Under the pieces are notes generated by a model, which saw nothing but the letters and a program-made list of their open reading frames with translations, had not been told where the DNA came from and did no database searches. From Pyrus communis (lineage: Eukaryota; Streptophyta; Magnoliopsida; Rosales; Rosaceae), in assembly GCF_963583255.1 (NCBI RefSeq), contig NC_084816.1:15425100-15489099 (forward strand): a stretch of DNA of 64,000 nucleotides. The letters run 5' to 3'. The position numbers were made by a program, and so were the translations under genes. Positions 1-64,000 of this stretch are shown piece by piece (the first letter of the stretch is position 1; each line of letters begins with the position of its first letter).

Positions 1-900
1 ACTCAAAAACATAATTGGCATGTACCCGAAACATCTTGGGGACAAGTTCTCAATGACAAGAATTTGAGTCCAAGACTGTTGGACCCCATATTCCTTCATA
101 ACCCAGAACTCTAATTTGGCAGACGGTTTACCATGCACACATAGAAGGAGACAACCTCCTAACTGTCCCAACTGTAAATAATCTGAATACCACTCATGCA
201 TTGCTTCCACGAACCCAGGTGAGAGTGTAGGTGCGGGTAGCGATCGAAATTGTTCGCTTTCAAAATTGAAAGCATATATAGAAAACTCTGACAAGTCATA
301 TGGAGCCCAATGTTGAGCTCCGTGCAGAAAAGCGTCAAACGGTAACTGAATTGCTTCGTCTCTGTTTCTCTTAAGTATAGTTTGAGGAACACTTCCAATG
401 CTTCTCCAAACAGGGTGTATATCTCAGCCTCACGCTCACCATACAATTCGTTGTTAGATGAGGTTGTTTGCAAGACCTTGTATTCATTGGTCCCAATGTT
501 ATATCCAAGTGCAATAAAACCGCATCGACGCCTACCATTATCATTAGGTGGAATTGAGATCCACTCACCCAACACAGGGTTGCACACATACATACCGTCA
601 GTTTCCGGTCCATACAAAGAAAGTAAACCATCACAAGAGTTTATCAACTCGAACTTGAAATTGGGCAGGCTATTTTTGGCAGTGAAAATCATTTTTTCGA
701 CCCCAAAATCATTACCAGCAGCAGTCTCTACTATCTGGGCCAAATAAAGTTTTTTCACTGACGAATAAGATCCCAATGGGTGAACTTGGAAGATGGAGAC
801 GAGCAAATTGAGGGTCAGAAATTATAGAAAGCCACTCTTTGCAAACGCACTTGAAGTTCAAGAAGGTCTTGAAGCAGAATTACAATTCTAACAACGTCTA
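1..900 (-). pseudogene. Degenerate F-box/FBA-domain protein gene, cut by the left window edge
   Basis: The intact family would be a substrate receptor of an SCF E3 ubiquitin ligase. Reading leftwards, an F-box helix remnant (DVVRIVILL, then LNFKCVCKEWLSII) lies at about 895-820. An F-box-associated domain follows (ELINSCDGLLSLYG, VCNPVLGEWISIPP, GFIALGYNIGTNEYKV, VWRSIGSVP, GAQHWAPYDLSEFSIYAF, LEFWVMKEYGV) and runs off position 1. These blocks sit in different frames: shifts are needed near 858, near 770-790 and near 405. The longest single frame (159-806) has no ATG, and its last 80 or so residues are out of frame with the family. Upstream, ATCGCCG/GTGAG near 990 and TTTCACAG near 903 look like an old donor and acceptor. 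Two or three independent shifts make a sequencing error unlikely. The family is sure; the exact shift sites are approximate. Confidence 0.85.
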
Positions 901-1266
901 AACTGTGAAATTTCGCAAATAGATGTGTTCCATAAATAAACAATGAAAAGAGAAAAGCGTAGTAATTTTATGAATCGAAAAGACGAGCTCACCGGCGATT
1001 TCGATATGGTTTTTATAGCTTTCTGGTTTTAGAGAGAGACAGAGACAGAGAGGAAAGAGAAAAGACGTACCGAAACACGAAGGTCCCGTCGTGAGTCGGG
1101 GAAACCGGCTCAGGGAAGGGAGGGTCTTGAGTGACTTCTGGAACTCAAATCCTAAATGCAGTTACAATTTTAACGATCGTGCTAGAATTTATTGTATGAA
1201 CCAACAACTAATAAATTTACAATTATAATCTTTAATATATAACTACAAAAATTGTGAGAAAAGAAA

Positions 1267-1297
<31 letters not shown>

Positions 1298-1422
1298 AGA
1301 ATTCGAAGGAGATGGCACGATGGTTCTTTCAGCCACTAACATGCTTGCTGATGATGATACGTTCTCAATGGGGCATATAATTAATGTCACAGGACATTTT
1401 CTCTGTTTAATCCCTAAGCAAT
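901..1422. other. Intergenic: old 5' region of the F-box locus and an A-run
   Basis: Contains a GA-rich tract at 1027-1066 typical of a plant 5' UTR and a 28-base A-run at 1268-1295. No gene is seen. Confidence 0.6.
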
Positions 1423-1592
1423 GAGAGATTTTTCAGTGTGACCGATACATAGGGTGGTACATCACGTGTCATTATACAAATGATGGGATATGTGTGCCAA
1501 AAAGTTAATAACTTAAAAAATAAAATTCTCCACCACTTCTATTAAAACACGTGGTGTAACATTTGTATTCCCGTCACAACTAAAAATTTCTC
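1423..1592. mobile_element. 170-bp Mutator-type MITE, copy 1
   Basis: Non-autonomous element with 20-bp terminal inverted repeats: gagagatttttcagtgtgac at the left and gtcacaactaaaaatttctc at the right. It is flanked by a 9-bp target duplication with 7 of 9 matches (ctaagcaat / ctaaacaag), the size made by Mutator-like transposases. Copies 2 (38418-38587) and 3 (45527-45696) have exactly the same length and the same internal CACGTG and AAAATAAAATT landmarks. It has no coding capacity. Confidence 0.9.
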
Positions 1593-1986
1593 CTAAACAA
1601 GAGTTCTCCATTTCTCCCTACCAGAAAAGGGGCCAATAAAGTGGCTCATCGATTTGCACGTTTGAGACTTTCAAGTGAGCAATGAAGAGTGTGGTTTGAA
1701 GAACTCGTGAGATCATTTGAGATCCCTTTATGGAAAATAGTTTATCTTTGTAACTAAATGTGTGACGCTCTTTTTTTCTTCGATTGGGTTGATATCCCAA
1801 CAAGATTTTGTCGAGGCCCTTTATTTTGCACTATATTCTTCATGTACTGTACAAATTTCAAATTCCTTTACAAATGAATATCATACTTTGAACTAAAAAA
1901 AGAGGAACATTAAAGTAATTTTGAACAAACAATTTTTTACCTTCTTTTTTTTTAAACCTTACAGTCATGTCACGCCATTGCATTCT

Positions 1987-1989
<3 letters not shown>

Positions 1990-2050
<61 letters not shown>
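1990..2050. repeat. (CT)n microsatellite
   Basis: 61 bp of uninterrupted CT dinucleotide. Confidence 0.98.
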
Positions 2051-2054
<4 letters not shown>

Positions 2055-2113
2055 ACTACCAACACTTTTTTTTATGCTTGCATAACTCCTATTGAAAAAA
2101 AAAAATTAAAAAC

Positions 2114-2364
2114 TGTTGCAGTCCTATTAAATTAGGAATGTGATTGTGTATCTAGGGATATCTCTGAATATTCTCTTTGGTAGTTAATATCCTATTAAAG
2201 TTGTAATCCTATAAGGATAAAGATTTAATCTATCATACTACTATAAATAAAGACACAATTGAGTGATACAACAAACACCTCATAATTACATCTCTCTCTT
2301 CTCTCTCTTAATGTTGGCCCTCTCCCTCTCTACTCCTAAATACAATTCAGTAAATCCTACAACA
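2114..2364. mobile_element. Solo LTR, 251 bp
   Basis: Begins TGTTGCAGTCC and ends TCCTACAACA, and is flanked on both sides by the 5-bp duplication AAAAC (2109-2113 and 2365-2369). It has an internal TATA-like TATAAATAAAG near 2240 and CT-rich R/U5-like sequence. No internal retrotransposon sequence remains, so this is the product of LTR-LTR recombination. Size and ends fit a small Ty1/copia LTR or a TRIM; the family is not resolved. Confidence 0.8.
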
Positions 2365-2369
2365 AAAAC

Positions 2370-3490
2370 AATAATGTGTGATCTTTGCTAGTAATTAAAT
2401 AAATAAATATTTTAAAAATTAAAATAACAAAAAAATTCCTAATTAGTAGGAAAAAAGCTTATTATCGTATTAATTGTAAGCCTCATGCTAATATGCATCC
2501 ATAGTGTAAACGCTAATTTAGATTAATAGTCTTGTGGTAATAAAGTAATCGGCAGATAGTCTCCGTAGTAAAAAAAAACTTAGAAACTAAACCCAATGAT
2601 GATGTTCATTAGGATTTAAGCTTGTAATTAATATTTTTGTCAACCATTCGTAAACTTATTTAACCATTACCAAAAGGTTGTTGATGAAATGCTTGAGCAT
2701 GCTCCAAGCATTGGATTTTTTATTATACGGAATTTTTTTGTCAAATGTCATTTCAGCTTTCATTGATTTTTTTTTTTCCTCCTCAACCGCTGCCAACTTG
2801 TAAGTCTACAGTAAAGAGGGCTAAAGAATAAAAAGCTGAAACATAGTCTAATTTGGACAAATTCCAACTCCAACCAAAAGCCATTCTTTAGCCTAATAGC
2901 CGGTCGTTTGTTGGGGCCAAGCTGTAAATCCTAAGGCTACTTTTGAAAGAATTCAAGGGCAACACAATGCCATTTTTGTATGTGACAACTGATTGAGTGC
3001 TTGCTTTCAGCATATGCTCCTTACAAAATAAATTATTCCTGCTAAAGTAATATAAATGTGAAAATTCATGTTTCGGGAATACTATAAGACCGTTATAAAA
3101 ACTTGGTCTCTAATTATAATCATTAGAAATTAACAATTAATCTTTTTTTATTATTACTGATAAATTGTTGAAATGCTTGTGAAAAATATTTTTAAATTGT
3201 CTTCTAGTGAAACAAGTTGTTTTCACGTGCACTTAACCAATAAATAAAGAATAAATTTAAAATTAATAAATTATTAAGGGGTTATATTTAGCTTTTTCGG
3301 TTGGAGACTGTATATGAATATAGTCTGATACTATTCAATAAAAATAATTTTTTGAAGGGTTATAATTCTTGATGGAGCTATATTTAGCCATTTCGATTGG
3401 AAATGGCTTAAGGTCCTGATCCTTTTAGCCAAATATGCAACTACTCTTCAGCTTTTAGCTATTGCGAAAAATTGTGATAATATCATCTAA
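2370..3490. other. Intergenic, no gene seen
   Basis: AT-rich. Near 3280-3420 two related stretches (TTATATTTAGCTTTTTCGGTTGGA and GCTATATTTAGCCATTTCGATTGGA, quoted in part) suggest a decayed small element. Confidence 0.4.
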
Positions 3491-3503
3491 ATTAGAAAAT
3501 GAA

Positions 3504-3691
3504 GCCACTTAATACAACGGTCTGATGATATTTTTCTTCACTTGTAATTGAGAGGTTTTAGGTTCGAATATCGTGAATGGTTCGAATATCGTGAATGGCA
3601 AATTCGATACCAAATTAGGTTGTCCATTGTATAGCTTAGCCGAACTTTCTTTCTTCTTAATGTAAAATATATCATTATACTAAAAAAAAAA
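3504..3691 (+). mobile_element. tRNA-derived SINE, copy 1
   Basis: A 188-bp element ending in an A-run. It carries a Pol III B-box-like ggttcgaat and is flanked by a perfect 13-bp duplication attagaaaatgaa (3491-3503 and 3692-3704). The 18-bp block around the B box is tandemly duplicated (3561-3578 and 3579-3596). The second copy of the family is at 7505-7684 on the other strand. Confidence 0.88.
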
Positions 3692-3704
3692 ATTAGAAAA
3701 TGAA

Positions 3705-4868
3705 AAATTGAGAGAGTAAAGAAAAGGTTGCAATGGCTACACAAACTAGCCCTGAGCATGCCCATACGGGCGATAGTTGCAAGGGGAGGGAGGTTTCTGA
3801 CCCCGACTAATATGAAGGTCTTAATTACTAAGACAGTCAAACGCTTGCAAGCATTTCTCATTTTAGTTAAGTTACGGTAATCACCCACTAATGTGAAGAC
3901 AATTAACCGAAAATTAAAAACATAAGACAGAAAAATACCATCCTAATTGGTCTCTCCTCTCGAATAAGCTCCAAATTCCAAATTGATCAATGGTATGTAC
4001 TCACGTATGACATGCAATTCTATTAAGATTTTGTCGTTTATGGTTTATGGATTTTATATTGGTTTTGTTTTATTAAGTTGTTGGATATTTTAAGTTTTTG
4101 GATTTAAACTAATATAATCGTATAACTAATATACATTTGGTCATCAATTTCTGATGAGAACCTTAAGAGAGCAAGATTGCTTACATATCTGCCACTCTCA
4201 ATTTTATTAACTTTATGTTTTTTTTTCTTAAATCGTTTTGTAATTGGATTGATTTTTACAAGTATGACCTATAAATGGAGGATTTGAAATGATTACTACA
4301 ACTAGTCAATTTTTTTACACCAATATGAACTATTTAATATAAGTTTCAATATCATCTTGAAGTGATAATTTCTCTTTTAAACGTATATAACTCATATAAT
4401 GGTACTTTTTTTTATGAGTGAACGACAAATTATTTATTTTAGGTTAAGTTATGGGAATAGAGATTATGGACTTGTTTGGAAATGGTTTTAAAATAACTGA
4501 AAACGTATTTACAAAAATATTTTTGGGTACTAAAAGCATTTAAAGTTAGTGGCGGAGCCACTTGGGAACTAGGAAATGATTGGGCTTATCCTGAAGTTTC
4601 TTCACCTTGTAGCTTCTATTTGTGTTCTTTGGTGGATATTCTGTATTTTTCGACTTATGTGTTTTTGTTCTCAGTTAGCTTTATTATGTTCTTCTAATTG
4701 GCCCAAAAAATATGTTTTACAATTGTATTGTTATGAAATCAAAGTCTTATATCAACTAGCCTTCCTTACTTAGTTCCCCATTTTGCATGACACAACATTG
4801 TTTATAATGAAACCACGCATATATGGAATAAAGAAGAATTTATCTTGTATAAAAATTTTTATAGCTGC
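3705..4868. other. Intergenic with one MITE arm
   Basis: 4466-4530 (ttgtttggaaatggttttaa and onward) matches one arm of the element at about 42356-42583. A 65-residue open frame at 4576-4773 has no recognisable domain and is probably chance. Confidence 0.4.
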
Positions 4869-5404
4869 TGACACACCCCGACCGAGATCGGAGCGTGCTG
4901 GCCGTCACACAAAGGTGACGTAGCCATGTGCACGTGCGGAAGCTAATAAAGTAGTAATATAAAAGTACGAGTAATTAAAAACTAGCATACAAGGTACTAA
5001 AACAAGTGCTAGTAAGTGAGATACAATTTCAGAACAGGTCTATAGCAGCCCAAACGAAAAAGACAACAGTAGTACGCCCGAAGGCGACCCTACAATGGGG
5101 AGTGTCTGTCAGAAACGCCGGAAAGCCCTCAGGGGAAACCACCGCAACGGCTAAGCAACTAGAACCTGGAGGGGCGCAAAACAAAAGCGTGAGTGGGCAA
5201 AAACAAAGCTCTTTGAAAACCATTTAGCGAAATACATTCTAACCCCTCGCCGTAAAACCTGTATACTTCCCAGAAAATAAACATATAAACGTATGTATAA
5301 ACATGCCAAACATGCTCAAGGGTATGCCAATCATGCTCAAGATATGCCATGCCAAAGCCTCATAATGAATGTAAGTGCCCAGGTATAAATCATATCAACA
5401 TCAT

Positions 5405-5645
5405 AACATCTGGCAGCCGGAGTCACCTAACGTGGCCTGTACGGCTGCATCTAGAGCTCAAATCTCAACTCTATAACTGAACCTGCCCACGAGTCGGAAC
5501 CACTCTAGGTGGTTTGTACGACAAGCCTGGGTGTAACATATATATACGCTCTAGTGCTACGATCACGTGAAGGCTGTGCGAATAATCGCGAGTCACCTAC
5601 GAGTCGGAACCACCTAATGTGGTCTGTACGACAGGCCTATGCACC
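5405..5645. repeat. Diverged tandem units inside the large LTR
   Basis: Three related units read roughly GAGTCGGAACCAC-CTA-xx-GTGG-CTGTACGaC (near 5418, 5493 and 5600), separated by unrelated spacer. Confidence 0.65.
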
Positions 5646-6304
5646 TAACTTGGATCCAAGCTGAGCGTGTGGTGCGGGAGGTGAACATCACGTGAAGGAC
5701 TGTGCCCTACTCTGGGCGGGAGCACTAACACCGGAGGTGCAGGTTATGAGCTCTCTAAGTCTCTCAAACTACTGCTGAAAGTAAATATGAATACCACTTA
5801 CCTGGCACTTACCTGTGCGTCCACAGCACCCAATATGCATATATATGTATGCCACTATTAATGCGTGCAATGATGCATAAACGATAATAATAACATGCAT
5901 GGCATAAGGCAAATAACCCTTTTTAAATCAATTTCTGGGAATATAAATGTATATAGGTATATACGGAAAACAAAAGCCCACTCACTGGTATGTAGAAAGG
6001 TCGTAGCCCCCCTGCCTCGCGTGTGCACGCTCGTCCTCGGGGTACGTGTCACCTAGATGCGAAACAACTATAAAAACGTTAACTTTAAAGCACATAACCA
6101 ACTTCTCGTAATAACTTCTCATACATTGCTCAAAATGGAAAAATGAATATACCAACGTGCTCTACACAACCTCAGGATCACAACCATATTTTTAGAATAA
6201 TTTTCCTCCGCCGCACGCGCCCCCACGCGCCGGCCAAGGCACGGACCTACGCGCCCCCCACGCGCGGCCACGTGCCATGCACACTAACGGTGTCAACAGA
6301 CGCC

Positions 6305-6402
6305 GTCAGGAATATTCCGTTAAACTGACGGAATATTCCGTTAAACCTAACTAACGCCGTCACTGCCGTTAGGAATATTCCGTTAAACTTAACGGAATAT
6401 TC
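6305..6402. repeat. GGAATATTCCGTTAAAC palindrome cluster
   Basis: The self-complementary core GGAATATTCC followed by GTTAAAC recurs three times, with a partial fourth unit (ggaatattctcc). It lies inside the large solo LTR, where LTR promoters often sit; a regulatory role is inference only. Confidence 0.7.
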
Positions 6403-6959
6403 TCCTTTCTTCTCCGATCTAACCTCGCCGGACTCCGGCCACCGGAAAACTGGGAAAGTTTAAAACTCACTATTCTCCGTCGTTTTTCATCCATTTTTCA
6501 CGTATTTTATACCAAAATGAAGCCCTAAACCTCAACTACCACGTTGGACTAGTTTTAGAGCCTAAAAACAACGGAATCAAACTTTCCAAAATATGAAAAT
6601 TCGGCCAAACTTACAGTTCGTGATTTCGACGTCCAAAACCGTCCAACGATGCACTCCCAAGCTCCTTGGGACCTCACCAACACATCTACAAGCTTCAAAT
6701 GTCCAAAAACTAAGTAAATTAATGTTGCATGAACAGTACTCAAATCGGAGTTTAAGAAATCGACGTGAAAACGTCGATGTTCTTACCTGAAAAGGGTATA
6801 TTCGTGCTCCCCTCGACCTCACGATCACAACTGCACCCTTGGTTTCCTCGATCTGCTACGGTATAATGGTTCTTGGTGTGTGTCCGTACGTTTACAGTGG
6901 AAATGGGAGCTCGGGGGAGAGAGAGACAGGGAGAAGACAGAGGGAGAGAGATAGGGACA

Positions 6960-6963
<4 letters not shown>

Positions 6964-6994
<31 letters not shown>
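6964..6994. repeat. (GT)n microsatellite
   Basis: About 30 bp of GT dinucleotide inside the solo LTR. Confidence 0.95.
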
Positions 6995-6995
<1 letters not shown>

Positions 6996-7110
6996 CCCAA
7001 CACATGCCAACACCACACCACCCACCAACAAAATAACGAAACGAACTAGGGGCTAAAATGTCATTTCACTAGTACGTTTTAATAATCCCGGGACGGGATG
7101 TCACAGCTGC

Positions 7111-7504
7111 AGTTTGAGCCATGATTATTAATTTTTTTGTCGAACTTCAATTTAGAAATTTACAAAGAAGTTCAGTGCTTATGATATAACTATTCAATGT
7201 TAATTTTTTTTTCGTGACTTAATTACTCTCTTTTGATTAATTTTTTTTTCATTCCAATACAAAAAACGAACCCCCATTCTTCTCCCATTAGTATATTACT
7301 TTTGTTGCTCGTGTTTCTTATTTTTCTCGTTTTTTTACTCTACCACTGCTTGAAGTATATGCTTATTACAGTAAGCATTTCAACTGCTTTTTTTAGGATT
7401 TATTTGCATGTTTACTAAGAATTGATTACAAAAATATTTTTACCAAAAACTTTTTCAGACATTATGAAATCACTTCCAAAAGAGTCATGTTACCAAGTGT
7501 TTCT
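7111..7504. other. Intergenic, no gene seen
   Basis: AT-rich with several T-runs. 7430-7490 resembles one arm of the Rosaceae-type MITE at about 42356-42583. Confidence 0.4.
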
Positions 7505-7684
7505 AATTTTTTTCTTTTTTTTTACCAAACGATATTATCTATACTAAGGGGATAAGGGAGTCGACTTAGTCTTACAATGAGCCCGCAATAATGTGGTTCA
7601 AAATCTCATTTGGTGATAATCGAACCTAAGACCTCTCACTTACAAGTGAAGAGGAATATCACTAGACCGTAATACTAAGTGGGT
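7505..7684 (-). mobile_element. tRNA-derived SINE, copy 2
   Basis: Minus-strand member of the SINE at 3504-3691, with the same body (tcttcacttgtaagtgagag, then ggttcgatta B box) and a T-run at its left end, which is the element's 3' A-tail. It is flanked by caagtgtttct (7494-7504) and caagtttttct (7685-7695), a 10 of 11 target duplication. Confidence 0.85.
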
Positions 7685-8059
7685 CAAGTTTTTCTGACAT
7701 AAAAATTGAGCAAAGATTATGTAAAGTAACTATTTTTTTTTTTCAATAAAAGAAAAGATAAAATAGTTATTTTCTTTTATTTTCCTTTAAATTTTTTACT
7801 GAAAGAAAGCACATAAATGTCAAAAAAAAAAAAAATACCGGCATAAAAGGAAAATGAAAAAAAAAAAAAAAAAAAAGGAAAACTAATGGAAACATCCTAG
7901 AAAACTTTCATTTAACCTTAAGGACAAATAATTTCAAAAATGGCAATGTTGCCCTTGAAAACCTTCTTACAGAAAAAACCAAAAGTATCCAATCTCCAAC
8001 ATCCATCAGAAGTCACATGCTCTTCATCAAAGCAAATATAAGAATTCCAGGAGAAAAAA

Positions 8060-8490
8060 CTGTGCAGCAGGTTCACATGTAAGGCAAAATGAGACAAACA
8101 AGTTCACATGCAAACTAAAAGGAGACAGGCAAATTCACATGCATTTATCAAACAAAAGTCAGACACGTTTTCAGCAACAGTAGAAGCAAAGTGACAAATA
8201 CCAAGGAGATGTTCACACCAACCACTTGTAAAATTTTATACCATTATAGCCCCATTCAGTATATATAAGTGTAGTTCTATTCATTGTAAATATACCTCAA
8301 CATCTCAACACCTGAACACCTTATTCTTACCATATACTTGTGGACATCAGGAACTTTTCGTGTTTACAATACTCACACCATCTTCATACTCTCAAGCATC
8401 TGTAGTCTTCATAGCATCCTTGTAAACACTTTCTTGTAAACAATTATCTTTGTAAACATTCTATATATCAATAAAAATTCAAGTGTACAT
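8060..8490 (+). promoter_or_regulatory. Pararetroviral promoter, R region and poly(A) signal
   Basis: TATATAAG at 8262-8269 predicts a start near 8293. AATAAA at 8470-8475 lies about 180 bp downstream, the spacing seen when a terminally redundant pregenomic RNA reads past its own poly(A) signal once. Upstream, ttcacatg recurs at 8072, 8103 and 8134 with an exact 31-bp period, an enhancer-like array. The canonical initiator-tRNA-Met primer site was not found in the leader. The elements look undamaged, but activity cannot be judged. Confidence 0.6.
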
Positions 8491-8870
8491 ATTCAAGCAA
8501 TCTCCAAGTCTTAAATAAGTTTTCTTTTCTTTCTTACTTTTCTTTCTTTAGTGTGTTTGCTTAATTAGACTTCTAGTCCAAAATAAGGAAATACTATTGT
8601 AGTTATATTATTAACATGCTAAACTAATGATCATACTTTGTTCGAGCACTCTATTATAGTTGAATGCTTACCATACAAATATTGGACATTAATCAGGGTA
8701 CCTCTGAGTTCTTCGTACCTCTGAGTTCAGCCGTTAAGGCCTTATACTTGTACTCTGAGTGGCCATTATGCTGAAACATGTCGAGTTCCATGTGTAAGGT
8801 TTTATGTCTAGTTGTTATAATGGTCATCCGACTATTTAATAGTATAATTATAATAGTAAATACCTTGAGG

Positions 8871-9109
8871 AACAGATCAAACTTTAGAGACCACAACCAC
8901 TAGGTATTTATTGTCCCAGACACCCCACTATAAATAGCATAAAGAGAAGATTAGCATATATATCCAAAGAATTAGCAGGACTTTGAAGAATCAAAAGTTT
9001 TATCTTGGTTATCTTGAACATTCTTCATTTATTCATAAATATAATAACGCAGAAGTGCAGCATAAAGTTTTAGAAGCAAAAAGAGCAACAGATCAAACTT
9101 TAGAGACCA
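8871..9109 (+). repeat. 23-bp direct repeat in the viral leader with a TATA box between
   Basis: A 23-bp stretch beginning aacagatcaaactttagaga and ending cca occurs at 8871-8893 and again at 9087-9109, just before the ORF1 ATG (9109). CTATAAATAG (8930 region) lies between the copies. This could be a local duplication, or the footprint of an insertion or of template switching. Confidence 0.75.
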
Positions 9110-9681
9110 TGAGAGAAAAAAGAGAGTTTCTAAGAAGTTAGTTAGCCGTAACTTTAGAAAAATGTAGACTGTAGTTTATAATACATTACCTTAATTTAGA
9201 AATTAGTGAACCTTGAAAAAGAAAAATAATCTTAGATCAAAATAGTTTAGTTTGTTATTTTCCATTGAGAAACCATAATCATGTTTTGCATAGTAAAGAA
9301 AATCCACTAGCCAATAGTATAGTAAATCTTACTTTTAGTCAAGCAGAAATTATAAAATTAGAAAATAATAAGCATAATCATTTGTTAAACCAGTTATTAG
9401 AGTATTTTCAGAAAAATTTCATAAAAGCAATTAGACAAAATTTAAACTATATTACATTTCAGTTAGAAGATAATAATAAAAATATTCAAAAGTTTCCTAG
9501 CAAAAGAGAGAAAAAAGAGCTTGTTGACCTCATAGATAGTAAGTCAAAGCAAGTAGAACTTAGATCATTAGAAGTAGTTGAGCAGTTAAAATTAGAAGTC
9601 CAAAAAATTCAATTAGTGCAAAAAGATTTAAGTGAACAAGTAGATAAGTTGCATAATAAAATAGATAAATTATTAGTTTAA
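9109..9681 (+). pseudogene. Pararetroviral ORF1 (broken)
   Basis: One frame of 190 codons from ATG 9109 to TAA 9681, interrupted only by three substitution-type stops near 9139 (TAG), 9172 (TAG) and 9214 (TGA), with no frameshift. The C-terminal 140 residues are open, Lys/Glu/Gln/Leu-rich and predicted coiled coil. The size (about 22 kDa if uninterrupted) and position fit the first ORF of tungro/badnaviruses, whose function is poorly known. A naive ORF search starts at a TTG (9265), which I do not take as real. Confidence 0.65.
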
Positions 9682-9692
9682 TTATTAATTTA

Positions 9693-9893
9693 ATGACCGA
9701 TTCTAAAACTAGCAAAAAATATATCCAAGTTTTGAAAGAAATTAGTAAGTTAGACAAAGAACCAGTAGGTTTAATAGATTTTTCAATACAAGTAGCCAGT
9801 AGTAATATTCCCATTTGGCAAAACAATTTAATTATTCAATTAGTTTTAAGTTTGGCTAAAAAATTAGATCAAGTTGAAGAACAAATAGCATAA
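9693..9893 (+). CDS. Pararetroviral ORF2, small protein, 66 aa, intact
   Basis: ATG at 9693 (context TTAATGACC) to TAA 9891-9893. The 66-residue product is acidic-basic mixed, with a C-terminal leucine/lysine heptad pattern suggesting a coiled coil. The next frame begins at the stop (TAAATAA), so the ORFs are packed as in badna/tungroviruses, where the second ORF encodes a small virion-associated nucleic-acid-binding protein. That role here is inference from position and size. It is the only unbroken viral ORF. Confidence 0.55.
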   Translation: MTDSKTSKKYIQVLKEISKLDKEPVGLIDFSIQVASSNIPIWQNNLIIQLVLSLAKKLDQVEEQIA

Positions 9894-12800
9894 ATAAACC
9901 AAGTTTTCCATAACGCATCTTCATCACTTCCACCATCTTTGCTAGTTAAATTAGAAAATTTAACTTTAAGTGCAAATAATAATATTAGAAGACCTAAGCT
10001 AAATCCTTTTGATAATAGAAAATGGAACTCTTTAGTAAAAAAAGGAAAAGAAGTAGTTAAAGCTAAAGATATTTATCCAAATGAAGAAGAGGCATAAGAA
10101 TTTATTCGAAGAGGTTTTGAGAGAACACAGAAAAATAAATATAATTTGTATCAATTAGGTTTATTTGAAAACAGAAGTAAAACTATAAGTATCATCAGTC
10201 AACATGAAGTTAATTGTATCAATAAAGAAGTTGCATTTAATTTAATTAGTAAGGAAGCAATTATGCATTTGAGAAAATCACATTTCAGTCAGATTCATAT
10301 ATGAACAATATTAATTGGAATAGTAGGATTAACCAGAGCACAAGTAGGCACAAAAGCATTAGTATACATATATGACGATAGATGGGATAATCACCAACAA
10401 GCAGCAATAGCAACAGCTGAAGTAGATTTAAGCTCAAACTTAGCAGTCATAGGTTGTATTCCAAATTATGTTATGACAATTAATGAATTTAGTAAATATA
10501 TTAAAGAAAGCATAAGAACAAAAAATTATAATATGAAAAGAGAAAATAAAAATTTATGTATTAGCTTAATGTATATTGATAAAGTGTCTGATAAATACAA
10601 TCATAAGTTTAATTTAGAATTTCAAAATTAAGTTCAAACATTTGGTAGTAAACATGTAAATATGATAGAAGCAAAACTCATAGATAATAGTTTTTTAAAA
10701 GGAACTCAGTGGACATTACCTAATTTACAAGTAGCAAGAAATAGACAACCAAATAAAGTACAAATACATGAAACTAGTATAGGTCAAGCAACAATTAGGT
10801 TTAGTAATTACAAACAACAAGAAAAAATAGAAGAGAATGAAAGTGAAATCGAAAATGAGAGTATACATATGACTTTTGATAATTTAGATATTAATTTAGT
10901 TGAGAAATTCTTTGATCATATTGTAGATAAACTTATAGAAGATATTGATCATTTAAATGAAGAAGAATACTTAGAAAAATATAGGACATATGATTTAGAA
11001 CTACATAGAATTTCAGATGAAGAGATGGAAAAATTAATTTTAGAAATAGGAGTAGAACATATTTTAGGATCAAAAGAATATAATAATTTATTAGAATTGA
11101 AAGAAGAATGTAATCCAGCAGAAGAAAGTAGTACATTAGCAGTAGAAACCCCAGGATATGCAAGTAGAACTGATCAACAATTTCTGAGACCAACAAATGA
11201 ACAATATAATGAAAAAGCAAAAATAGATTACATGGAAGAAAATATGATAAAACCACCTAGAAAAAATAGGATTCTATATTTGAGAGGGTTAGAACAAATT
11301 AATATAGCTGGAAATATATTAAATTTAGATAATGTAGATCCAAAAGATTGGGAAAGAATGGTTGAGAGATGGGAAAAGAGTTGCGTACATGTAGCATTAA
11401 TGTTAGATTTTAGTAATTCACAAAATATGTTAGATTATTTTGAGCATACTTTAGATGATTTAGTTTTTTATTATTCTAGTCATGAAAAGTCCAAAATCCA
11501 TAATAGCATCAGGCAGCTAAAACACATTTTAATATAGATGGTTTTGTTACTTTGATTAAACAAGAATGTTTAGATCATAACAGGTTAGATGACAAAAATG
11601 AACAAGAACAAATAAGGCCAATTAGAGATTTAGAACAATTGCAAATTTGTGATTTACAGTATATAACTGAGTATACAACAAATTTCTTTAAATATTTAGA
11701 AAGAACAGGTAGAATTAATGATATTAATTTATTAGATACTTATATGATAAAAATAAAAGGACCAATAGGAGAAACGATTTGGAATGAATGACAAAAGCAT
11801 CCAAAGAAAATTGATATTGCAATAGGACCTAGAATTCAACATGTATATGATATACTTAGACAAGAATGCAGTCAAATAAAAGCTAAGAGACAAATTAGGA
11901 AGCAAGTTTATATGAGCTATAAAAATATACCACAACAGTATGGTTGTCATAAGAAAAATAAGCATAAGAAAATATACAAAAAGAAATATAAGTCATACAA
12001 ATCATACAAACAGAATAAGAATTTCAACATAAGACCTTCAAGAACATATAGAAAGAGAAAATCTATTCCAAAACAATTTAGGAAAAGAAGTGGCAAACCT
12101 TGGATTAGAAAATATAAAGCACCAAAAGATAAGAGTAGTTGTAAATGTTATTCATGTGGAGAGATTGGACATATTAGACCTAAGTGTCCAAAATTAGGTA
12201 AACATGCGAGAGAAAAAGTACATTTAATGAAGTTGTTTAAGTTAGAAGAGGATGAGGATATACAATCAATATATTGTTTAGATGATTTAAGTAATAATGA
12301 GAGTATTTATAGTATAGAGAGTATAAATATGATATATTCAGATTCTGAAAATTCAAGTAGCACAAATAGTGATTTAGAAGAGTATATGTGTGCATTCATA
12401 GAATAACAACATAAAGAAAAATATAAATACATTAATTTAGGTTGGTCAGAAAAATGTCATAAGTGTAGTAAATTAGTTGCAAATAAATATTATAATACAT
12501 ATTCAATATTGTGCGAAAAGTGTTATAAAAATAAGTTATTAGAAATTAATTCAGCAGAATCACATGAAAATACTAAAATATTAGGAAATATTGTTTATAG
12601 TATAGAAAGGCCAAAAAAATAGTTTTTTAATTACTATAAATTGTGAAATAGAATTAGCAAAAGAACATAAGATACAAACAACAGCTATGATAGATACAGG
12701 GAGTACAAAGAGTGTCATAAGAGAATAATTAATACCAGAAAAATATAGACAAAAATTAGTAAAACCAGTAAGAATAACACAATTTGATGAGAGACCAGTT

Positions 12801-14640
12801 TACTTAACATATTGCATTAACAATGAGTCTATTAAAGTGGAAAAACAACAATCTAATTTACCGTTAACATTTGTTTCACCAGTAGGATCATACCCATTCA
12901 TTTTAGGTTTAAATTTCTTGAAAAGTTTACAAGGTTTTTTTATTTATGAATCCTAACATAACATTTTTCAAAAAAATGTATTACAATAACTGATCAAAAT
13001 AATAATGGAGAAGCATACAAAAGCATAATTATAGAAGAATCTAGTTGTCAAGATAGTTATTATTTGGAAAACTCAAAAAACAAATGATGAGCATAATAAC
13101 ATAAAAGAGTTTGATGAAGAAATATTTGAACATGAATATCCGATTTTAGAAGAAGGAACCCGTATAGAAATATTACAGTTAAATAGACCAAAGAGTTTAG
13201 AAAAATTGTTACAATTAGCAGAACAAACTAGGATTATAGGAGAAGACCCACAATTATATTGGAATAAAAATAAAATATTAGCAAAATTATATATAATTAA
13301 CCCAGATTTAACTATAAAAACAGCTGACATGCCTTGTAGTTTATTACATATACAAGAGTTTAATCACCATATAAAAGAGTTGTTAAATTTAAAAGTAATT
13401 AGACCCTCTAAGTCTAGACATAGATTAGTAGCATTTATAGTGAGCAAACATTCATAGCTTAAAAGAGGTAAGGCTATAATAGTTTATAATTAAAAGAGAT
13501 TAAATGATAATACATATGAATATAGTTATAAGTTACCAAATAAGGATGAACTTATAAATAAAATTCAAGAGAGTAAATATTTTAGCAAATTTGATTGTAA
13601 ATCGGGATTTTGGCAAATACGATTAGCGGAAGAATTAATTGAGTAGACAGCTTTTACTTGTCCAGAAGGACATTTTGAGTGGCTTGTTATGCCATTTGGA
13701 CTTAAAAATGCTTCATCAATCTTTCAAAGAAAGATGGACCAAATTTTCAAGAAATATGATAAATTTTGTAGTGTTTATGTAGATGATATTTTAGTACATA
13801 GTAAAAATAGAAATAAACATAGGAAGCACTTGAAGATAGTTTTACGAGAATTCATCAAAAATGGATTTGTAATTAGTAAAAATAAAATAGCATTAGAAAA
13901 GTAAGATATAGAATTTTTAGGAATGTATATCAAGTCAGGTACAATACAATTACAAGATCATATAGCTAAAAAGGTCTTAAAATTTCTAGATAAGTTAGAA
14001 GACAAAAAAAACAGTTACAAGCATTTTTGGGATTGTTAAATTATGCAAGAAATTTTTATCCCTAATTTAAGAAGAAAAATAGCAGTATTATACAGTAAAA
14101 CTAGCAAAACTGGATAAAAGTATTTTAATAATGAAGATATGAAATTAGTTAAAAATATAAAAGAAGAAATTACTAAACTTAAGCCATTAACATTAACATT
14201 ACCATTAGATGATAGTTACAAAATAGTTGCAACATATGCTTCATCATTAGGATTGGCATGTATATTATACTAGAAAAAGCATAAGCAGTCTCCAAAATCT
14301 TATGAACAAGTTTGTAGATATTCATCAGGAAAATTTAGTAATGTACAGTCAAAATTACTGTCAACGGATTTAGAAATATTAGGAATAATTAATTTACTTG
14401 AAACATTTTCTTTATTTTTACATAATGAAGTATTTACGATTAGAATAGATTGTCAAAATATAGTTTCTCATTATAATAAGATACATGCTAATTAACATGC
14501 AACCCGAAGATGAGTTAATTTTGTTGATTCAATCACAGAAAATGGTTTTAAACCAATTTTTGAACATATAAAAGGTAATAACAATACATTAGTTGATATC
14601 TTACCAAGATTAATTTGTTGAACAGGTATGGAATATCGTG
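9894..14640 (+). pseudogene. Pararetroviral polyprotein: movement, capsid, protease, RT, RNase H (broken)
   Basis: About 1570 codons. Movement-protein domain at about 10200-10810; acidic linker 10820-11130; capsid about 11220-12400 with a zinc knuckle C-x-C-x2-C-x4-H-x4-C (Cys codons at 12140, 12146, 12155, 12185) preceded by a Lys/Arg-rich stretch; a second CxxC...CxxC pair near 12460-12530; aspartic protease D-T-G at 12693-12701; reverse transcriptase with M-P-F-G-L-K-N near 13689 and Y-V-D-D at 13776-13787; RNase H about 14200-14600. In-frame stops are at 10095, 10302, 10629, 11535, 11789, 12404, 12726, 13455, 13491, 13644 and 13902, with more after 14100. Frame changes fall near 11520, 12615, 12950-13090, 14008 and 14060. 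The usual start position (9894) reads ATA, not ATG. It cannot yield active enzyme. Confidence 0.85.
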
Positions 14641-14906
14641 GACCATCGTCCTCAAATAGCACAAGACCACAAGGTATAATAGCACCTTTTAGTAGCATAA
14701 TTATGCATCATGAACCTCCACAATTCAATGGATTTCAAAATAGCTGACCAGCATCACCACTAGTACCTACTTTCAACTTTAATGGCAATATTGCTGAAGG
14801 AATCAGAAATCCAACCCTGAGATATAGGCCAAGAATACCAAGACTTTCTGATAGTCAGCAGGTTCTCTTAGATAATTTTTGGAATATCTAAATTAAACAG
14901 CCAAGC

Positions 14907-16268
14907 ATGAGGTTAGGTCATAAAAAACTAATTAGAGCCTTAGAACAAGAGTTTGATAATTTTAATTTTAATTTCCATCAAAGCCCGCAACATATTCATT
15001 TTCTTGAGCACAACCTTCAAGTCATCTCTAAGGATCATGAGTCGTTACTTAGTAAGTTTATCAAAATGAACCAAGAACTCCAATTTCTTAGAATGCAGCA
15101 GAAGACAAGTGACACCCTGAAAAGAGAATTGAAAATAGGTTTGAAAACTGATCAGCATAAGAATAAAGGAAAATAGGTTATTGAACCCATAGAACAAGAG
15201 ACTAATGAGCCAATAGAAGAAATTAAGATTGAACTCTTAGAAGAAGACATTGAAATGGAGCAACATCAAAATAATAAGCAGCATCAGCTTTTGAGTGATA
15301 AAGAAAAGCAAGAAAAATATGAAAGTTTTCTTAGGAATATATCTTATCTTTAGACTTAATAATAGATGATATTTTATTAGAAAATTTTCAAAAGCAAAAT
15401 TAAGAATAATGCCACCAGATATTCAAAATGAGATCCTGAGCAGAGCATCACAATTCATGAAAAAGTTACAATTACAATTACAATGTGCTTTGTATCAGTC
15501 TATCTTTTATTCAAAACCAGGTATGGATATTATTACAAAGATATGTCCACCATGCCTTTGTGATAATACAAAGAATTGTATTTGTAAACCAAAGGTTAGC
15601 ATAGCTGTAACCAGGATTAACATGAGAGATTATAGACCATGTCATTTTAGTTATGAGTATCAAGAAAAACATAATGTGGTAGAAGTTACCCCAGCTTTAT
15701 TATTAGAGTTTGGCTATTTTGATAAAATATTTATCAACCATGTCTTCCAACTAGAATTGTTTACTGAAAAGCTTTTGAAAGTATCAGAAGATTATCTGGA
15801 AAGATAGAAATTTGCATAAGTTCGATTAGTAGTCATCCAGATTGGTATATACATATGCATAAGGAGAAAGTTAGGCATATAGTCATAATTAATGAAGAGT
15901 CCTTTAGACTATTCTCTATCTCTCCACATGGGTGAATTCCTTCATACAAAAATATTCTAAAATTTCGAGCTATCCAAATGCTAGCCTTATATGATTTTGA
16001 AGATTTTAGGTATGATATGGTATTAGTAGCAGAAGAGGAAGAAATATATATTTACAGCAAGACAATGATCAGTCATCAGCCTTATAGGAAGTCTCAAAAT
16101 TTCAAAGAAGAAATAGCAGAAATGTACTACAATATGAAAGAAGATAAAGAAGAAGATGCAAAGCTGGTAGAAGACGATGAACAGTACTGGAACAATTTAA
16201 CAGAAGAAGAGCTGCATAACATCGACAACATGATGGAAGCAGGAGGAGCTGGTAGTAAATTAGCATAA
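14907..16268 (+). pseudogene. Pararetroviral ORF region downstream of RNase H ('ORF4'-like, broken)
   Basis: Three open blocks lie on the viral strand: 14907-15176 (89 aa, coiled-coil-like, Gln/Lys-rich), 15409-15807 (132 aa) and 15978-16268 (96 aa, very acidic C-terminus). They are joined by short stretches with stops at about 15175, 15351 and 15931 and frame changes between them. The middle block has a cysteine cluster C-P-P-C-L-C-x6-C-x-C. Codon use and A-richness match the rest of the virus. The position equals ORF4 of rice tungro bacilliform virus; I recognise no sequence similarity to any known silencing suppressor or transactivator, so the function is unassigned. 14640-14906 may be its leader or upstream part. 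Confidence 0.6.
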
Positions 16269-16430
16269 GTTGAATAGCATCATGTAAAATAATGTATTTC
16301 CGACGAAAATGTCAACATTATTGTGGACCTCGGTATAATAATAAAAATGGCATAAGAGTAAATAAAGAAAAGAGTTTGATCTATTATGAACTTTTCATAC
16401 ACAAAATATCATTTTGATTAAGAATGAATA

Positions 16431-16660
16431 ATGCCAAATCATTTTCGTTAAAACTCTAAAAATAAAAAAAAAATACACATGGCTTTTACATTTTCTTCCT
16501 TCTATTTGGCGAAAAAATTAAATATTTCTCTGCAAAAGAACTCAACCCAAAGTAAATTGTGTAAAGTAATTATATTTTTATTTTTATTTTTCATTTGTTG
16601 TTATATACATTTCAAAACAAAACAGAGAGAGAGAGTGAGAGAGAGAAAGGCAGTGGAGAA
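16431..16660 (+). promoter_or_regulatory. SEC62 upstream region and 5' UTR
   Basis: Only about 230 bp separate the viral sequence from the SEC62 ATG. TTTTTATTTTTATTTTT-type runs at 16570-16590 and a GA-rich leader (16621-16650) are typical of a plant 5' UTR. No clear TATA box is seen. Any distal SEC62 promoter must lie in or beyond the viral insertion. Confidence 0.45.
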
Positions 16661-19600
16661 ATGAAGAAAGCAGGAGGGGCAGAGAAGAAAAGGGTGCGAA
16701 GGTCATCAAACGCCATTCAAAACGGCGGCAGAGATTCCAACTCTGATACCCCTCCTAGGGTTTGTTCTTTCTCTCTCATCCCTGATCTAGGGTTTCACAT
16801 ATATGAAATTGGGCATTTTAATTTTGAATTTTGTTTATATCTGGGAAATGAAATTTCGAAAATTGCCAATTGATTTGTATTCTCCGCAGTTATGTATTGT
16901 GAAAAGCACTGCCTTTTTTTTCAAAATAAAATTTATTTATTTATTAAATTTTATTGCTTACTCAATTGGGTAGGAGAGGGAAGGAACTAGTTAAAGTTTT
17001 GAATACAATGTGTCTCATTATTTAGGAATTTTAACTAAGGATTATAAGGGCATAAAATTGGGATAATGATTACCCATTTGAAGAAAATCTTCACTGGTGC
17101 TGGGTTTTTGCTTTAATAATATTGAATTTACTTGAGGGTGCAAGGGTATCTATGGAAAGTTGGATCATTTTGTTGTTCATGGTAGGGCTTTTGAGATTGG
17201 AGCGATTTGGTATGTCCTTATTTCTGTTATTGGGCATCTTTAACCTAGTAGAGAGGCAGGGATATTGGTATTAGCAATCTGGTTTAGCCTAAAAAAGGAA
17301 AGACATTCTTCAGAGCAAAAGAAAACAGAAAGCGATAAAGCGTAAGGGGGCACTGCAAGTGGATCAGAAATTGTTCGATGATCACATTTTTTTTCCTTGC
17401 ATGACCAAATTGGAATTGTTTTACCTATGTTGTGTGAGCAATGAAAAGAAATCATAGATGGGGTGCTAATTCTAGGACTGTTCTTGAAGAGAAACTCTTA
17501 CTAAGTGCTTTCTTTATCACTACATCTTCACTATAAGTTAAGGGCCTGTTTGGTGACCATTTGGTTTTTGGTTTTTGGTATTTAGTTTTCACTTTTTGTG
17601 CTTGAGATATGGGAAAAGTATAAAGGAGGGATTAAGAAGAATGGTGGGAGGGAGGGTAAAAAACAAAGAAGAATGAATAAAAACAAAACCTTTGAACTAA
17701 AAGCTACTTGAAATATTTTTGAAATAGTCTTTGGTTTTTAGTTTTCTTTTGTGTACCCTTCCTTATGGATTCCTTCTACATCTCTCCATCAGTCATTTCT
17801 CCACTCTTTTTCGTCTTTCCTTTCCACCATATACTTACTCCATATCCCAAGCACAAAAAGTGAAAACCAAAAACCAAATGGTTATCAAGCGAGCCCTAAG
17901 CAATTTACAGTAGACCTCCATTTGTAGTCAATATCTCCTGAGTGTAGTATCCTTGTTTTTTCTCTCCAACATGAAATTTTTTGAATGCAGACTATGTGTC
18001 TTATCATTGGATTGCATTGTAAGTGGAGGATAACAAATTTATGGACTTAGGGATTCCTTATATTTTCTTCGATACTGTAAATACTGGAGACTGTGAATCT
18101 GTGATAGTACTGAATAACTTCAACCAGATGATAACTTTGTGTTTCTGTTATGTTCTGTTGTGAATTTAAGTTTTCTTGCATGATTTTAGTCTTCTCTATA
18201 GCATGCAAACTTCAATTCCGGAGTCGGCAGCCTCAGACCAATTCCAAACAAATCCATACATAGCTCAGATATTGAGATTTTGGAATATTCTGCATTGTAG
18301 AATTAGATGGTGTTGCCTACATGGTGATACTTAAAATGAATTTAATTTGTTAGTGTGCACGACTGCTTATAATGTACTTCTCTTTATCACTTGATTATCT
18401 CAACCTTAGGTAATTAGTAATCAGTGACGAGAAAGTTATTGTTTCTTTTGGATATAGCTCCCCGGCTTGATTATTATCTTTGTCCAATTTTGTTTTGGAA
18501 ATTGTTTCTTAGGAAAGATAGGTTTTGGCCAACTGGTTTCCGTTGCTATAGCCTGCCTATATTTTCACTGTGTGCTGATTGCCATGTGATTTTCATTCAG
18601 AAACAAGCTACCCAGAAAGATGTGTTCCAGTTGTTTGCTGAGAAGGTGAGAGACAATAAGGATTTGGTGTCTAGGTGGGCTGTTCTACAGGAGACACGTG
18701 TGGAATATTTCAGGGGAAAGGATTTTGTAAGCTTTTTAAGAAATCATCCTGATGTTAAAGATACTCTAGAATCAGATAGAAATCTAGAAGCTGAAGATAT
18801 TGCCGATGCTTTACTGAGAAAGAATCTTCTGGTGCGCTGTGATCGTGTGGTGAAAACTCTTCGTCCTGGGAAGAGAAAGTTGTCTACATGGCCTGCACAT
18901 TTGGAGATCTTTCCGGTAAGCTAACCTCTTAATAGTTCTTGTACAAGTAGCTTGCTGCCCTTGCAGATGCAAGCTCTGCCTTTTAGTTTTTTCGTTTCAT
19001 CTTGGGAACCACTTAAGGTGACTAAATCCGGCTTTTCTGTTTCAGTATATCTGCATTGCCTATGTACTCCTACTCTTTATGATCATGCTACGCTTCTAAT
19101 GTTTACTTTGTACTTGTACTGTTTACATGTGGTGATATTATCATACCCTTTTGTACTTTTTACTTTAGATTGCAATGTCTTGATTTTATATTTATAAAAC
19201 ATTGAAAACTATGGAGGAAATGGGTGAACTTACTCGAAAGTGTTTTGAAATGTCCCTTTAGTAGGTTTACTTATGCTTAAATCTTGTCTTTCTGTGTGCT
19301 TTCTTCTCTTCATGTATTTTCTAACCACCACACACCACATCTGGTAAATGGTTTATTGTTATTTGCAGGACCAAGTATTTTCTGAGAATGATGCCTTCTT
19401 TGCATGGACTTTTGTAAAACGAAGGCCTCTCTGGCAGACACTTCTTTCATTTTTCTGGCCGGTGGTTACATTGGCAATATGCTTGTTTCCTGTATATCCG
19501 CATCGGTGCAAGCTACTAATACTCTACTCATGTCTTGGGGTCCTGCTACTTTTTTTTTCTCTACTAGTTTGTAAGTTCTGAACTTCTGGTCATTTGTTTT

Positions 19601-19811
19601 TAGTTTAAAATATCATTAGGAACTTTACATTTTCTTAAGTCTTGTTGGTTTACAGTGATGTGGATATTAGAGTATAAATTATGTTCATACCACCCCTATT
19701 CAAAATGGTCACTATTTTATTACACTTACTGCTGTGCTGGATATAGCGACAATTTTGCTCGTTAGTGATGTGGTGGACAGCAATATGCCTTGCAATTGAC
19801 ACACACACACA

Positions 19812-19856
<45 letters not shown>

Positions 19857-20996
19857 CAGGCTGTAGATTCTAGGTTTATATCTCATTCTTTGTAAACATA
19901 TGCATGCAAACACAGCCACCCTTACATTTGTTTTTCTATAAGGATTTGGTATCATCTTGGCGTAAAGATCTTATAAATTTCTGTCTTACACTTTCATTTC
20001 TTTGAATGGGGGGGGGGGGGTATCATCTTTCTAGAATACCTTATATGGGCATCTACAATCCTCACCAATTTTTATCTAGATTTTTTAGCTGACTTCAAGC
20101 TTCTATGCAGCGTTTTAGTTCCTTGATTTGGGTTGGAGGGTTAATAATGCAAATGATCGTTGCTTTTAGTGATCTGTTCTCTTTCATGTCGAACATAAAC
20201 ATTTAATTTTGTTTTGTGATTTTTTAATTTCCAGTGAGGGGAACAATATTTGGAGTTCTATATATTGTTCTGGGAAAGCGAGTTTGGTTTTTCCCGAACA
20301 TTCTCGCCGAGGAAGCTACTTTGAGAGAACTATTCCGTTTCTGGCCCAAGAAGGATGAGGAGGAGCGACCAAAGTGGACAACAAGGGTTTTCTATGCGGC
20401 AGTTGCAGTGCTGGTCATATTGCTGCTGAGGCACCATGCTCCTGATGAAGCTGCCAGAGCCAGGTGAGTTCTAAACCGACCAAATAAACCGTAATCGAGG
20501 GGAGGGGGCACTGGCGGATTCCGCCGAAGGAGTAAAATTTAGAAACATTCAGATCCACAATAATTTGAAGACCTTTCTTCTTTATATTTAATCTTTTGTT
20601 GGGACGCTAAATACGCAATCATAGATGCTCTGCCTGCCTGCTAACATGCTGATTCTATTTTCTGCTTCTTGGTGTTGCGAATCATACTAATGGTTGACTC
20701 TACGTTGTTGCAGGTACCAGAAACGTGTATCTAACATTATCGATGATGTTATCGAGTGGTCTCCAAGATTGGCGCTTTCTGGGATGATGGAGAAGCAGCA
20801 AACTGTGGTCAACGCGACAGAGCCTAGCGATGCAACAGAGGAAGAGGTGACACCACCTGATGGCATCGATGCAGAAACTTTCACAGTGCAGTACGATGCA
20901 GAAGTAAGTGAAAATCTAGAGAACAATGACGAAAACCTAGACAGTAGTGAAGAAAACCTAGACAACAAAGATGAACTAAAACACGACGACATATAA
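16661..20996 (+). CDS. SEC62: SEC62, subunit of the ER protein translocon
   Basis: Sec62 works with Sec61/Sec63 in post-translational import of proteins into the endoplasmic reticulum and, in other organisms, in ER-phagy. Five coding exons: 16661-16759, 18601-18915, 19369-19570, 20235-20463 and 20714-20996, all GT-AG, giving 375 residues, close to the usual plant length of about 365. Landmarks: basic N-terminus MKKAGGAEKKRVRRSS; conserved cytosolic domain (DVFQLFAEKVRD, EYFRGKDFVSFLR, LLVRCDRVVKT); two membrane segments at about 162-180 and 187-206; then GKRVWFFPNILAEEA and RFWPKKDEEE. The acidic C-terminus holds an ENLD-x3 repeat. The ATG follows a GA-rich leader. AATAAA is at 21077-21082. 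Intron 1 (1.84 kb) carries a MITE. It appears functional. Confidence 0.95.
17541..17897. mobile_element. hAT-like foldback MITE in SEC62 intron 1
   Basis: A 357-bp element with long inverted arms. The left reads agggcctgtttggtgacc..., then agttttcactttttgtgctt; the right reads ccatatcccaagcacaaaaa..., then atcaagcgagccct. The terminal pair agggc(c/t)... is inverted-complementary. The candidate 8-bp duplication matches poorly (5 of 8). Similar arms occur near 60735-61110. Confidence 0.7.
19815..19857. repeat. (TA)n microsatellite in SEC62 intron 3
   Basis: An AC tract (19799-19813) followed by a run of TA dinucleotides. A 12-base G-run lies further on near 20009. Confidence 0.95.
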
Positions 20997-22016
20997 ACTA
21001 TGCAATACCCGAAAGAACACACTGCCTTCTCTTTGCCCTTTCCCTTTAAATTCGAGTGTAAAACCGTGTATCAGACAATAAAGCAATTAGTTACAGAATT
21101 GTTCTTGGATTAAGAATCTGTGAAAAATTTTGTGAGGTTTAGTAGTGTGCTCCTACATGACTACTTGGATTGTAATTATCGGGTTATTACTCTGGGTAAT
21201 ACACAAATATTACTAGGCTTTTCAGATTATTATTTGTTACTAAGCAGATGACCGTTTTGTATTTTCGTTTAGTTTTCACTTTTTCGTGCGTGCTTTGTTG
21301 GGACTACAACATAATGCAGCGTAAAGGACGGAACTGGTATTAAGCGAGATTATATGAATATGAAACAAAAAATTGAAAGTGAAAGCAAGCTTAAAATTGC
21401 TTTAGGTTTTTAATTTTTAGTTTTCCCAACACACTTTTCTAGAATTGTAGCACAAACGAAACATCCAACGCTAAAAACGAAATAGTTACCAAACGGGTTC
21501 ATAACAATACCAGGATTCGACCTGCATATCGCTCTTTAAAACTTGAAAAAGTTCCAAAACACCTGCCAAGGAAAGTTCAGTTTCTAAAAGATGAGACGTC
21601 TATGCAGTTTGGAAAATCTGCAAATCACATTCTATGAAACGGATAGATGGATCTGAATAGGATTATCATGCAGGGGAATAATACTCAAAATCACCGGCAG
21701 CCATAAGTACACAGAACAAGCAGTTAACAACGACAACCAAAAAACAACTGAAATTCCATTCTCTTTCCAAACCCACATCTCAAAATGAAGGTGACAAACA
21801 CAATACACAAGATGGTTGATGCATTAAACAAGAGTACGACTCGTTTAAATTTCCGTCTTTCCGTCTTTCGTATGTACTTAGAATTACTGAAAACTACTCT
21901 GTACATTAGGCAGAAGTAGGAAGGGACGTAATGAAAGTGTCAAAAGGACTTCACCGACGCCAAATGACCCTTCAATATCTCTCCTTCCCTACATTTATGC
22001 CTCGAGCTCAAGAACA
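20997..22016. other. Convergent 3' ends of SEC62 and NF-YA
   Basis: Holds the SEC62 3' UTR to about 21110 and the distal NF-YA 3' UTR from the right. Between them, 21250-21500 has weak inverted arms (gttttgtattttcgtttag and its partner near 21470) like a decayed hAT MITE. No gene. Confidence 0.5.
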
Positions 22017-22037
22017 CAGCCAAGAATGAATTGCCGC
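22017..22037 (-). promoter_or_regulatory. miR169-type target site in the NF-YA 3' UTR
   Basis: The plus strand reads cagccaagaatgaattgccg plus c, matching plant miR169 at 18 of 21 positions, so the minus-strand mRNA is complementary to the microRNA. Of the differences, one becomes a G:U pair and one is the last base. The site lies about 80 nt after the NF-YA stop, the known location in this family, and predicts cleavage control of this mRNA. Confidence 0.85.
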
Positions 22038-22117
22038 CTGACAAACACATTGCCAAAGAGATCCAAGGGGGACTCGCCCCGTGTCTGGTAGAGTCCACAG
22101 CATCTGCCTCCAGTGGT

Positions 22118-25100
22118 TCACTGGATGGCAAGACGCCTCTGTGAGGCCTGGTTCGAAGATATGCTTCCCCGTTGCTGGCCTGTACAATCTCCTTCTTCCC
22201 CTCTCTTGCCCGAGTATGAAGGATATATCGAAGCCTGCAGGCCACCATGGGGCTGGTAGCAGCCACTACCATTTGCATAATTGTGAGCTACATACGCATC
22301 GTGCACTTGGGAACCTCTTGCTTCCCGTTGACTATTGGGGGAATTCCATGTTTCGGCAGAATCTGATGGAAAGGGTTCTGAACCCGATGAACTGCCAGAT
22401 TGTGATGAGTGGGCTGGACCAGAACTTGTACCCTTTTCTTGTCCAGTGCTGTTTGAAGTATCACCATTAGGTTTCTTTGCAAAACGTCCTCCAGTACCTC
22501 TCGCCCTTCTCATAGCATGTTGATGTCGTGATTCATGAAGATACGGCTGTAGAAAATAAAATTAAAGAACAATTTACCAAAAGTTTATATGCTTGCAAGC
22601 TATTCATATTACATAGAAACACAAACACTAACAATTTGAGTTGCTTTTACCAAACTGATACCAAATATGGGTAACACAGCAATTGAAAGCTCCATAGTAA
22701 CGACATGTACTTCACATGGCAAACCATAAATGTATATCCTAAGCAAGCACATACTTCCATTGGCAGTGTGCAGGTGACAATGCATCCCTCTACGCATACT
22801 TCACGGACATTGCATAGCCATATTCAGGTAGGCATATTTATCTAATTTACCTTATTAAAAACTCAATTACAACGACACTAATGCATAAACTTTAAGGAGC
22901 ATGCAAATCTTTTAATGGAAAGAAACAGAGTAGACAGCCAAATAAGTTCATTGACGCAATAGAGACTGGACAGTGCACAAGTCATATAAGTTGTTCCTGT
23001 TATGGAGGTATACCAAAGACCACACATTATACAACTATGTAAGCTTTAGTGTTATACACAAAAGTGAGCACTCAGACAATTCTCAAAGCTCTTTTCAAAC
23101 AATCACAAAGCTTCGATTGAATTGTGATTATGTAAAAGTCAATATTTTCTATAACCAAAGAGAACAGGCCCAATAAATGTCTTACCAAAAGTGAGAGATA
23201 CGGTTCACAGGCACATGAAGCATATATACAGTACATCTATATGAAATATAACATATTTATAGTACAAATACTTGTGTATGGGTTCTACCTTCCTGACTTT
23301 TATTAGCTTCCTTTCAAGTTCTGCTTTTGCACGTGCCTGTCTTCGCCTGAGAATACCTTGGTATTGTTTTGCATTTACATACACAGGTTCCTGTGCCATC
23401 TCAAGAGGCAATGGCATTCTAGCAGGCGGCATTCCAAGAAAAGGAGGATAACCCTGACCAGTTGAAACAGCATTTAACAGTCTCACACATTTACTTATCA
23501 TAAGATTTACTACTACATAAACTTCCAAATGCACCAAGATTAAATCGATATCATACCCAAGAAACATAATTTGAACGGGTTCAATGTTATAACTAATCTG
23601 TTTTTCACCACTACCACCATGATGCAAGACAACACAAAGTGGGCTTCTAACCAAGATTGTGGTAGGCTTTAGATGGCGAAAGATTTAGACATAAAAGAAA
23701 ATCAGGAAAAAACAAAAGATTTAGGACTGCTGTAAATTTTGGCTAAGTTTGGGAGAGAGACTTCCAAATTCCAAGGGTTTGAGGTCAAGTTAGTAAGGAA
23801 TAGACCACAAAATGTTGATAGGAGGCAATAGAAATGCACTCCATGATCATTGCAAAGGTATGCAGGAGGGATTTGCAAATGACTACTTGGAAGGAGTCAT
23901 TTGCAAATCCCTCATGCATTCCTTTTCAATGATCATGGAGTGCATTTCCAATCCTTCATTCCTAATGTTTTGTAGTGTGTTTCTTCCTCACTTAGCCTAA
24001 ATCCCTTGGGGCTTGGAAGTCCCTCACCCAAACTCAGACTTAGAGAAATTAGAGTTATATAGAATAACACAGACGAGACGACACAAGATAAAATGCACGA
24101 GGACATATCAAGGCACCAAGCCCTTCAACAACACTTTTGTTTATCCAAAACTAATTTGCATTACAGAAGACAACTTTCTTTATTGTCTTCACAGAATCGT
24201 AGACATACTTGGTCTAATTACCAGGAAGGAGACTCATAAGAAAACTAAGACATTCAATACTTCTAAAAAACCAAAAGAAAACTATCCAATATCTGATTTG
24301 CTCTGATTTACTTTACAGAAGATAGCTTTCTTGGTAGTCTTCAAACCGAATTCCCTGACTTCTAGAAACACAGTCTGCCTCAATGGTAAGAAACTCTGAG
24401 AATACAAAAATATTCAATACTCCCAAGATCCAAAATAAATTGATTGTTAACAACAGTCAACATGAACTCTTAGATTGACTTTTTTAAAACTTATATATTT
24501 TACAATTTTATGGATTCTAGCATTATCATAGGTAGTTTTCTTTAAATAAAAAAGTTCTATTGTAGGAATTGTGATTAGTCTTGGGATTTTCTCTCCATAG
24601 ACTCGATAGATAAGATTATTTCATTATCTCCATTGTCCCCATCCAATTTGTTGAAATTCTATAATCTTATAACATTGCACCAATTCCTAGCTAACCCATT
24701 ATAGGACGTACACAAAAGTGGACAACTCAAACTACTCTGAGGATGTACATTAGCCACCGAATAGTATGGAGAAAAACATTAAGAAGAATACGACTGCAAA
24801 ACAATAAAGAAAAAACAGAAAAATCCTATAGTTTTAGTAAACCAGTCAGATCAGGAATAAATAAATAAATAAATAATGTCATAGAATTGAAAAATAACTG
24901 AAGAAAATGAACTGTCAGTAAATGCTTAAATACATTTAGAAATACAGACTGTTGGAGTCAGTAAGGTAAGTATAACATCTGCATAAACTGAAGTTACTGA
25001 ACCATTAGGTCATTGCACGGAAAATAAAAACACACAAATCCAACATGACATGTAAGATGGTATTGCACACAAGGATATTATTGTTTAACATACCAAAGGT

Positions 25101-25795
25101 GGATGTCCATAAGCTGCCATCATTCCACCATAATAAGGATCCTGATAAGGATTTGAAGCACAAGCCTACAAACAAATGCATAAAAGCTAGACTCTTACAT
25201 TCCAAAAACATGCAAGTACGAGTACCTGAACTTCAACATTACAGAATCCAATTTTTGATGACTATCAGCAGAGTCGGACTAGTTCTGAGGCAAAAAATCA
25301 TTAAGAAAGTAATATGAACTTACAATAGAGTGACCAACAAGTTCAAGCTGTGGTGGTTGCGCAAGGCAATCATCACGCACTGTGGGTACACTGGATCCAG
25401 CATGCTTTACATTGTGGTGGTCTTGCCTATAATTTCCAGCTGAAGTTGAAACAAAATATTAAAAACTGAATCCAACTAAGAGGGGGGAAAAGCATCATAC
25501 CAAATTCCCAGATATAATAGGAAGTGCTACCTGATCTTGGAGATGTAATATGTGAATCTTTGGCAGTATCATCATCATCTTTATTTGCCTCATCATTGGA
25601 CAAAGATTGATCATCATTAGACTCTGACCTACCATTTGGGCATTCTAACGAAGATGAGTTGGATGCATTCCTCCCAGTTCCAGTTGGGGAGATGGGATTA
25701 TATCCAACACTCTGCCACCATGGTTCCGAATAAACACTGCTTGGTGGGATGGTACGAGGATGTAGTCGATTTTCAGCTTCAGATTTTGGCTGCAT
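22118..25795 (-). CDS. NF-YA: NF-YA (HAP2/CBF-B) subunit of the CCAAT-binding factor
   Basis: NF-YA gives the NF-Y trimer its CCAAT-box specificity by joining the NF-YB/NF-YC dimer in the nucleus. Five coding exons (minus): 25531-25795, 25324-25439, 25094-25165, 23289-23453 and 22118-22546, all with GT-AG borders and consistent phases, give 348 residues. The subunit-association helix is at about 172-198 ([20 protein letters not shown]) and the DNA-binding helix at 207-230 ([20 protein letters not shown]), with the R-R-R and H-x3-H residues present. The N-terminus is Ser/Asp-rich; an [16 protein letters not shown] block precedes the core, as in the NF-YA1/A9 type. A 5' UTR intron is likely (donor CAA/GTAAGT at 26835) and a miR169 site follows the stop. 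The gene appears functional; the exact paralogue is not assigned. Confidence 0.94.
23743..24037. repeat. Long foldback (about 295 bp) in an NF-YA intron
   Basis: Two arms of about 140 bp pair with few mismatches around a loop near 23888. The inner arms contain gaaatgcactccatgatcat and its complement atgatcatggagtgcatttc, and gggatttgcaaatgact / agtcatttgcaaatccc. The outer arms pair ctaagtttggg with cccaaactcag. Its RNA would form a long near-perfect hairpin. It is most likely a MITE; a small-RNA source is possible. Confidence 0.85.
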
Positions 25796-26835
25796 GCCTC
25801 AAATTTCCTTATATGGAGACCAAATCTAGTTCTACATATAACGAAGTACAAAATGAGAATCAAAACATGCAGCCACAAACAAAACCACAAGGGGTGGTGA
25901 AGAAAAATAAGGTACCAACAAATTGACCACCACTTTCTTGAGAATTCAGTTAATATGTGATCTTCAAGGCCAACATGTGCACGCCTCTTGGCTTAAAAGA
26001 TGAGAAAAAAATGCAACCCTTCAAATTAGCAGGCTAGAAAAACTCCCAAAAACTCAGTATACAAAGATACAACCGTCAACGAGAAAAGTAAACAAAAGTT
26101 GAATGTAGCTAACCCGTGTTTAAACTTATTTTCACTTCAAGTTGTCAAAAACATAACCAACTGAAGCCAGTGTAAAGCTGAACAAAGCAAGAGACGTTTC
26201 CTCACCACTTTACACACTTCAACAAAAGAAAAGATTAAAATCCACTTTCTCCTCTCACTCCATAAATATCTAGCAATTCAAAAACAAAATTAAAAAAACA
26301 CTGAAAGTTCTATGCTTTACATTGGTTGTTTCCCATAAATTAAGCAGAACAATTGCATTACGCTCAACCAAATTATTCCTTTTAATTACATGATCTCCAA
26401 AATATTAACTCATAATTAACTTCTAAATAATCACCATTTGCTCAAGTTATTATAGAAATTCAATACTGAACACAACCCGTTTAAAAAAATGATACTCCAG
26501 ATACAGTATCAATCATGAAACTCAATTGGGTGAAGTATTCTGGACATACAATTAACAAAGACTTAACAGTTGCAAACCAAAAATTTCCTCTTTTTTTCTC
26601 AGGAACCAAACAGACCACAATCAAAATTCTCCGACCCCAGAAGCAATCTCGAATTCCAGAAACCCTAAACATACCGAAATCACAATTGCATGCAACAAAA
26701 CATAACTCAATCAAAACCCCCAAATCTCACAAACCCTAGAAATCAACCACACAAATAAATTCCAATTTAATAATCGAAAGGTCAAAAATTCGAAATCCCT
26801 ATTTTAAAATTATTGAAAAATCTTAGAAGACTTAC

Positions 26836-27380
26836 TTGCTGAGAGAAAAGCCAATCCCAAACAAAACCCTAGATTTTGGGCCTCGGAATCTCACAATTTC
26901 TCTGCAATTCCATGTAATCTCACTGTGTATATAACTGTACTGGAAGGGCACTCCTATTTTAATTCCACTTCAAGGCTATGATTTCGTCACCCACCGCGCG
27001 ACCCACCTCATTGCTCGAAGAGTTTAATTAATCAACACGTGGATTATCCCAACCTGGAACTCTCTAGACCGGTTTCGGGTAGGGAGGGCTCTTATCTGGG
27101 AGAACCGGAGGGTCGAGAGAATGGAACCGGTTTGATCCGGTTGTAGGTTGTAAAGTGACGGCAGCGGGAGGGGTGGGGTCCACCCGAGTGACGTTATCGC
27201 AGGAAATTTTGGAGCGGAAACATAAAAAATAATGAAATTACAATAAGGCCCGCGTGACGCTCACTGGACGGGCAAAATCCGGGTTACGCGTGGCGTCTTG
27301 GTGGGGACCACAGCGCCAGTGGAACGCTAGCAGCGTCTGCCACGTGTCTCCGTAAATTTGACATTTCCACGGCAAGAGTA
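26836..27380 (-). promoter_or_regulatory. NF-YA promoter and non-coding first exon
   Basis: On the minus strand, TTATATACAC near 26923-26935 is a TATA candidate, with transcription expected near 26900 and a short exon ending CAGCAA/GTAAGT at 26836. Upstream is GC-rich; a CACGTG core lies at 27341-27346. A second non-coding exon may lie at about 25915-25990, and the coding exon may be joined at an AG near 25838; both are inference. Confidence 0.55.
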
Positions 27381-27660
27381 TGGTGGCAACCTGGAAGGTG
27401 CGTTGCATTGCATTACCTATTGGTGAGAATAGTGTGGCCCACAGCTAATAAACAATTAAGATCTAGTATGAGTCATCACTCTAACACGAGAAAACAGGTA
27501 AATGTAATAAAAAGGCCCGGGTTAGGCCCATCTACGGACCCCAATCCCGTCAATATGATCCGGCAACCGCTTTTTCTAAGGCGCGGATGGAACTTTGCGG
27601 ACCTTACGTGCGGATGAAAGGTGTATCTGAACTAAAGAGTATCTAAATTCAAAATTTAAT
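27381..27660. other. Intergenic, no gene seen
   Basis: A mixed-composition stretch between the NF-YA promoter and the copia fragment; the 69-residue open frame here has no domain. Confidence 0.35.
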
Positions 27661-28515
27661 ATGAAGGACTTGAATGAAGTAGATACTATCTTGGAAATTA
27701 AAGTAAAGAAACATATTAGGAGTTACGCTTTGTGTCAGTCACATTATATACAAAAATTGCTTCTTAAGTTTAAGCATCTACAAATAAAAGAAGCAAATAC
27801 CCCTTATGACTCTAGTGAAACTTTGCTTAATAATTCTGGTAGGTCCGTTGCACAGCTTGAGTATGCTAGTGTGATCGGAAGTTTAATGTATGTCATGCAT
27901 TGTACCATGGCAGATATCGCATTTGCAGTAAGCAAACTTTCAAGATACACTAGTCATCCAAGTACTGCTCATTGGAAAGCAATAAATAGAATTTTTGGTT
28001 ATCTTAAAAGAACTATAAACCTAAGTTTAACTTACTATGAGTTTCCAGCAGTACTTGAAGGATATTCAGATGCAAGTTGGATAACAAGTGCTAATGATAA
28101 TAATTCTACATCAGGGTGGATTTTTACAATTACCGGAGGAGCAATATCTTGGGCTTCGAAGAAGCAAACATGTATAGCACATTCAACTATGGAATCTGAA
28201 TTTATAGTATTAGCGGCAGCAGGTAAAGAAGCGGAATGGATTAGAAATTTGTTATTGGAAATAGAGTTGTGACCACAACCAATGCCATCCATTTCTTTAT
28301 ATTGTGATAGTAAGGAGCATACAATAAGGTATACAATGGAAAGTCTAGACATATTAGCTTGAGACATGAATATGTCAAGTAATTAATAATTGATGGAGTT
28401 ATTAATATTATTTATGTTAAATCAAGTAACAACTTGGCGGATCCGTTAACGAAAGCACTTTCAAGAGTTTTGGTAGTTAGTACATCTAGTGGAATGGGGC
28501 TAAAACCCTTTACTG
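27661..28515 (+). pseudogene. Ty1/copia polymerase fragment (RT thumb and RNase H)
   Basis: A 203-residue open frame (27661-28272) contains the copia RT C-terminal region ([55 protein letters not shown]) and RNase H with its acidic residues ([18 protein letters not shown]). It ends at a TGA. Recognisable RNase H tail continues out of frame to about 28515 (YCDSK, KSSNNLADPLTKALSR in plus frames, STSSGMGLKPF). Protease, integrase and the RT fingers/palm are missing, so it is 5'-truncated. Confidence 0.9.
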
Positions 28516-29135
28516 AAAATTAGCCACCAATAATGGTAACCCGACTTTTTCTAGAACATCACTAGTTTAAAAGTTTAATGGATAATAAAAAGTTATCGAT
28601 AAGTGGTTGTAAAAGCACTGAAAATATATAGCTCATTCCAGGATGATCAGTGCAAGTCTGCTACGTTTAGGAGGATGAGTTTTATCTCTTAATGAGGTTA
28701 TATTGTAGTTATGTCTATAGTAGCAGCAACATGGGAATGAACCTCACTTATATGAACATAAGAAGTGGTGCCGCTTCTGCCGAGAGTTGGGTTTTCTTTT
28801 GTAAATGTTTATGAAACCAGGATGAAGCATAAGGCCATAATCGTGCTTAATTAGTTCAAAAATTTCTTTAAGAAAATAAGATATAATCATGTGTGTAGTG
28901 ATTCCGGTTTTAAAATAAGAATATGTGGTTTAAACTTAGCTCACCATCTCATTTGTTATAACTTTGAATTACTTACACTAATTAAAGGTTTAATTCGAAA
29001 GACACCTTTATTATATGCATGATTATATCGGTATGCTTGTGATTAATTTAAAAGAGAAGTATTGTAATACCATTTATTATATATTCTTAAAATAAGGAAG
29101 GATTATTGAATATTTTAAGAATATAATATAATGTA

Positions 29136-29173
<38 letters not shown>

Positions 29174-29995
29174 ACGGCTGTTTGACAGATGATGGAATTG
29201 AGTCATTGACCCAACAATCACAAACAGTGCACCTTTTCTGTTTTTGCGAAAAGACATGATGCATCCCAAACAGATGCATTTTTCTCTTGTATCAGACATA
29301 TCTTTGAAACATTGCTGCAATGTTCAGTTGTATCTCGTGGTGCGAGGACACATCCAAAACCAAAAGATATGTCTAAAAGGTGTAATTCTCTCTATATATA
29401 TTGGTAATATTAGTAGAAGAAATTCATTCAGAAATTTGTTGTCTACACAATTTCTTTGCTCTCTCTTCTCTCTCTATCACATTCATACAATATCTTTTTA
29501 GTTAGTTCTAAGAGAATACAATTCGGTTTTGCTAATCAAATATTTCATACTTTGTTGTATTCTGGAAGTGATTTGCCAAGAACCTTTTCGCAAACTCATT
29601 CGAGTGGGAACAAATAACAGTTTAAGGAAACGATTCAAGTCGTACCTCAAAATCATCATTCAGATTATTCTCCATAATTATACATTTACTCTAACAGGCT
29701 GTGCAATTTGTTCCACAGAAATAACGTGTTTTTCGCTTCATTCAAGATTGGTTAAGGAGGTGCTCTGCGCAACGAGATACGTGGCCGCTCAGTGATATCT
29801 GAATGCATATAGATACATGTTGAGTTTCTTCCAAGAATTCTTCTAATTTTCGAAATTAGCAGGTTTGAGAAGTACACACAGTTGAAAGCAGGTCACACGC
29901 TCTTCATCGAATTGAGCATAGGCGACCATCAGTGGAGGAATGGCATGTTGGAGATCAGCGGGAACTGAGAAACTGATGAACTTGCAATGATGCAA
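28516..29995 (+). other. Copia 3' sequence and probable LTR remnant
   Basis: 28600-28870 reads like the non-coding 3' region of copia elements. 29170-29560 is LTR-like, with a TATA-type CTCTATATATATTGG near 29388 and TC-rich R/U5 sequence. I could not place exact LTR ends or a target duplication. (TA)n(TG)n lies at 29137-29173. Confidence 0.45.
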
Positions 29996-31772
29996 ATTTG
30001 CGGCAATTTTAATATTGGTAAATATTTTTACCTTATGCTTTACTTGATTTTCTCGTTTTGCACCTTTGTTGCGAGTCATAATGTGTAGTCATTGATCATC
30101 CTTGCTTGTATCTACAGATGCATGTTTTGCGAGAAAGATCGATGTTGTCCCAGATATGAGGAAATTATGTCGCGCCTTACGCGTTCTGGAGGAATAACCC
30201 AAGTGGAGGAGGTTGTTGAGTCCCATGCGGCGCCATTCAAGGGATATCTCCCCAGTTGAGGTGGTAGCTTAATGCAAGTTGATGGAGACGAGCTCTTCGA
30301 AGTTGATGCGATGTGTGGAATTATTGCGAACGACAAGGGCAAGAAGTCTGGCTCCAAGAGAAGCTTAAGAGATGATGCTAGCAAGGTTTAACCTGAAGAG
30401 GGATCCCACTTCTGCAGAGAGCAATGTATTAAAAGCGTGAGGCGTGGGCGAGACGTCTGAGGGATAGCTCAGCCTAAGCATGAGGCGAAACCTTATGGGA
30501 TCTTAAATAATAGAAGACTATTGAGAAAAACAGAAGAAACAAGTGAGAAAAACAAGGGAAACAGAGACTTTTGGGGTTTTAAAAATGAAAGAAAAACAGA
30601 CTTAGCCAAAACAACGTCGTTTTGGGCCAAGTCATTTAAAAAATAAATAAAAACTTGGCCAAAACGACGTCGTTTTGAACCAAGTCTGTAAAAGAAAAAA
30701 ACAAAAAATCCCTCTTCTTCCTTGCGGTCGTCTTCCTCATGAAGACGCCGCACACCCTGCAACCCTAAACCCAGATGGCAGAGCTTGAAAACAAAGCAGT
30801 CGACTTCGATTTTGGGTCGCAAATGGATCTAGGAACACCCACCAATCGCCTTTAGGTGCGCCTTAGCCTCCTAGTCTCGCCTCGACCACGCCTCGGCGAG
30901 TTTTCGCCCACTCCCACTGGGCAAAAGGGTTATCACTCCCGCCCCCGACTCCAAAGCCGTCTAGCGCCTCGGGGCGTGTCTTTTAAAACATTGGCAGAGA
31001 GGGATGAATGTACCTTAGCTACTAAATCTTCACGTTGGCAACAGAGAAGTTGCCATTCATAAAAAAGGCAAAAGGCACTTTATTTGCCTAGAACTTCAAG
31101 TAATAATCCATCGTCTGATTGCGGTTCCAATGTAAGATCTAGCCAAGTTGAATCTTTGATTAGCTCGCAACTTAGCCTGGTGAAGCATAAGGCTGCTGCT
31201 TTGAAGGAAACAAATGAGAAAAGTTGAGCGAGCAGTCATAGAGGAGGTGCGGGCAACAAGGAGGGAGTACTACACGAGTTACTAAATCTTCAGTTGACAA
31301 GACGCAATCTCTATGATAGGCGCATTCATGGTAGGTAAGGAGGACTTAACCTTTGACTTAAAAAACTTCATTCCTAGGAATGGAGATGATGCAGGGAATG
31401 TGATGGACATGTTTCAAGCTAATGAGTATGTCGATGGAATGTGCTCTACTGGAGGATAATGCATCTAACTTGTCATGGGGTGATCTGCTACAAGAGGTCC
31501 TGCCAAATTCGGATGGAGGGGACAACAATGGCGTCCAAGGTGGTGGCGGAGCGGTCTCGAGCGTTGAACTACCATCGGTTAAAACTAATGTTGACGCCAA
31601 TGATAAGACGTCTCTTCTACTTCTGAGGAATCTGACGAAGAAGGTGTTAAATGTCTTTCATAATAGTCGAAATACGCTAAGGAATCTGTATCGCATTAAT
31701 AATTGTTTGAATTTGGATCTTGAAATCACCTTCAATGGTAAGCTTGTTGAGTCGTATTCAAGTTCATTGTAG
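29996..31772 (+). pseudogene. Unrecognised coding remnant, split by a MITE
   Basis: Plus-strand blocks with codon-like character occur at 30117-30421 and 30994-31772, joined in one frame across the 572-bp hAT element (N-L-K-R-D-P-T-S-A-E-R-D-E-C reads through once the insertion and one duplication are removed). Later blocks include L-S-L-V-K-H-K-A-A-A-L-K-E-T-N-E-K (near 31185) and a 116-residue frame at 31422-31772. Stops and shifts separate them. I do not recognise the family; it could be a retrotransposon gag/ORF1 or a retrocopy of a host gene. Confidence 0.4.
30422..30993. mobile_element. 572-bp hAT-type MITE
   Basis: The terminal inverted repeat CAATGTATTAAAAG faces its near-complement CTTTTAAAACATTG, and the perfect 8-bp duplication GCAGAGAG flanks it (30414-30421 and 30994-31001), the hAT hallmark. 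Arms rich in GGCGNG/CGCC extend further inwards. The centre holds two AACGACGTCGTTTTG-like palindromes. It has no transposase. Confidence 0.92.
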
Positions 31773-32899
31773 TAGAGGTGGATATGATTCCATTCGGTTT
31801 GGTTTTTTGCCAAAGTCGAAAACCAAACCGAAGTTACAGTTCATTTCAGTTTTATTCTAGTTTTTTTTTTTCGGTTTCGGTTTTTCCTGTTCGGTTCCCC
31901 TTTTTTTACTGAAAATTGTTTTTTTTAACTCTACCATGATCCTTTGTAATCACGGACTGTATGAGAATATATAGTAAACTCGTCGTGGATCCGAAACACA
32001 GATAATGCAAATTGGCATCCACCAGTTAGTTAAACAACGCCTCAATATTTCTCACTTCAACCCCCATTGCACCTTTTCCACTAATCAAAGATGTTAATCA
32101 AAGAACTGGGGTCCTTAATTTGCTTTGCTCTCATATCTTCCAGCGATGCAAACTTATTATTCTATTTTTTTTTTATTGTAAAGTAATTTCGTTGAAAGGA
32201 CCCCAGTTCTCTGATTAACATCTTTGTCTTCTAATTAGGATTAGGATTATGATTATTGTTTTGAAAAAACAAACCCTCGAAAATCAGAAATGCAGTTCAA
32301 ACAAATGCAAAAATGAAATAAAAAATATTAGAGAGGAGATACTGCTCTTTAATGGGTTCCAGGTCCTTGTCCCTTTGATCTTGATCTCTGTCTCTGTCTC
32401 AATCTCGGTCTCGGTCTCAGTCACAATTGGCGGTGGTTGCGAGCAGTGCGGCATAGGAGAAGGGCGCGAGAAGAGGGAAAATGGGGCTGCAGAGGAGAAA
32501 CAAAAGGGAGAAAGAAAAAGAAAAAAAAGGGAGGGAGAAAAGAATATGTTAGGGTCTGTAGTTAAGAAGGTTAACATGGGCTACAAGTTTTAGCTTTTAA
32601 CACATTTGGGTTTAGAAAATGGGCTTAGAATTGTTTTACACATTTGGGTTTAGAAAATGGGCTTGGAATTGTTTTAAAAAATAAATACCCAACATCAATA
32701 AATAAATAAATAAAATTAATACATATTGAGTTTGCTTCGGTTCGGTTTCTAAACCAAACTGAAATCGAACCAAATGATTTTGGTTTGGTTCATTTTTTTA
32801 AATTCGGTTCGGTTTCTTTTGAGTTTTTTGTTTTTTTCTGTTTCGGTTCAGTGTTCAGTTCGATTTTTTTTTGTTTTCCATTTTTTAAACACACCTCTA
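31773..32899. mobile_element. 1127-bp non-autonomous hAT-like element (TAGAGGTG ends)
   Basis: Ends TAGAGGTGG and CACCTCTA are flanked by cattgtag (31765-31772) and cgttgtag (32900-32907), 7 of 8 matching. Subterminal cggtttggtttt runs are inverted at the two ends. Inside, 32091-32118 and 32195-32226 form a hairpin around actggggtcctt, and a block of about 39 bp is tandemly duplicated at 32600-32680. No transposase is seen. Confidence 0.8.
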
Positions 32900-32907
32900 C
32901 GTTGTAG

Positions 32908-34003
32908 TGCTTGTTCTAAAGCCAAATCATATACTAGTAACCTTTATTCCTCCCTCAGGATCTCTGGTATGCAATTGTGAATTTAAATATCGTCTATGAT
33001 CCCCTTGTTCTGGTCGTCTTTTAAGTTATTCTCAAGTATATATGTATTTATACATGAGTCTCAACACTAGCTGGTTAAGTTAATACAACATAATTATTTG
33101 TATGGACACTCCTTAATGTAATCACATATAAGAACCATTCATTTTTTAGCTCATTATTCAAACATTACTGGTCTAGAATAAATTATATATACAAACGCTT
33201 GTGGTTAGCCCGAGTGGTGAGGGAAGAAGGAATCAGGGAACAATTAGGATATGACTAAATACTCATCGTTATGTATTAAGATGTTGCAAACTGTTCTACA
33301 TGTGTTTACGAAGAACATTAATGCCCTAGATTCAATCCTCTCGGGCTTGGCAAATAAAAACCAGACTTTTATGGTAGTATTTCAGAACTCCTAGGGTTAC
33401 TTAAGCATAAAAACTTACACAGAACGAATTCACCATCATCGTAATGTTATATTTCAATAAAACAATAACATGTGTAAATTCTTCATACAAGTTGCTGTCC
33501 CAACTAAATGGTGGATATTCGAGACGATCTGTGCGAAGCAAGCTAATGATACAAAAGGTTGCACTACAAATCATTGAAGTTTTCATGAGCTGTTACAGTC
33601 TAGAAAAAGTTGAGTGATAAATTTTATGTTGCTTTGGTCTTAAAGTTCCAAAGTAACCTAGGTTAACTTTGGATTTCTTTGATGATCTCTTTTCCAAATT
33701 GGGGGTATGCATCGGCCCCCTCAACATACTTTGCTTTGCACTAGACCTAAGTAAAGTCAGACAAAAATTATCCCTGGCATATTTTAGCAAAGGATGCATT
33801 TTTGCATATACTATGTATTTATAATCTGCAGATAACGAAGCAAGGAATTTGGAGGAGAATCCTTCTATCATTAGGCACTTATTTTTTTTTCTTTTAAAAA
33901 GGGGGATTAATTGGTGGCTTAGCCACGGCAGTCCACCTTTTTGGTGGTCGAGAAGACTCACAAAAACATTTAAGTTTCCTCCTGGCCACCATCGTGTGAT
34001 TCA
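32908..34003. other. Intergenic, one unassigned minus-strand open frame
   Basis: A 122-residue minus-strand frame (33593-33961) has no domain I recognise and no clear promoter. Otherwise AT-rich non-coding DNA. Confidence 0.35.
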
Positions 34004-34333
34004 TGTTGAGAATGAATACCACATTGGTAGGAGGAGAGACCTTGCATAAGCTTATAAGTAAGTTGGGTTACTCTCCATATTGTCAATTGGTTTTATGGTG
34101 AAACCTCAACTTTCTTCATAGTATTAGAGCAAGTTGTCCCACATGTGAAGCCCAACGGCCACACGAGCTCCACGTCACTTGAATTGTGTTGTCCAAATTT
34201 GCCATACATTAGGGGACGTGTTGAGAATGAATCATACATTGGTGGGATGAGAGACCTTGCATAGGCTTATAAGTAAGTTGAGCTACTCCCCATATTACCA
34301 ATTAGTTTTATGGTGGAACCCCAACTTTCTTCA
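34004..34333 (+). mobile_element. 330-bp TRIM (miniature LTR retrotransposon)
   Basis: Two 115-bp LTRs (34004-34118 and 34219-34333) begin TGTTGAGAATGAAT and end AACTTTCTTCA. Directly after the left LTR, tagtattagagc (34119-34130) matches the initiator-tRNA-Met primer site at 10 of 12. Before the right LTR is a short purine tract (aggggac). The internal region is only 100 bp and non-coding. Flanks attca and attaa match at 4 of 5. It needs an autonomous element to move. Confidence 0.88.
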
Positions 34334-34338
34334 ATTAA

Positions 34339-37300
34339 CCAATGCCAGGAATCAAGAAAAAAACTTTTTGTTGTCTATTTAGAGGTTTTTTTTATTTTAA
34401 TAAAACAATATTCTACATTAAATTTATTTAAACTACGAAAATAAATATCTAAACTTCCATACAGATGAAAAAACTCATTGCTCTGGCCAACATAATTCAC
34501 GTCTACAATTGGAGGGATGTTAATTAGAACCAAGCACGCACAAATAACCTTTACCATGCACCAAGCAAGCTGCCGACGTCAGGTAGTGTTTTCTAGGATG
34601 TATTTTTACTTATTTTAATTGGTTACGTGACACTAAGAGTTGATCCGTTTCTTAATCAAATATAATCACCAAATTTTTGTATTATAAGATCATATACCAT
34701 TTCACAAAATAGGTATCAACTTATCATATAAAAAAAAAACACTAGCCTGGTGTATATATACAAATTACTTATTTCACATACAATAAGTATCCACAATGAG
34801 GTTATAATTTGGAATTGAACTCACTATTAATATGTATTGTTCTTGCATCATGTGAGTAGTCATCGGAATTCACCGATGAAAATGAAACCTAAAACTTACT
34901 GTTATTCCAACAAAGTACAAATTATAATGTCACTGTATCCAATAGTTTTTCGCAAACAAAAATATGTTATTTTGGAATGAACAAAAGCAAGCGTAATTAG
35001 TTCCCACCATTACAATGTAAGTACTCTTTAAAGATTGCCCACCCTACCATATATATGCTTTGCTTGAACAAGGGTAGACAAAAGATGGCACAAATTTTAG
35101 CAATTAGTCTTTAGACTTTAGGGTACATTTCAAGTGTGCGTATTCTTTAATTTACACCGTCCTTTTGCAGCATGGATGGCGATGCTTCATGATTCGTTTT
35201 CTTACTCTCTTTCAGGACTTGTGCATGGTTAAGATTTTAGACTAACTTGTGAGCAGAGATGTTTGGTCACCCCAGCACTTGGGTTGTACACATGGCTTGC
35301 GCATGAAGCGGATAGACAATGTATTGATAACATATGTCCACCATATTAATACTAATAGAATGTAGGCAGTGTTTTTGTCATTGTACTGTCATTATTAGGG
35401 ATGCGTCGTCAATATAAGCAGAGAAAACTTTGTGCACAACTGAGATGCACATGTGATATCTGCATGTGAGCATACTGTTAGGTTGTCATTGAATACTTTT
35501 TTTTTTTTCTTTTTTTTTTTTTTTGTTTGATACGATATTGATATAGAAATGAAGCAAACTCAAGATCTCAAGTATGTGTGAATATTCTTGAATAACTGAA
35601 TTACAAGTCCCAAACTAATAGTTGAATTATTTGTACTTTATTATTAGACAATAATTCCTCAATCAAAAGATATTTGGATGCTTAAATAAGCCCAAGAAGG
35701 GGTGCATTCTTTATACACTTCGGCCCACCGTCCTAGCAGATTGCCAGATTCTGCATGCCTCATAACAACATAATGGGTTCATATTTAGCCTTTTAATAAA
35801 CATTCCTTTTAACCAAAGCATCGGATACTCTTTAATCAGATTCTCTTAATCCAGACTTTTGACCCCCACAAGTCATAGAGCAAACAAGCAATAGGAAAAT
35901 TTGTAAGCATTGACTTTACCTTTTTATTTCGATCCTATTTCACATATACATGTTGAAACAATTACTGTAGTTATGTATCTAGCACAAAAGGTGAAACCCA
36001 AAATTAATAATTTTTTAGGTAAATAACCAAAATGGTAATTAATACCTTAAAAATGACATAGTCTGTATGGTGCACATGCCGAAGTAACTAAAGAGCTAAC
36101 TAAGTTCTTCGGTGGTTGATTGCTGATGCGGGCATGCCAACTCGTTACTGAGCTCAGTCGGGTGAATGTCTTAAATGTGATGGATGTGGTCAAATGCACT
36201 TCTAACTCCTCAATCAAGCGACTTCGCCCAAGGAAGGAATACTCTCGACCTTGAGTTCTATAACCTAAAGACAATATTATACAAATCACTATGAAGTTCT
36301 GGATCTTGTGCACTAGATTCGGCATGCTCGAATATACTGGTAAGAATATAGGTCCGCCGAACTGGTGTCAAACACTCGTCATGTGATCCTTTTCGTGTGA
36401 TGCTTTTTAATGTCAATCTAAAACACTCGTCATGTGATTCTTTTTTCACGTGTTAGTATGAGTGGATGACATAGTTGATATGTCTTATTTTTAGAGTATA
36501 CTAATAAAAAACAACAAATACATGTGTTGTTTGAGTGAAATTGTAAGGAGTTGTTTAGTATAAACCTAAAAGTCACTCTCATATATAAGGTAGAAACATG
36601 GATTAATTTTACCATGATTTGAACCCAATCGTGTTAACCTCAAAGGTGCATTACTTATCCAAAGATGAGTGATTTCTGTAAATCACTTTTTGCCTTCTGC
36701 ACATTTCTCTTAACTTTATCTCTTATTGCTGTACAAAAAATTATTCCATGGATAGTCACCGGTGCTTGCAAGCAAGTTACTCCCAAGGAGAGGATAAAAG
36801 AGAAGTTTGCACATGGTTGCAAGTTTTTGAGCGTGAGATGAGAGGAGGGAACATCTGTCAGTCGATCAAATTAAACTAGTTAGGGAGATGTAATTAAGGA
36901 GTCGAACAAAGAATCTTAAGCAGTGTCGCTACTGCTGTATAACCAGTTTGACCCAAAAGTGAAAGATGGGGAACCTCGGATTCTAGAAAAGTTTGGAGAT
37001 GTTAATAGTATTATAATTTTACTTTTATAAATCATGATGAAATTATAAAGTCGGTATTTGATATTAAAAGATTGATACTGCATGCATCATTGGATTTGAA
37101 AGATTAACCTCTCCACTTTAGGGGGGGGAGAGAGAGAGATGCAATTTCTACGTAGAATAATTAAGGGACCATATGATAATCCTTGTTTTAGTTCCTCATT
37201 CCAATGCCCACCTGCCTCCTCATCCTACTCCCTTTCCGTCAAACCCACACGTACGACAATATTATTCCATTTTTTCACTTTTAAGATGTCCCTAAAGTAT

Positions 37301-37469
37301 AAGTGTGAACATTAACGAAATATGGTTCACCCTATATGTCCGCACGTAATGACAATATTTTTAATTTCTCTGTGGAGGATGTAAAAACGGATTCGGATTA
37401 ACTTGGATCTTGTCAGCCTTGAGTAGTGACGGATTAAACTTTAGGAATCCCAATGATAAAGATCAAAAA
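34339..37469. other. Intergenic, 3.1 kb, no gene seen
   Basis: AT-rich. Notable only: a 30-base T-rich run near 35500; aaacactcgtcatgtgat twice at about 36370 and 36421; a G-run/GA tract near 37121-37139. 36050-36380 has LTR-like composition but no ends could be set. Confidence 0.4.
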
Positions 37470-37633
37470 ATTAAAAAAAAAACAAACTAATGAAAATAGT
37501 TTGAAAACTTTGAGTTTTAACGATAAGGACAAAATAAAAGGTAAAGTGAATAGTACCATGATTGACATTTTAATGTAAAAATGTGGTTTTTCGTTAAAAT
37601 GAACAGTACCAAGAGTTTTTTATTTAAGTTCCC
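37470..37633. repeat. AACGAAAAAC-type dispersed repeat, copy A
   Basis: About 160 bp shared with 57065-57225: aaactaatgaaaat, gagttttaacgataagga, ggtaaagtgaatagta, gtggtttttcgttaaa and a terminal aagttccc. Probably a non-autonomous DNA element; its superfamily is not resolved. Confidence 0.75.
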
Positions 37634-37724
37634 AAAAATTTATAAACAAAAATAACATTGAAAAGTTAAATGATAATACATTTCATTCATAATCATACTC
37701 AAAACAACATTACAAGCTACCAAA

Positions 37725-38100
37725 TCCTAGTTAAGTCGTTCACGACGAGGTTTCATAATTTGAAAATATTCCATGATAGCTTCATTACAAATACAAGAAA
37801 AAATATCTTCCTCAATGTAGACAACTAAGCTGTCACTCAACCATTGATGTCCCTTTTGTTGCTGAGTGGACCTTTAATGATATTCATACCGAAAAAATGC
37901 CATCTCCACTATAGTAGTTGCACTAGTAAAACCAAAGTCAACACAATAATGCAAATGTTTGATGCAACTCTTGTTTGATGCAACTCTTTCTCCAACTTTT
38001 TTTTAGCAAGATCACTGATCCTTCGCAATTGAGAAAAATCATTATCAAAATGTGCAAATTGAATATAAATATCAAGTTCATCTTCAAGTGTCAATCTATC
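37725..38100 (-). pseudogene. C-terminal fragment of a hAT transposase (TTF-zinc-finger type)
   Basis: On the minus strand L-T-L-E-D-E-L-D-I-Y-I and F-S-Q-L-R-R-I-S-D-L-A-K-K are followed, after frame changes near 37960 and 37860, by V-E-M-A-F-F and then S-D-S-L-V-V-Y-I-E-E-D-I-F and M-K-P-R-R-E-R-L. This is the order of the hAT C-terminal dimerisation region. The DNA-binding and DDE parts are absent. The remnant is not functional. Confidence 0.75.
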
Positions 38101-38417
38101 TCAATCGTGAAATCTTTAGGATACAATTAATAAAAACATATATCAATTAACCAACAAACAAATACTATCCAAATTCCAACATATCAAATGAGTATACAAA
38201 CATAAAATATCAATAATAGACTATAAATCTCCATCAATCTCTAATATAATTCAATTGAAATTGGATTAGAATACTAAAAACTTGCTTGAATTTTGAAACA
38301 AATTGTGGGGGTATGGAGAATTTAAAAACAAATTGAGGTATGAAATTGGGGCATAATTGGAATATGGAATTGGAATTGAGAATTTAGAGATGAAGGAATT
38401 GTGGAATTGGGGAATTG
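38101..38417. other. AT-rich flank of the transposase remnant
   Basis: Contains a low-complexity ggaattg/gaattgg-rich stretch from 38330, into which MITE copy 2 inserted. Confidence 0.5.
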
Positions 38418-38587
38418 GAGAAATTTTTAATTGCGACGGATATACAAGTGGTACACCACGTGTTTTAATAGAAGTGGTGTGAAATTTTATTTTTTAAGTC
38501 ATTAACTTTTTAGTACACATATCCCACCATTTGTATAGTAACATATGGTGTACCACCCCGTTTACCGGTCACACTGAAAAATCTCTC
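38418..38587. mobile_element. 170-bp Mutator-type MITE, copy 2
   Basis: Ends gagaaatttttaattgcgac and gtcacactgaaaaatctctc. The 9-bp duplication ggggaattg / ggagaattg matches at 8 of 9. Same length and internal pattern as copies 1 and 3, in the opposite orientation to copy 1. Confidence 0.93.
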
Positions 38588-40798
38588 GGAGAATTGAGGG
38601 ATTGGGCGTTGGAATTGGGAAGGGGTGGGGGGAGGGAGCGGGATCTGGGCCTTTAAAAAAATTACCCAAAAAATTAGGTTAAAATCATTATTTAATAATC
38701 TTGATCAAAAATTTTAAACTAAAATTAGTAAAAGATAAAAATTGTTTATGCGTTATAACCTAAATTTTTCAAGCTAAAGATTTAGGTTTTAAATTTTAAC
38801 TTGCACCATATTGTACAGTCTAAATAAATAAAAAAATATCATTAAACTACAATACTAATTAATTACTAACGACAAAGTAATGTAGAAGAGAGAGTAACCC
38901 CTCACTTCTTAGTGTCCAAATCGATTTACAGTCTTATCATGAAGGACAAAGTAACAAAGTGTATAGGTAAAAGAATGATGAGAAATTTCTTGAGATTCTG
39001 TAATATGAAAATGATCCGAACCCGCACGAGCCCCTTCATTGGATTCTCTGTTTGATGTCGGACTCAGCTCAGACCCAAGTGTCTGACAACATGATCTCAC
39101 CGTTGAATATACAACATAAAACCAAACCAATACACACAGAGTCGTAGTCCCTTTGTGTCCCTGTTAGGCCATTATGCAAGCAGTATTTTATATTATACAG
39201 AAATTACGTTTATAAATTATTTAATTCCAACCACATCATCCATTCGTGACGGTACTTCTCTCATTTTCGGGCATTATTTCATCGTATAATAAATATTATA
39301 TGAATTATTATTTTATATTGAATAGTATTGAGGAGATTGAAATTTTAAATTAAATTTTGCAAGTCAAATAATATGAATGTTGATAATTGAATTATTACTT
39401 AAATGTTAATTAACGTGCTTATTTTTTATTGGTACCATATCGTTTGGTTTTTAAATTTAATTTAAAATTTTGATCTTCCTAATATTATCCTTTTGTGTTA
39501 TACAGAAATTGCATTTGTAAATTATTTAATTCCAACCACATAAAACATTCATGACAATACTTCTCTCATTTCCGAGCATCATTTCATCGTATAATAAGAA
39601 TTACACCAATAATTATTTTACTTATCGTGATTTTGATATTATTTTGCAAAACAATAAATTTGATTTGTAGATTTGTTTAGTTTCTACATTTGTCAAACAA
39701 ATTAGCGAATATGGTAACAACTAATATTTTTTAATAATACAAATTAATTGTTTTTATTTATAAAAATTAATAAACTTCAAATTAAATGAATTTTTCTAAA
39801 AAATATGATACGAAATTAGCCAACCAGGAATGAGGAAAATATTATCCATCCATAAATCACAAGTACTGAAATATTCTCCTTGCTGCATTCCAAAAGTGAC
39901 GCAGGAAGGGAAGACATGCATTTGTGGAAGTACTCTTTGACAGTAAAAAGATAGACGCCTGATCACTTGTTTTTCCATCAGAATGGTGGACCTCATCAGT
40001 TTACAATTAGCCGTTAATATAGACTATATAATTTTGTTAGACTGCAAATAGTGGTGCCAAATGATTAGTTAGTGGGGTTTAAGAGGGTACCCACAAATTG
40101 AATTTCGAAGAAATTATCACTTCAAAATTATATCTTCTCCGTAAGAATCCAACGTTCAAAGCGGTATGTCATGATGCAATATATTGATACAATATTGTCC
40201 ACAAACATCCTTTTCGTATTCCTAATAATTTACACCATGCGGACTTTAGTTTAACTAAATTGGATAGAATGTACTTTTCGATCTGCACTTAAGTTCGAAT
40301 TTATGGTCTACAGTTTAAAAAAAATTATTATAGAATATCACATGTAAAAGATATACTAAAAATGGCCACATAAACTTTCAATCTTCATTAACTTAAGAAG
40401 GGTTTACACACAATAAAAGAAGTGTCTATGCTTCTCTTACTAATTTGACTTAACAAACCACACTCAAACTTCGAACCCTTCCATTACATTTCACTCACCA
40501 AACTCAGCGAAGGTCAGCAATACATTAAAAAATAAGCAAAAAAAAAAAAAAAGGCTAAAATGAATTAGTTGGACAGCCCCAGCTAATTTAATTACTGATT
40601 AGTATACCCTAGAAATTGAAAACCCAACTTAGATAGTTGGCAAAGAAAAAGCAAAGGCCAATAATTTGCTTTCTCCCAACTCAAAATCTCATCCATGAGA
40701 CTAAACTAAAACTAATTTGATGGTAAAGATAACAACCTTCTCTTAACTACGGAGATTATTTATGTATATATTCCACGAAATGTGACACAAAGTTTGAT
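38588..40798. other. Intergenic with one dispersed direct repeat
   Basis: A unit of about 105 bp occurs at about 39190-39294 and again at about 39496-39600 (shared: ttatacagaaatt, aaattatttaattccaacca, tacttctctcatttc, atttcatcgtataataa). No gene is seen; 39796-40020 has an unassigned short minus-strand frame. Confidence 0.6.
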
Positions 40799-41209
40799 TT
40801 AAACTGAAATACCGCCATTTGCAAAGCAGAAGAAGAGCTCTAAATCCGGCGGAGCAAAGAAGGCGATTGGAGATCTCCGAAACAAGAAGTCTGATGAAAT
40901 CACCCTTTTCTTCTTAGGCGCCGGTGGACAGGTCAAAATCTCCGGTATCCGAAATCTCTGAGCTTTCGGTGTGGAGCAGGCACTTGTAGTAGAGACATCG
41001 TCAACAGCTTCCAAATCATCTACGCCACCTTCAATCTTCGGAGCATCGTTGCAGACCACGGAAGATGAATTCCAAGGCGAAGTCGTCGGAGTTGCAATAT
41101 CTTGACGAGTAGTAGTCTTTGGCCGGCCAAGCTTCTTCTTGAAATGAGTTCTTGTTTTTGCCTCTCTTGTCGTTTTTGTCTTTGATCTTGTTCTTGCAGA
41201 CGGAGTCAT
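40799..41209 (-). CDS. SMR: SIAMESE-related cyclin-dependent kinase inhibitor
   Basis: SIM/SMR proteins bind CDK-cyclin complexes in the nucleus and promote cell-cycle arrest and endoreduplication. This is a single-exon 136-residue protein, in the family's usual range. From about residue 76 the family motifs appear in order: A-C-S-T-P-K, then F-R-I-P-E, T-C-P-P-A-P-K-K-K-R, and R-S-P-I-A-F-F-A-P-P-D-L-E-L-F-F-C-F near the C-terminus. The first 35 residues are very basic. On the minus strand TTTTATAAAG lies about 120 bp before the ATG, a plausible TATA box. Member identity (SMR1/LGO-like is my best guess) is not certain. The ORF is undamaged. Confidence 0.9.
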   Translation of the reverse strand: MTPSARTRSKTKTTREAKTRTHFKKKLGRPKTTTRQDIATPTTSPWNSSSVVCNDAPKIEGGVDDLEAVDDVSTTSACSTPKAQRFRIPEILTCPPAPKKKRVISSDFLFRRSPIAFFAPPDLELFFCFANGGISV

Positions 41210-42349
41210 TGGTTGAAAAGAGCAAAGAAGAATTGGGGAAGGATTTGAAGGTGGCCAAGAAGCAAGAGAGAAGAAAAAAAAACTTCAACAAACAAGTACA
41301 GAAAAACTAAACCCTATGTATTGGATGCTTTATAAAACAAGTAAAATTTGACTGGAAAAGTGTCCAAAAAGCTTAAAATGATCAAACACGCCTTTGGAAA
41401 CAAAGCCTTTTCAATCAAACCTTACAACTACCTACCACTTCAAGAAACCCCACTAAGCATGGAGACTGCAACTCAGACAATTTCTGACACAAAAGGAAAA
41501 AAAAGACACAAAAACAAAATTAAACCTGATATATTTTTTCAGATGTAGAAGAAGAAAAAAAAAGGCAATCTGGTTAATTAGCAGTAATACTAAAAACCCT
41601 GGCTACTAATTTTGGAAGGAAAAAGGAACACAGAAGATAGAGAATTATTGGAGTGAATAAGGTAAGAGGAGGGGGAAAACCCACCTCTGTAAGGGTTGAA
41701 AAGCCCTAAATAAAACCCTAGAAAAAGGATGGAGGGGGAGGAGAAGAGGCGGGATCTAACACTTACGAATACATATGTTGCTGGTAGGGCTTTATATTGA
41801 TTGAGAAGTTGAGAGATAGATAATTTGGGCAAAGGCTGCCCGCTGCCCGAAGCAAAGCCCAGAAACAGAGGCGGTAAGGGGACAAAAACTAATATTATTC
41901 GTATTATATTTTTGTACTATATTTTTATATTATCTTAGGTGACATTTAACGTAGACAACCACATTATTTGAATTAATCAGATTTTTAAATTTAGTTCATT
42001 ATTTAATAAACTAATAATTAAGAAAAACTAGTTAGCTAAATGATGATTGTAGTATACGAAAAGTCTTTCTCTTTCATTTCTTTTGGTTTTGCAAATTTTT
42101 CAAATGATTTGGTTATTCATATCAGATGTCACCTAAAATGGTATAAAAACATAGTATGAATAACATTACTTAATCCCTTCCTTATTCATTTTAGTTTTCC
42201 TTCTTTTAATTCTGTGAACACTATTCCATTTAGAAGAACGAGTAGGTTTCAAAAGTAGATTTTATTTTTTATTTTTTATTTTTATAGCAATACAAGGGCA
42301 AGGAGAGTCTAACTCGGAAAAATGATCTTAACTAATTAAGTTACATGAA
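41210..42349. other. SMR upstream region
   Basis: TATA candidate near 41325-41335. 41590-41840 contains aaaccctag and GGGAGGAG sequence resembling a UTR or promoter of a minus-strand transcript, but no coding exon was found. Confidence 0.4.
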
Positions 42350-42590
42350 ATTCATTTGGAAATACTTTTAAAATGATTGAAAGCGATTTTGGTGAATTTT
42401 TTTTTAAATCAACCTTTAGTAAAAATCCAACTAGATCCTGAAAAAACACTTTAAATACTCCATGCAAGAAGCACATATCTAGTGCTTCTTCAAAAAAGCA
42501 CTCAAAGTGCTTCTTCTAACTCAAAATTAATTTCACCAAAAACGTTTTAAGTTATTTTAAATGCACTTCCAAACCAACCTACAGTCTTTT
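42350..42590. mobile_element. MITE with AAGTGCTT repeats
   Basis: Inverted arms: tttggaaatacttttaaaat at the left faces atttaaaatgcacttccaaa at the right. The centre carries several AGTGCTTC/GAAGCACT units. Related arms are at about 4466 and 7430. Exact ends and duplication are not resolved. Confidence 0.7.
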
Positions 42591-45526
42591 GCGTATAGTT
42601 TAATTACAAAAACTTAGTTCGGCTCGTTGTGGATTGTGCTCGGTCGAGCTTGTGTTTAACTCAACTCAACTCATAATCAAGCAAGTACAAATAAACATAA
42701 TAGCAAGACGTGTCTTAAAAGAGATGTATTCCATAGATATTTTTGTTATCAATCCAAAGAAGGTTAATTATAAGATTAAAATGTCTAATCTCTATGAATT
42801 AAGTTTTAATAAACCAGGTGAACGTGAGCTATCTCATAAAAACATACGAGCTGCTCACGGGCTTTATATGAAACATGTCAAAGCTCATCAAGTTCGGCTC
42901 AATTTTTTAACAAGCCTAATATTTTGTTTGAGTTCAACTATTACTTTTGATGAACCTAGCTCGAACAAGCCAAAATGAGTCGAAAACTAGTCCCTCAAAT
43001 TGTTTTGTATCAAGTTGAATTAACCTTAATTTATTTTACCAAAGTTAAAAAGGTATATTTGATATTTTCAAATACAAATTTTGATATATCATCTTCAAAC
43101 GTTGAGTTTCTAGTTCAAAACCTCTATTTTTTAATTAAATTAAAATATAAATATCGTTTGTATTATTATTTTAATAATAATACAAATATATCAAATAAAA
43201 GTCTAAATTGAAAAAAAATTAGGTCGACCATCAATAATATGAAAACACGGAGATACCCAACTTTTACCTTTTGTGAAGGGATTCAAAATGAAAGATGCGA
43301 AAATAAATCAAACTAAGGTCTCTAACAAACTTGTTAAAAATGAACGAAAAATATGAGCTAGTTGGCTTAATTATGGGGTGAAGCGAGGGTTACATATTGT
43401 ATTAGGTTTGGAAATGGTTAAAATATAGATCGCTTCCTCTTCACTTATAAGCAGTTACGAATTTAGGACTCTAAACTCATGGGGTCTCAATGTAAAAACC
43501 GCCAAGTGCGTACAATGCACAAATTTTTCTTTCGAGTTTTTCATTGAGGCATTTAGTCGAGCAATTGGTACGCATTATCTACCTGGTTCTATTAATATCT
43601 TCCAAGGCTTGATGCTGAGCATCACTTGCCAAGGCGTGTTGCCGAGGCTTGTCCCAAGGCTTGTTGAGCACCAGTTGTTAAGGCCTGCATAATTTTTCCT
43701 AAGAGGCATTGCATCAAACAATTTGTGCGTATTCTCAGGTCCCATAACAAATAGATATAGGGTCCTCCGGCGACCTTCCCCAATGTATTTCTTGACTTTA
43801 GGATCCCGGGATCTAATAGAACCCCTTGGATTTTTTTTACTTACAAGTGAAAGATATTAGGTTTAACTCATATATATGATTGTTGATAATGAATTATTTA
43901 TGTGTTTAATTCGATAGTGATCTAGTTAGTGACTAGCCTGTTTTGTGGGGCTACTCCAATGTGCTTCCCTCTAGAGTAATTTTTACTTACTGTAAGGTAC
44001 TGAGAATAAATAAGTATGAATGAAAATGAATGGGCCGGTTACCTAAAAAATAAAAAATCTCATTAGCATAGGGAGCTGTACTATATATAATTTGTATATA
44101 ATTTGTATTCACCTATGCTTGCAAGTTGTTTGTTTTTGAATTCAGGTTTCCTTTATATCCCAAAAATACCTGTAGAGAAGTCAAATCTTATAAATCACTG
44201 GGTCAGTATATAAAAAATAAAGCTTAGATCTTTAATTAATAAAATTAACATTTGAATTTCTCTCCCGCCAATCTAAGAAATGAAGGAATATATGTTGATT
44301 TCCTTTGCACCCTAGGGATTACAATACAAATATATCAATTTAGAATATGGGCAAGAGCAAGACGAGCAGCTACCCAAGGAGCAGCTAATAGTTTATGTAA
44401 AGCTCTGCAAGTTTTTGAAACTCTATGTCGCTATTTAAACCAATTTAACTAATCCGTCAGCTACAAAATTACTTTATCTATGAACAAACTGCATTTAAAT
44501 ATTCGATTATATATTGATATATAATAGTACTAAATTCATGATTATTTTATTTTCATAGTTATCTAATTAGTTGATGAATGATGGTCACTCACTGTTTTGT
44601 CTGCAAGCCAACCTTTTTTTTATTAGGGTTTATGAGATTGATTGATTCATGCATGGTGGAGCTACCCCTGCCCCTCTTGTTTTTTCCCCTTTTTTTATTA
44701 GAAATTTTCCAAGACACTTAATGTCAGTATTTTTCAGGGAATCCTAAATGCAGGAATTTAATATTTGTACACGTGTCCCTTTATACTTGGACAAGGTCAT
44801 GGCGTACAAGAAATTTGTTTGGGATTGGTTTTATGAAATTTTGAACATGGGTCAATGGAGTTTCATGTTCATGTTACTATTTAAATATGAATCTTGTTTT
44901 TGGAGGTTCCGATGGTATTTTTCTACACCATACCCTTTTGTGAGACTTTCTTCTAGTTTTGTTCCCTGTTAAGATAAAATGACTAAATGTTATGTTGTAA
45001 AATTATCATTCAAATTATAAGCGGTGTAGATTGATTAGTAGTTAAAGTTTTCATTTCTAAACAGTGTTTCACGTTTAAATAATCGTTTTATTTTTAATCT
45101 AGCTTAGAATAGTAATAAAAATCTCTCACTCGTATTAATCTGGAAACATTTCAGATCGTCAAATTAAAAATCCAATAAGTGCTTGTTTAAAGATATAATT
45201 CAAATTGACGGCTTGAGATAACATATGGTGTTGGTTTGTACCAGTAGTTGTGGGGAGAGGGGTTGACTTCGTTAAGAATTAAGCAAGCAAGGTTGGAAAA
45301 GCTGCCAAATGAGCTAGTTTTGCAGAAAATGAGGATTCCGAAGTAAAATCTCATATCAACTAATTTCTCTCTCCCTAAACAAAATAGATTTCAGTCGGCT
45401 CGAGATATTCTCTCGCAATCATTTCATAGCTTCAGTGGTATTATTCAGTCAATTAATTTTTTTCACGTGAAGATGAATCACAAGTTTAATAAATAATTCT
45501 CACATTGTGAAATAGTTGTAAGAGAG
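42591..45526. other. Intergenic, 2.9 kb, no gene supported
   Basis: 42620-42970 has inverted gttcggctcg / cgagc...aac motifs like a decayed foldback element. 43490-43760 has repeated aaggcttg units. A 66-residue plus frame at 44252-44452 is Arg/Ala/Gln-rich and unrecognised. No promoter-ORF pair is convincing. Confidence 0.4.
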
Positions 45527-45696
45527 GAAAATTTTTTTATTATGACGAAAACATGAATGATACATCACGTGTTTTTATATAAGAGGTAAAAAAATTTATT
45601 TTTTAAGTTATTAATTTTTTAACACACATATTCCACAATTTGTATAATAACACGTAATGTACCAATTCATGTCCGCGTCATACTAAAAAATCTCTC
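45527..45696. mobile_element. 170-bp Mutator-type MITE, copy 3
   Basis: Ends gaaaatttttttattatgac and gtcatactaaaaaatctctc. The 9-bp duplication gtaagagag is perfect (45518-45526 and 45697-45705), so this is probably the youngest of the three copies. It lies 310 bp after the stop of the RRM gene and could fall within its 3' UTR. Confidence 0.95.
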
Positions 45697-46005
45697 GTAA
45701 GAGAGAACCCCTGTCTCAGCTCAGCGTAATTCCGACAAGTTGCCCACGAATGCCTTACAACAATTTCAGCAACATCCAAATGCAAAACATGTGTCACGTA
45801 GCAGATACAGAACGCGAGACAACAGACAACCTAAATCAGCAGAGAAAACTAAGCTAAATATGAAAAACTTCACCCATACATAAATCATACTTCTCCCAAA
45901 ACAACTAGAAAATCTGGCTGAAAGTCGTCAAGCAAAATTTGAAGCAACAAAGTAAAAGATAATGGGTAGTACACAATACCAAATTGATGGCCAAGTTACA
46001 AGGAA

Positions 46006-49000
46006 TCACCGTCCTCTGGATATTGCTTCATCCAACTCATCATGCGTGGCGGGGAACAACTCTATGTATCGACTTCCAAGCGTCATCCTATCCTTGGCCA
46101 TCGCTGCCTTGGAGTCTTCTGCACTTGCAAACTCCACAAAACCTTCCCCGGTCGGCCTCCCTTCTGAATTCATTGTGAAATGAATTGAGGATTCTGACAA
46201 CACATAGTCCTTAAAGAAATCCATTATGTCATCCTTCCCAGCTGAAAATGGCAATCCCCTCAACCGCAATACCCCAGTATGCTCCGCTGAGTCCTTCCCT
46301 TCATCATAAGATTTGGCCCTTGGGGCATTTCTGCGAGGGGAACCACCACGAGAATCAGATACTTCTTGGGCTATTGCCTTGTAATATTCCTGCCTCTTAC
46401 TTCTGAACACTTCAACATATCTCCTGCCCATGTTCTGCCTATTCTTTTGCAGGGCAAAATCAACCTGGAGAGGATACCCCAAAACACAAAAAGCTTCCCC
46501 AGTGAACTTGCCATTCTTGTGGACAAAAAGAACATCAACAATGTCAAGACCATGGAAGAACTCAGCAACATCAACTTCTGTGCAATCAAATGGTAGACCA
46601 CGAAGCTTGACAACAGGGAAAGGCGGAGGTTGTCCAACATATGCATAAGGAGTTGGATTGTACATATAACTTGAGCCGGGGGAGGACCCATAGAATGAAG
46701 ATCCTGGCTCACTTAGCCGCTGACGCTTTGAACCCATTTCGCGGCCATCACCACCATCAGCAAATTTACTTTAGTCCCCAGTGACACAAGCAACAGAAAA
46801 GAGAAGCAAACTCATCAGTGCTCTTAGCACATATTGTAAAGAATCACAACTAATTACAGAACTACATTAATATGCATTCCAATTTTCCAATAACGTTTCA
46901 TTCAGTAACCATTTATGATTGAAACAAGCAGAATCTTGGTGCAGGAAGAAGAAAACGTACACCAATGACTCCTCCTAGTTTGGTACTTTTTTTTTTCTTT
47001 CTAGAAAAGCATTTCTCATGCAATTTTCATTGAACCACAACTTTTAAATCACAAAATATATGACTTAGAACCTAGGACAACAGTAGTTGCATTAATATAG
47101 ACTTCAAGATTAGGAATTCATTAGGTGCTGTTTAAATCTTGGCACTTTCATGTTCCTTCCGTGGATGTGGGAGAATCAAGTCCCTACGTGCCATCTCTCT
47201 TTGTGTTTCTTCTTATACATCAATTGTTCAGAAACAAGAATACATGTGCTACTCCTACAGGGATATTATCGATACATATAGAATTATAGATGCAATCATT
47301 GACATCATTCCTGCATATCAAATTTCCATACGATGTGTATTATAGGTTGTTGCATGATAACCACTATATAAAGCTCTGCCTTCACAAAATCCTCAGCCCA
47401 CGAGTGCTTGAAATAAGTCACTTAGTCATAAATACAAGTGTTCTAACAGTCAATAACCCAACTCGACTTCTTTACGATTACGTAAAATGACAGCTCGGAC
47501 CACTTCTGATCTTTCTAGAGGTGTATTTGTACTGTTTCCTTGATTACAGCAACAATAATGTCACCAATATAAGCATATTGTCGATTACTAGCTCCTATGA
47601 TTCGGCCAAAAAGAAGCTAGCGAATTACAGTTCAGCATTACGTGACACGAAATAATGCAGCCCACAAACATTAAAAAATAGGTTGGTTTAATGTCATCCA
47701 CAAATAACCCAATTTCGACACAACAAAACTGCTTATGTAACATTAGATGAAGGTATGACTATTATCTTCCATTTCTTAATATGTATTGTACTATTCCTTG
47801 TAGAATAATAAAATTTTAAGGTTTTTCAAGTATCAGGATGAATTGGATTTTGTTTTTATAAGGAATAAATAGTAATAAACTTGGTTAGAAATATGTGAAA
47901 CTTAGTTTTCAGTTTTTAAGTCAAAATATATGTGGAGTTGTGGACTAACCCAAACACAACACCACTAATAAATGGGTAGTTAAGCCTTAAGTGTCAAGTC
48001 ATTCCTCTCGATTAACAAAAGAGGTCGGATTAGGGACTAATAGTTAACAAGACATAACATGACAGGAAACAAACACCACCTTCTAACATCACTTGACAAT
48101 GAAGTACATAAATTGACCCAAACACAGCATGATCAAGGAAAAGGTTGGGTTAAATGCCTAGTCACCTTAAAATGGTTAATAAGACAAATTGGGTGAGAGT
48201 TCTTACTAGTAAGCAACATGAACCTAAATAATACGATCATACGAGTAGAACAAGACACAAATACTACCCTTTGGGACTGAGGACCTTGTGCTACTAACTT
48301 ACAAATTTTATAGGTTGGGAAACCCCTTAGGTGTAAAAATTATAAACTAAAGATAAATTTGCTCAGGAAAACCATATATGGTTGTTCACAAATATAGAAA
48401 TAGGATTTTTCCCGACAAAACAAAGAAAAATCGTAATACATTTGCATTATCCGCATCGAATCTCAGAATTTGGTTCATATATTTTTCTTCCATTACCCTA
48501 TACACCTACCATAAATTTAAATCATACTAGGTATTCAGCTACAGGTACTCGCTTAAGATATTAATGAGGTCAAACATTTTATTCAGGTCCTAAATAAACC
48601 TCTCGAAATTGTTTTAGTTTCGACTATAAGGTTTTGATGAACATACTTTCACATCCTAATTCCGCCTTTAAACGTGTGTCAATTTGAAAACAAGGGAAAT
48701 AATCAATAGTTCCTCAAATAGAAAAAAGTTTCCTCAGCCCAAATAAAAGACAGAAAAAAAAAAATTTATGAGTCCATTTATGAAATCAACATTATCCAAT
48801 TACAAATTACCAGCAAGAATGGTGTAAGGGTTTTCGAATCATCGATGACTAGCTATAGACACTAAATTTGTTGAATTTTCTTCGAAATCGAGCACACGAA
48901 GGCAAGCAAAACAAGCCCAAATAAAATTAGTTCTAATCAGATCATTTTGCATTGTTCAACCCCAAATAATCCATACAATTTCCGGAAAAATATGAACTTA

Positions 49001-49208
49001 AATTCTGGGCGTCATCTAATTTATACTAATCCACAATTAACAAGAACAACAGAAAGAAATCGATCAACAAAGGCCACCGACAGAAATTAATAGAGAAAAG
49101 AGCACTTATATGGATTGAAATAACCTAAATATAATGGAAAGATGAAGAAGGAAGAAATTGAAATAAGGGTTAGAAGGAAGGAAAGGCGCGTTACCCTCTG
49201 TAGAACAT
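46006..49208 (-). CDS. hnRNP F/H-like RNA-binding protein with two quasi-RRMs
   Basis: Proteins of this type bind G-rich RNA and influence splicing. Two coding exons: 49195-49208 (14 nt, M-F-Y-R-G) and 46006-46768, joined by a 2.4-kb GT-AG intron, give 258 residues. RRM1 spans about 57-130 (V-V-K-L-R-G-L-P-F ... G-E-A-F-C-V) and RRM2 about 170-245 (V-L-R-L-R-G-L-P-F ... G-E-G-F-V-E-F), both with the degenerate RNP1 of the F/H class. Between them is a Ser/Arg/Lys linker. The internal Met at residue 16 (46737) gives a shorter frame. I prefer the spliced start because GG/GTAACG and TAAAG/T join in frame, and because an in-frame stop precedes exon 2. The ORF is intact. Confidence 0.88.
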
Positions 49209-49479
49209 GTTCCTTCGTAAGTTTGTCTTCTTCGTCGTCGTCTCTCTCTTAGCGGCGCCTCTGTAGCACGAGAAAGGAGAGTCTGTCCAACTCTCCCTAG
49301 TTCACATTCTTCACCTTTAAAAGGCTATTTATATTATTATTTTTTATTACAAGCAATATTATCGAGTGTTCCTTTGTTGGCACCCAAACTTGTAACGCTG
49401 CAAGCGAAAAGAAGTTAGAGTTATTGCATGATAACGGAGGTTCGAATTTCGTCATTAACTAATTTAACATTTAAATAAT
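49209..49479. promoter_or_regulatory. Promoter/5' UTR of the RRM gene
   Basis: Minus-strand leader rich in GAGAGAGACGACGACGAAGA just upstream of the 14-nt exon. No clear TATA box. Confidence 0.5.
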
Positions 49480-51010
49480 AACAAAATTTTATTTCATTAA
49501 GTGGGGTTGATTGTATAAATTTTAGAATGTCATTATGCTTATTATGTGTCACGTCATCTATTTAAATCCAAGTATTCTAAGTCTTTTCTTAGAGTCTCTT
49601 GCCAAGTTTTCTTATGTCTTCCTCTACCCTTCGGCTTTGAACCTCTATCTCGTAATCGCATCTTCTAACCACAGCGTTTGTAGGCTTCATTTCATATGTC
49701 CAAATCACCTTAATCGATTTTTTCTCATCTTACCTTCAATTTCGGCTATTCTTACTTTGCCTCAGAAATCTTCATTCTCAATTCTAATCCTTTCTCGTGT
49801 GCCCACACATCCAATGAAGCATTCTCATTTCCGTTACACTCATTTGAGAAATTGAAAAATAACCAAATTTTAGGCTCTACATAGGGTTATAACCATCATT
49901 TTAATTTTATAATAATTACAACAAAAAACTTGATGTAAAAATACTAAAATACCCTTGATATTAGGGTTCCTTGCAATAAACAAAACACAATCTTTGAACT
50001 ACTTTAAAATGATGAATTAATGTCATATTTTTTATTTTCATTAGTCTCTGTAATTTTTAAACTACTTTTTGCAACCTTCCGGATTTTTGTAAAAGCATAC
50101 AAAAGCCATATTTTAATGTTTGGCTGCACTGTTCAATCACTTATCAATTTTAGAATCTTATTGGAGGTATTAAGATGCTAACAATTTAATCCCGAAGGCT
50201 TTATTATTATTATTATTATTAGTTTTTAATTCATGCTTTTATTCTGATTTATAGGTTGCAAACATTCAAATGTGTAGTTAAAGGTTGTAGACATCCGAAG
50301 GTAGTTTAAGGGTTACATAAAATAATGAAAAAAAATGATAGAGATTAATCACTAATTGATGTCAATTTGCCAAAAATCATGCAGGAATTCGAAAAACTCT
50401 CTCTATCTATATTCATATATGCAGTATTACTGGTTGTTGTGAGAAATCCTAATATTAAGTGTATATTAGTACTTTTACATCAAGTTTTGGTTATACTTAT
50501 CAATTAATTAAAGTGGTGGCTATAATTCTACATGAGATCCAAAAATTGGTTATTTTTCCAATTTTCCCCACTCACTTTGTGTACGTGTTGATGCTTCACC
50601 GCCATACATTCAGTGCCATAAAACATTGCTAGCCTTATTGCCGTCCTATAAAAAATTTCCCTTAAGCGTTAGTGGCATATGACGGTCGCACAGTACACTT
50701 GATGCACTGTTGCACTTCATCCATTCAGCTTGTATTTTATGGTTGACGTCTCCATCCAATTCTCCGTTCTTTTGCAAGATAGATCCTAAGTAGTGAAAGC
50801 GATCGCTCTTTGATACTTCCTGATCTCCAATCCTCACCCCTAACTCATTTGAACCTCTATTCGCACTGAACTTGCACTCCTTATACTTTGTCTTTGACTA
50901 ACTTGGGCGAAGACCTTTAGATTCTAACACTTCTCTCCAAAGGTTAAGCTTCGCATTTACTCATTCCTGAGTTTCATCAATGTTATATCTTCTGCGAAAA
51001 GCATACACCA
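49480..51010 (-). pseudogene. LINE (L1-type) reverse transcriptase C-terminal remnant
   Basis: Minus-strand blocks M-L-F-A-E-D-I-T-L-M, R-I-G-D-Q-E-V-S-K-S-D-R-F, F-H-Y-L-G-S-I-L-Q-K-N-G-E, then (after the insertion) T-E-M-R-M-L-H-W-M-C-G-H-T-R-K-D and I-E-G-K-M-R-K-N-R-L-R: the order of plant LINE RT thumb and C-terminus. Several stops and shifts. It is split by the 723-bp element at 49846-50568; the two halves join in frame when that and one 9-bp duplication are removed. The element's 5' part is absent. Confidence 0.85.
49846..50568. mobile_element. 723-bp Mutator-like element with roughly 100-bp TIRs
   Basis: Long inverted ends: gagaaattgaaaaataacca at the left is complementary to the right end ttggttatttttccaatttt plus ccc, and similarity continues inward for about 100 bp (gttataaccatca, aaacttgatgtaaaaatact). 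The 9-bp duplication cactcattt / cactcactt (49837-49845, 50569-50577) matches at 8 of 9. It has no coding capacity and includes a (TTA)n tract at 50204-50221. Confidence 0.92.
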
Positions 51011-53030
51011 AAGTAAGGTTAATGTTAAGTTCACCCAATTAAAATTTCAATTTTAAGTTCACCCAACTAATAAAAATCCTCTCTTCTACACCCATCTTCA
51101 TCATCTCTCTCAGCAACTGATGTGGTAAAAGCTAACACATAAATTAAACCTGTAAATGATGTAATTGTAGTATGAATAAGTAGGAATTTTTCTATTCCAG
51201 ATATTATAAAAGATGCTAATCAACACAAACTAAACTAATAAAATTGAAAATTAAGTTAAACTAACAATGAAACAATGAATAGGGGATTTTGAACGAATTT
51301 AATTAAAATTGAAATAAAAGTAAATGGCAGCAAATAAGTTAAGTTGTGAATGAAATACGAATGAAATGATAGCTAAAGGATTATTCTCCTCACATGAAAC
51401 ATGTGTATACAAATCAATTTCCCGTTATTCTTCCTATAAACGAGAATGACAATACCCTAAATTAACTGTGAAAAACATTAAATAACTCTCAGATTTTCTT
51501 AAGTTCATTGAATTGGACTCAGCGATGCAACCAAATTATTCTTCTCAAGTGCGCTAACTATCAAAAGCATGACAGAGATATATCTCGAAGATCATTAAGT
51601 TCTGTGAAAATTATAAGTATTGACAAAAAATTTGTACCTATGAAAAGTATAACAAACCTGGCAAGGATTATACTTAAATTAAATATGACTAGTGACTTTT
51701 ACTACTTATGAATATAAGTTTATAACGTTCAAGTGAAATTCTCTTATATTTTAGAAATTCAAGCATGCAAACTAAGTTGGTCACCCTTAAAAGATATACA
51801 AGAATAAGTTATCTATAAACCAGATAAATAAATTGCATTCACGTTTAATGAAATAATAACCAGATGTAATCAATTAATATAAAACATATGTCCATATCTT
51901 CGAATTCACCTCTAGCTAAAAAGAAATATAGTTGCACATGTTCATCATAATTAAAAACCAAACTAAAATAAACATCGATATTTAAAATAAAGATAGAAAA
52001 AACTCTGAAAATTCCAACAACTTCAATGTGAATAATAGGCACAGCACGCTTGTGTAAAACGTTGGGGGACATTTTTGTATGTGTAGGGCACAACTAAATC
52101 CAAGAAAGAAATGGATGAGGCGTTTGAATTATTTTAGGATTCTAAAGAAACAGTTTGAGAGTGTTAGAATGTGACTAGGACTTTCTCTTGCAGATAGAGA
52201 TATGATAAGATAAGATAGTGTTTCATTCCAAGTAGGACTTTTCTTACTTGTGTAATTCCTTGTCTTCCAAAGTTCAACTTAAATTCCTTCATACATTAGC
52301 ACATGTTTAACACCTTTTAAACTCTAAAAATGTCCAGTGCATAAGCTATCCATGCATGCTATCCAATCCAAATCCAAAATTGCTCCTAATTGCTCCATTT
52401 GATCTCTAATTATCAACTTTACCAATTGGACATTCAATAAAACAAAAATAACCTATATCACTACAACAAATGAAAATTAACTTAGTGAATACAAAGAAAT
52501 AAGATAACAAAGTCACATAAATATACTTCTATCAGCAGAACAAAGGTCCCTCTTATGGTGGCTATGAACCACGTCATGAGTGACGAGAAATCTAATTAAA
52601 CCAAGGTTAGCAAGGGTCAAAGAAAATGAACTTAGATTGAACAACTATTTAAGCCAAATCCTATGAATGACAAAAATGTTACATTTATTAATTACATTAG
52701 ATGGTCATGGGCATGAAGATAAGGAAATTACTACTTCCCTTCATTTACATCAAAATCGCACATTTGATGAATTTTTTTTATTTACTTGTTCAATTATTGT
52801 TGAACTACAATGGTTTATACTATCCATTTCGTGAGAAAAATGTAGGGGTGGGGGAGACGACTGCACCAAGAAGTTAGTTTTGATAAATATAAACTGTCCA
52901 ATGTCATAGCATTTCATGTCTACATACTACCATTGTCATAACAACCGGTTCACGTAGAAAGCTCTACTCAATCCACACTTAATCCTAAACATCAAGGGTT
53001 AGCTCAAGTTCACAGAGTCATAAGCCGTAA
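51011..53030. other. Intergenic, 2 kb, no gene seen
   Basis: 52148-52290 (tgttagaatgtgactaggac and onward) has the look of a copia LTR start, but no matching end or duplication was found. Confidence 0.4.
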
Positions 53031-53044
53031 GCCGAAGCCGCAGA

Positions 53045-53395
53045 GCAATCATAAGCCTGATTTGATACTGAGGTGATTCTGAAAAAAACTGGAAGTTGTT
53101 TTTGTGTTTGGTAAACATTCAGCTTTAGCTTTTTTTCACAGTTTTGGATGGAAAAAAAACCAAAAACAAGAAGCTGCAAAACCCAGCATTGAAAAATCAG
53201 TTTTTTTTTCACATCTGTTTTACATAAAAGTTTACCAAACACTATAATACTGTTTTTTTTTTTAATTTTTTTGTCAAAAGCATTTTTACAAAAAAATTTA
53301 CCAAACACTCTGCTGCTTTATTTCACAGCTACTTATTTTCACAGCACAGCAGAAGCAGTTTTTTTTTTCAAAGCACAACAATACCAAACTAGTCC
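53045..53395. mobile_element. MITE downstream of the RPB8 gene
   Basis: Inverted arms of about 40 bp: agcctgatttgatactgagg at the left faces caataccaaactagtcc at the right, both followed inward by an A8-CTG / CAG-T8 type tract and repeated tttaccaaacact. Boundaries and duplication are not resolved. Confidence 0.7.
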
Positions 53396-53421
53396 ATAGT
53401 TTGGTTATGATCGTAGATTTT

Positions 53422-56400
53422 TCATAGCTTCCTTATGAGGAGAAACATCCTCTGGTCGAGTTCAAAGTTCTTGAATTGTGAGGCTTCCCCCTTCAGCATC
53501 ATCAAAAGCCCGCCAAATGAAGCACTTACCTCCCTGAAGCCACAAGACAAAACCCAATAAAAACACCTCCTCGATTATATGTATAAACACGTAGTTAGAC
53601 CCCAACACTTTTTTTGTCTTTCTGTATGAGAAGTAATTGGAGCAACCGATTGTTGTAGGAATAGCATCATCATCCTCTACAATTTGTTTTCGAAATAACA
53701 AGGATCATATTTGTCGAGGATATAATACCTTAGGTGGACTTTTATCAAATTCATGTGAGCTTATTGCCTTATTATACCAATTCCAGATGCCTACAGTTTA
53801 GCTTTTGTTGTCTTTGTCACGAACAAACAAATAAATAGCATCATCGTTAGATCCTACTAAGTGAAAGTTTTTATACGTACGCTTTTGGATCATGTTTAGA
53901 ACCTTCTGAAATCTTAAAAAGCTTCCCTTGTATGACATACTCATATTCATCAGCCAATGTCCTGCGATTGCCCTGCAAAAAGGGTAAACTTTACTGGTCA
54001 GGCATAATGTGGCTCAATAATTTGGTAAAACCGAACACAAGCAACTACCGCTGAGAACAAAGGTCAAGAAAACACGGAACGCAATCATCTTTAGGAATCA
54101 TCTACTTGTTATCATTGTCAATTCATTATTGACAAAGATGTGACCTTTCATATTGACCTTCAATGCTATCATACGTACACCTCATAATTTGATCAAATCC
54201 AAGCAGATACTATCACCAACTTGAAGTATCAGCCCCGCCATTTTATTTGTGAGTTTAAGATTAAATTTATTTGAAGGCAAGAAATATTCTAACCTAAAAG
54301 CACATAAATAAAATCTAGAAAAGAATAAGGCATTCCAATAAATAGCAATCTCAAGATGTGGCGGAAATCTGCAACTTTGAAGATTCCCATGCTCCATAAG
54401 TTAAAACCCGCCTACACAAGAGTGTAATAATAAATGATCAACCGACCATGCCACTGGCAACGTAAGTTGTAACACCATTCACCACGAATTTTCCCCTAGC
54501 AATCAAGTTCTATGAACAACTGCATTACTCTATATTTCCATCCATCCCAAAACAGTATTTAGGAGGAACCACGGAAGACCAGATGTGCTATTAATAAACT
54601 AGATTATGCTCCCAATAAATCAATAACAACATTTAACAGAATAACCACTGACCACGCCATAATTTGTCTGAAATCTCAACCCCACTCAAGCCATCAGCTA
54701 TCATGTCACAAGTTTGGAAAGCCACCCATGCTCCAATCACACTTTCAAATGCCAAAGCTACATGACATCCTCACTGCCCTCTACACCAACCTCCTAAACC
54801 ATCACTATATTACCTCCATCATCCTTCTCAGGTTGTCCTACAACAAATCTCCACAAACTAAGAAAAGCCTAATTGATTGGAGTATGCGGCTTAAAATCCA
54901 GATCAACAGTTAACATGAACCCAGTATTTTCCACCATACTAAATGTACCTCTACTCTTTCCCCATCCGTGTTCATAAGAAGTACCCCTGAATCTTGAATG
55001 CAATGGCACACAAAAAATAATTGATAGATCATAGACAGGATCAAAGTTATCTCTCAACCCTTAAAGAAGTAATGACTTTCTTTTCACCCTACTAATTGCT
55101 CACATTTCACAAACTTTTCATAAATCTCTCACACAAAAGGCCTTCTTAAAATATGAACCCCATCTAAGTTCAAGATAGGTCAAAAGGAAGGAAAGCCTAC
55201 TCCCATCTCCATTGCATTACTAAACACGTTTCAGTTGGCACATCAAAGGAAATTTCATGTTTGAAAAGCAGAAGTACTAGTAGATGTACCTTAGATCATG
55301 GTAGAGAGTGGCCAGCAGACTCTGGGCATGTATCCGTAAAATGAAAATGCCATTGCAAATACCAAAGTTGTAACCGCAAATGTAACTTGCTGAGAATATA
55401 TCCCACCTCAGGAAAACAATAGTGTTTCCTGACAATATAAGGTCATGGGCTTGTACATCTACAGCCAATTGGTTTTGAGCTGGATGCTCTAATTCTATCA
55501 TTGTATCAGAGAAAACAATTCACGTATCGGGCCTAGTGAACACACGTGCTCGCATGTCACCCGATATATGTTGCCCCACGTGTCTAGCTCAAGTCAGACA
55601 ACAAGTGAGGAATGGAAAGGTAAAAAATCCCCACAAAATCAAACATCCCAGTCAGTTTATTACAAGCTTATACAAATTTCAGAAGTTCAAACCCATCACA
55701 GGTCACAAAAAGTTTAAATCCATGCTGCATGTGAATGTACCAAAACCATACATCACTATGGATGTAGCTCAGGCTTCAAGTTTCTGTCCAAGTTTTTTCC
55801 AGAAATATAGTTTATTCATTTTAGTGGTAGGTGAAGTGATAGACAAGGACCGTATATTCAAATTGAGCTGACAAGAAAAAGCGTAAAAAAAATCTCAGGA
55901 TATCATGGACTATGTTGGACTTTGGTGATACAATGTGACTAATGAACAGATACCACTCTGATTTACAATAATTCAAAACTTACTAGCTTGGTGATATCAT
56001 CACCTAGCTAACGTTCATTAGACAATAGAAGATCTGGCACAAAGGATATACAATGCAAGATGTGCATAACTATCTAACCTTAATATGCGCTCGTTTTATC
56101 TACAACTTACGTTCACCTTCCAGTGGTCTTAATCACTAATTACTTATTACAAAGACTTCGGCATTTCCCTACGTGAAAGGACCAGGACTGCCTTTCCGAA
56201 ACCACCTAATAGACTAACCATGAAATCCAAGACAAGATACACGTGACTTACAGAAACTGTGAGAGACCCCAAAAAAACCCAAACAAAAAATCCTAAATAA
56301 ACCACCATTGAAATTTCAGAAAAACAGTACGGGTTTCCGGAAAAAAAAAAACCCAGTTTTGCCACTCGAGCTAAAATCACTGATAACTCTCAAGCTAATA

Positions 56401-56898
56401 ACCCAAGTCATAAATTCACTTTCACTGTACACTGGCACATGCCTTCATACATTTCACATATTTCCAATACAGGATTACAGATACAGTAAAAAACAAGAAG
56501 GGAATCCATAAATATATAAGCAACAAAGTAAAAACAGAAGTTCGAGTAAGAATAGGTTTTACCTGGGTGAAATAACTAGTATCAGGAGTTCCATCCAAAT
56601 TGATTGTGGAAGTTAAAGCCATTGAGAAATTCTCACCTTCCCTCATCGGATACACCTCTGAATTCACATCCACATGCATGAACATCTGCAAGTCTCACTC
56701 TTTGCTTCCACTCGAGTAACTTTCAAAGCGCAAAAAATTAACAAAAATTGAATAAAAATTAAAAATTTCTTGAAAAGGGTTATGTAATTTCGAGTAAGAA
56801 AATTCGAAAAGATGGATGGGAATACCCTTATCGAACTTTTTGCCATCTGGGTTCAGTCGCAGAATCTGAAATATGTCCTCGAATAGACGATCAACCAT
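53422..56898 (-). pseudogene. NRPB8: RNA polymerase I/II/III common subunit RPABC3 (RPB8), one base short in exon 2
   Basis: RPB8 is an OB-fold subunit shared by nuclear RNA polymerases. Four exons (minus): 56826-56898, 56563-56719, 53881-53972 and 53422-53533, all GT-AG. Blocks: [74 protein letters not shown] and [14 protein letters not shown] at the stop. The exons sum to 434 nt, one short of a whole number of codons. The frame changes at about 56687-56695, between V-E-A-K-S and M-F-M-H, and a stop follows at once. With one more base it would be a normal 144 residues. Everything else looks intact, so a recent mutation or a sequence error are both possible. I start at 56898 because the TATA box (near 56994-57001) lies between it and the upstream in-frame ATG. 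Confidence 0.85.
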
Positions 56899-57064
56899 CC
56901 TTGCCGCTCTGAACGCCGAGTGTTGTCTCGCTACAAAGACGACGGTGTTTCGAGTAGTGGGCCGACAATGGGGCTTGCTTGCGGGGGATTGGCTTATAAA
57001 TGCGGAGCTACCATCTCCCACCTTGACATGCTGAACGGTCCTGATCTCCCAAAAATTCCATAAG
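56899..57064 (-). promoter_or_regulatory. RPB8 core promoter
   Basis: On the minus strand ATTTATAAGCC near 56994-57002 is a good TATA box, about 100 bp before the ATG. Confidence 0.6.
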
Positions 57065-57225
57065 TAAAAAATAAAAAAAACTAATGAAAATGATTTGAAA
57101 ATTTTGAGTTTTAACGATAAGGAGAAAATAAAGGGTAAAGTGAATAGTATCAGAATTGACTTTTAGTGTAAAAATATGGTTTTTCGTTAAAGTAAATAGT
57201 ACCTGAGTTTTTCGTTAAAGTTCCC
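57065..57225. repeat. AACGAAAAAC-type dispersed repeat, copy B
   Basis: Shares order and sequence with 37470-37633, ending ttcgttaaagttccc at 57225. The next element's target duplication begins at its last base. Confidence 0.75.
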
Positions 57226-57235
57226 TAAAAATAAA

Positions 57236-58196
57236 GATTAAGTACTTAAAACCCCAACACTTTTTAATATTCCAAAAAAATACTTAATTTATTGAAAATG
57301 TAACATTAGTTAAGTCCAAGTTAATTTTCTGCTAAATTAATTAGGGCTTACTTTGTTTCCAATCAATAAAAAGGTCTTGGAACTAATAGTCACCACCACC
57401 CCCATCAGGCCACCATCACTAAAAACCAATGTGCAACCACCAACTCCACCCTACAACCCAATACCACTCTAAAAATGAGCAAAACAAATATGCTATAGCA
57501 GCTGGAAGTAGTCACGAAAGGTATGCACTTCACATCATCACCCACAAAGATCACATAGAGCTTCAGCATGTTATCAAAGAGGCAGATATGGTGGCATATG
57601 CACTTGTTGACTCAAGACTTACAACAGATTTCAAATACTAGAAATATAACCAGATTCAATCTTGTAGGTGGTGGCGACTATTCGATTGGGTTGTTCAATC
57701 TCCTTTAATGTCAAGGATTATGATGGTAATACATCAATATCAACCTATGTTCTTTCTCCCCTCCTTTCTAAGTCTTCCTCCCTTATTACCTTATCAAATT
57801 TAACTCACCTTAGGTCTTAATATTTTTCAATCAAGTAGGCCAATCAAAGCTTTCAAGACTAGTATAAAACTTGGAAAAGGGTTTCCATGGTTGGAGGTTA
57901 AGCTTGGAGTTGGCGAGGGTTTGATATTTTTGGATCTTCAATGTTTCCTGTTTTATTTGTGAATTTGTTTATTTATTTGTTTCATCTTTATGTATTTCTT
58001 GAAATTATTATTATTATTATTTGTGTCCAAGTAAGCTAAAAGTGGGACCCATTATTGCCACATGTACATTTAGTGGAAAATTGATTGGGGCTTAATGGAT
58101 GTGCAATTATCAATAGGTTGGATGCTTGTTAGAAATGTTTCAAAAGATTGAGACTAATTTGGAAATAAAAGAATGGGGGACTTTAAGTATTTAATC
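57236..58196. mobile_element. 961-bp element with 11-bp target duplication
   Basis: Ends GATTAAGTACTTAAA and TTTAAGTATTTAATC are inverted complements with one mismatch. A perfect ctaaaaataaa flanks it (57225-57235 and 58197-58207). The 9-11-bp duplication range fits Mutator-like elements, though AT-richness may inflate the count. Internal CCACCACC-rich and (ATT)n stretches; no transposase. Confidence 0.8.
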
Positions 58197-58242
58197 CTAA
58201 AAATAAATAAATAGAATTGACCGCTCTATTGTAACATATTTA

Positions 58243-59191
58243 GAGCAACTCCAGCCCAATTTTTTAGGTTGGCCTAAAGTCCAAAAAAGAGGTCGGCACC
58301 CCCCAAAATCACTCTAGCCGAGCCTAATAGGCTGGGACCCAGCCCACGCTAGCTTTTAGGCCGGCCTAAAACATGCTGAGCAAAGGCCTAGCCTATGTGA
58401 CTCACGCCGGCGTCAGCATGATGTCGTATAATCCCATCTCTAGCACCTAAGTCGTCTGGCATCACGGATCTCATCATCCTGCAAACCCAGTCACCAAATC
58501 TTGCTTTCTCCTATGTACATGAGATGCAGCCTCCTTCTCCAACCACCGAATTAGATTAAAGCTTCAATTTGAAGATTAAAGCTTATAAATCCCAAATACA
58601 GAAACACCAAAATGCGATAAACCCAGACAACTATTACCTTGGGTTGTAGTGCTTTTATCCCGAAATCCATAGGCAAAAACGAAATCAAATTTGGAGCTGT
58701 AAATCATAAATTATATTAGAAACTTGATTTCGGATTTTTGAGTAAAAGAGATAGCTCTCTCTGATTCAAGGAACAACAAGAAAGACCTGCTGGTCTTTCG
58801 ATCCAAATGAAATTAGGTGCATAATTAGCTTCCTCATTTGAAGAAGAGAACATGGAGAAAAAGGGGAGAAAAAAAAGAGAGGTGGGGCGAAGGTTGGTCG
58901 GAGAAATAAGGGGAGAATGCAAAGGAGAGGGAATGGAAACATCGAGAAGGAAACAAAAATGTTAGACCCTTTCGAGAAAAAGGAAGAAATTTCCTAAAAG
59001 AAAAAAATAAATTAATGATAAAATATTAATTGATATGAATGAAATAATATAATATTAAATGAACTGGGTGCCAACGCATTTTTAGGGATGGAGTTGTATT
59101 TGGCCAATTTCGTTTATTAGGGTCAATTACTATTCATTTGAGTGGATTAAATGGGTTGGGTGTCAGTGAATTTTTAGGAGGGAAGTTGCTC
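58243..59191. mobile_element. 949-bp Tourist-like (PIF/Harbinger) non-autonomous element
   Basis: Ends GAGCAACT and AGTTGCTC with the 3-bp duplication TTA on both sides (58240-58242 and 59192-59194), the PIF/Harbinger signature. The inner arms (ctaaaaattcac / aatttttaggttgg types) are partly inverted. No transposase. Confidence 0.75.
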
Positions 59192-59194
59192 TTA

Positions 59195-59970
59195 TGGGTG
59201 TATTTTAGAGAAGCTTAAAAATTTGAGGGTATTCAATTAAGATTTAAATTTTTTTTGTAAATGTTTAGGTGTATTTTAGAGAGGTCTGCTTGACTGTGGC
59301 CACAGGCATGGCGAAATACCATAGCCTCTCCGGGCTGGGAAGGAGTGGATAATCGTGGCTTGCCACCAATTATCTCCTTTTTTTTAAAAAAAAAAAAGAA
59401 AAAAAAAGAATTAGAATGTTAAAGTTATAGAAGTCTATAGAATTTCATGTGTATGAATCTATTAAGTTTGGATGTATTCAAAATATCATTGATTTTGAAA
59501 GCATTTTGAAATTAATGGCTTTTTAGAAATTTTGTGATGTATTGTAGATAATAAAAATCTCACCTCTCATCCAAAGATTTTGGTGGATTTTTCTCTTCCA
59601 TCTTCTCATAATATAATCAACTACCAATCCTCCCACCACATTTCTACCACCATCCTCCCCACCTTGCCATCGCCATCGCTGCCACCACTACCTTGTATCA
59701 AACATTACCACCACCATCCTCTCCACTGCCACCTTCACATCTACCAAGGGAAGAGTCGTGAAGGGGCTAGAATGGTCACGGGTATACCCTGACATTTTTT
59801 TTTCACCCAGGAAAATTAAAGTTATTCCTTTGATTTGAAATATTTTTCAGGGTATTCTGGCCCCAACTAGAATCTTTTCCTTATTTCCTTCACTAGGTTC
59901 GGTATGAGGTTGGTGGCTTTTATGCCGTTAACTGGGATCACTATGAGTTTTGAGTGACTCAGATGATCAG

Positions 59971-60017
<47 letters not shown>

Positions 60018-60734
60018 TCGGCGAGAGAGCTGGTTTTATTTTTATTTTTGCCAATTTTTTTTTTCTCTATTTCTTGAAATATTTAAATACTAACACTTTT
60101 TCTTTTCTTTTTTCTATTTCCTCCTTCCTTCTTTCTTTCGTATAAAGGGACTTTTATTTTGAATCTTAGTCATGATACTGGGTATGAGGGTTGAGTTGAG
60201 GAAGATCATAACAAGAACGGTATTATACCAATACCAGATGATGAGGGTTGGTAGCTTAGGACAAGACATATCCTTATTTTTCTTAGATCAGAAAAGCGTT
60301 TTATGGTGAGACTTTTGACTTCTCCTGAACCACCTTGGTGAGACCATCACCACCACCATAACGCCACCACCCTTGACCAACATTGTAGCCGCATCCGCCG
60401 CCACTGAAATCATGTCACAATTATCACTATCGGCCCTACCATCACCACCACCATCATTACCTTATCACGACCCTCGCCACCACCATACCTCCACCGCCTA
60501 CTCCCCACAAACATCACACATGATGGCCCGTCACTTTTTTCAAAACTAATGGAAATGTCCATTGAATTTTAATGGACATGCATAAATTCATGATAAAAGT
60601 CTCACAGACTTCATTAAAATTCACATAGAATTTACTCAAAATCCATGTCAAGGCTCAAAAGCTCTCTCAAAATTCATGGATTTATGACTCCCACAACATC
60701 TTTTAAATCTCACTTCAATATCCTCCCCGCCCCA
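59195..60734. other. Intergenic with simple-sequence tracts
   Basis: Includes A-rich 59385-59410, a (GA)n microsatellite at 59974-60014 and CCACCA-rich DNA at 59625-59740 and 60340-60500. No gene is supported. Confidence 0.5.
59974..60014. repeat. (GA)n microsatellite
   Basis: 41 bp of GA dinucleotide. Confidence 0.97.
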
Positions 60735-61110
60735 CAGTTTTGTTTTTGACCAAAACAATTTGGTTTTCATTAACTTCTGGAAAACAAAAATAACCATTAC
60801 GTTTTTATTCATTAGTTCTTATTTTCTGTGTTTGAGATATGGGAATGTATATAGGAAAACGGAGGTGTCAAAATGGGCGGTGAGAGTGAAGAGAAGAAAG
60901 AACGAAAACAAAATCTTAAAAGTAAGACCAACTTAGAATGGTTTTCAGCTCCTAGTTTTCATTTTGTGTTTTTTCTATTATATTTTTTTCTACATGTATT
61001 TACTCCATCCTTCCTTTAATCTTTTTTTCCCCTACATTTGTCCCATGTCTTTCTCTTCTATCTCTAACACAAAAATAAAAACAAAAACTTGTCTGTTTCC
61101 GTTCCATCTT
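60735..61110. mobile_element. Decayed hAT-like foldback MITE
   Basis: ttctgtgtttgagatatggg near 60825 and its inverted partner near 61060-61090 (ctctaacacaaaaataaaaa) have the same plan as the SEC62-intron MITE at 17541-17897. Ends not resolved. Confidence 0.5.
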
Positions 61111-61489
61111 CCTATAATATTTAATGCAAGTTCTTTTGTATCAATCATTGATATTCCTTGCCTGAATTTTATTTTTAGTTTTGGAATTGTAGGGTCTAAA
61201 TTCTTACAGTTTCATAAAGTTGTGGGAATGAATTTATGACCACCACAAATATCATTATTATTGTCCTTAACTTAACCAAATTAAATTTTATAACAAAATA
61301 CTTCGATGTTTGGACCCCAATAAAAAATTACTATGAATAGAAGTCAATGCCAAAGGTAATTGTAAATGAGACTATTTTTTACCTCGTGGTTGACCACACT
61401 AATTTCTCATGTTAATAAACAAACTCATGTTGTCAAAAGCTCAATTCTAAACCACAAACGTTCAAGCAAAAGAATCTAACCTCCCTACG

Positions 61490-61953
61490 CAACGTGGAAT
61501 ATATACAAAATGCTCCCACGTGGCAAGAAGCCCACCCATTTGGAGAAAGCATCCGTCCGGTCGGTTAGATAGCAGAAAAAATTGAATATTCAAAAAAGGT
61601 GAAGAAAAGGAAGAAGCTAAGTCTGATTTGATGAGTCGTGGAACGTTTGTGTAGGAGTAATTTGGACCTCAAAATTTGTCTGGTTGATGTTCGCACACCT
61701 TCAAAACCTCCCAGATTCTCCCACACCTTCACTTGCACCACAATACCATCTTCGTTCATCACCAAGTTTTCCCTCTCCTCGTAGCTCCTGAATCTTTGGC
61801 TAGATTTTCTTATCAAAATCTCCCATTTTCTCGGAAACCCCATCACCAGATTCTTGGCATTTCCCTGAATCCAGCTGCAAAGATTGTTTTTTGGGAAAAA
61901 TTCTGATCTGGGGTTTTCACAAAAAGGTCGTTTGAGCTTTTGAGAGAGAGAGG
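61490..61953 (+). promoter_or_regulatory. RbcX promoter and 5' UTR
   Basis: CCCACGTGGC (G-box core CACGTG at 61517-61522) lies next to ATATATAC (about 61498-61505). G-boxes are common in light-regulated photosynthesis-related promoters, which fits the gene. The start of transcription is not fixed by the sequence. Confidence 0.55.
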
Positions 61954-63991
61954 ATGGTGGGAGCTGCTCTGTCTGTGGTAGGTTCGTCGGTGGTGGACTC
62001 GCACACTAGTCCTTGCCTGTGTTTGGATGCGCTGCCGACGACGGCGATGAATCTCAAGAGCGGCGGAGAAATGGTTTTGCAGAGGAATTCAATGGCCAGG
62101 AAGCATGTGGTGAAACCAGGCTCCTTGGAGTTGGGCAGTTCGTTCATTGATTTTGGCCACGACAGGCGATTTTCGATGAAAGCTCTTCCTGTTACAAGGA
62201 ATAGGAGTACGAGGAAGCGAAAGAACCGGGGTTTTGTAATTGTTAATGAACTTGCTGGGCAGTATGAAGACAGTTTTGAGGATGTTAAGACGGTGAGAAA
62301 CTTGTCTCCTATTGAGATTTTTGATGAACTTTCATTGGATGATGTTTTATATGTTCGACTCTCTTACGTACATGATGTAGTTTGTTGGTGTTTTGGTGCG
62401 TATGAGACCCTTAGCTGACTACTTTATCCGTTTCTGTATGTGATTGAATTAGGTATTTATTTCCTATGTTTATAGAGTTCACGCCTTTATTTTTAGTCCA
62501 CTACGCAGTTTGAAATTCTCTGTAGATATAAAAGATTGATTAGTTTCTTGAGTCCATTTGATGTGGGAAGATGACCGTAATGTGTTACCGCCGTTTGCGC
62601 CACAAAACTGATTGGTGCCTCTGCACATTTCGAACGAGCCTATCGAGTTGAACACTCTTCGCATCCCTTGTAGACTAATTTGTAACATGAAGAGAAACAT
62701 AGACTGATAGGTTATGCGACTCATTCATCTTTCTCTTGTTTCCCCTTTGCTTTTCATTGATTTCGAAGGATTTGTTTTACGATGACTTGTTTTCTAACGA
62801 CAAAAAAAGTTTGCGTTCTCCATGCCCTCCATTGATATCAGCCGTATTAAAACAGTTGTAGCATTACATAAAACGTACCAATCAGATGCATTGTTATTTC
62901 TTCAGATCTGGACTTGCATCATTTCCCAATTTTGTGTAGACGATGGTATGTTTAGATGCTTTCGTATGCTTGTTTTTCACATACATAAACACATATACGT
63001 TCTGTCAATTGCGAACTCGCAGACGAGAGCATCTTATTGTAACTTAGCTGACTGTAATTTCTCTGCATGCAGCAATTACTCAACTATTTTACGTACAAGG
63101 CTGTGAGGACTGTTATGAACCAGCTGTACGAGATGAACCCTACGCAATATAGGTGGTTGTACGAGTAAGTGATCGACAAGTGATTGATCGGGCCGTTTTA
63201 CCATTTTTCGTAATATGGACTTCACCTCATATTCCAACGACTTTGTTGTTCGAAGTATTACTACTACCACTGTTTTATCTAAATCCTGCTTCCATTTTCT
63301 TTGGGACAGTTTTGTTGCAACACACAAGCCTGGAGACGGGAAGCGTTTCCTCCGCACCCTTGGGAAGGTATCTATAAATCTTTATACTGTGGTTGCTTCG
63401 AACTCAAAAGAGGGAAGCCATTTTGTTCTGTTTGTTCTTTGTTTTGTTTCGATTCTAATTGTATTAGACGCCGAAAAGAAGGGGTTCCTGCAAACCATTC
63501 CTTTCGCAACTCGTTTGCGTGGTTGAAATCACTTTCTGGAAACCTGACTATCTAAAGCACAAGACTCGCACTTTCACACACATGTTTTCTGGCCCTTTGA
63601 TGTTTTAGTAAAGAAAAGGATACACAAAATCGGGTTTGGATGTCATACATATGCTATTGTTTACCTACAAATTTACGCGAATGACGGAAATACAACCGGT
63701 GCTGATTGACAGGAGAGGCATGAACTTGCCGAGAGAGTAATGATCACACGGCTTCACCTCTACGGTAAATGGGTCAAGGTAAGCAACTTCAAGCATTTTC
63801 TTTTCGAACGAGCAAAGCACTTTGATGGAGAAATGTGAGAACCAATTTTTCTTGAATTCGCTTTGATGCAGAAATGTGATCATGCCGAAATATATCAAGG
63901 AATATCAGATGAGAACCTGGAGTTGATGCGTGAACGGCTTTTTGAGACCGTGATATGGCCCTCCGATGACAACACGGAGAAGATTGGCTGA
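61954..63991 (+). CDS. RBCX: Chloroplast RbcX, Rubisco assembly chaperone
   Basis: RbcX dimers bind the C-terminal tail of the Rubisco large subunit and stabilise it during assembly of the L8 core in the stroma. Five exons: 61954-62292, 63073-63164, 63310-63367, 63713-63778 and 63872-63991, all GT-AG, give 224 residues. The first 75 or so, rich in Ser, Thr and basic residues, look like a transit peptide. The RbcX domain follows: N-Y-F-T-Y-K-A-V-R-T-V, Q-L-Y-E-M-N-P-T-Q-Y-R-W, F-V-A-T-H-K-P-G-D-G-K-R-F, R-L-H-L-Y-G-K-W-V-K-K-C-D-H and L-M-R-E-R-L-F-E-T-V-I-W-P-S-D-D, ending E-K-I-G. The ORF is intact and ends 9 bases before the window edge. Whether it is RbcX1 or RbcX2 type is not decided. Confidence 0.94.
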
Positions 63992-64000
63992 TCGTGGATC

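Follow-up and report, generated by a model that had tools for sequence, protein, structure and literature searches.

An endogenous pararetrovirus family of Pyrus communis with tungrovirus-like gene order, fixed termini and 9-bp duplications

Rice tungro bacilliform virus (RTBV) carries two small ORFs in an AUG-poor 5' region, a polyprotein in the order MP-CP-PR-RT-RH, and a fourth gene after RNase H that lacks a transactivator domain. Mutator-like elements (MULEs), including Pack-MULEs, have fixed ends, carry foreign cargo and move in trans, and the non-TIR MULEs are without long terminal inverted repeats. A 9-bp target duplication is described for Mu (PMC2774946), and in fish a whole herpesvirus genome moves as a DNA transposon in Teratorn, a piggyBac-herpesvirus fusion with its own transposase (PMC10175614). 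According to a 2023 review (PMC10377300), ideas on how endogenous pararetroviruses enter plant genomes and multiply there are speculative. A grapevine RTBV-like reverse transcriptase (RT) at 60% was reported in 2009 (PMC2714080), Table 1 of PMC9794742 gives Tungrovirus-01 as 251 sequences from 29 species, Prunus to Vitis, with tungrovirus clusters also in Malus, Citrus and Lindenbergia, and Yendovirus falls with the badna- and tungroviruses (PMC5766536). These dicot Tungrovirus and Yendovirus clusters are RT-defined, and the Tungrovirus clusters include Rosaceae genera. In the accessible text of PMC9794742 and PMC5766536 they are described by RT domains and genome structure, not by termini or duplications, and the Pyrus family reported here is set beside them by description only.

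The window analysed, a 64,000-nt stretch of Pyrus communis contig NC_084816.1, contains a decayed Caulimoviridae genome of 8583 bp on the + strand (Table 1). The original prediction, a near full-length endogenous pararetrovirus at 7900-16430, proved real from the domain order and from copies in the genome, and its limits lie near the ends now set from those copies. The order on the + strand is ORF1, ORF2, movement protein, coat, protease, RT, RNase H and a conserved fourth protein; the predicted pair of small 5' ORFs and the movement-capsid-protease-RT-RNase H series are thus both present. Domains were scored by Pfam scans of separate stop-to-stop pieces. The movement protein matched PF01107 at 10305-10628 (8.9e-10) and the coat domain PF22909 at 11507-11788 (2.6e-9) and 11792-12403 (6.3e-6), with a CCHC knuckle as well. 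The series expected of Caulimoviridae is complete, with the protease below the cut-off. Decay of the window copy shows as frame changes (0, 2, 0, 1, 0), and ORF3 and ORF4 are both interrupted by in-frame stops. The TATA and AATAAA motifs that had been put forward as regulatory were indistinguishable from the window background, TATATAA occurring at chance (25 found, 23.4 expected) and AATAAA being common throughout (217 found, 164 expected). The window also holds a copia RT remnant.

Table 1. Coordinates of the element and its features in the window
Feature	Position	Strand	Remarks
Left target-site duplication candidate	7862..7875	.	A-run, low complexity; 8 of 9 matching
Whole element	7876..16458	+	between two fixed termini; ends set from genome copies
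Left terminus	7876..7905	+	AGGAAAACTAATGG... (other copies GGGAAAACTA)
Left terminal segment	7876..8094	+	also alone at C11:3174814, adjoining host genes
Counterpart of other copies' tRNA-Met primer site	8800..8900	+	not recognisable in window copy
ORF1	9217..9681	+	154 aa; own frame without Met codon
ORF2	9693..9893	+	small
ORF3 start region and movement protein	9894..10631	+	broken by in-frame stops
Coat region	10632..12622	+	coat domain, CCHC knuckle; changes of frame around 11.5 kb
A3-type aspartic protease remnant	12729..12956	+	profile match over 12729-12953 (1.4e-4), under Pfam cut-off
Reverse transcriptase palm piece with YVDD	13647..13904	+	RVT_1 over 13647-13901 (3.9e-22)
RNase H piece	14274..14495	+	profile match over 14274-14492 (2.1e-8)
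Fourth gene	14892..16268	+	pieces 14892-15176, 15177-15353, 15370-15807, 15936-16268; the last assigned by position only
Right terminus	16429..16458	+	...TTTTCGTTAAAACTCTA (most other copies CTCCC); border common to genome copies
Right target-site duplication candidate	16459..16472	.	A-rich

The viral-type coding DNA predicted after RNase H was borne out by the genome. On another contig, one continuous 203-aa protein aligns with three of the pieces at 75-84%. The gene lies downstream of the coat gene on the same strand at 68 of the 86 coat-gene places of the genome and on the opposite strand at none, which shows it to be viral. A host origin of the 14.9-16.3 kb region is ruled out by this collinearity. 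Copy counts are lower bounds, as the coat search scored 150 of 433 candidates and 2 of 152 coat matches fell outside its list; the fourth-gene search scored all 140 of 140, and the protein searches rest on the best 120 of 193 and the best 120 of 568 matches. A Pfam scan of the fourth-gene pieces, with the short gaps between them outside the scan, gave no match to the transactivator/viroplasmin domain, and a fold model of one piece (pLDDT 44) was too poor for use. As in genus Tungrovirus, the element has a gene after RNase H in which no transactivator domain was found; genus Badnavirus has no separate gene in this place, and the downstream transactivator/viroplasmin domain of the caulimovirus-type genera was absent from the scanned pieces.

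With RTBV and Orendovirus the Pyrus family thus shares the two small 5' ORFs, the polyprotein order, the AUG-poor 5' region and a fourth gene in which no transactivator was found, whereas it differs in its dicot host and in an RT that is 51% identical over 75 columns to Agapanthus tungrovirus. To this extent the original interpretation stood: RTBV-like order, no transactivator domain found, a eudicot host. The accompanying claim that an ORF in the last position is typical of tungroviruses agrees with a 2018 review, in which RTBV P4 is unique to tungroviruses and possibly orendoviruses (PMC5902531), but not with PMC6135502, where DNUaV has an ORF4 with a transactivator domain after ORF3 and similar genes are named in other genera. 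A gene order found in tungroviruses only is ruled out by what PMC6135502 and PMC9794742 report, PMC5902531 siding with it. The predicted undescribed dicot lineage of tungrovirus-like viruses is likewise weakened, and we regard it as improbable, since dicot tungrovirus-like fossils and Yendovirus clusters are in print (PMC9794742, PMC2714080, PMC5766536). In its favour, the RT reaches at most 61% identity to named viruses over at least 75 columns (Piper DNA virus 1), near the 62% OTU threshold of PMC13308828, with the caution that these are BFVD identities and not the measure used there; over 50 columns it reaches 64% to Citrus yellow mosaic virus. All RT references came from BFVD and PDB and were compared by identity, and the RT piece gave 14 pattern matches in IMG/VR with no relative confirmed.

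Dispersed copies in the genome have the base-sharp termini GGGAAAACTA...TTAAAACTCCC in common. Allowing up to 3 mismatches, a search of 487 Mb gave 11 places with the 30-base left terminus and none with its reversed control. At the right end, all 38 matches stopped between window positions 16445 and 16475; the best 40 of 106 candidates were scored, and two of these, the window's own match and one to a host flank, were set aside. A further boundary search scored 40 of 202 candidates. In aligned stretches the common border was present at 9 of 10 left ends, C14:8.04 Mb being the exception, and at all 10 right ends. Beyond it the flanks are unrelated: an all-against-all comparison of nine right flanks gave a single 28-bp match. 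A short derivative at C11:20.43 Mb, found with the right flank as probe, measures ~1.6 kb with TATAAACTT exact on either side; it has family-type ends and an exact 9-bp duplication and lacks ORF1-ORF3 as well as most of the fourth gene.

The termini are bordered by a 9-bp AT-rich duplication. Among 30 copies tried, 18 could be scored and 16 of these matched at 8 or more of 9 bases, 9 of them exactly at zero offset; the remaining two matched at 7 and 6 of 9. Mispaired flanks reached the same level in 11 of 306 cases and none of 20,000 permutations reached the observed sum, with offsets of up to 2 allowed in copies and controls alike. With k=9 the excess over mispaired flanks was 0.336, falling to 0.098 with k=10, and the AT content of the duplications was 94%. 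The idea of a 9-bp duplication arose from about four copies, which are included in the first 12 (10 scored); in the set of 18 fetched once the idea existed, 7 of the 8 scored copies matched at 9 of 9. The 12 unscored copies had one terminus that was not recognisable, and re-examination of 8 of them gave an adjacent duplication in 1 only. The window copy's own duplication is weak evidence because it is a low-complexity A-run. A paralogous stretch on C8, taken as a candidate empty site, agrees with the window copy's right flank and gives no match to its left flank.

The tRNA-Met primer site characteristic of Caulimoviridae lies inside the element in other copies, ~0.9 kb from its end. Nine copies were fetched with a stretch that includes the site, TGGTATCAGAGC; 7 carry it exactly and 2 with one mismatch. 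This count omits 3 of 12 left stretches, two (L020, L030) without a match to the left side of the window and one (L029) that falls short of the site; L020 does contain the exact motif, but in DNA foreign to the element. Direct repeats longer than 34 nt, as expected of the LTRs of a retrotransposon, were absent from 6500-18500, no poly(A) was present at the aligned right junctions, and no integrase was found in the element.

Fixed termini, unrelated flanks, the 9-bp duplication, the internal primer site, the lack of LTR and poly(A), and the short derivative together argue for a transposase-type reaction. We consider it probable, at roughly three in four, that the element in the window belongs to an endogenous pararetrovirus family of many copies, tungrovirus-like in gene order, and that these copies were inserted by such a reaction and not by random end joining. 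A host MULE transposase acting in trans would have inserted the viral copies. This enzyme is suggested by the length of the footprint and by the host genome itself, in which at least 150 MULE domain matches were counted (the best 150 of 364 candidates). Some of these matches may be domesticated host genes. The element would then be a composite, an entire viral genome carried between short transposon-type ends. Membership among MULEs rests on the 9-bp footprint because the ends have no inverted repeat beyond GGGA/TCCC (4 bp). Like MULEs and Pack-MULEs, the family has a 9-bp duplication, fixed ends and foreign cargo, and would move in trans; unlike them, its cargo is a whole viral genome, long terminal inverted repeats are missing, and no transposase was recognised in the scanned + strand pieces or among the minus-strand ORFs of at least 60 aa, of which 10 of 18 were scanned. 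Base-exact ends with a 9-bp duplication would supply a concrete insertion mechanism for at least one pararetrovirus lineage and a way of reaching many copies that needs no repeated infection, and they allow the insertion question to be tested wherever a genome has many copies. The Pyrus family parallels the transposon-virus fusion of fish, although the classes of virus and transposon are different.

Two other routes are widely held for such sequences (PMC10377300), filler-DNA repair at TA repeats and help from LTR retrotransposons. Ordinary end joining at double-strand breaks would explain fixed ends if viral DNA opened at its replication discontinuities; the flanks of these copies are AT-rich, and the intergenic region accounts for over half of the ends in rice ERTBV, with others falling at the discontinuity (PMC526188). 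The available text of that paper makes no mention of the base-exact termini and 9-bp duplication seen in Pyrus. We nevertheless regard end joining as most unlikely, since it would not give exact 9-bp duplications, the ends of dispersed copies are identical to the base, and the primer site lies well within the element. Retrotransposon machinery in trans, either LINE retroposition of viral RNA or an LTR integrase, would suit a virus with native reverse transcription in a window that contains a copia remnant. LTR integrases make duplications of 4-6 bp, and those of LINEs vary in length. The constant 9 bp, the right junctions without poly(A) and the absence of long direct repeats disfavour this very unlikely route.

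Within a transposase-type reaction, a Pack-MULE-like capture is a real possibility, short of an even chance: one dead integrated viral copy would have been enclosed once by transposon ends and spread later only as a DNA transposon. Such a capture would fit the gene order and ends that many copies share, the derivative in which most viral genes are missing, and the isolated left end adjoining genes. Against it, differences among the eight best-scoring coat copies fall mostly at third codon positions (0.135 versus 0.081 and 0.071; raw differences, any methylation-driven C-to-T change included), as if the lineage still made a selected protein between insertions; the fourth gene shows only a weak contrast of this kind (0.116, 0.081, 0.123). 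That hint of protein-level selection, in an element that covers one whole viral genome with just one intergenic region and in which no transposon cargo was recognised, would allow a rather unlikely alternative, a living pararetrovirus with transposon ends in its intergenic region, whose circular DNA was opened there, inserted by a host MULE transposase and then again replicated by reverse transcription. Literature searches returned no report of transposon-type termini or duplications for pararetroviruses. The ORF2 ATG is the sole ATG in 9282-10021, an AUG-poor 5' region that is consistent with leaky scanning, by which ORF1-ORF3 of the living virus would be made from one polycistronic RNA, the fourth protein being made separately.

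The endogenous pararetrovirus copy in the window, one of a multicopy family, has termini that recur across the host genome. Among the listed genome matches to window positions 16270-16900, all 38 end at 16445-16475, a count that leaves out the window's own match and one further match in host flank. At the left end, 11 of the 119 listed pieces matching 7700-9200 start at 7864 to 7877, while the remaining pieces are inner fragments or copies with a diverged left region. The border was sharp in nine of ten aligned stretches on the left and in ten of ten on the right, with the common end sequences GGGAAAACTAATGGAAAC and TTTTCGTTAAAACTCCC and single-base variants of these. With up to three mismatches allowed, 11 genome sites carry the 30-base left end and none carries its reversed control. 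A 28-bp match was the only one among nine right flanks compared; four of the nine left parts are mutually similar, where the left region is still element yet diverged from that of the window. The element is 8583 bp long in the window, inside the range of 7.1-9.8 kb stated for caulimovirid genomes in PMC10377300.

Target-site duplication was evaluated in 30 copies, and both termini were recognised in 18. In 16 of these 18 copies, at least 8 of the nine flanking bases are the same on the left and right, with offsets of up to 2 permitted, and in nine of the 18 all nine are identical at zero offset. Mispaired flanks reached 8 in 11 of 306 cases, and none of 20,000 permutations equalled the observed match sum. 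The excess above mispaired flanks was 0.336 at k=9 compared with 0.098 at k=10. The duplicated sites are 94% AT, so that even mispaired flanks have a match rate of 60%; the permutation allows for this. Lookup of the right flank's 9-mer located a short derivative (L089, C11:20428500-20431700) that keeps just the leader and right end, window 8169-8871 and 15862-16456, and lacks ORF1 through RNase H as well as the greater part of the fourth gene; it is flanked on both sides by an exact 9-bp duplication, TATAAACTT. A solitary left end adjoins host genes at C11:3174814. Five other copies (L019, L021, L022, L026, and L027) have left ends with 4 mismatches to the window's 18-base terminus and equally exact duplications, and their left sides diverge from that of the window up to ~8.05-8.4 kb; these are perhaps subfamilies with exchanged ends.

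A tRNA-Met primer site lies ~0.9 kb inside the element in all nine copies whose fetched stretch spans it (seven exact, two with one mismatch) and, because this site is internal, the element ends do not correspond to the primer-site discontinuity. In one further copy (L020, C5:12240700-12244000) the exact motif sits in DNA unlike the element's left side, possibly from a copia-type insertion. No long direct repeats were found at the element, no poly(A) at the aligned right ends, and no integrase or transposase was recognised in the + strand pieces or in 10 minus-strand ORFs scanned. A 9-bp duplication is typical of MULEs in general, and non-TIR MULEs have no terminal inverted repeats. The element resembles the latter in that comparison of its two ends found no inverted repeats beyond 4 bp, and it shares with Mutator elements the length of the duplication, given as 9 bp for Mu in the abstract of PMC2774946. 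MULE transposase domains were matched at least 150 times in the host genome, in some cases within frames of at least 700 codons; part of these are perhaps domesticated. We infer a Mutator-like transposase as the inserting enzyme. Among the listed matches to open-licence papers, no title or abstract start reported a pararetrovirus with transposon-type termini or duplications; the nearest parallel found is Teratorn of fish.

The + strand at 9.2-16.3 kb encodes, in separate stop-to-stop pieces, ORF1, ORF2, movement protein, coat domain with CCHC knuckle, aspartic protease, reverse transcriptase (RT), and RNase H, the order described in the original prediction. ORF1 has 154 aa and zero methionine, ORF2 is small, and ORF3 is broken in this copy by frame changes and in-frame stops. 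The sole ATG within 9282-10021 is that of ORF2, and no other 740-nt stretch on either strand of the 64-kb window has so few (one at most), this length having been picked after the fact. ORF1 alone is just modestly ATG-poor, with 24 of 500 dinucleotide shuffles equally low. The layout is as expected under leaky scanning, which PMC5902531 attributes to tungro-, orendo-, and badnaviruses without a transactivator.

Three pieces of the fourth gene, which follows RNase H, all match one 203-aa protein of another contig, and the scanned pieces showed neither a transactivator nor any other family. A search of the 29 host contigs, 487 Mb in all, found the coat piece at 86 places (152 matches, of which 150 were listed) and the piece from the fourth gene at 102 (131 matches). 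Such places occur on each of C1-C17, a set that would agree with a base number of 17, which apple and pear also have. For 68 of the 86 coat places, a fourth-gene place follows downstream in the same orientation at no more than 20 kb, with a spacing of 3.0-4.2 kb at 36 (3578 in the window copy); over the same 20 kb none has the opposite orientation, and none lies 3.0-4.2 kb upstream. Because of this collinearity the fourth gene belongs to the virus, as had been proposed for the stretch after RNase H.

An 85-aa RT palm piece was compared with named BFVD viruses by Foldseek, the percentages being alignment identities from mostly loose superpositions (rmsd ~14). Over 75-82 columns the best was Piper DNA virus 1 (61%), followed by taro bacilliform virus (59%), Vaccinivirus (56%), Jujube associated badnavirus (54%), cacao swollen shoot virus (52%), Dahlia mosaic virus and Agapanthus tungrovirus (both 51%), rose yellow vein virus (50%), and soybean chlorotic mottle virus (46%); Citrus yellow mosaic virus reached 64% over 50 columns. 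Caulimovirid rows with an assignable genus all fall in clade A genera, and no petuvirus is among the 50 rows listed. In the protein database one contig is 89% identical over 84% of the RT piece and, among 120 of 193 matches, the best covering at least 90% has 69% identity, with several on chromosome-sized contigs. Such matches on other contigs indicate an RT lineage that is not restricted to the host genome. Dicot tungrovirus and Yendovirus groups are already published, according to PMC9794742, PMC5766536, and PMC2714080.

Pairwise K80 distances among eight coat copies span 0.072-0.126 (28 pairs, mean 0.104); by codon position, the differences are 0.081 at first, 0.071 at second, and 0.135 at third sites. 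The mean difference of ten fourth-gene copies is 0.118 (45 pairs), with 0.116, 0.081, and 0.123 by position. Judging from the coat pattern, protein-level selection seems to have acted on the lineage for some of the time that separated insertions. The same pattern is the reason to consider a bolder reading, in which the virus itself would have carried the transposon-type ends, which we regard as rather doubtful.

Fourth-gene pieces and other features in the window
Feature	Position	Strand	Details
Fourth gene, piece 1	14892-15173	+	84% to the 203-aa protein (19 aa)
Fourth gene, piece 2	15177-15350	+	84% (56 aa)
Fourth gene, piece 3	15370-15804	+	75% (118 aa); matched by four database proteins
Inverted repeat	17541-17897		arms 49 and 35 nt (86-88%); ~1.1 kb right of element; resembles small foldback or MITE
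Right flank collinear with C8 paralogous stretch	16488-21209		L088, C8:11003000-11012999; 74-86% identity
Copia-type RT remnant	27631-28269		RVT_2, 9e-6, below cut-off
NF-YA host gene part	23208-23684	-
RRM protein host gene part	46009-46770	-	two RRM stretches
F-box-type beta-propeller fragment	162-821	-	slightly under cut-off

The left flank of the element had no match to the C8 stretch, and the collinearity of the right flank resembles what an old genome duplication would leave. The host is a eudicot, probably of Rosales. The RRM exon has 87-88% identity to Ziziphus and clusters with Ziziphus, Argentina, and Ulmus (SH-aLRT 88, node not starred); among the matches listed, its top rows by bit score are asterids with 77-82% identity.
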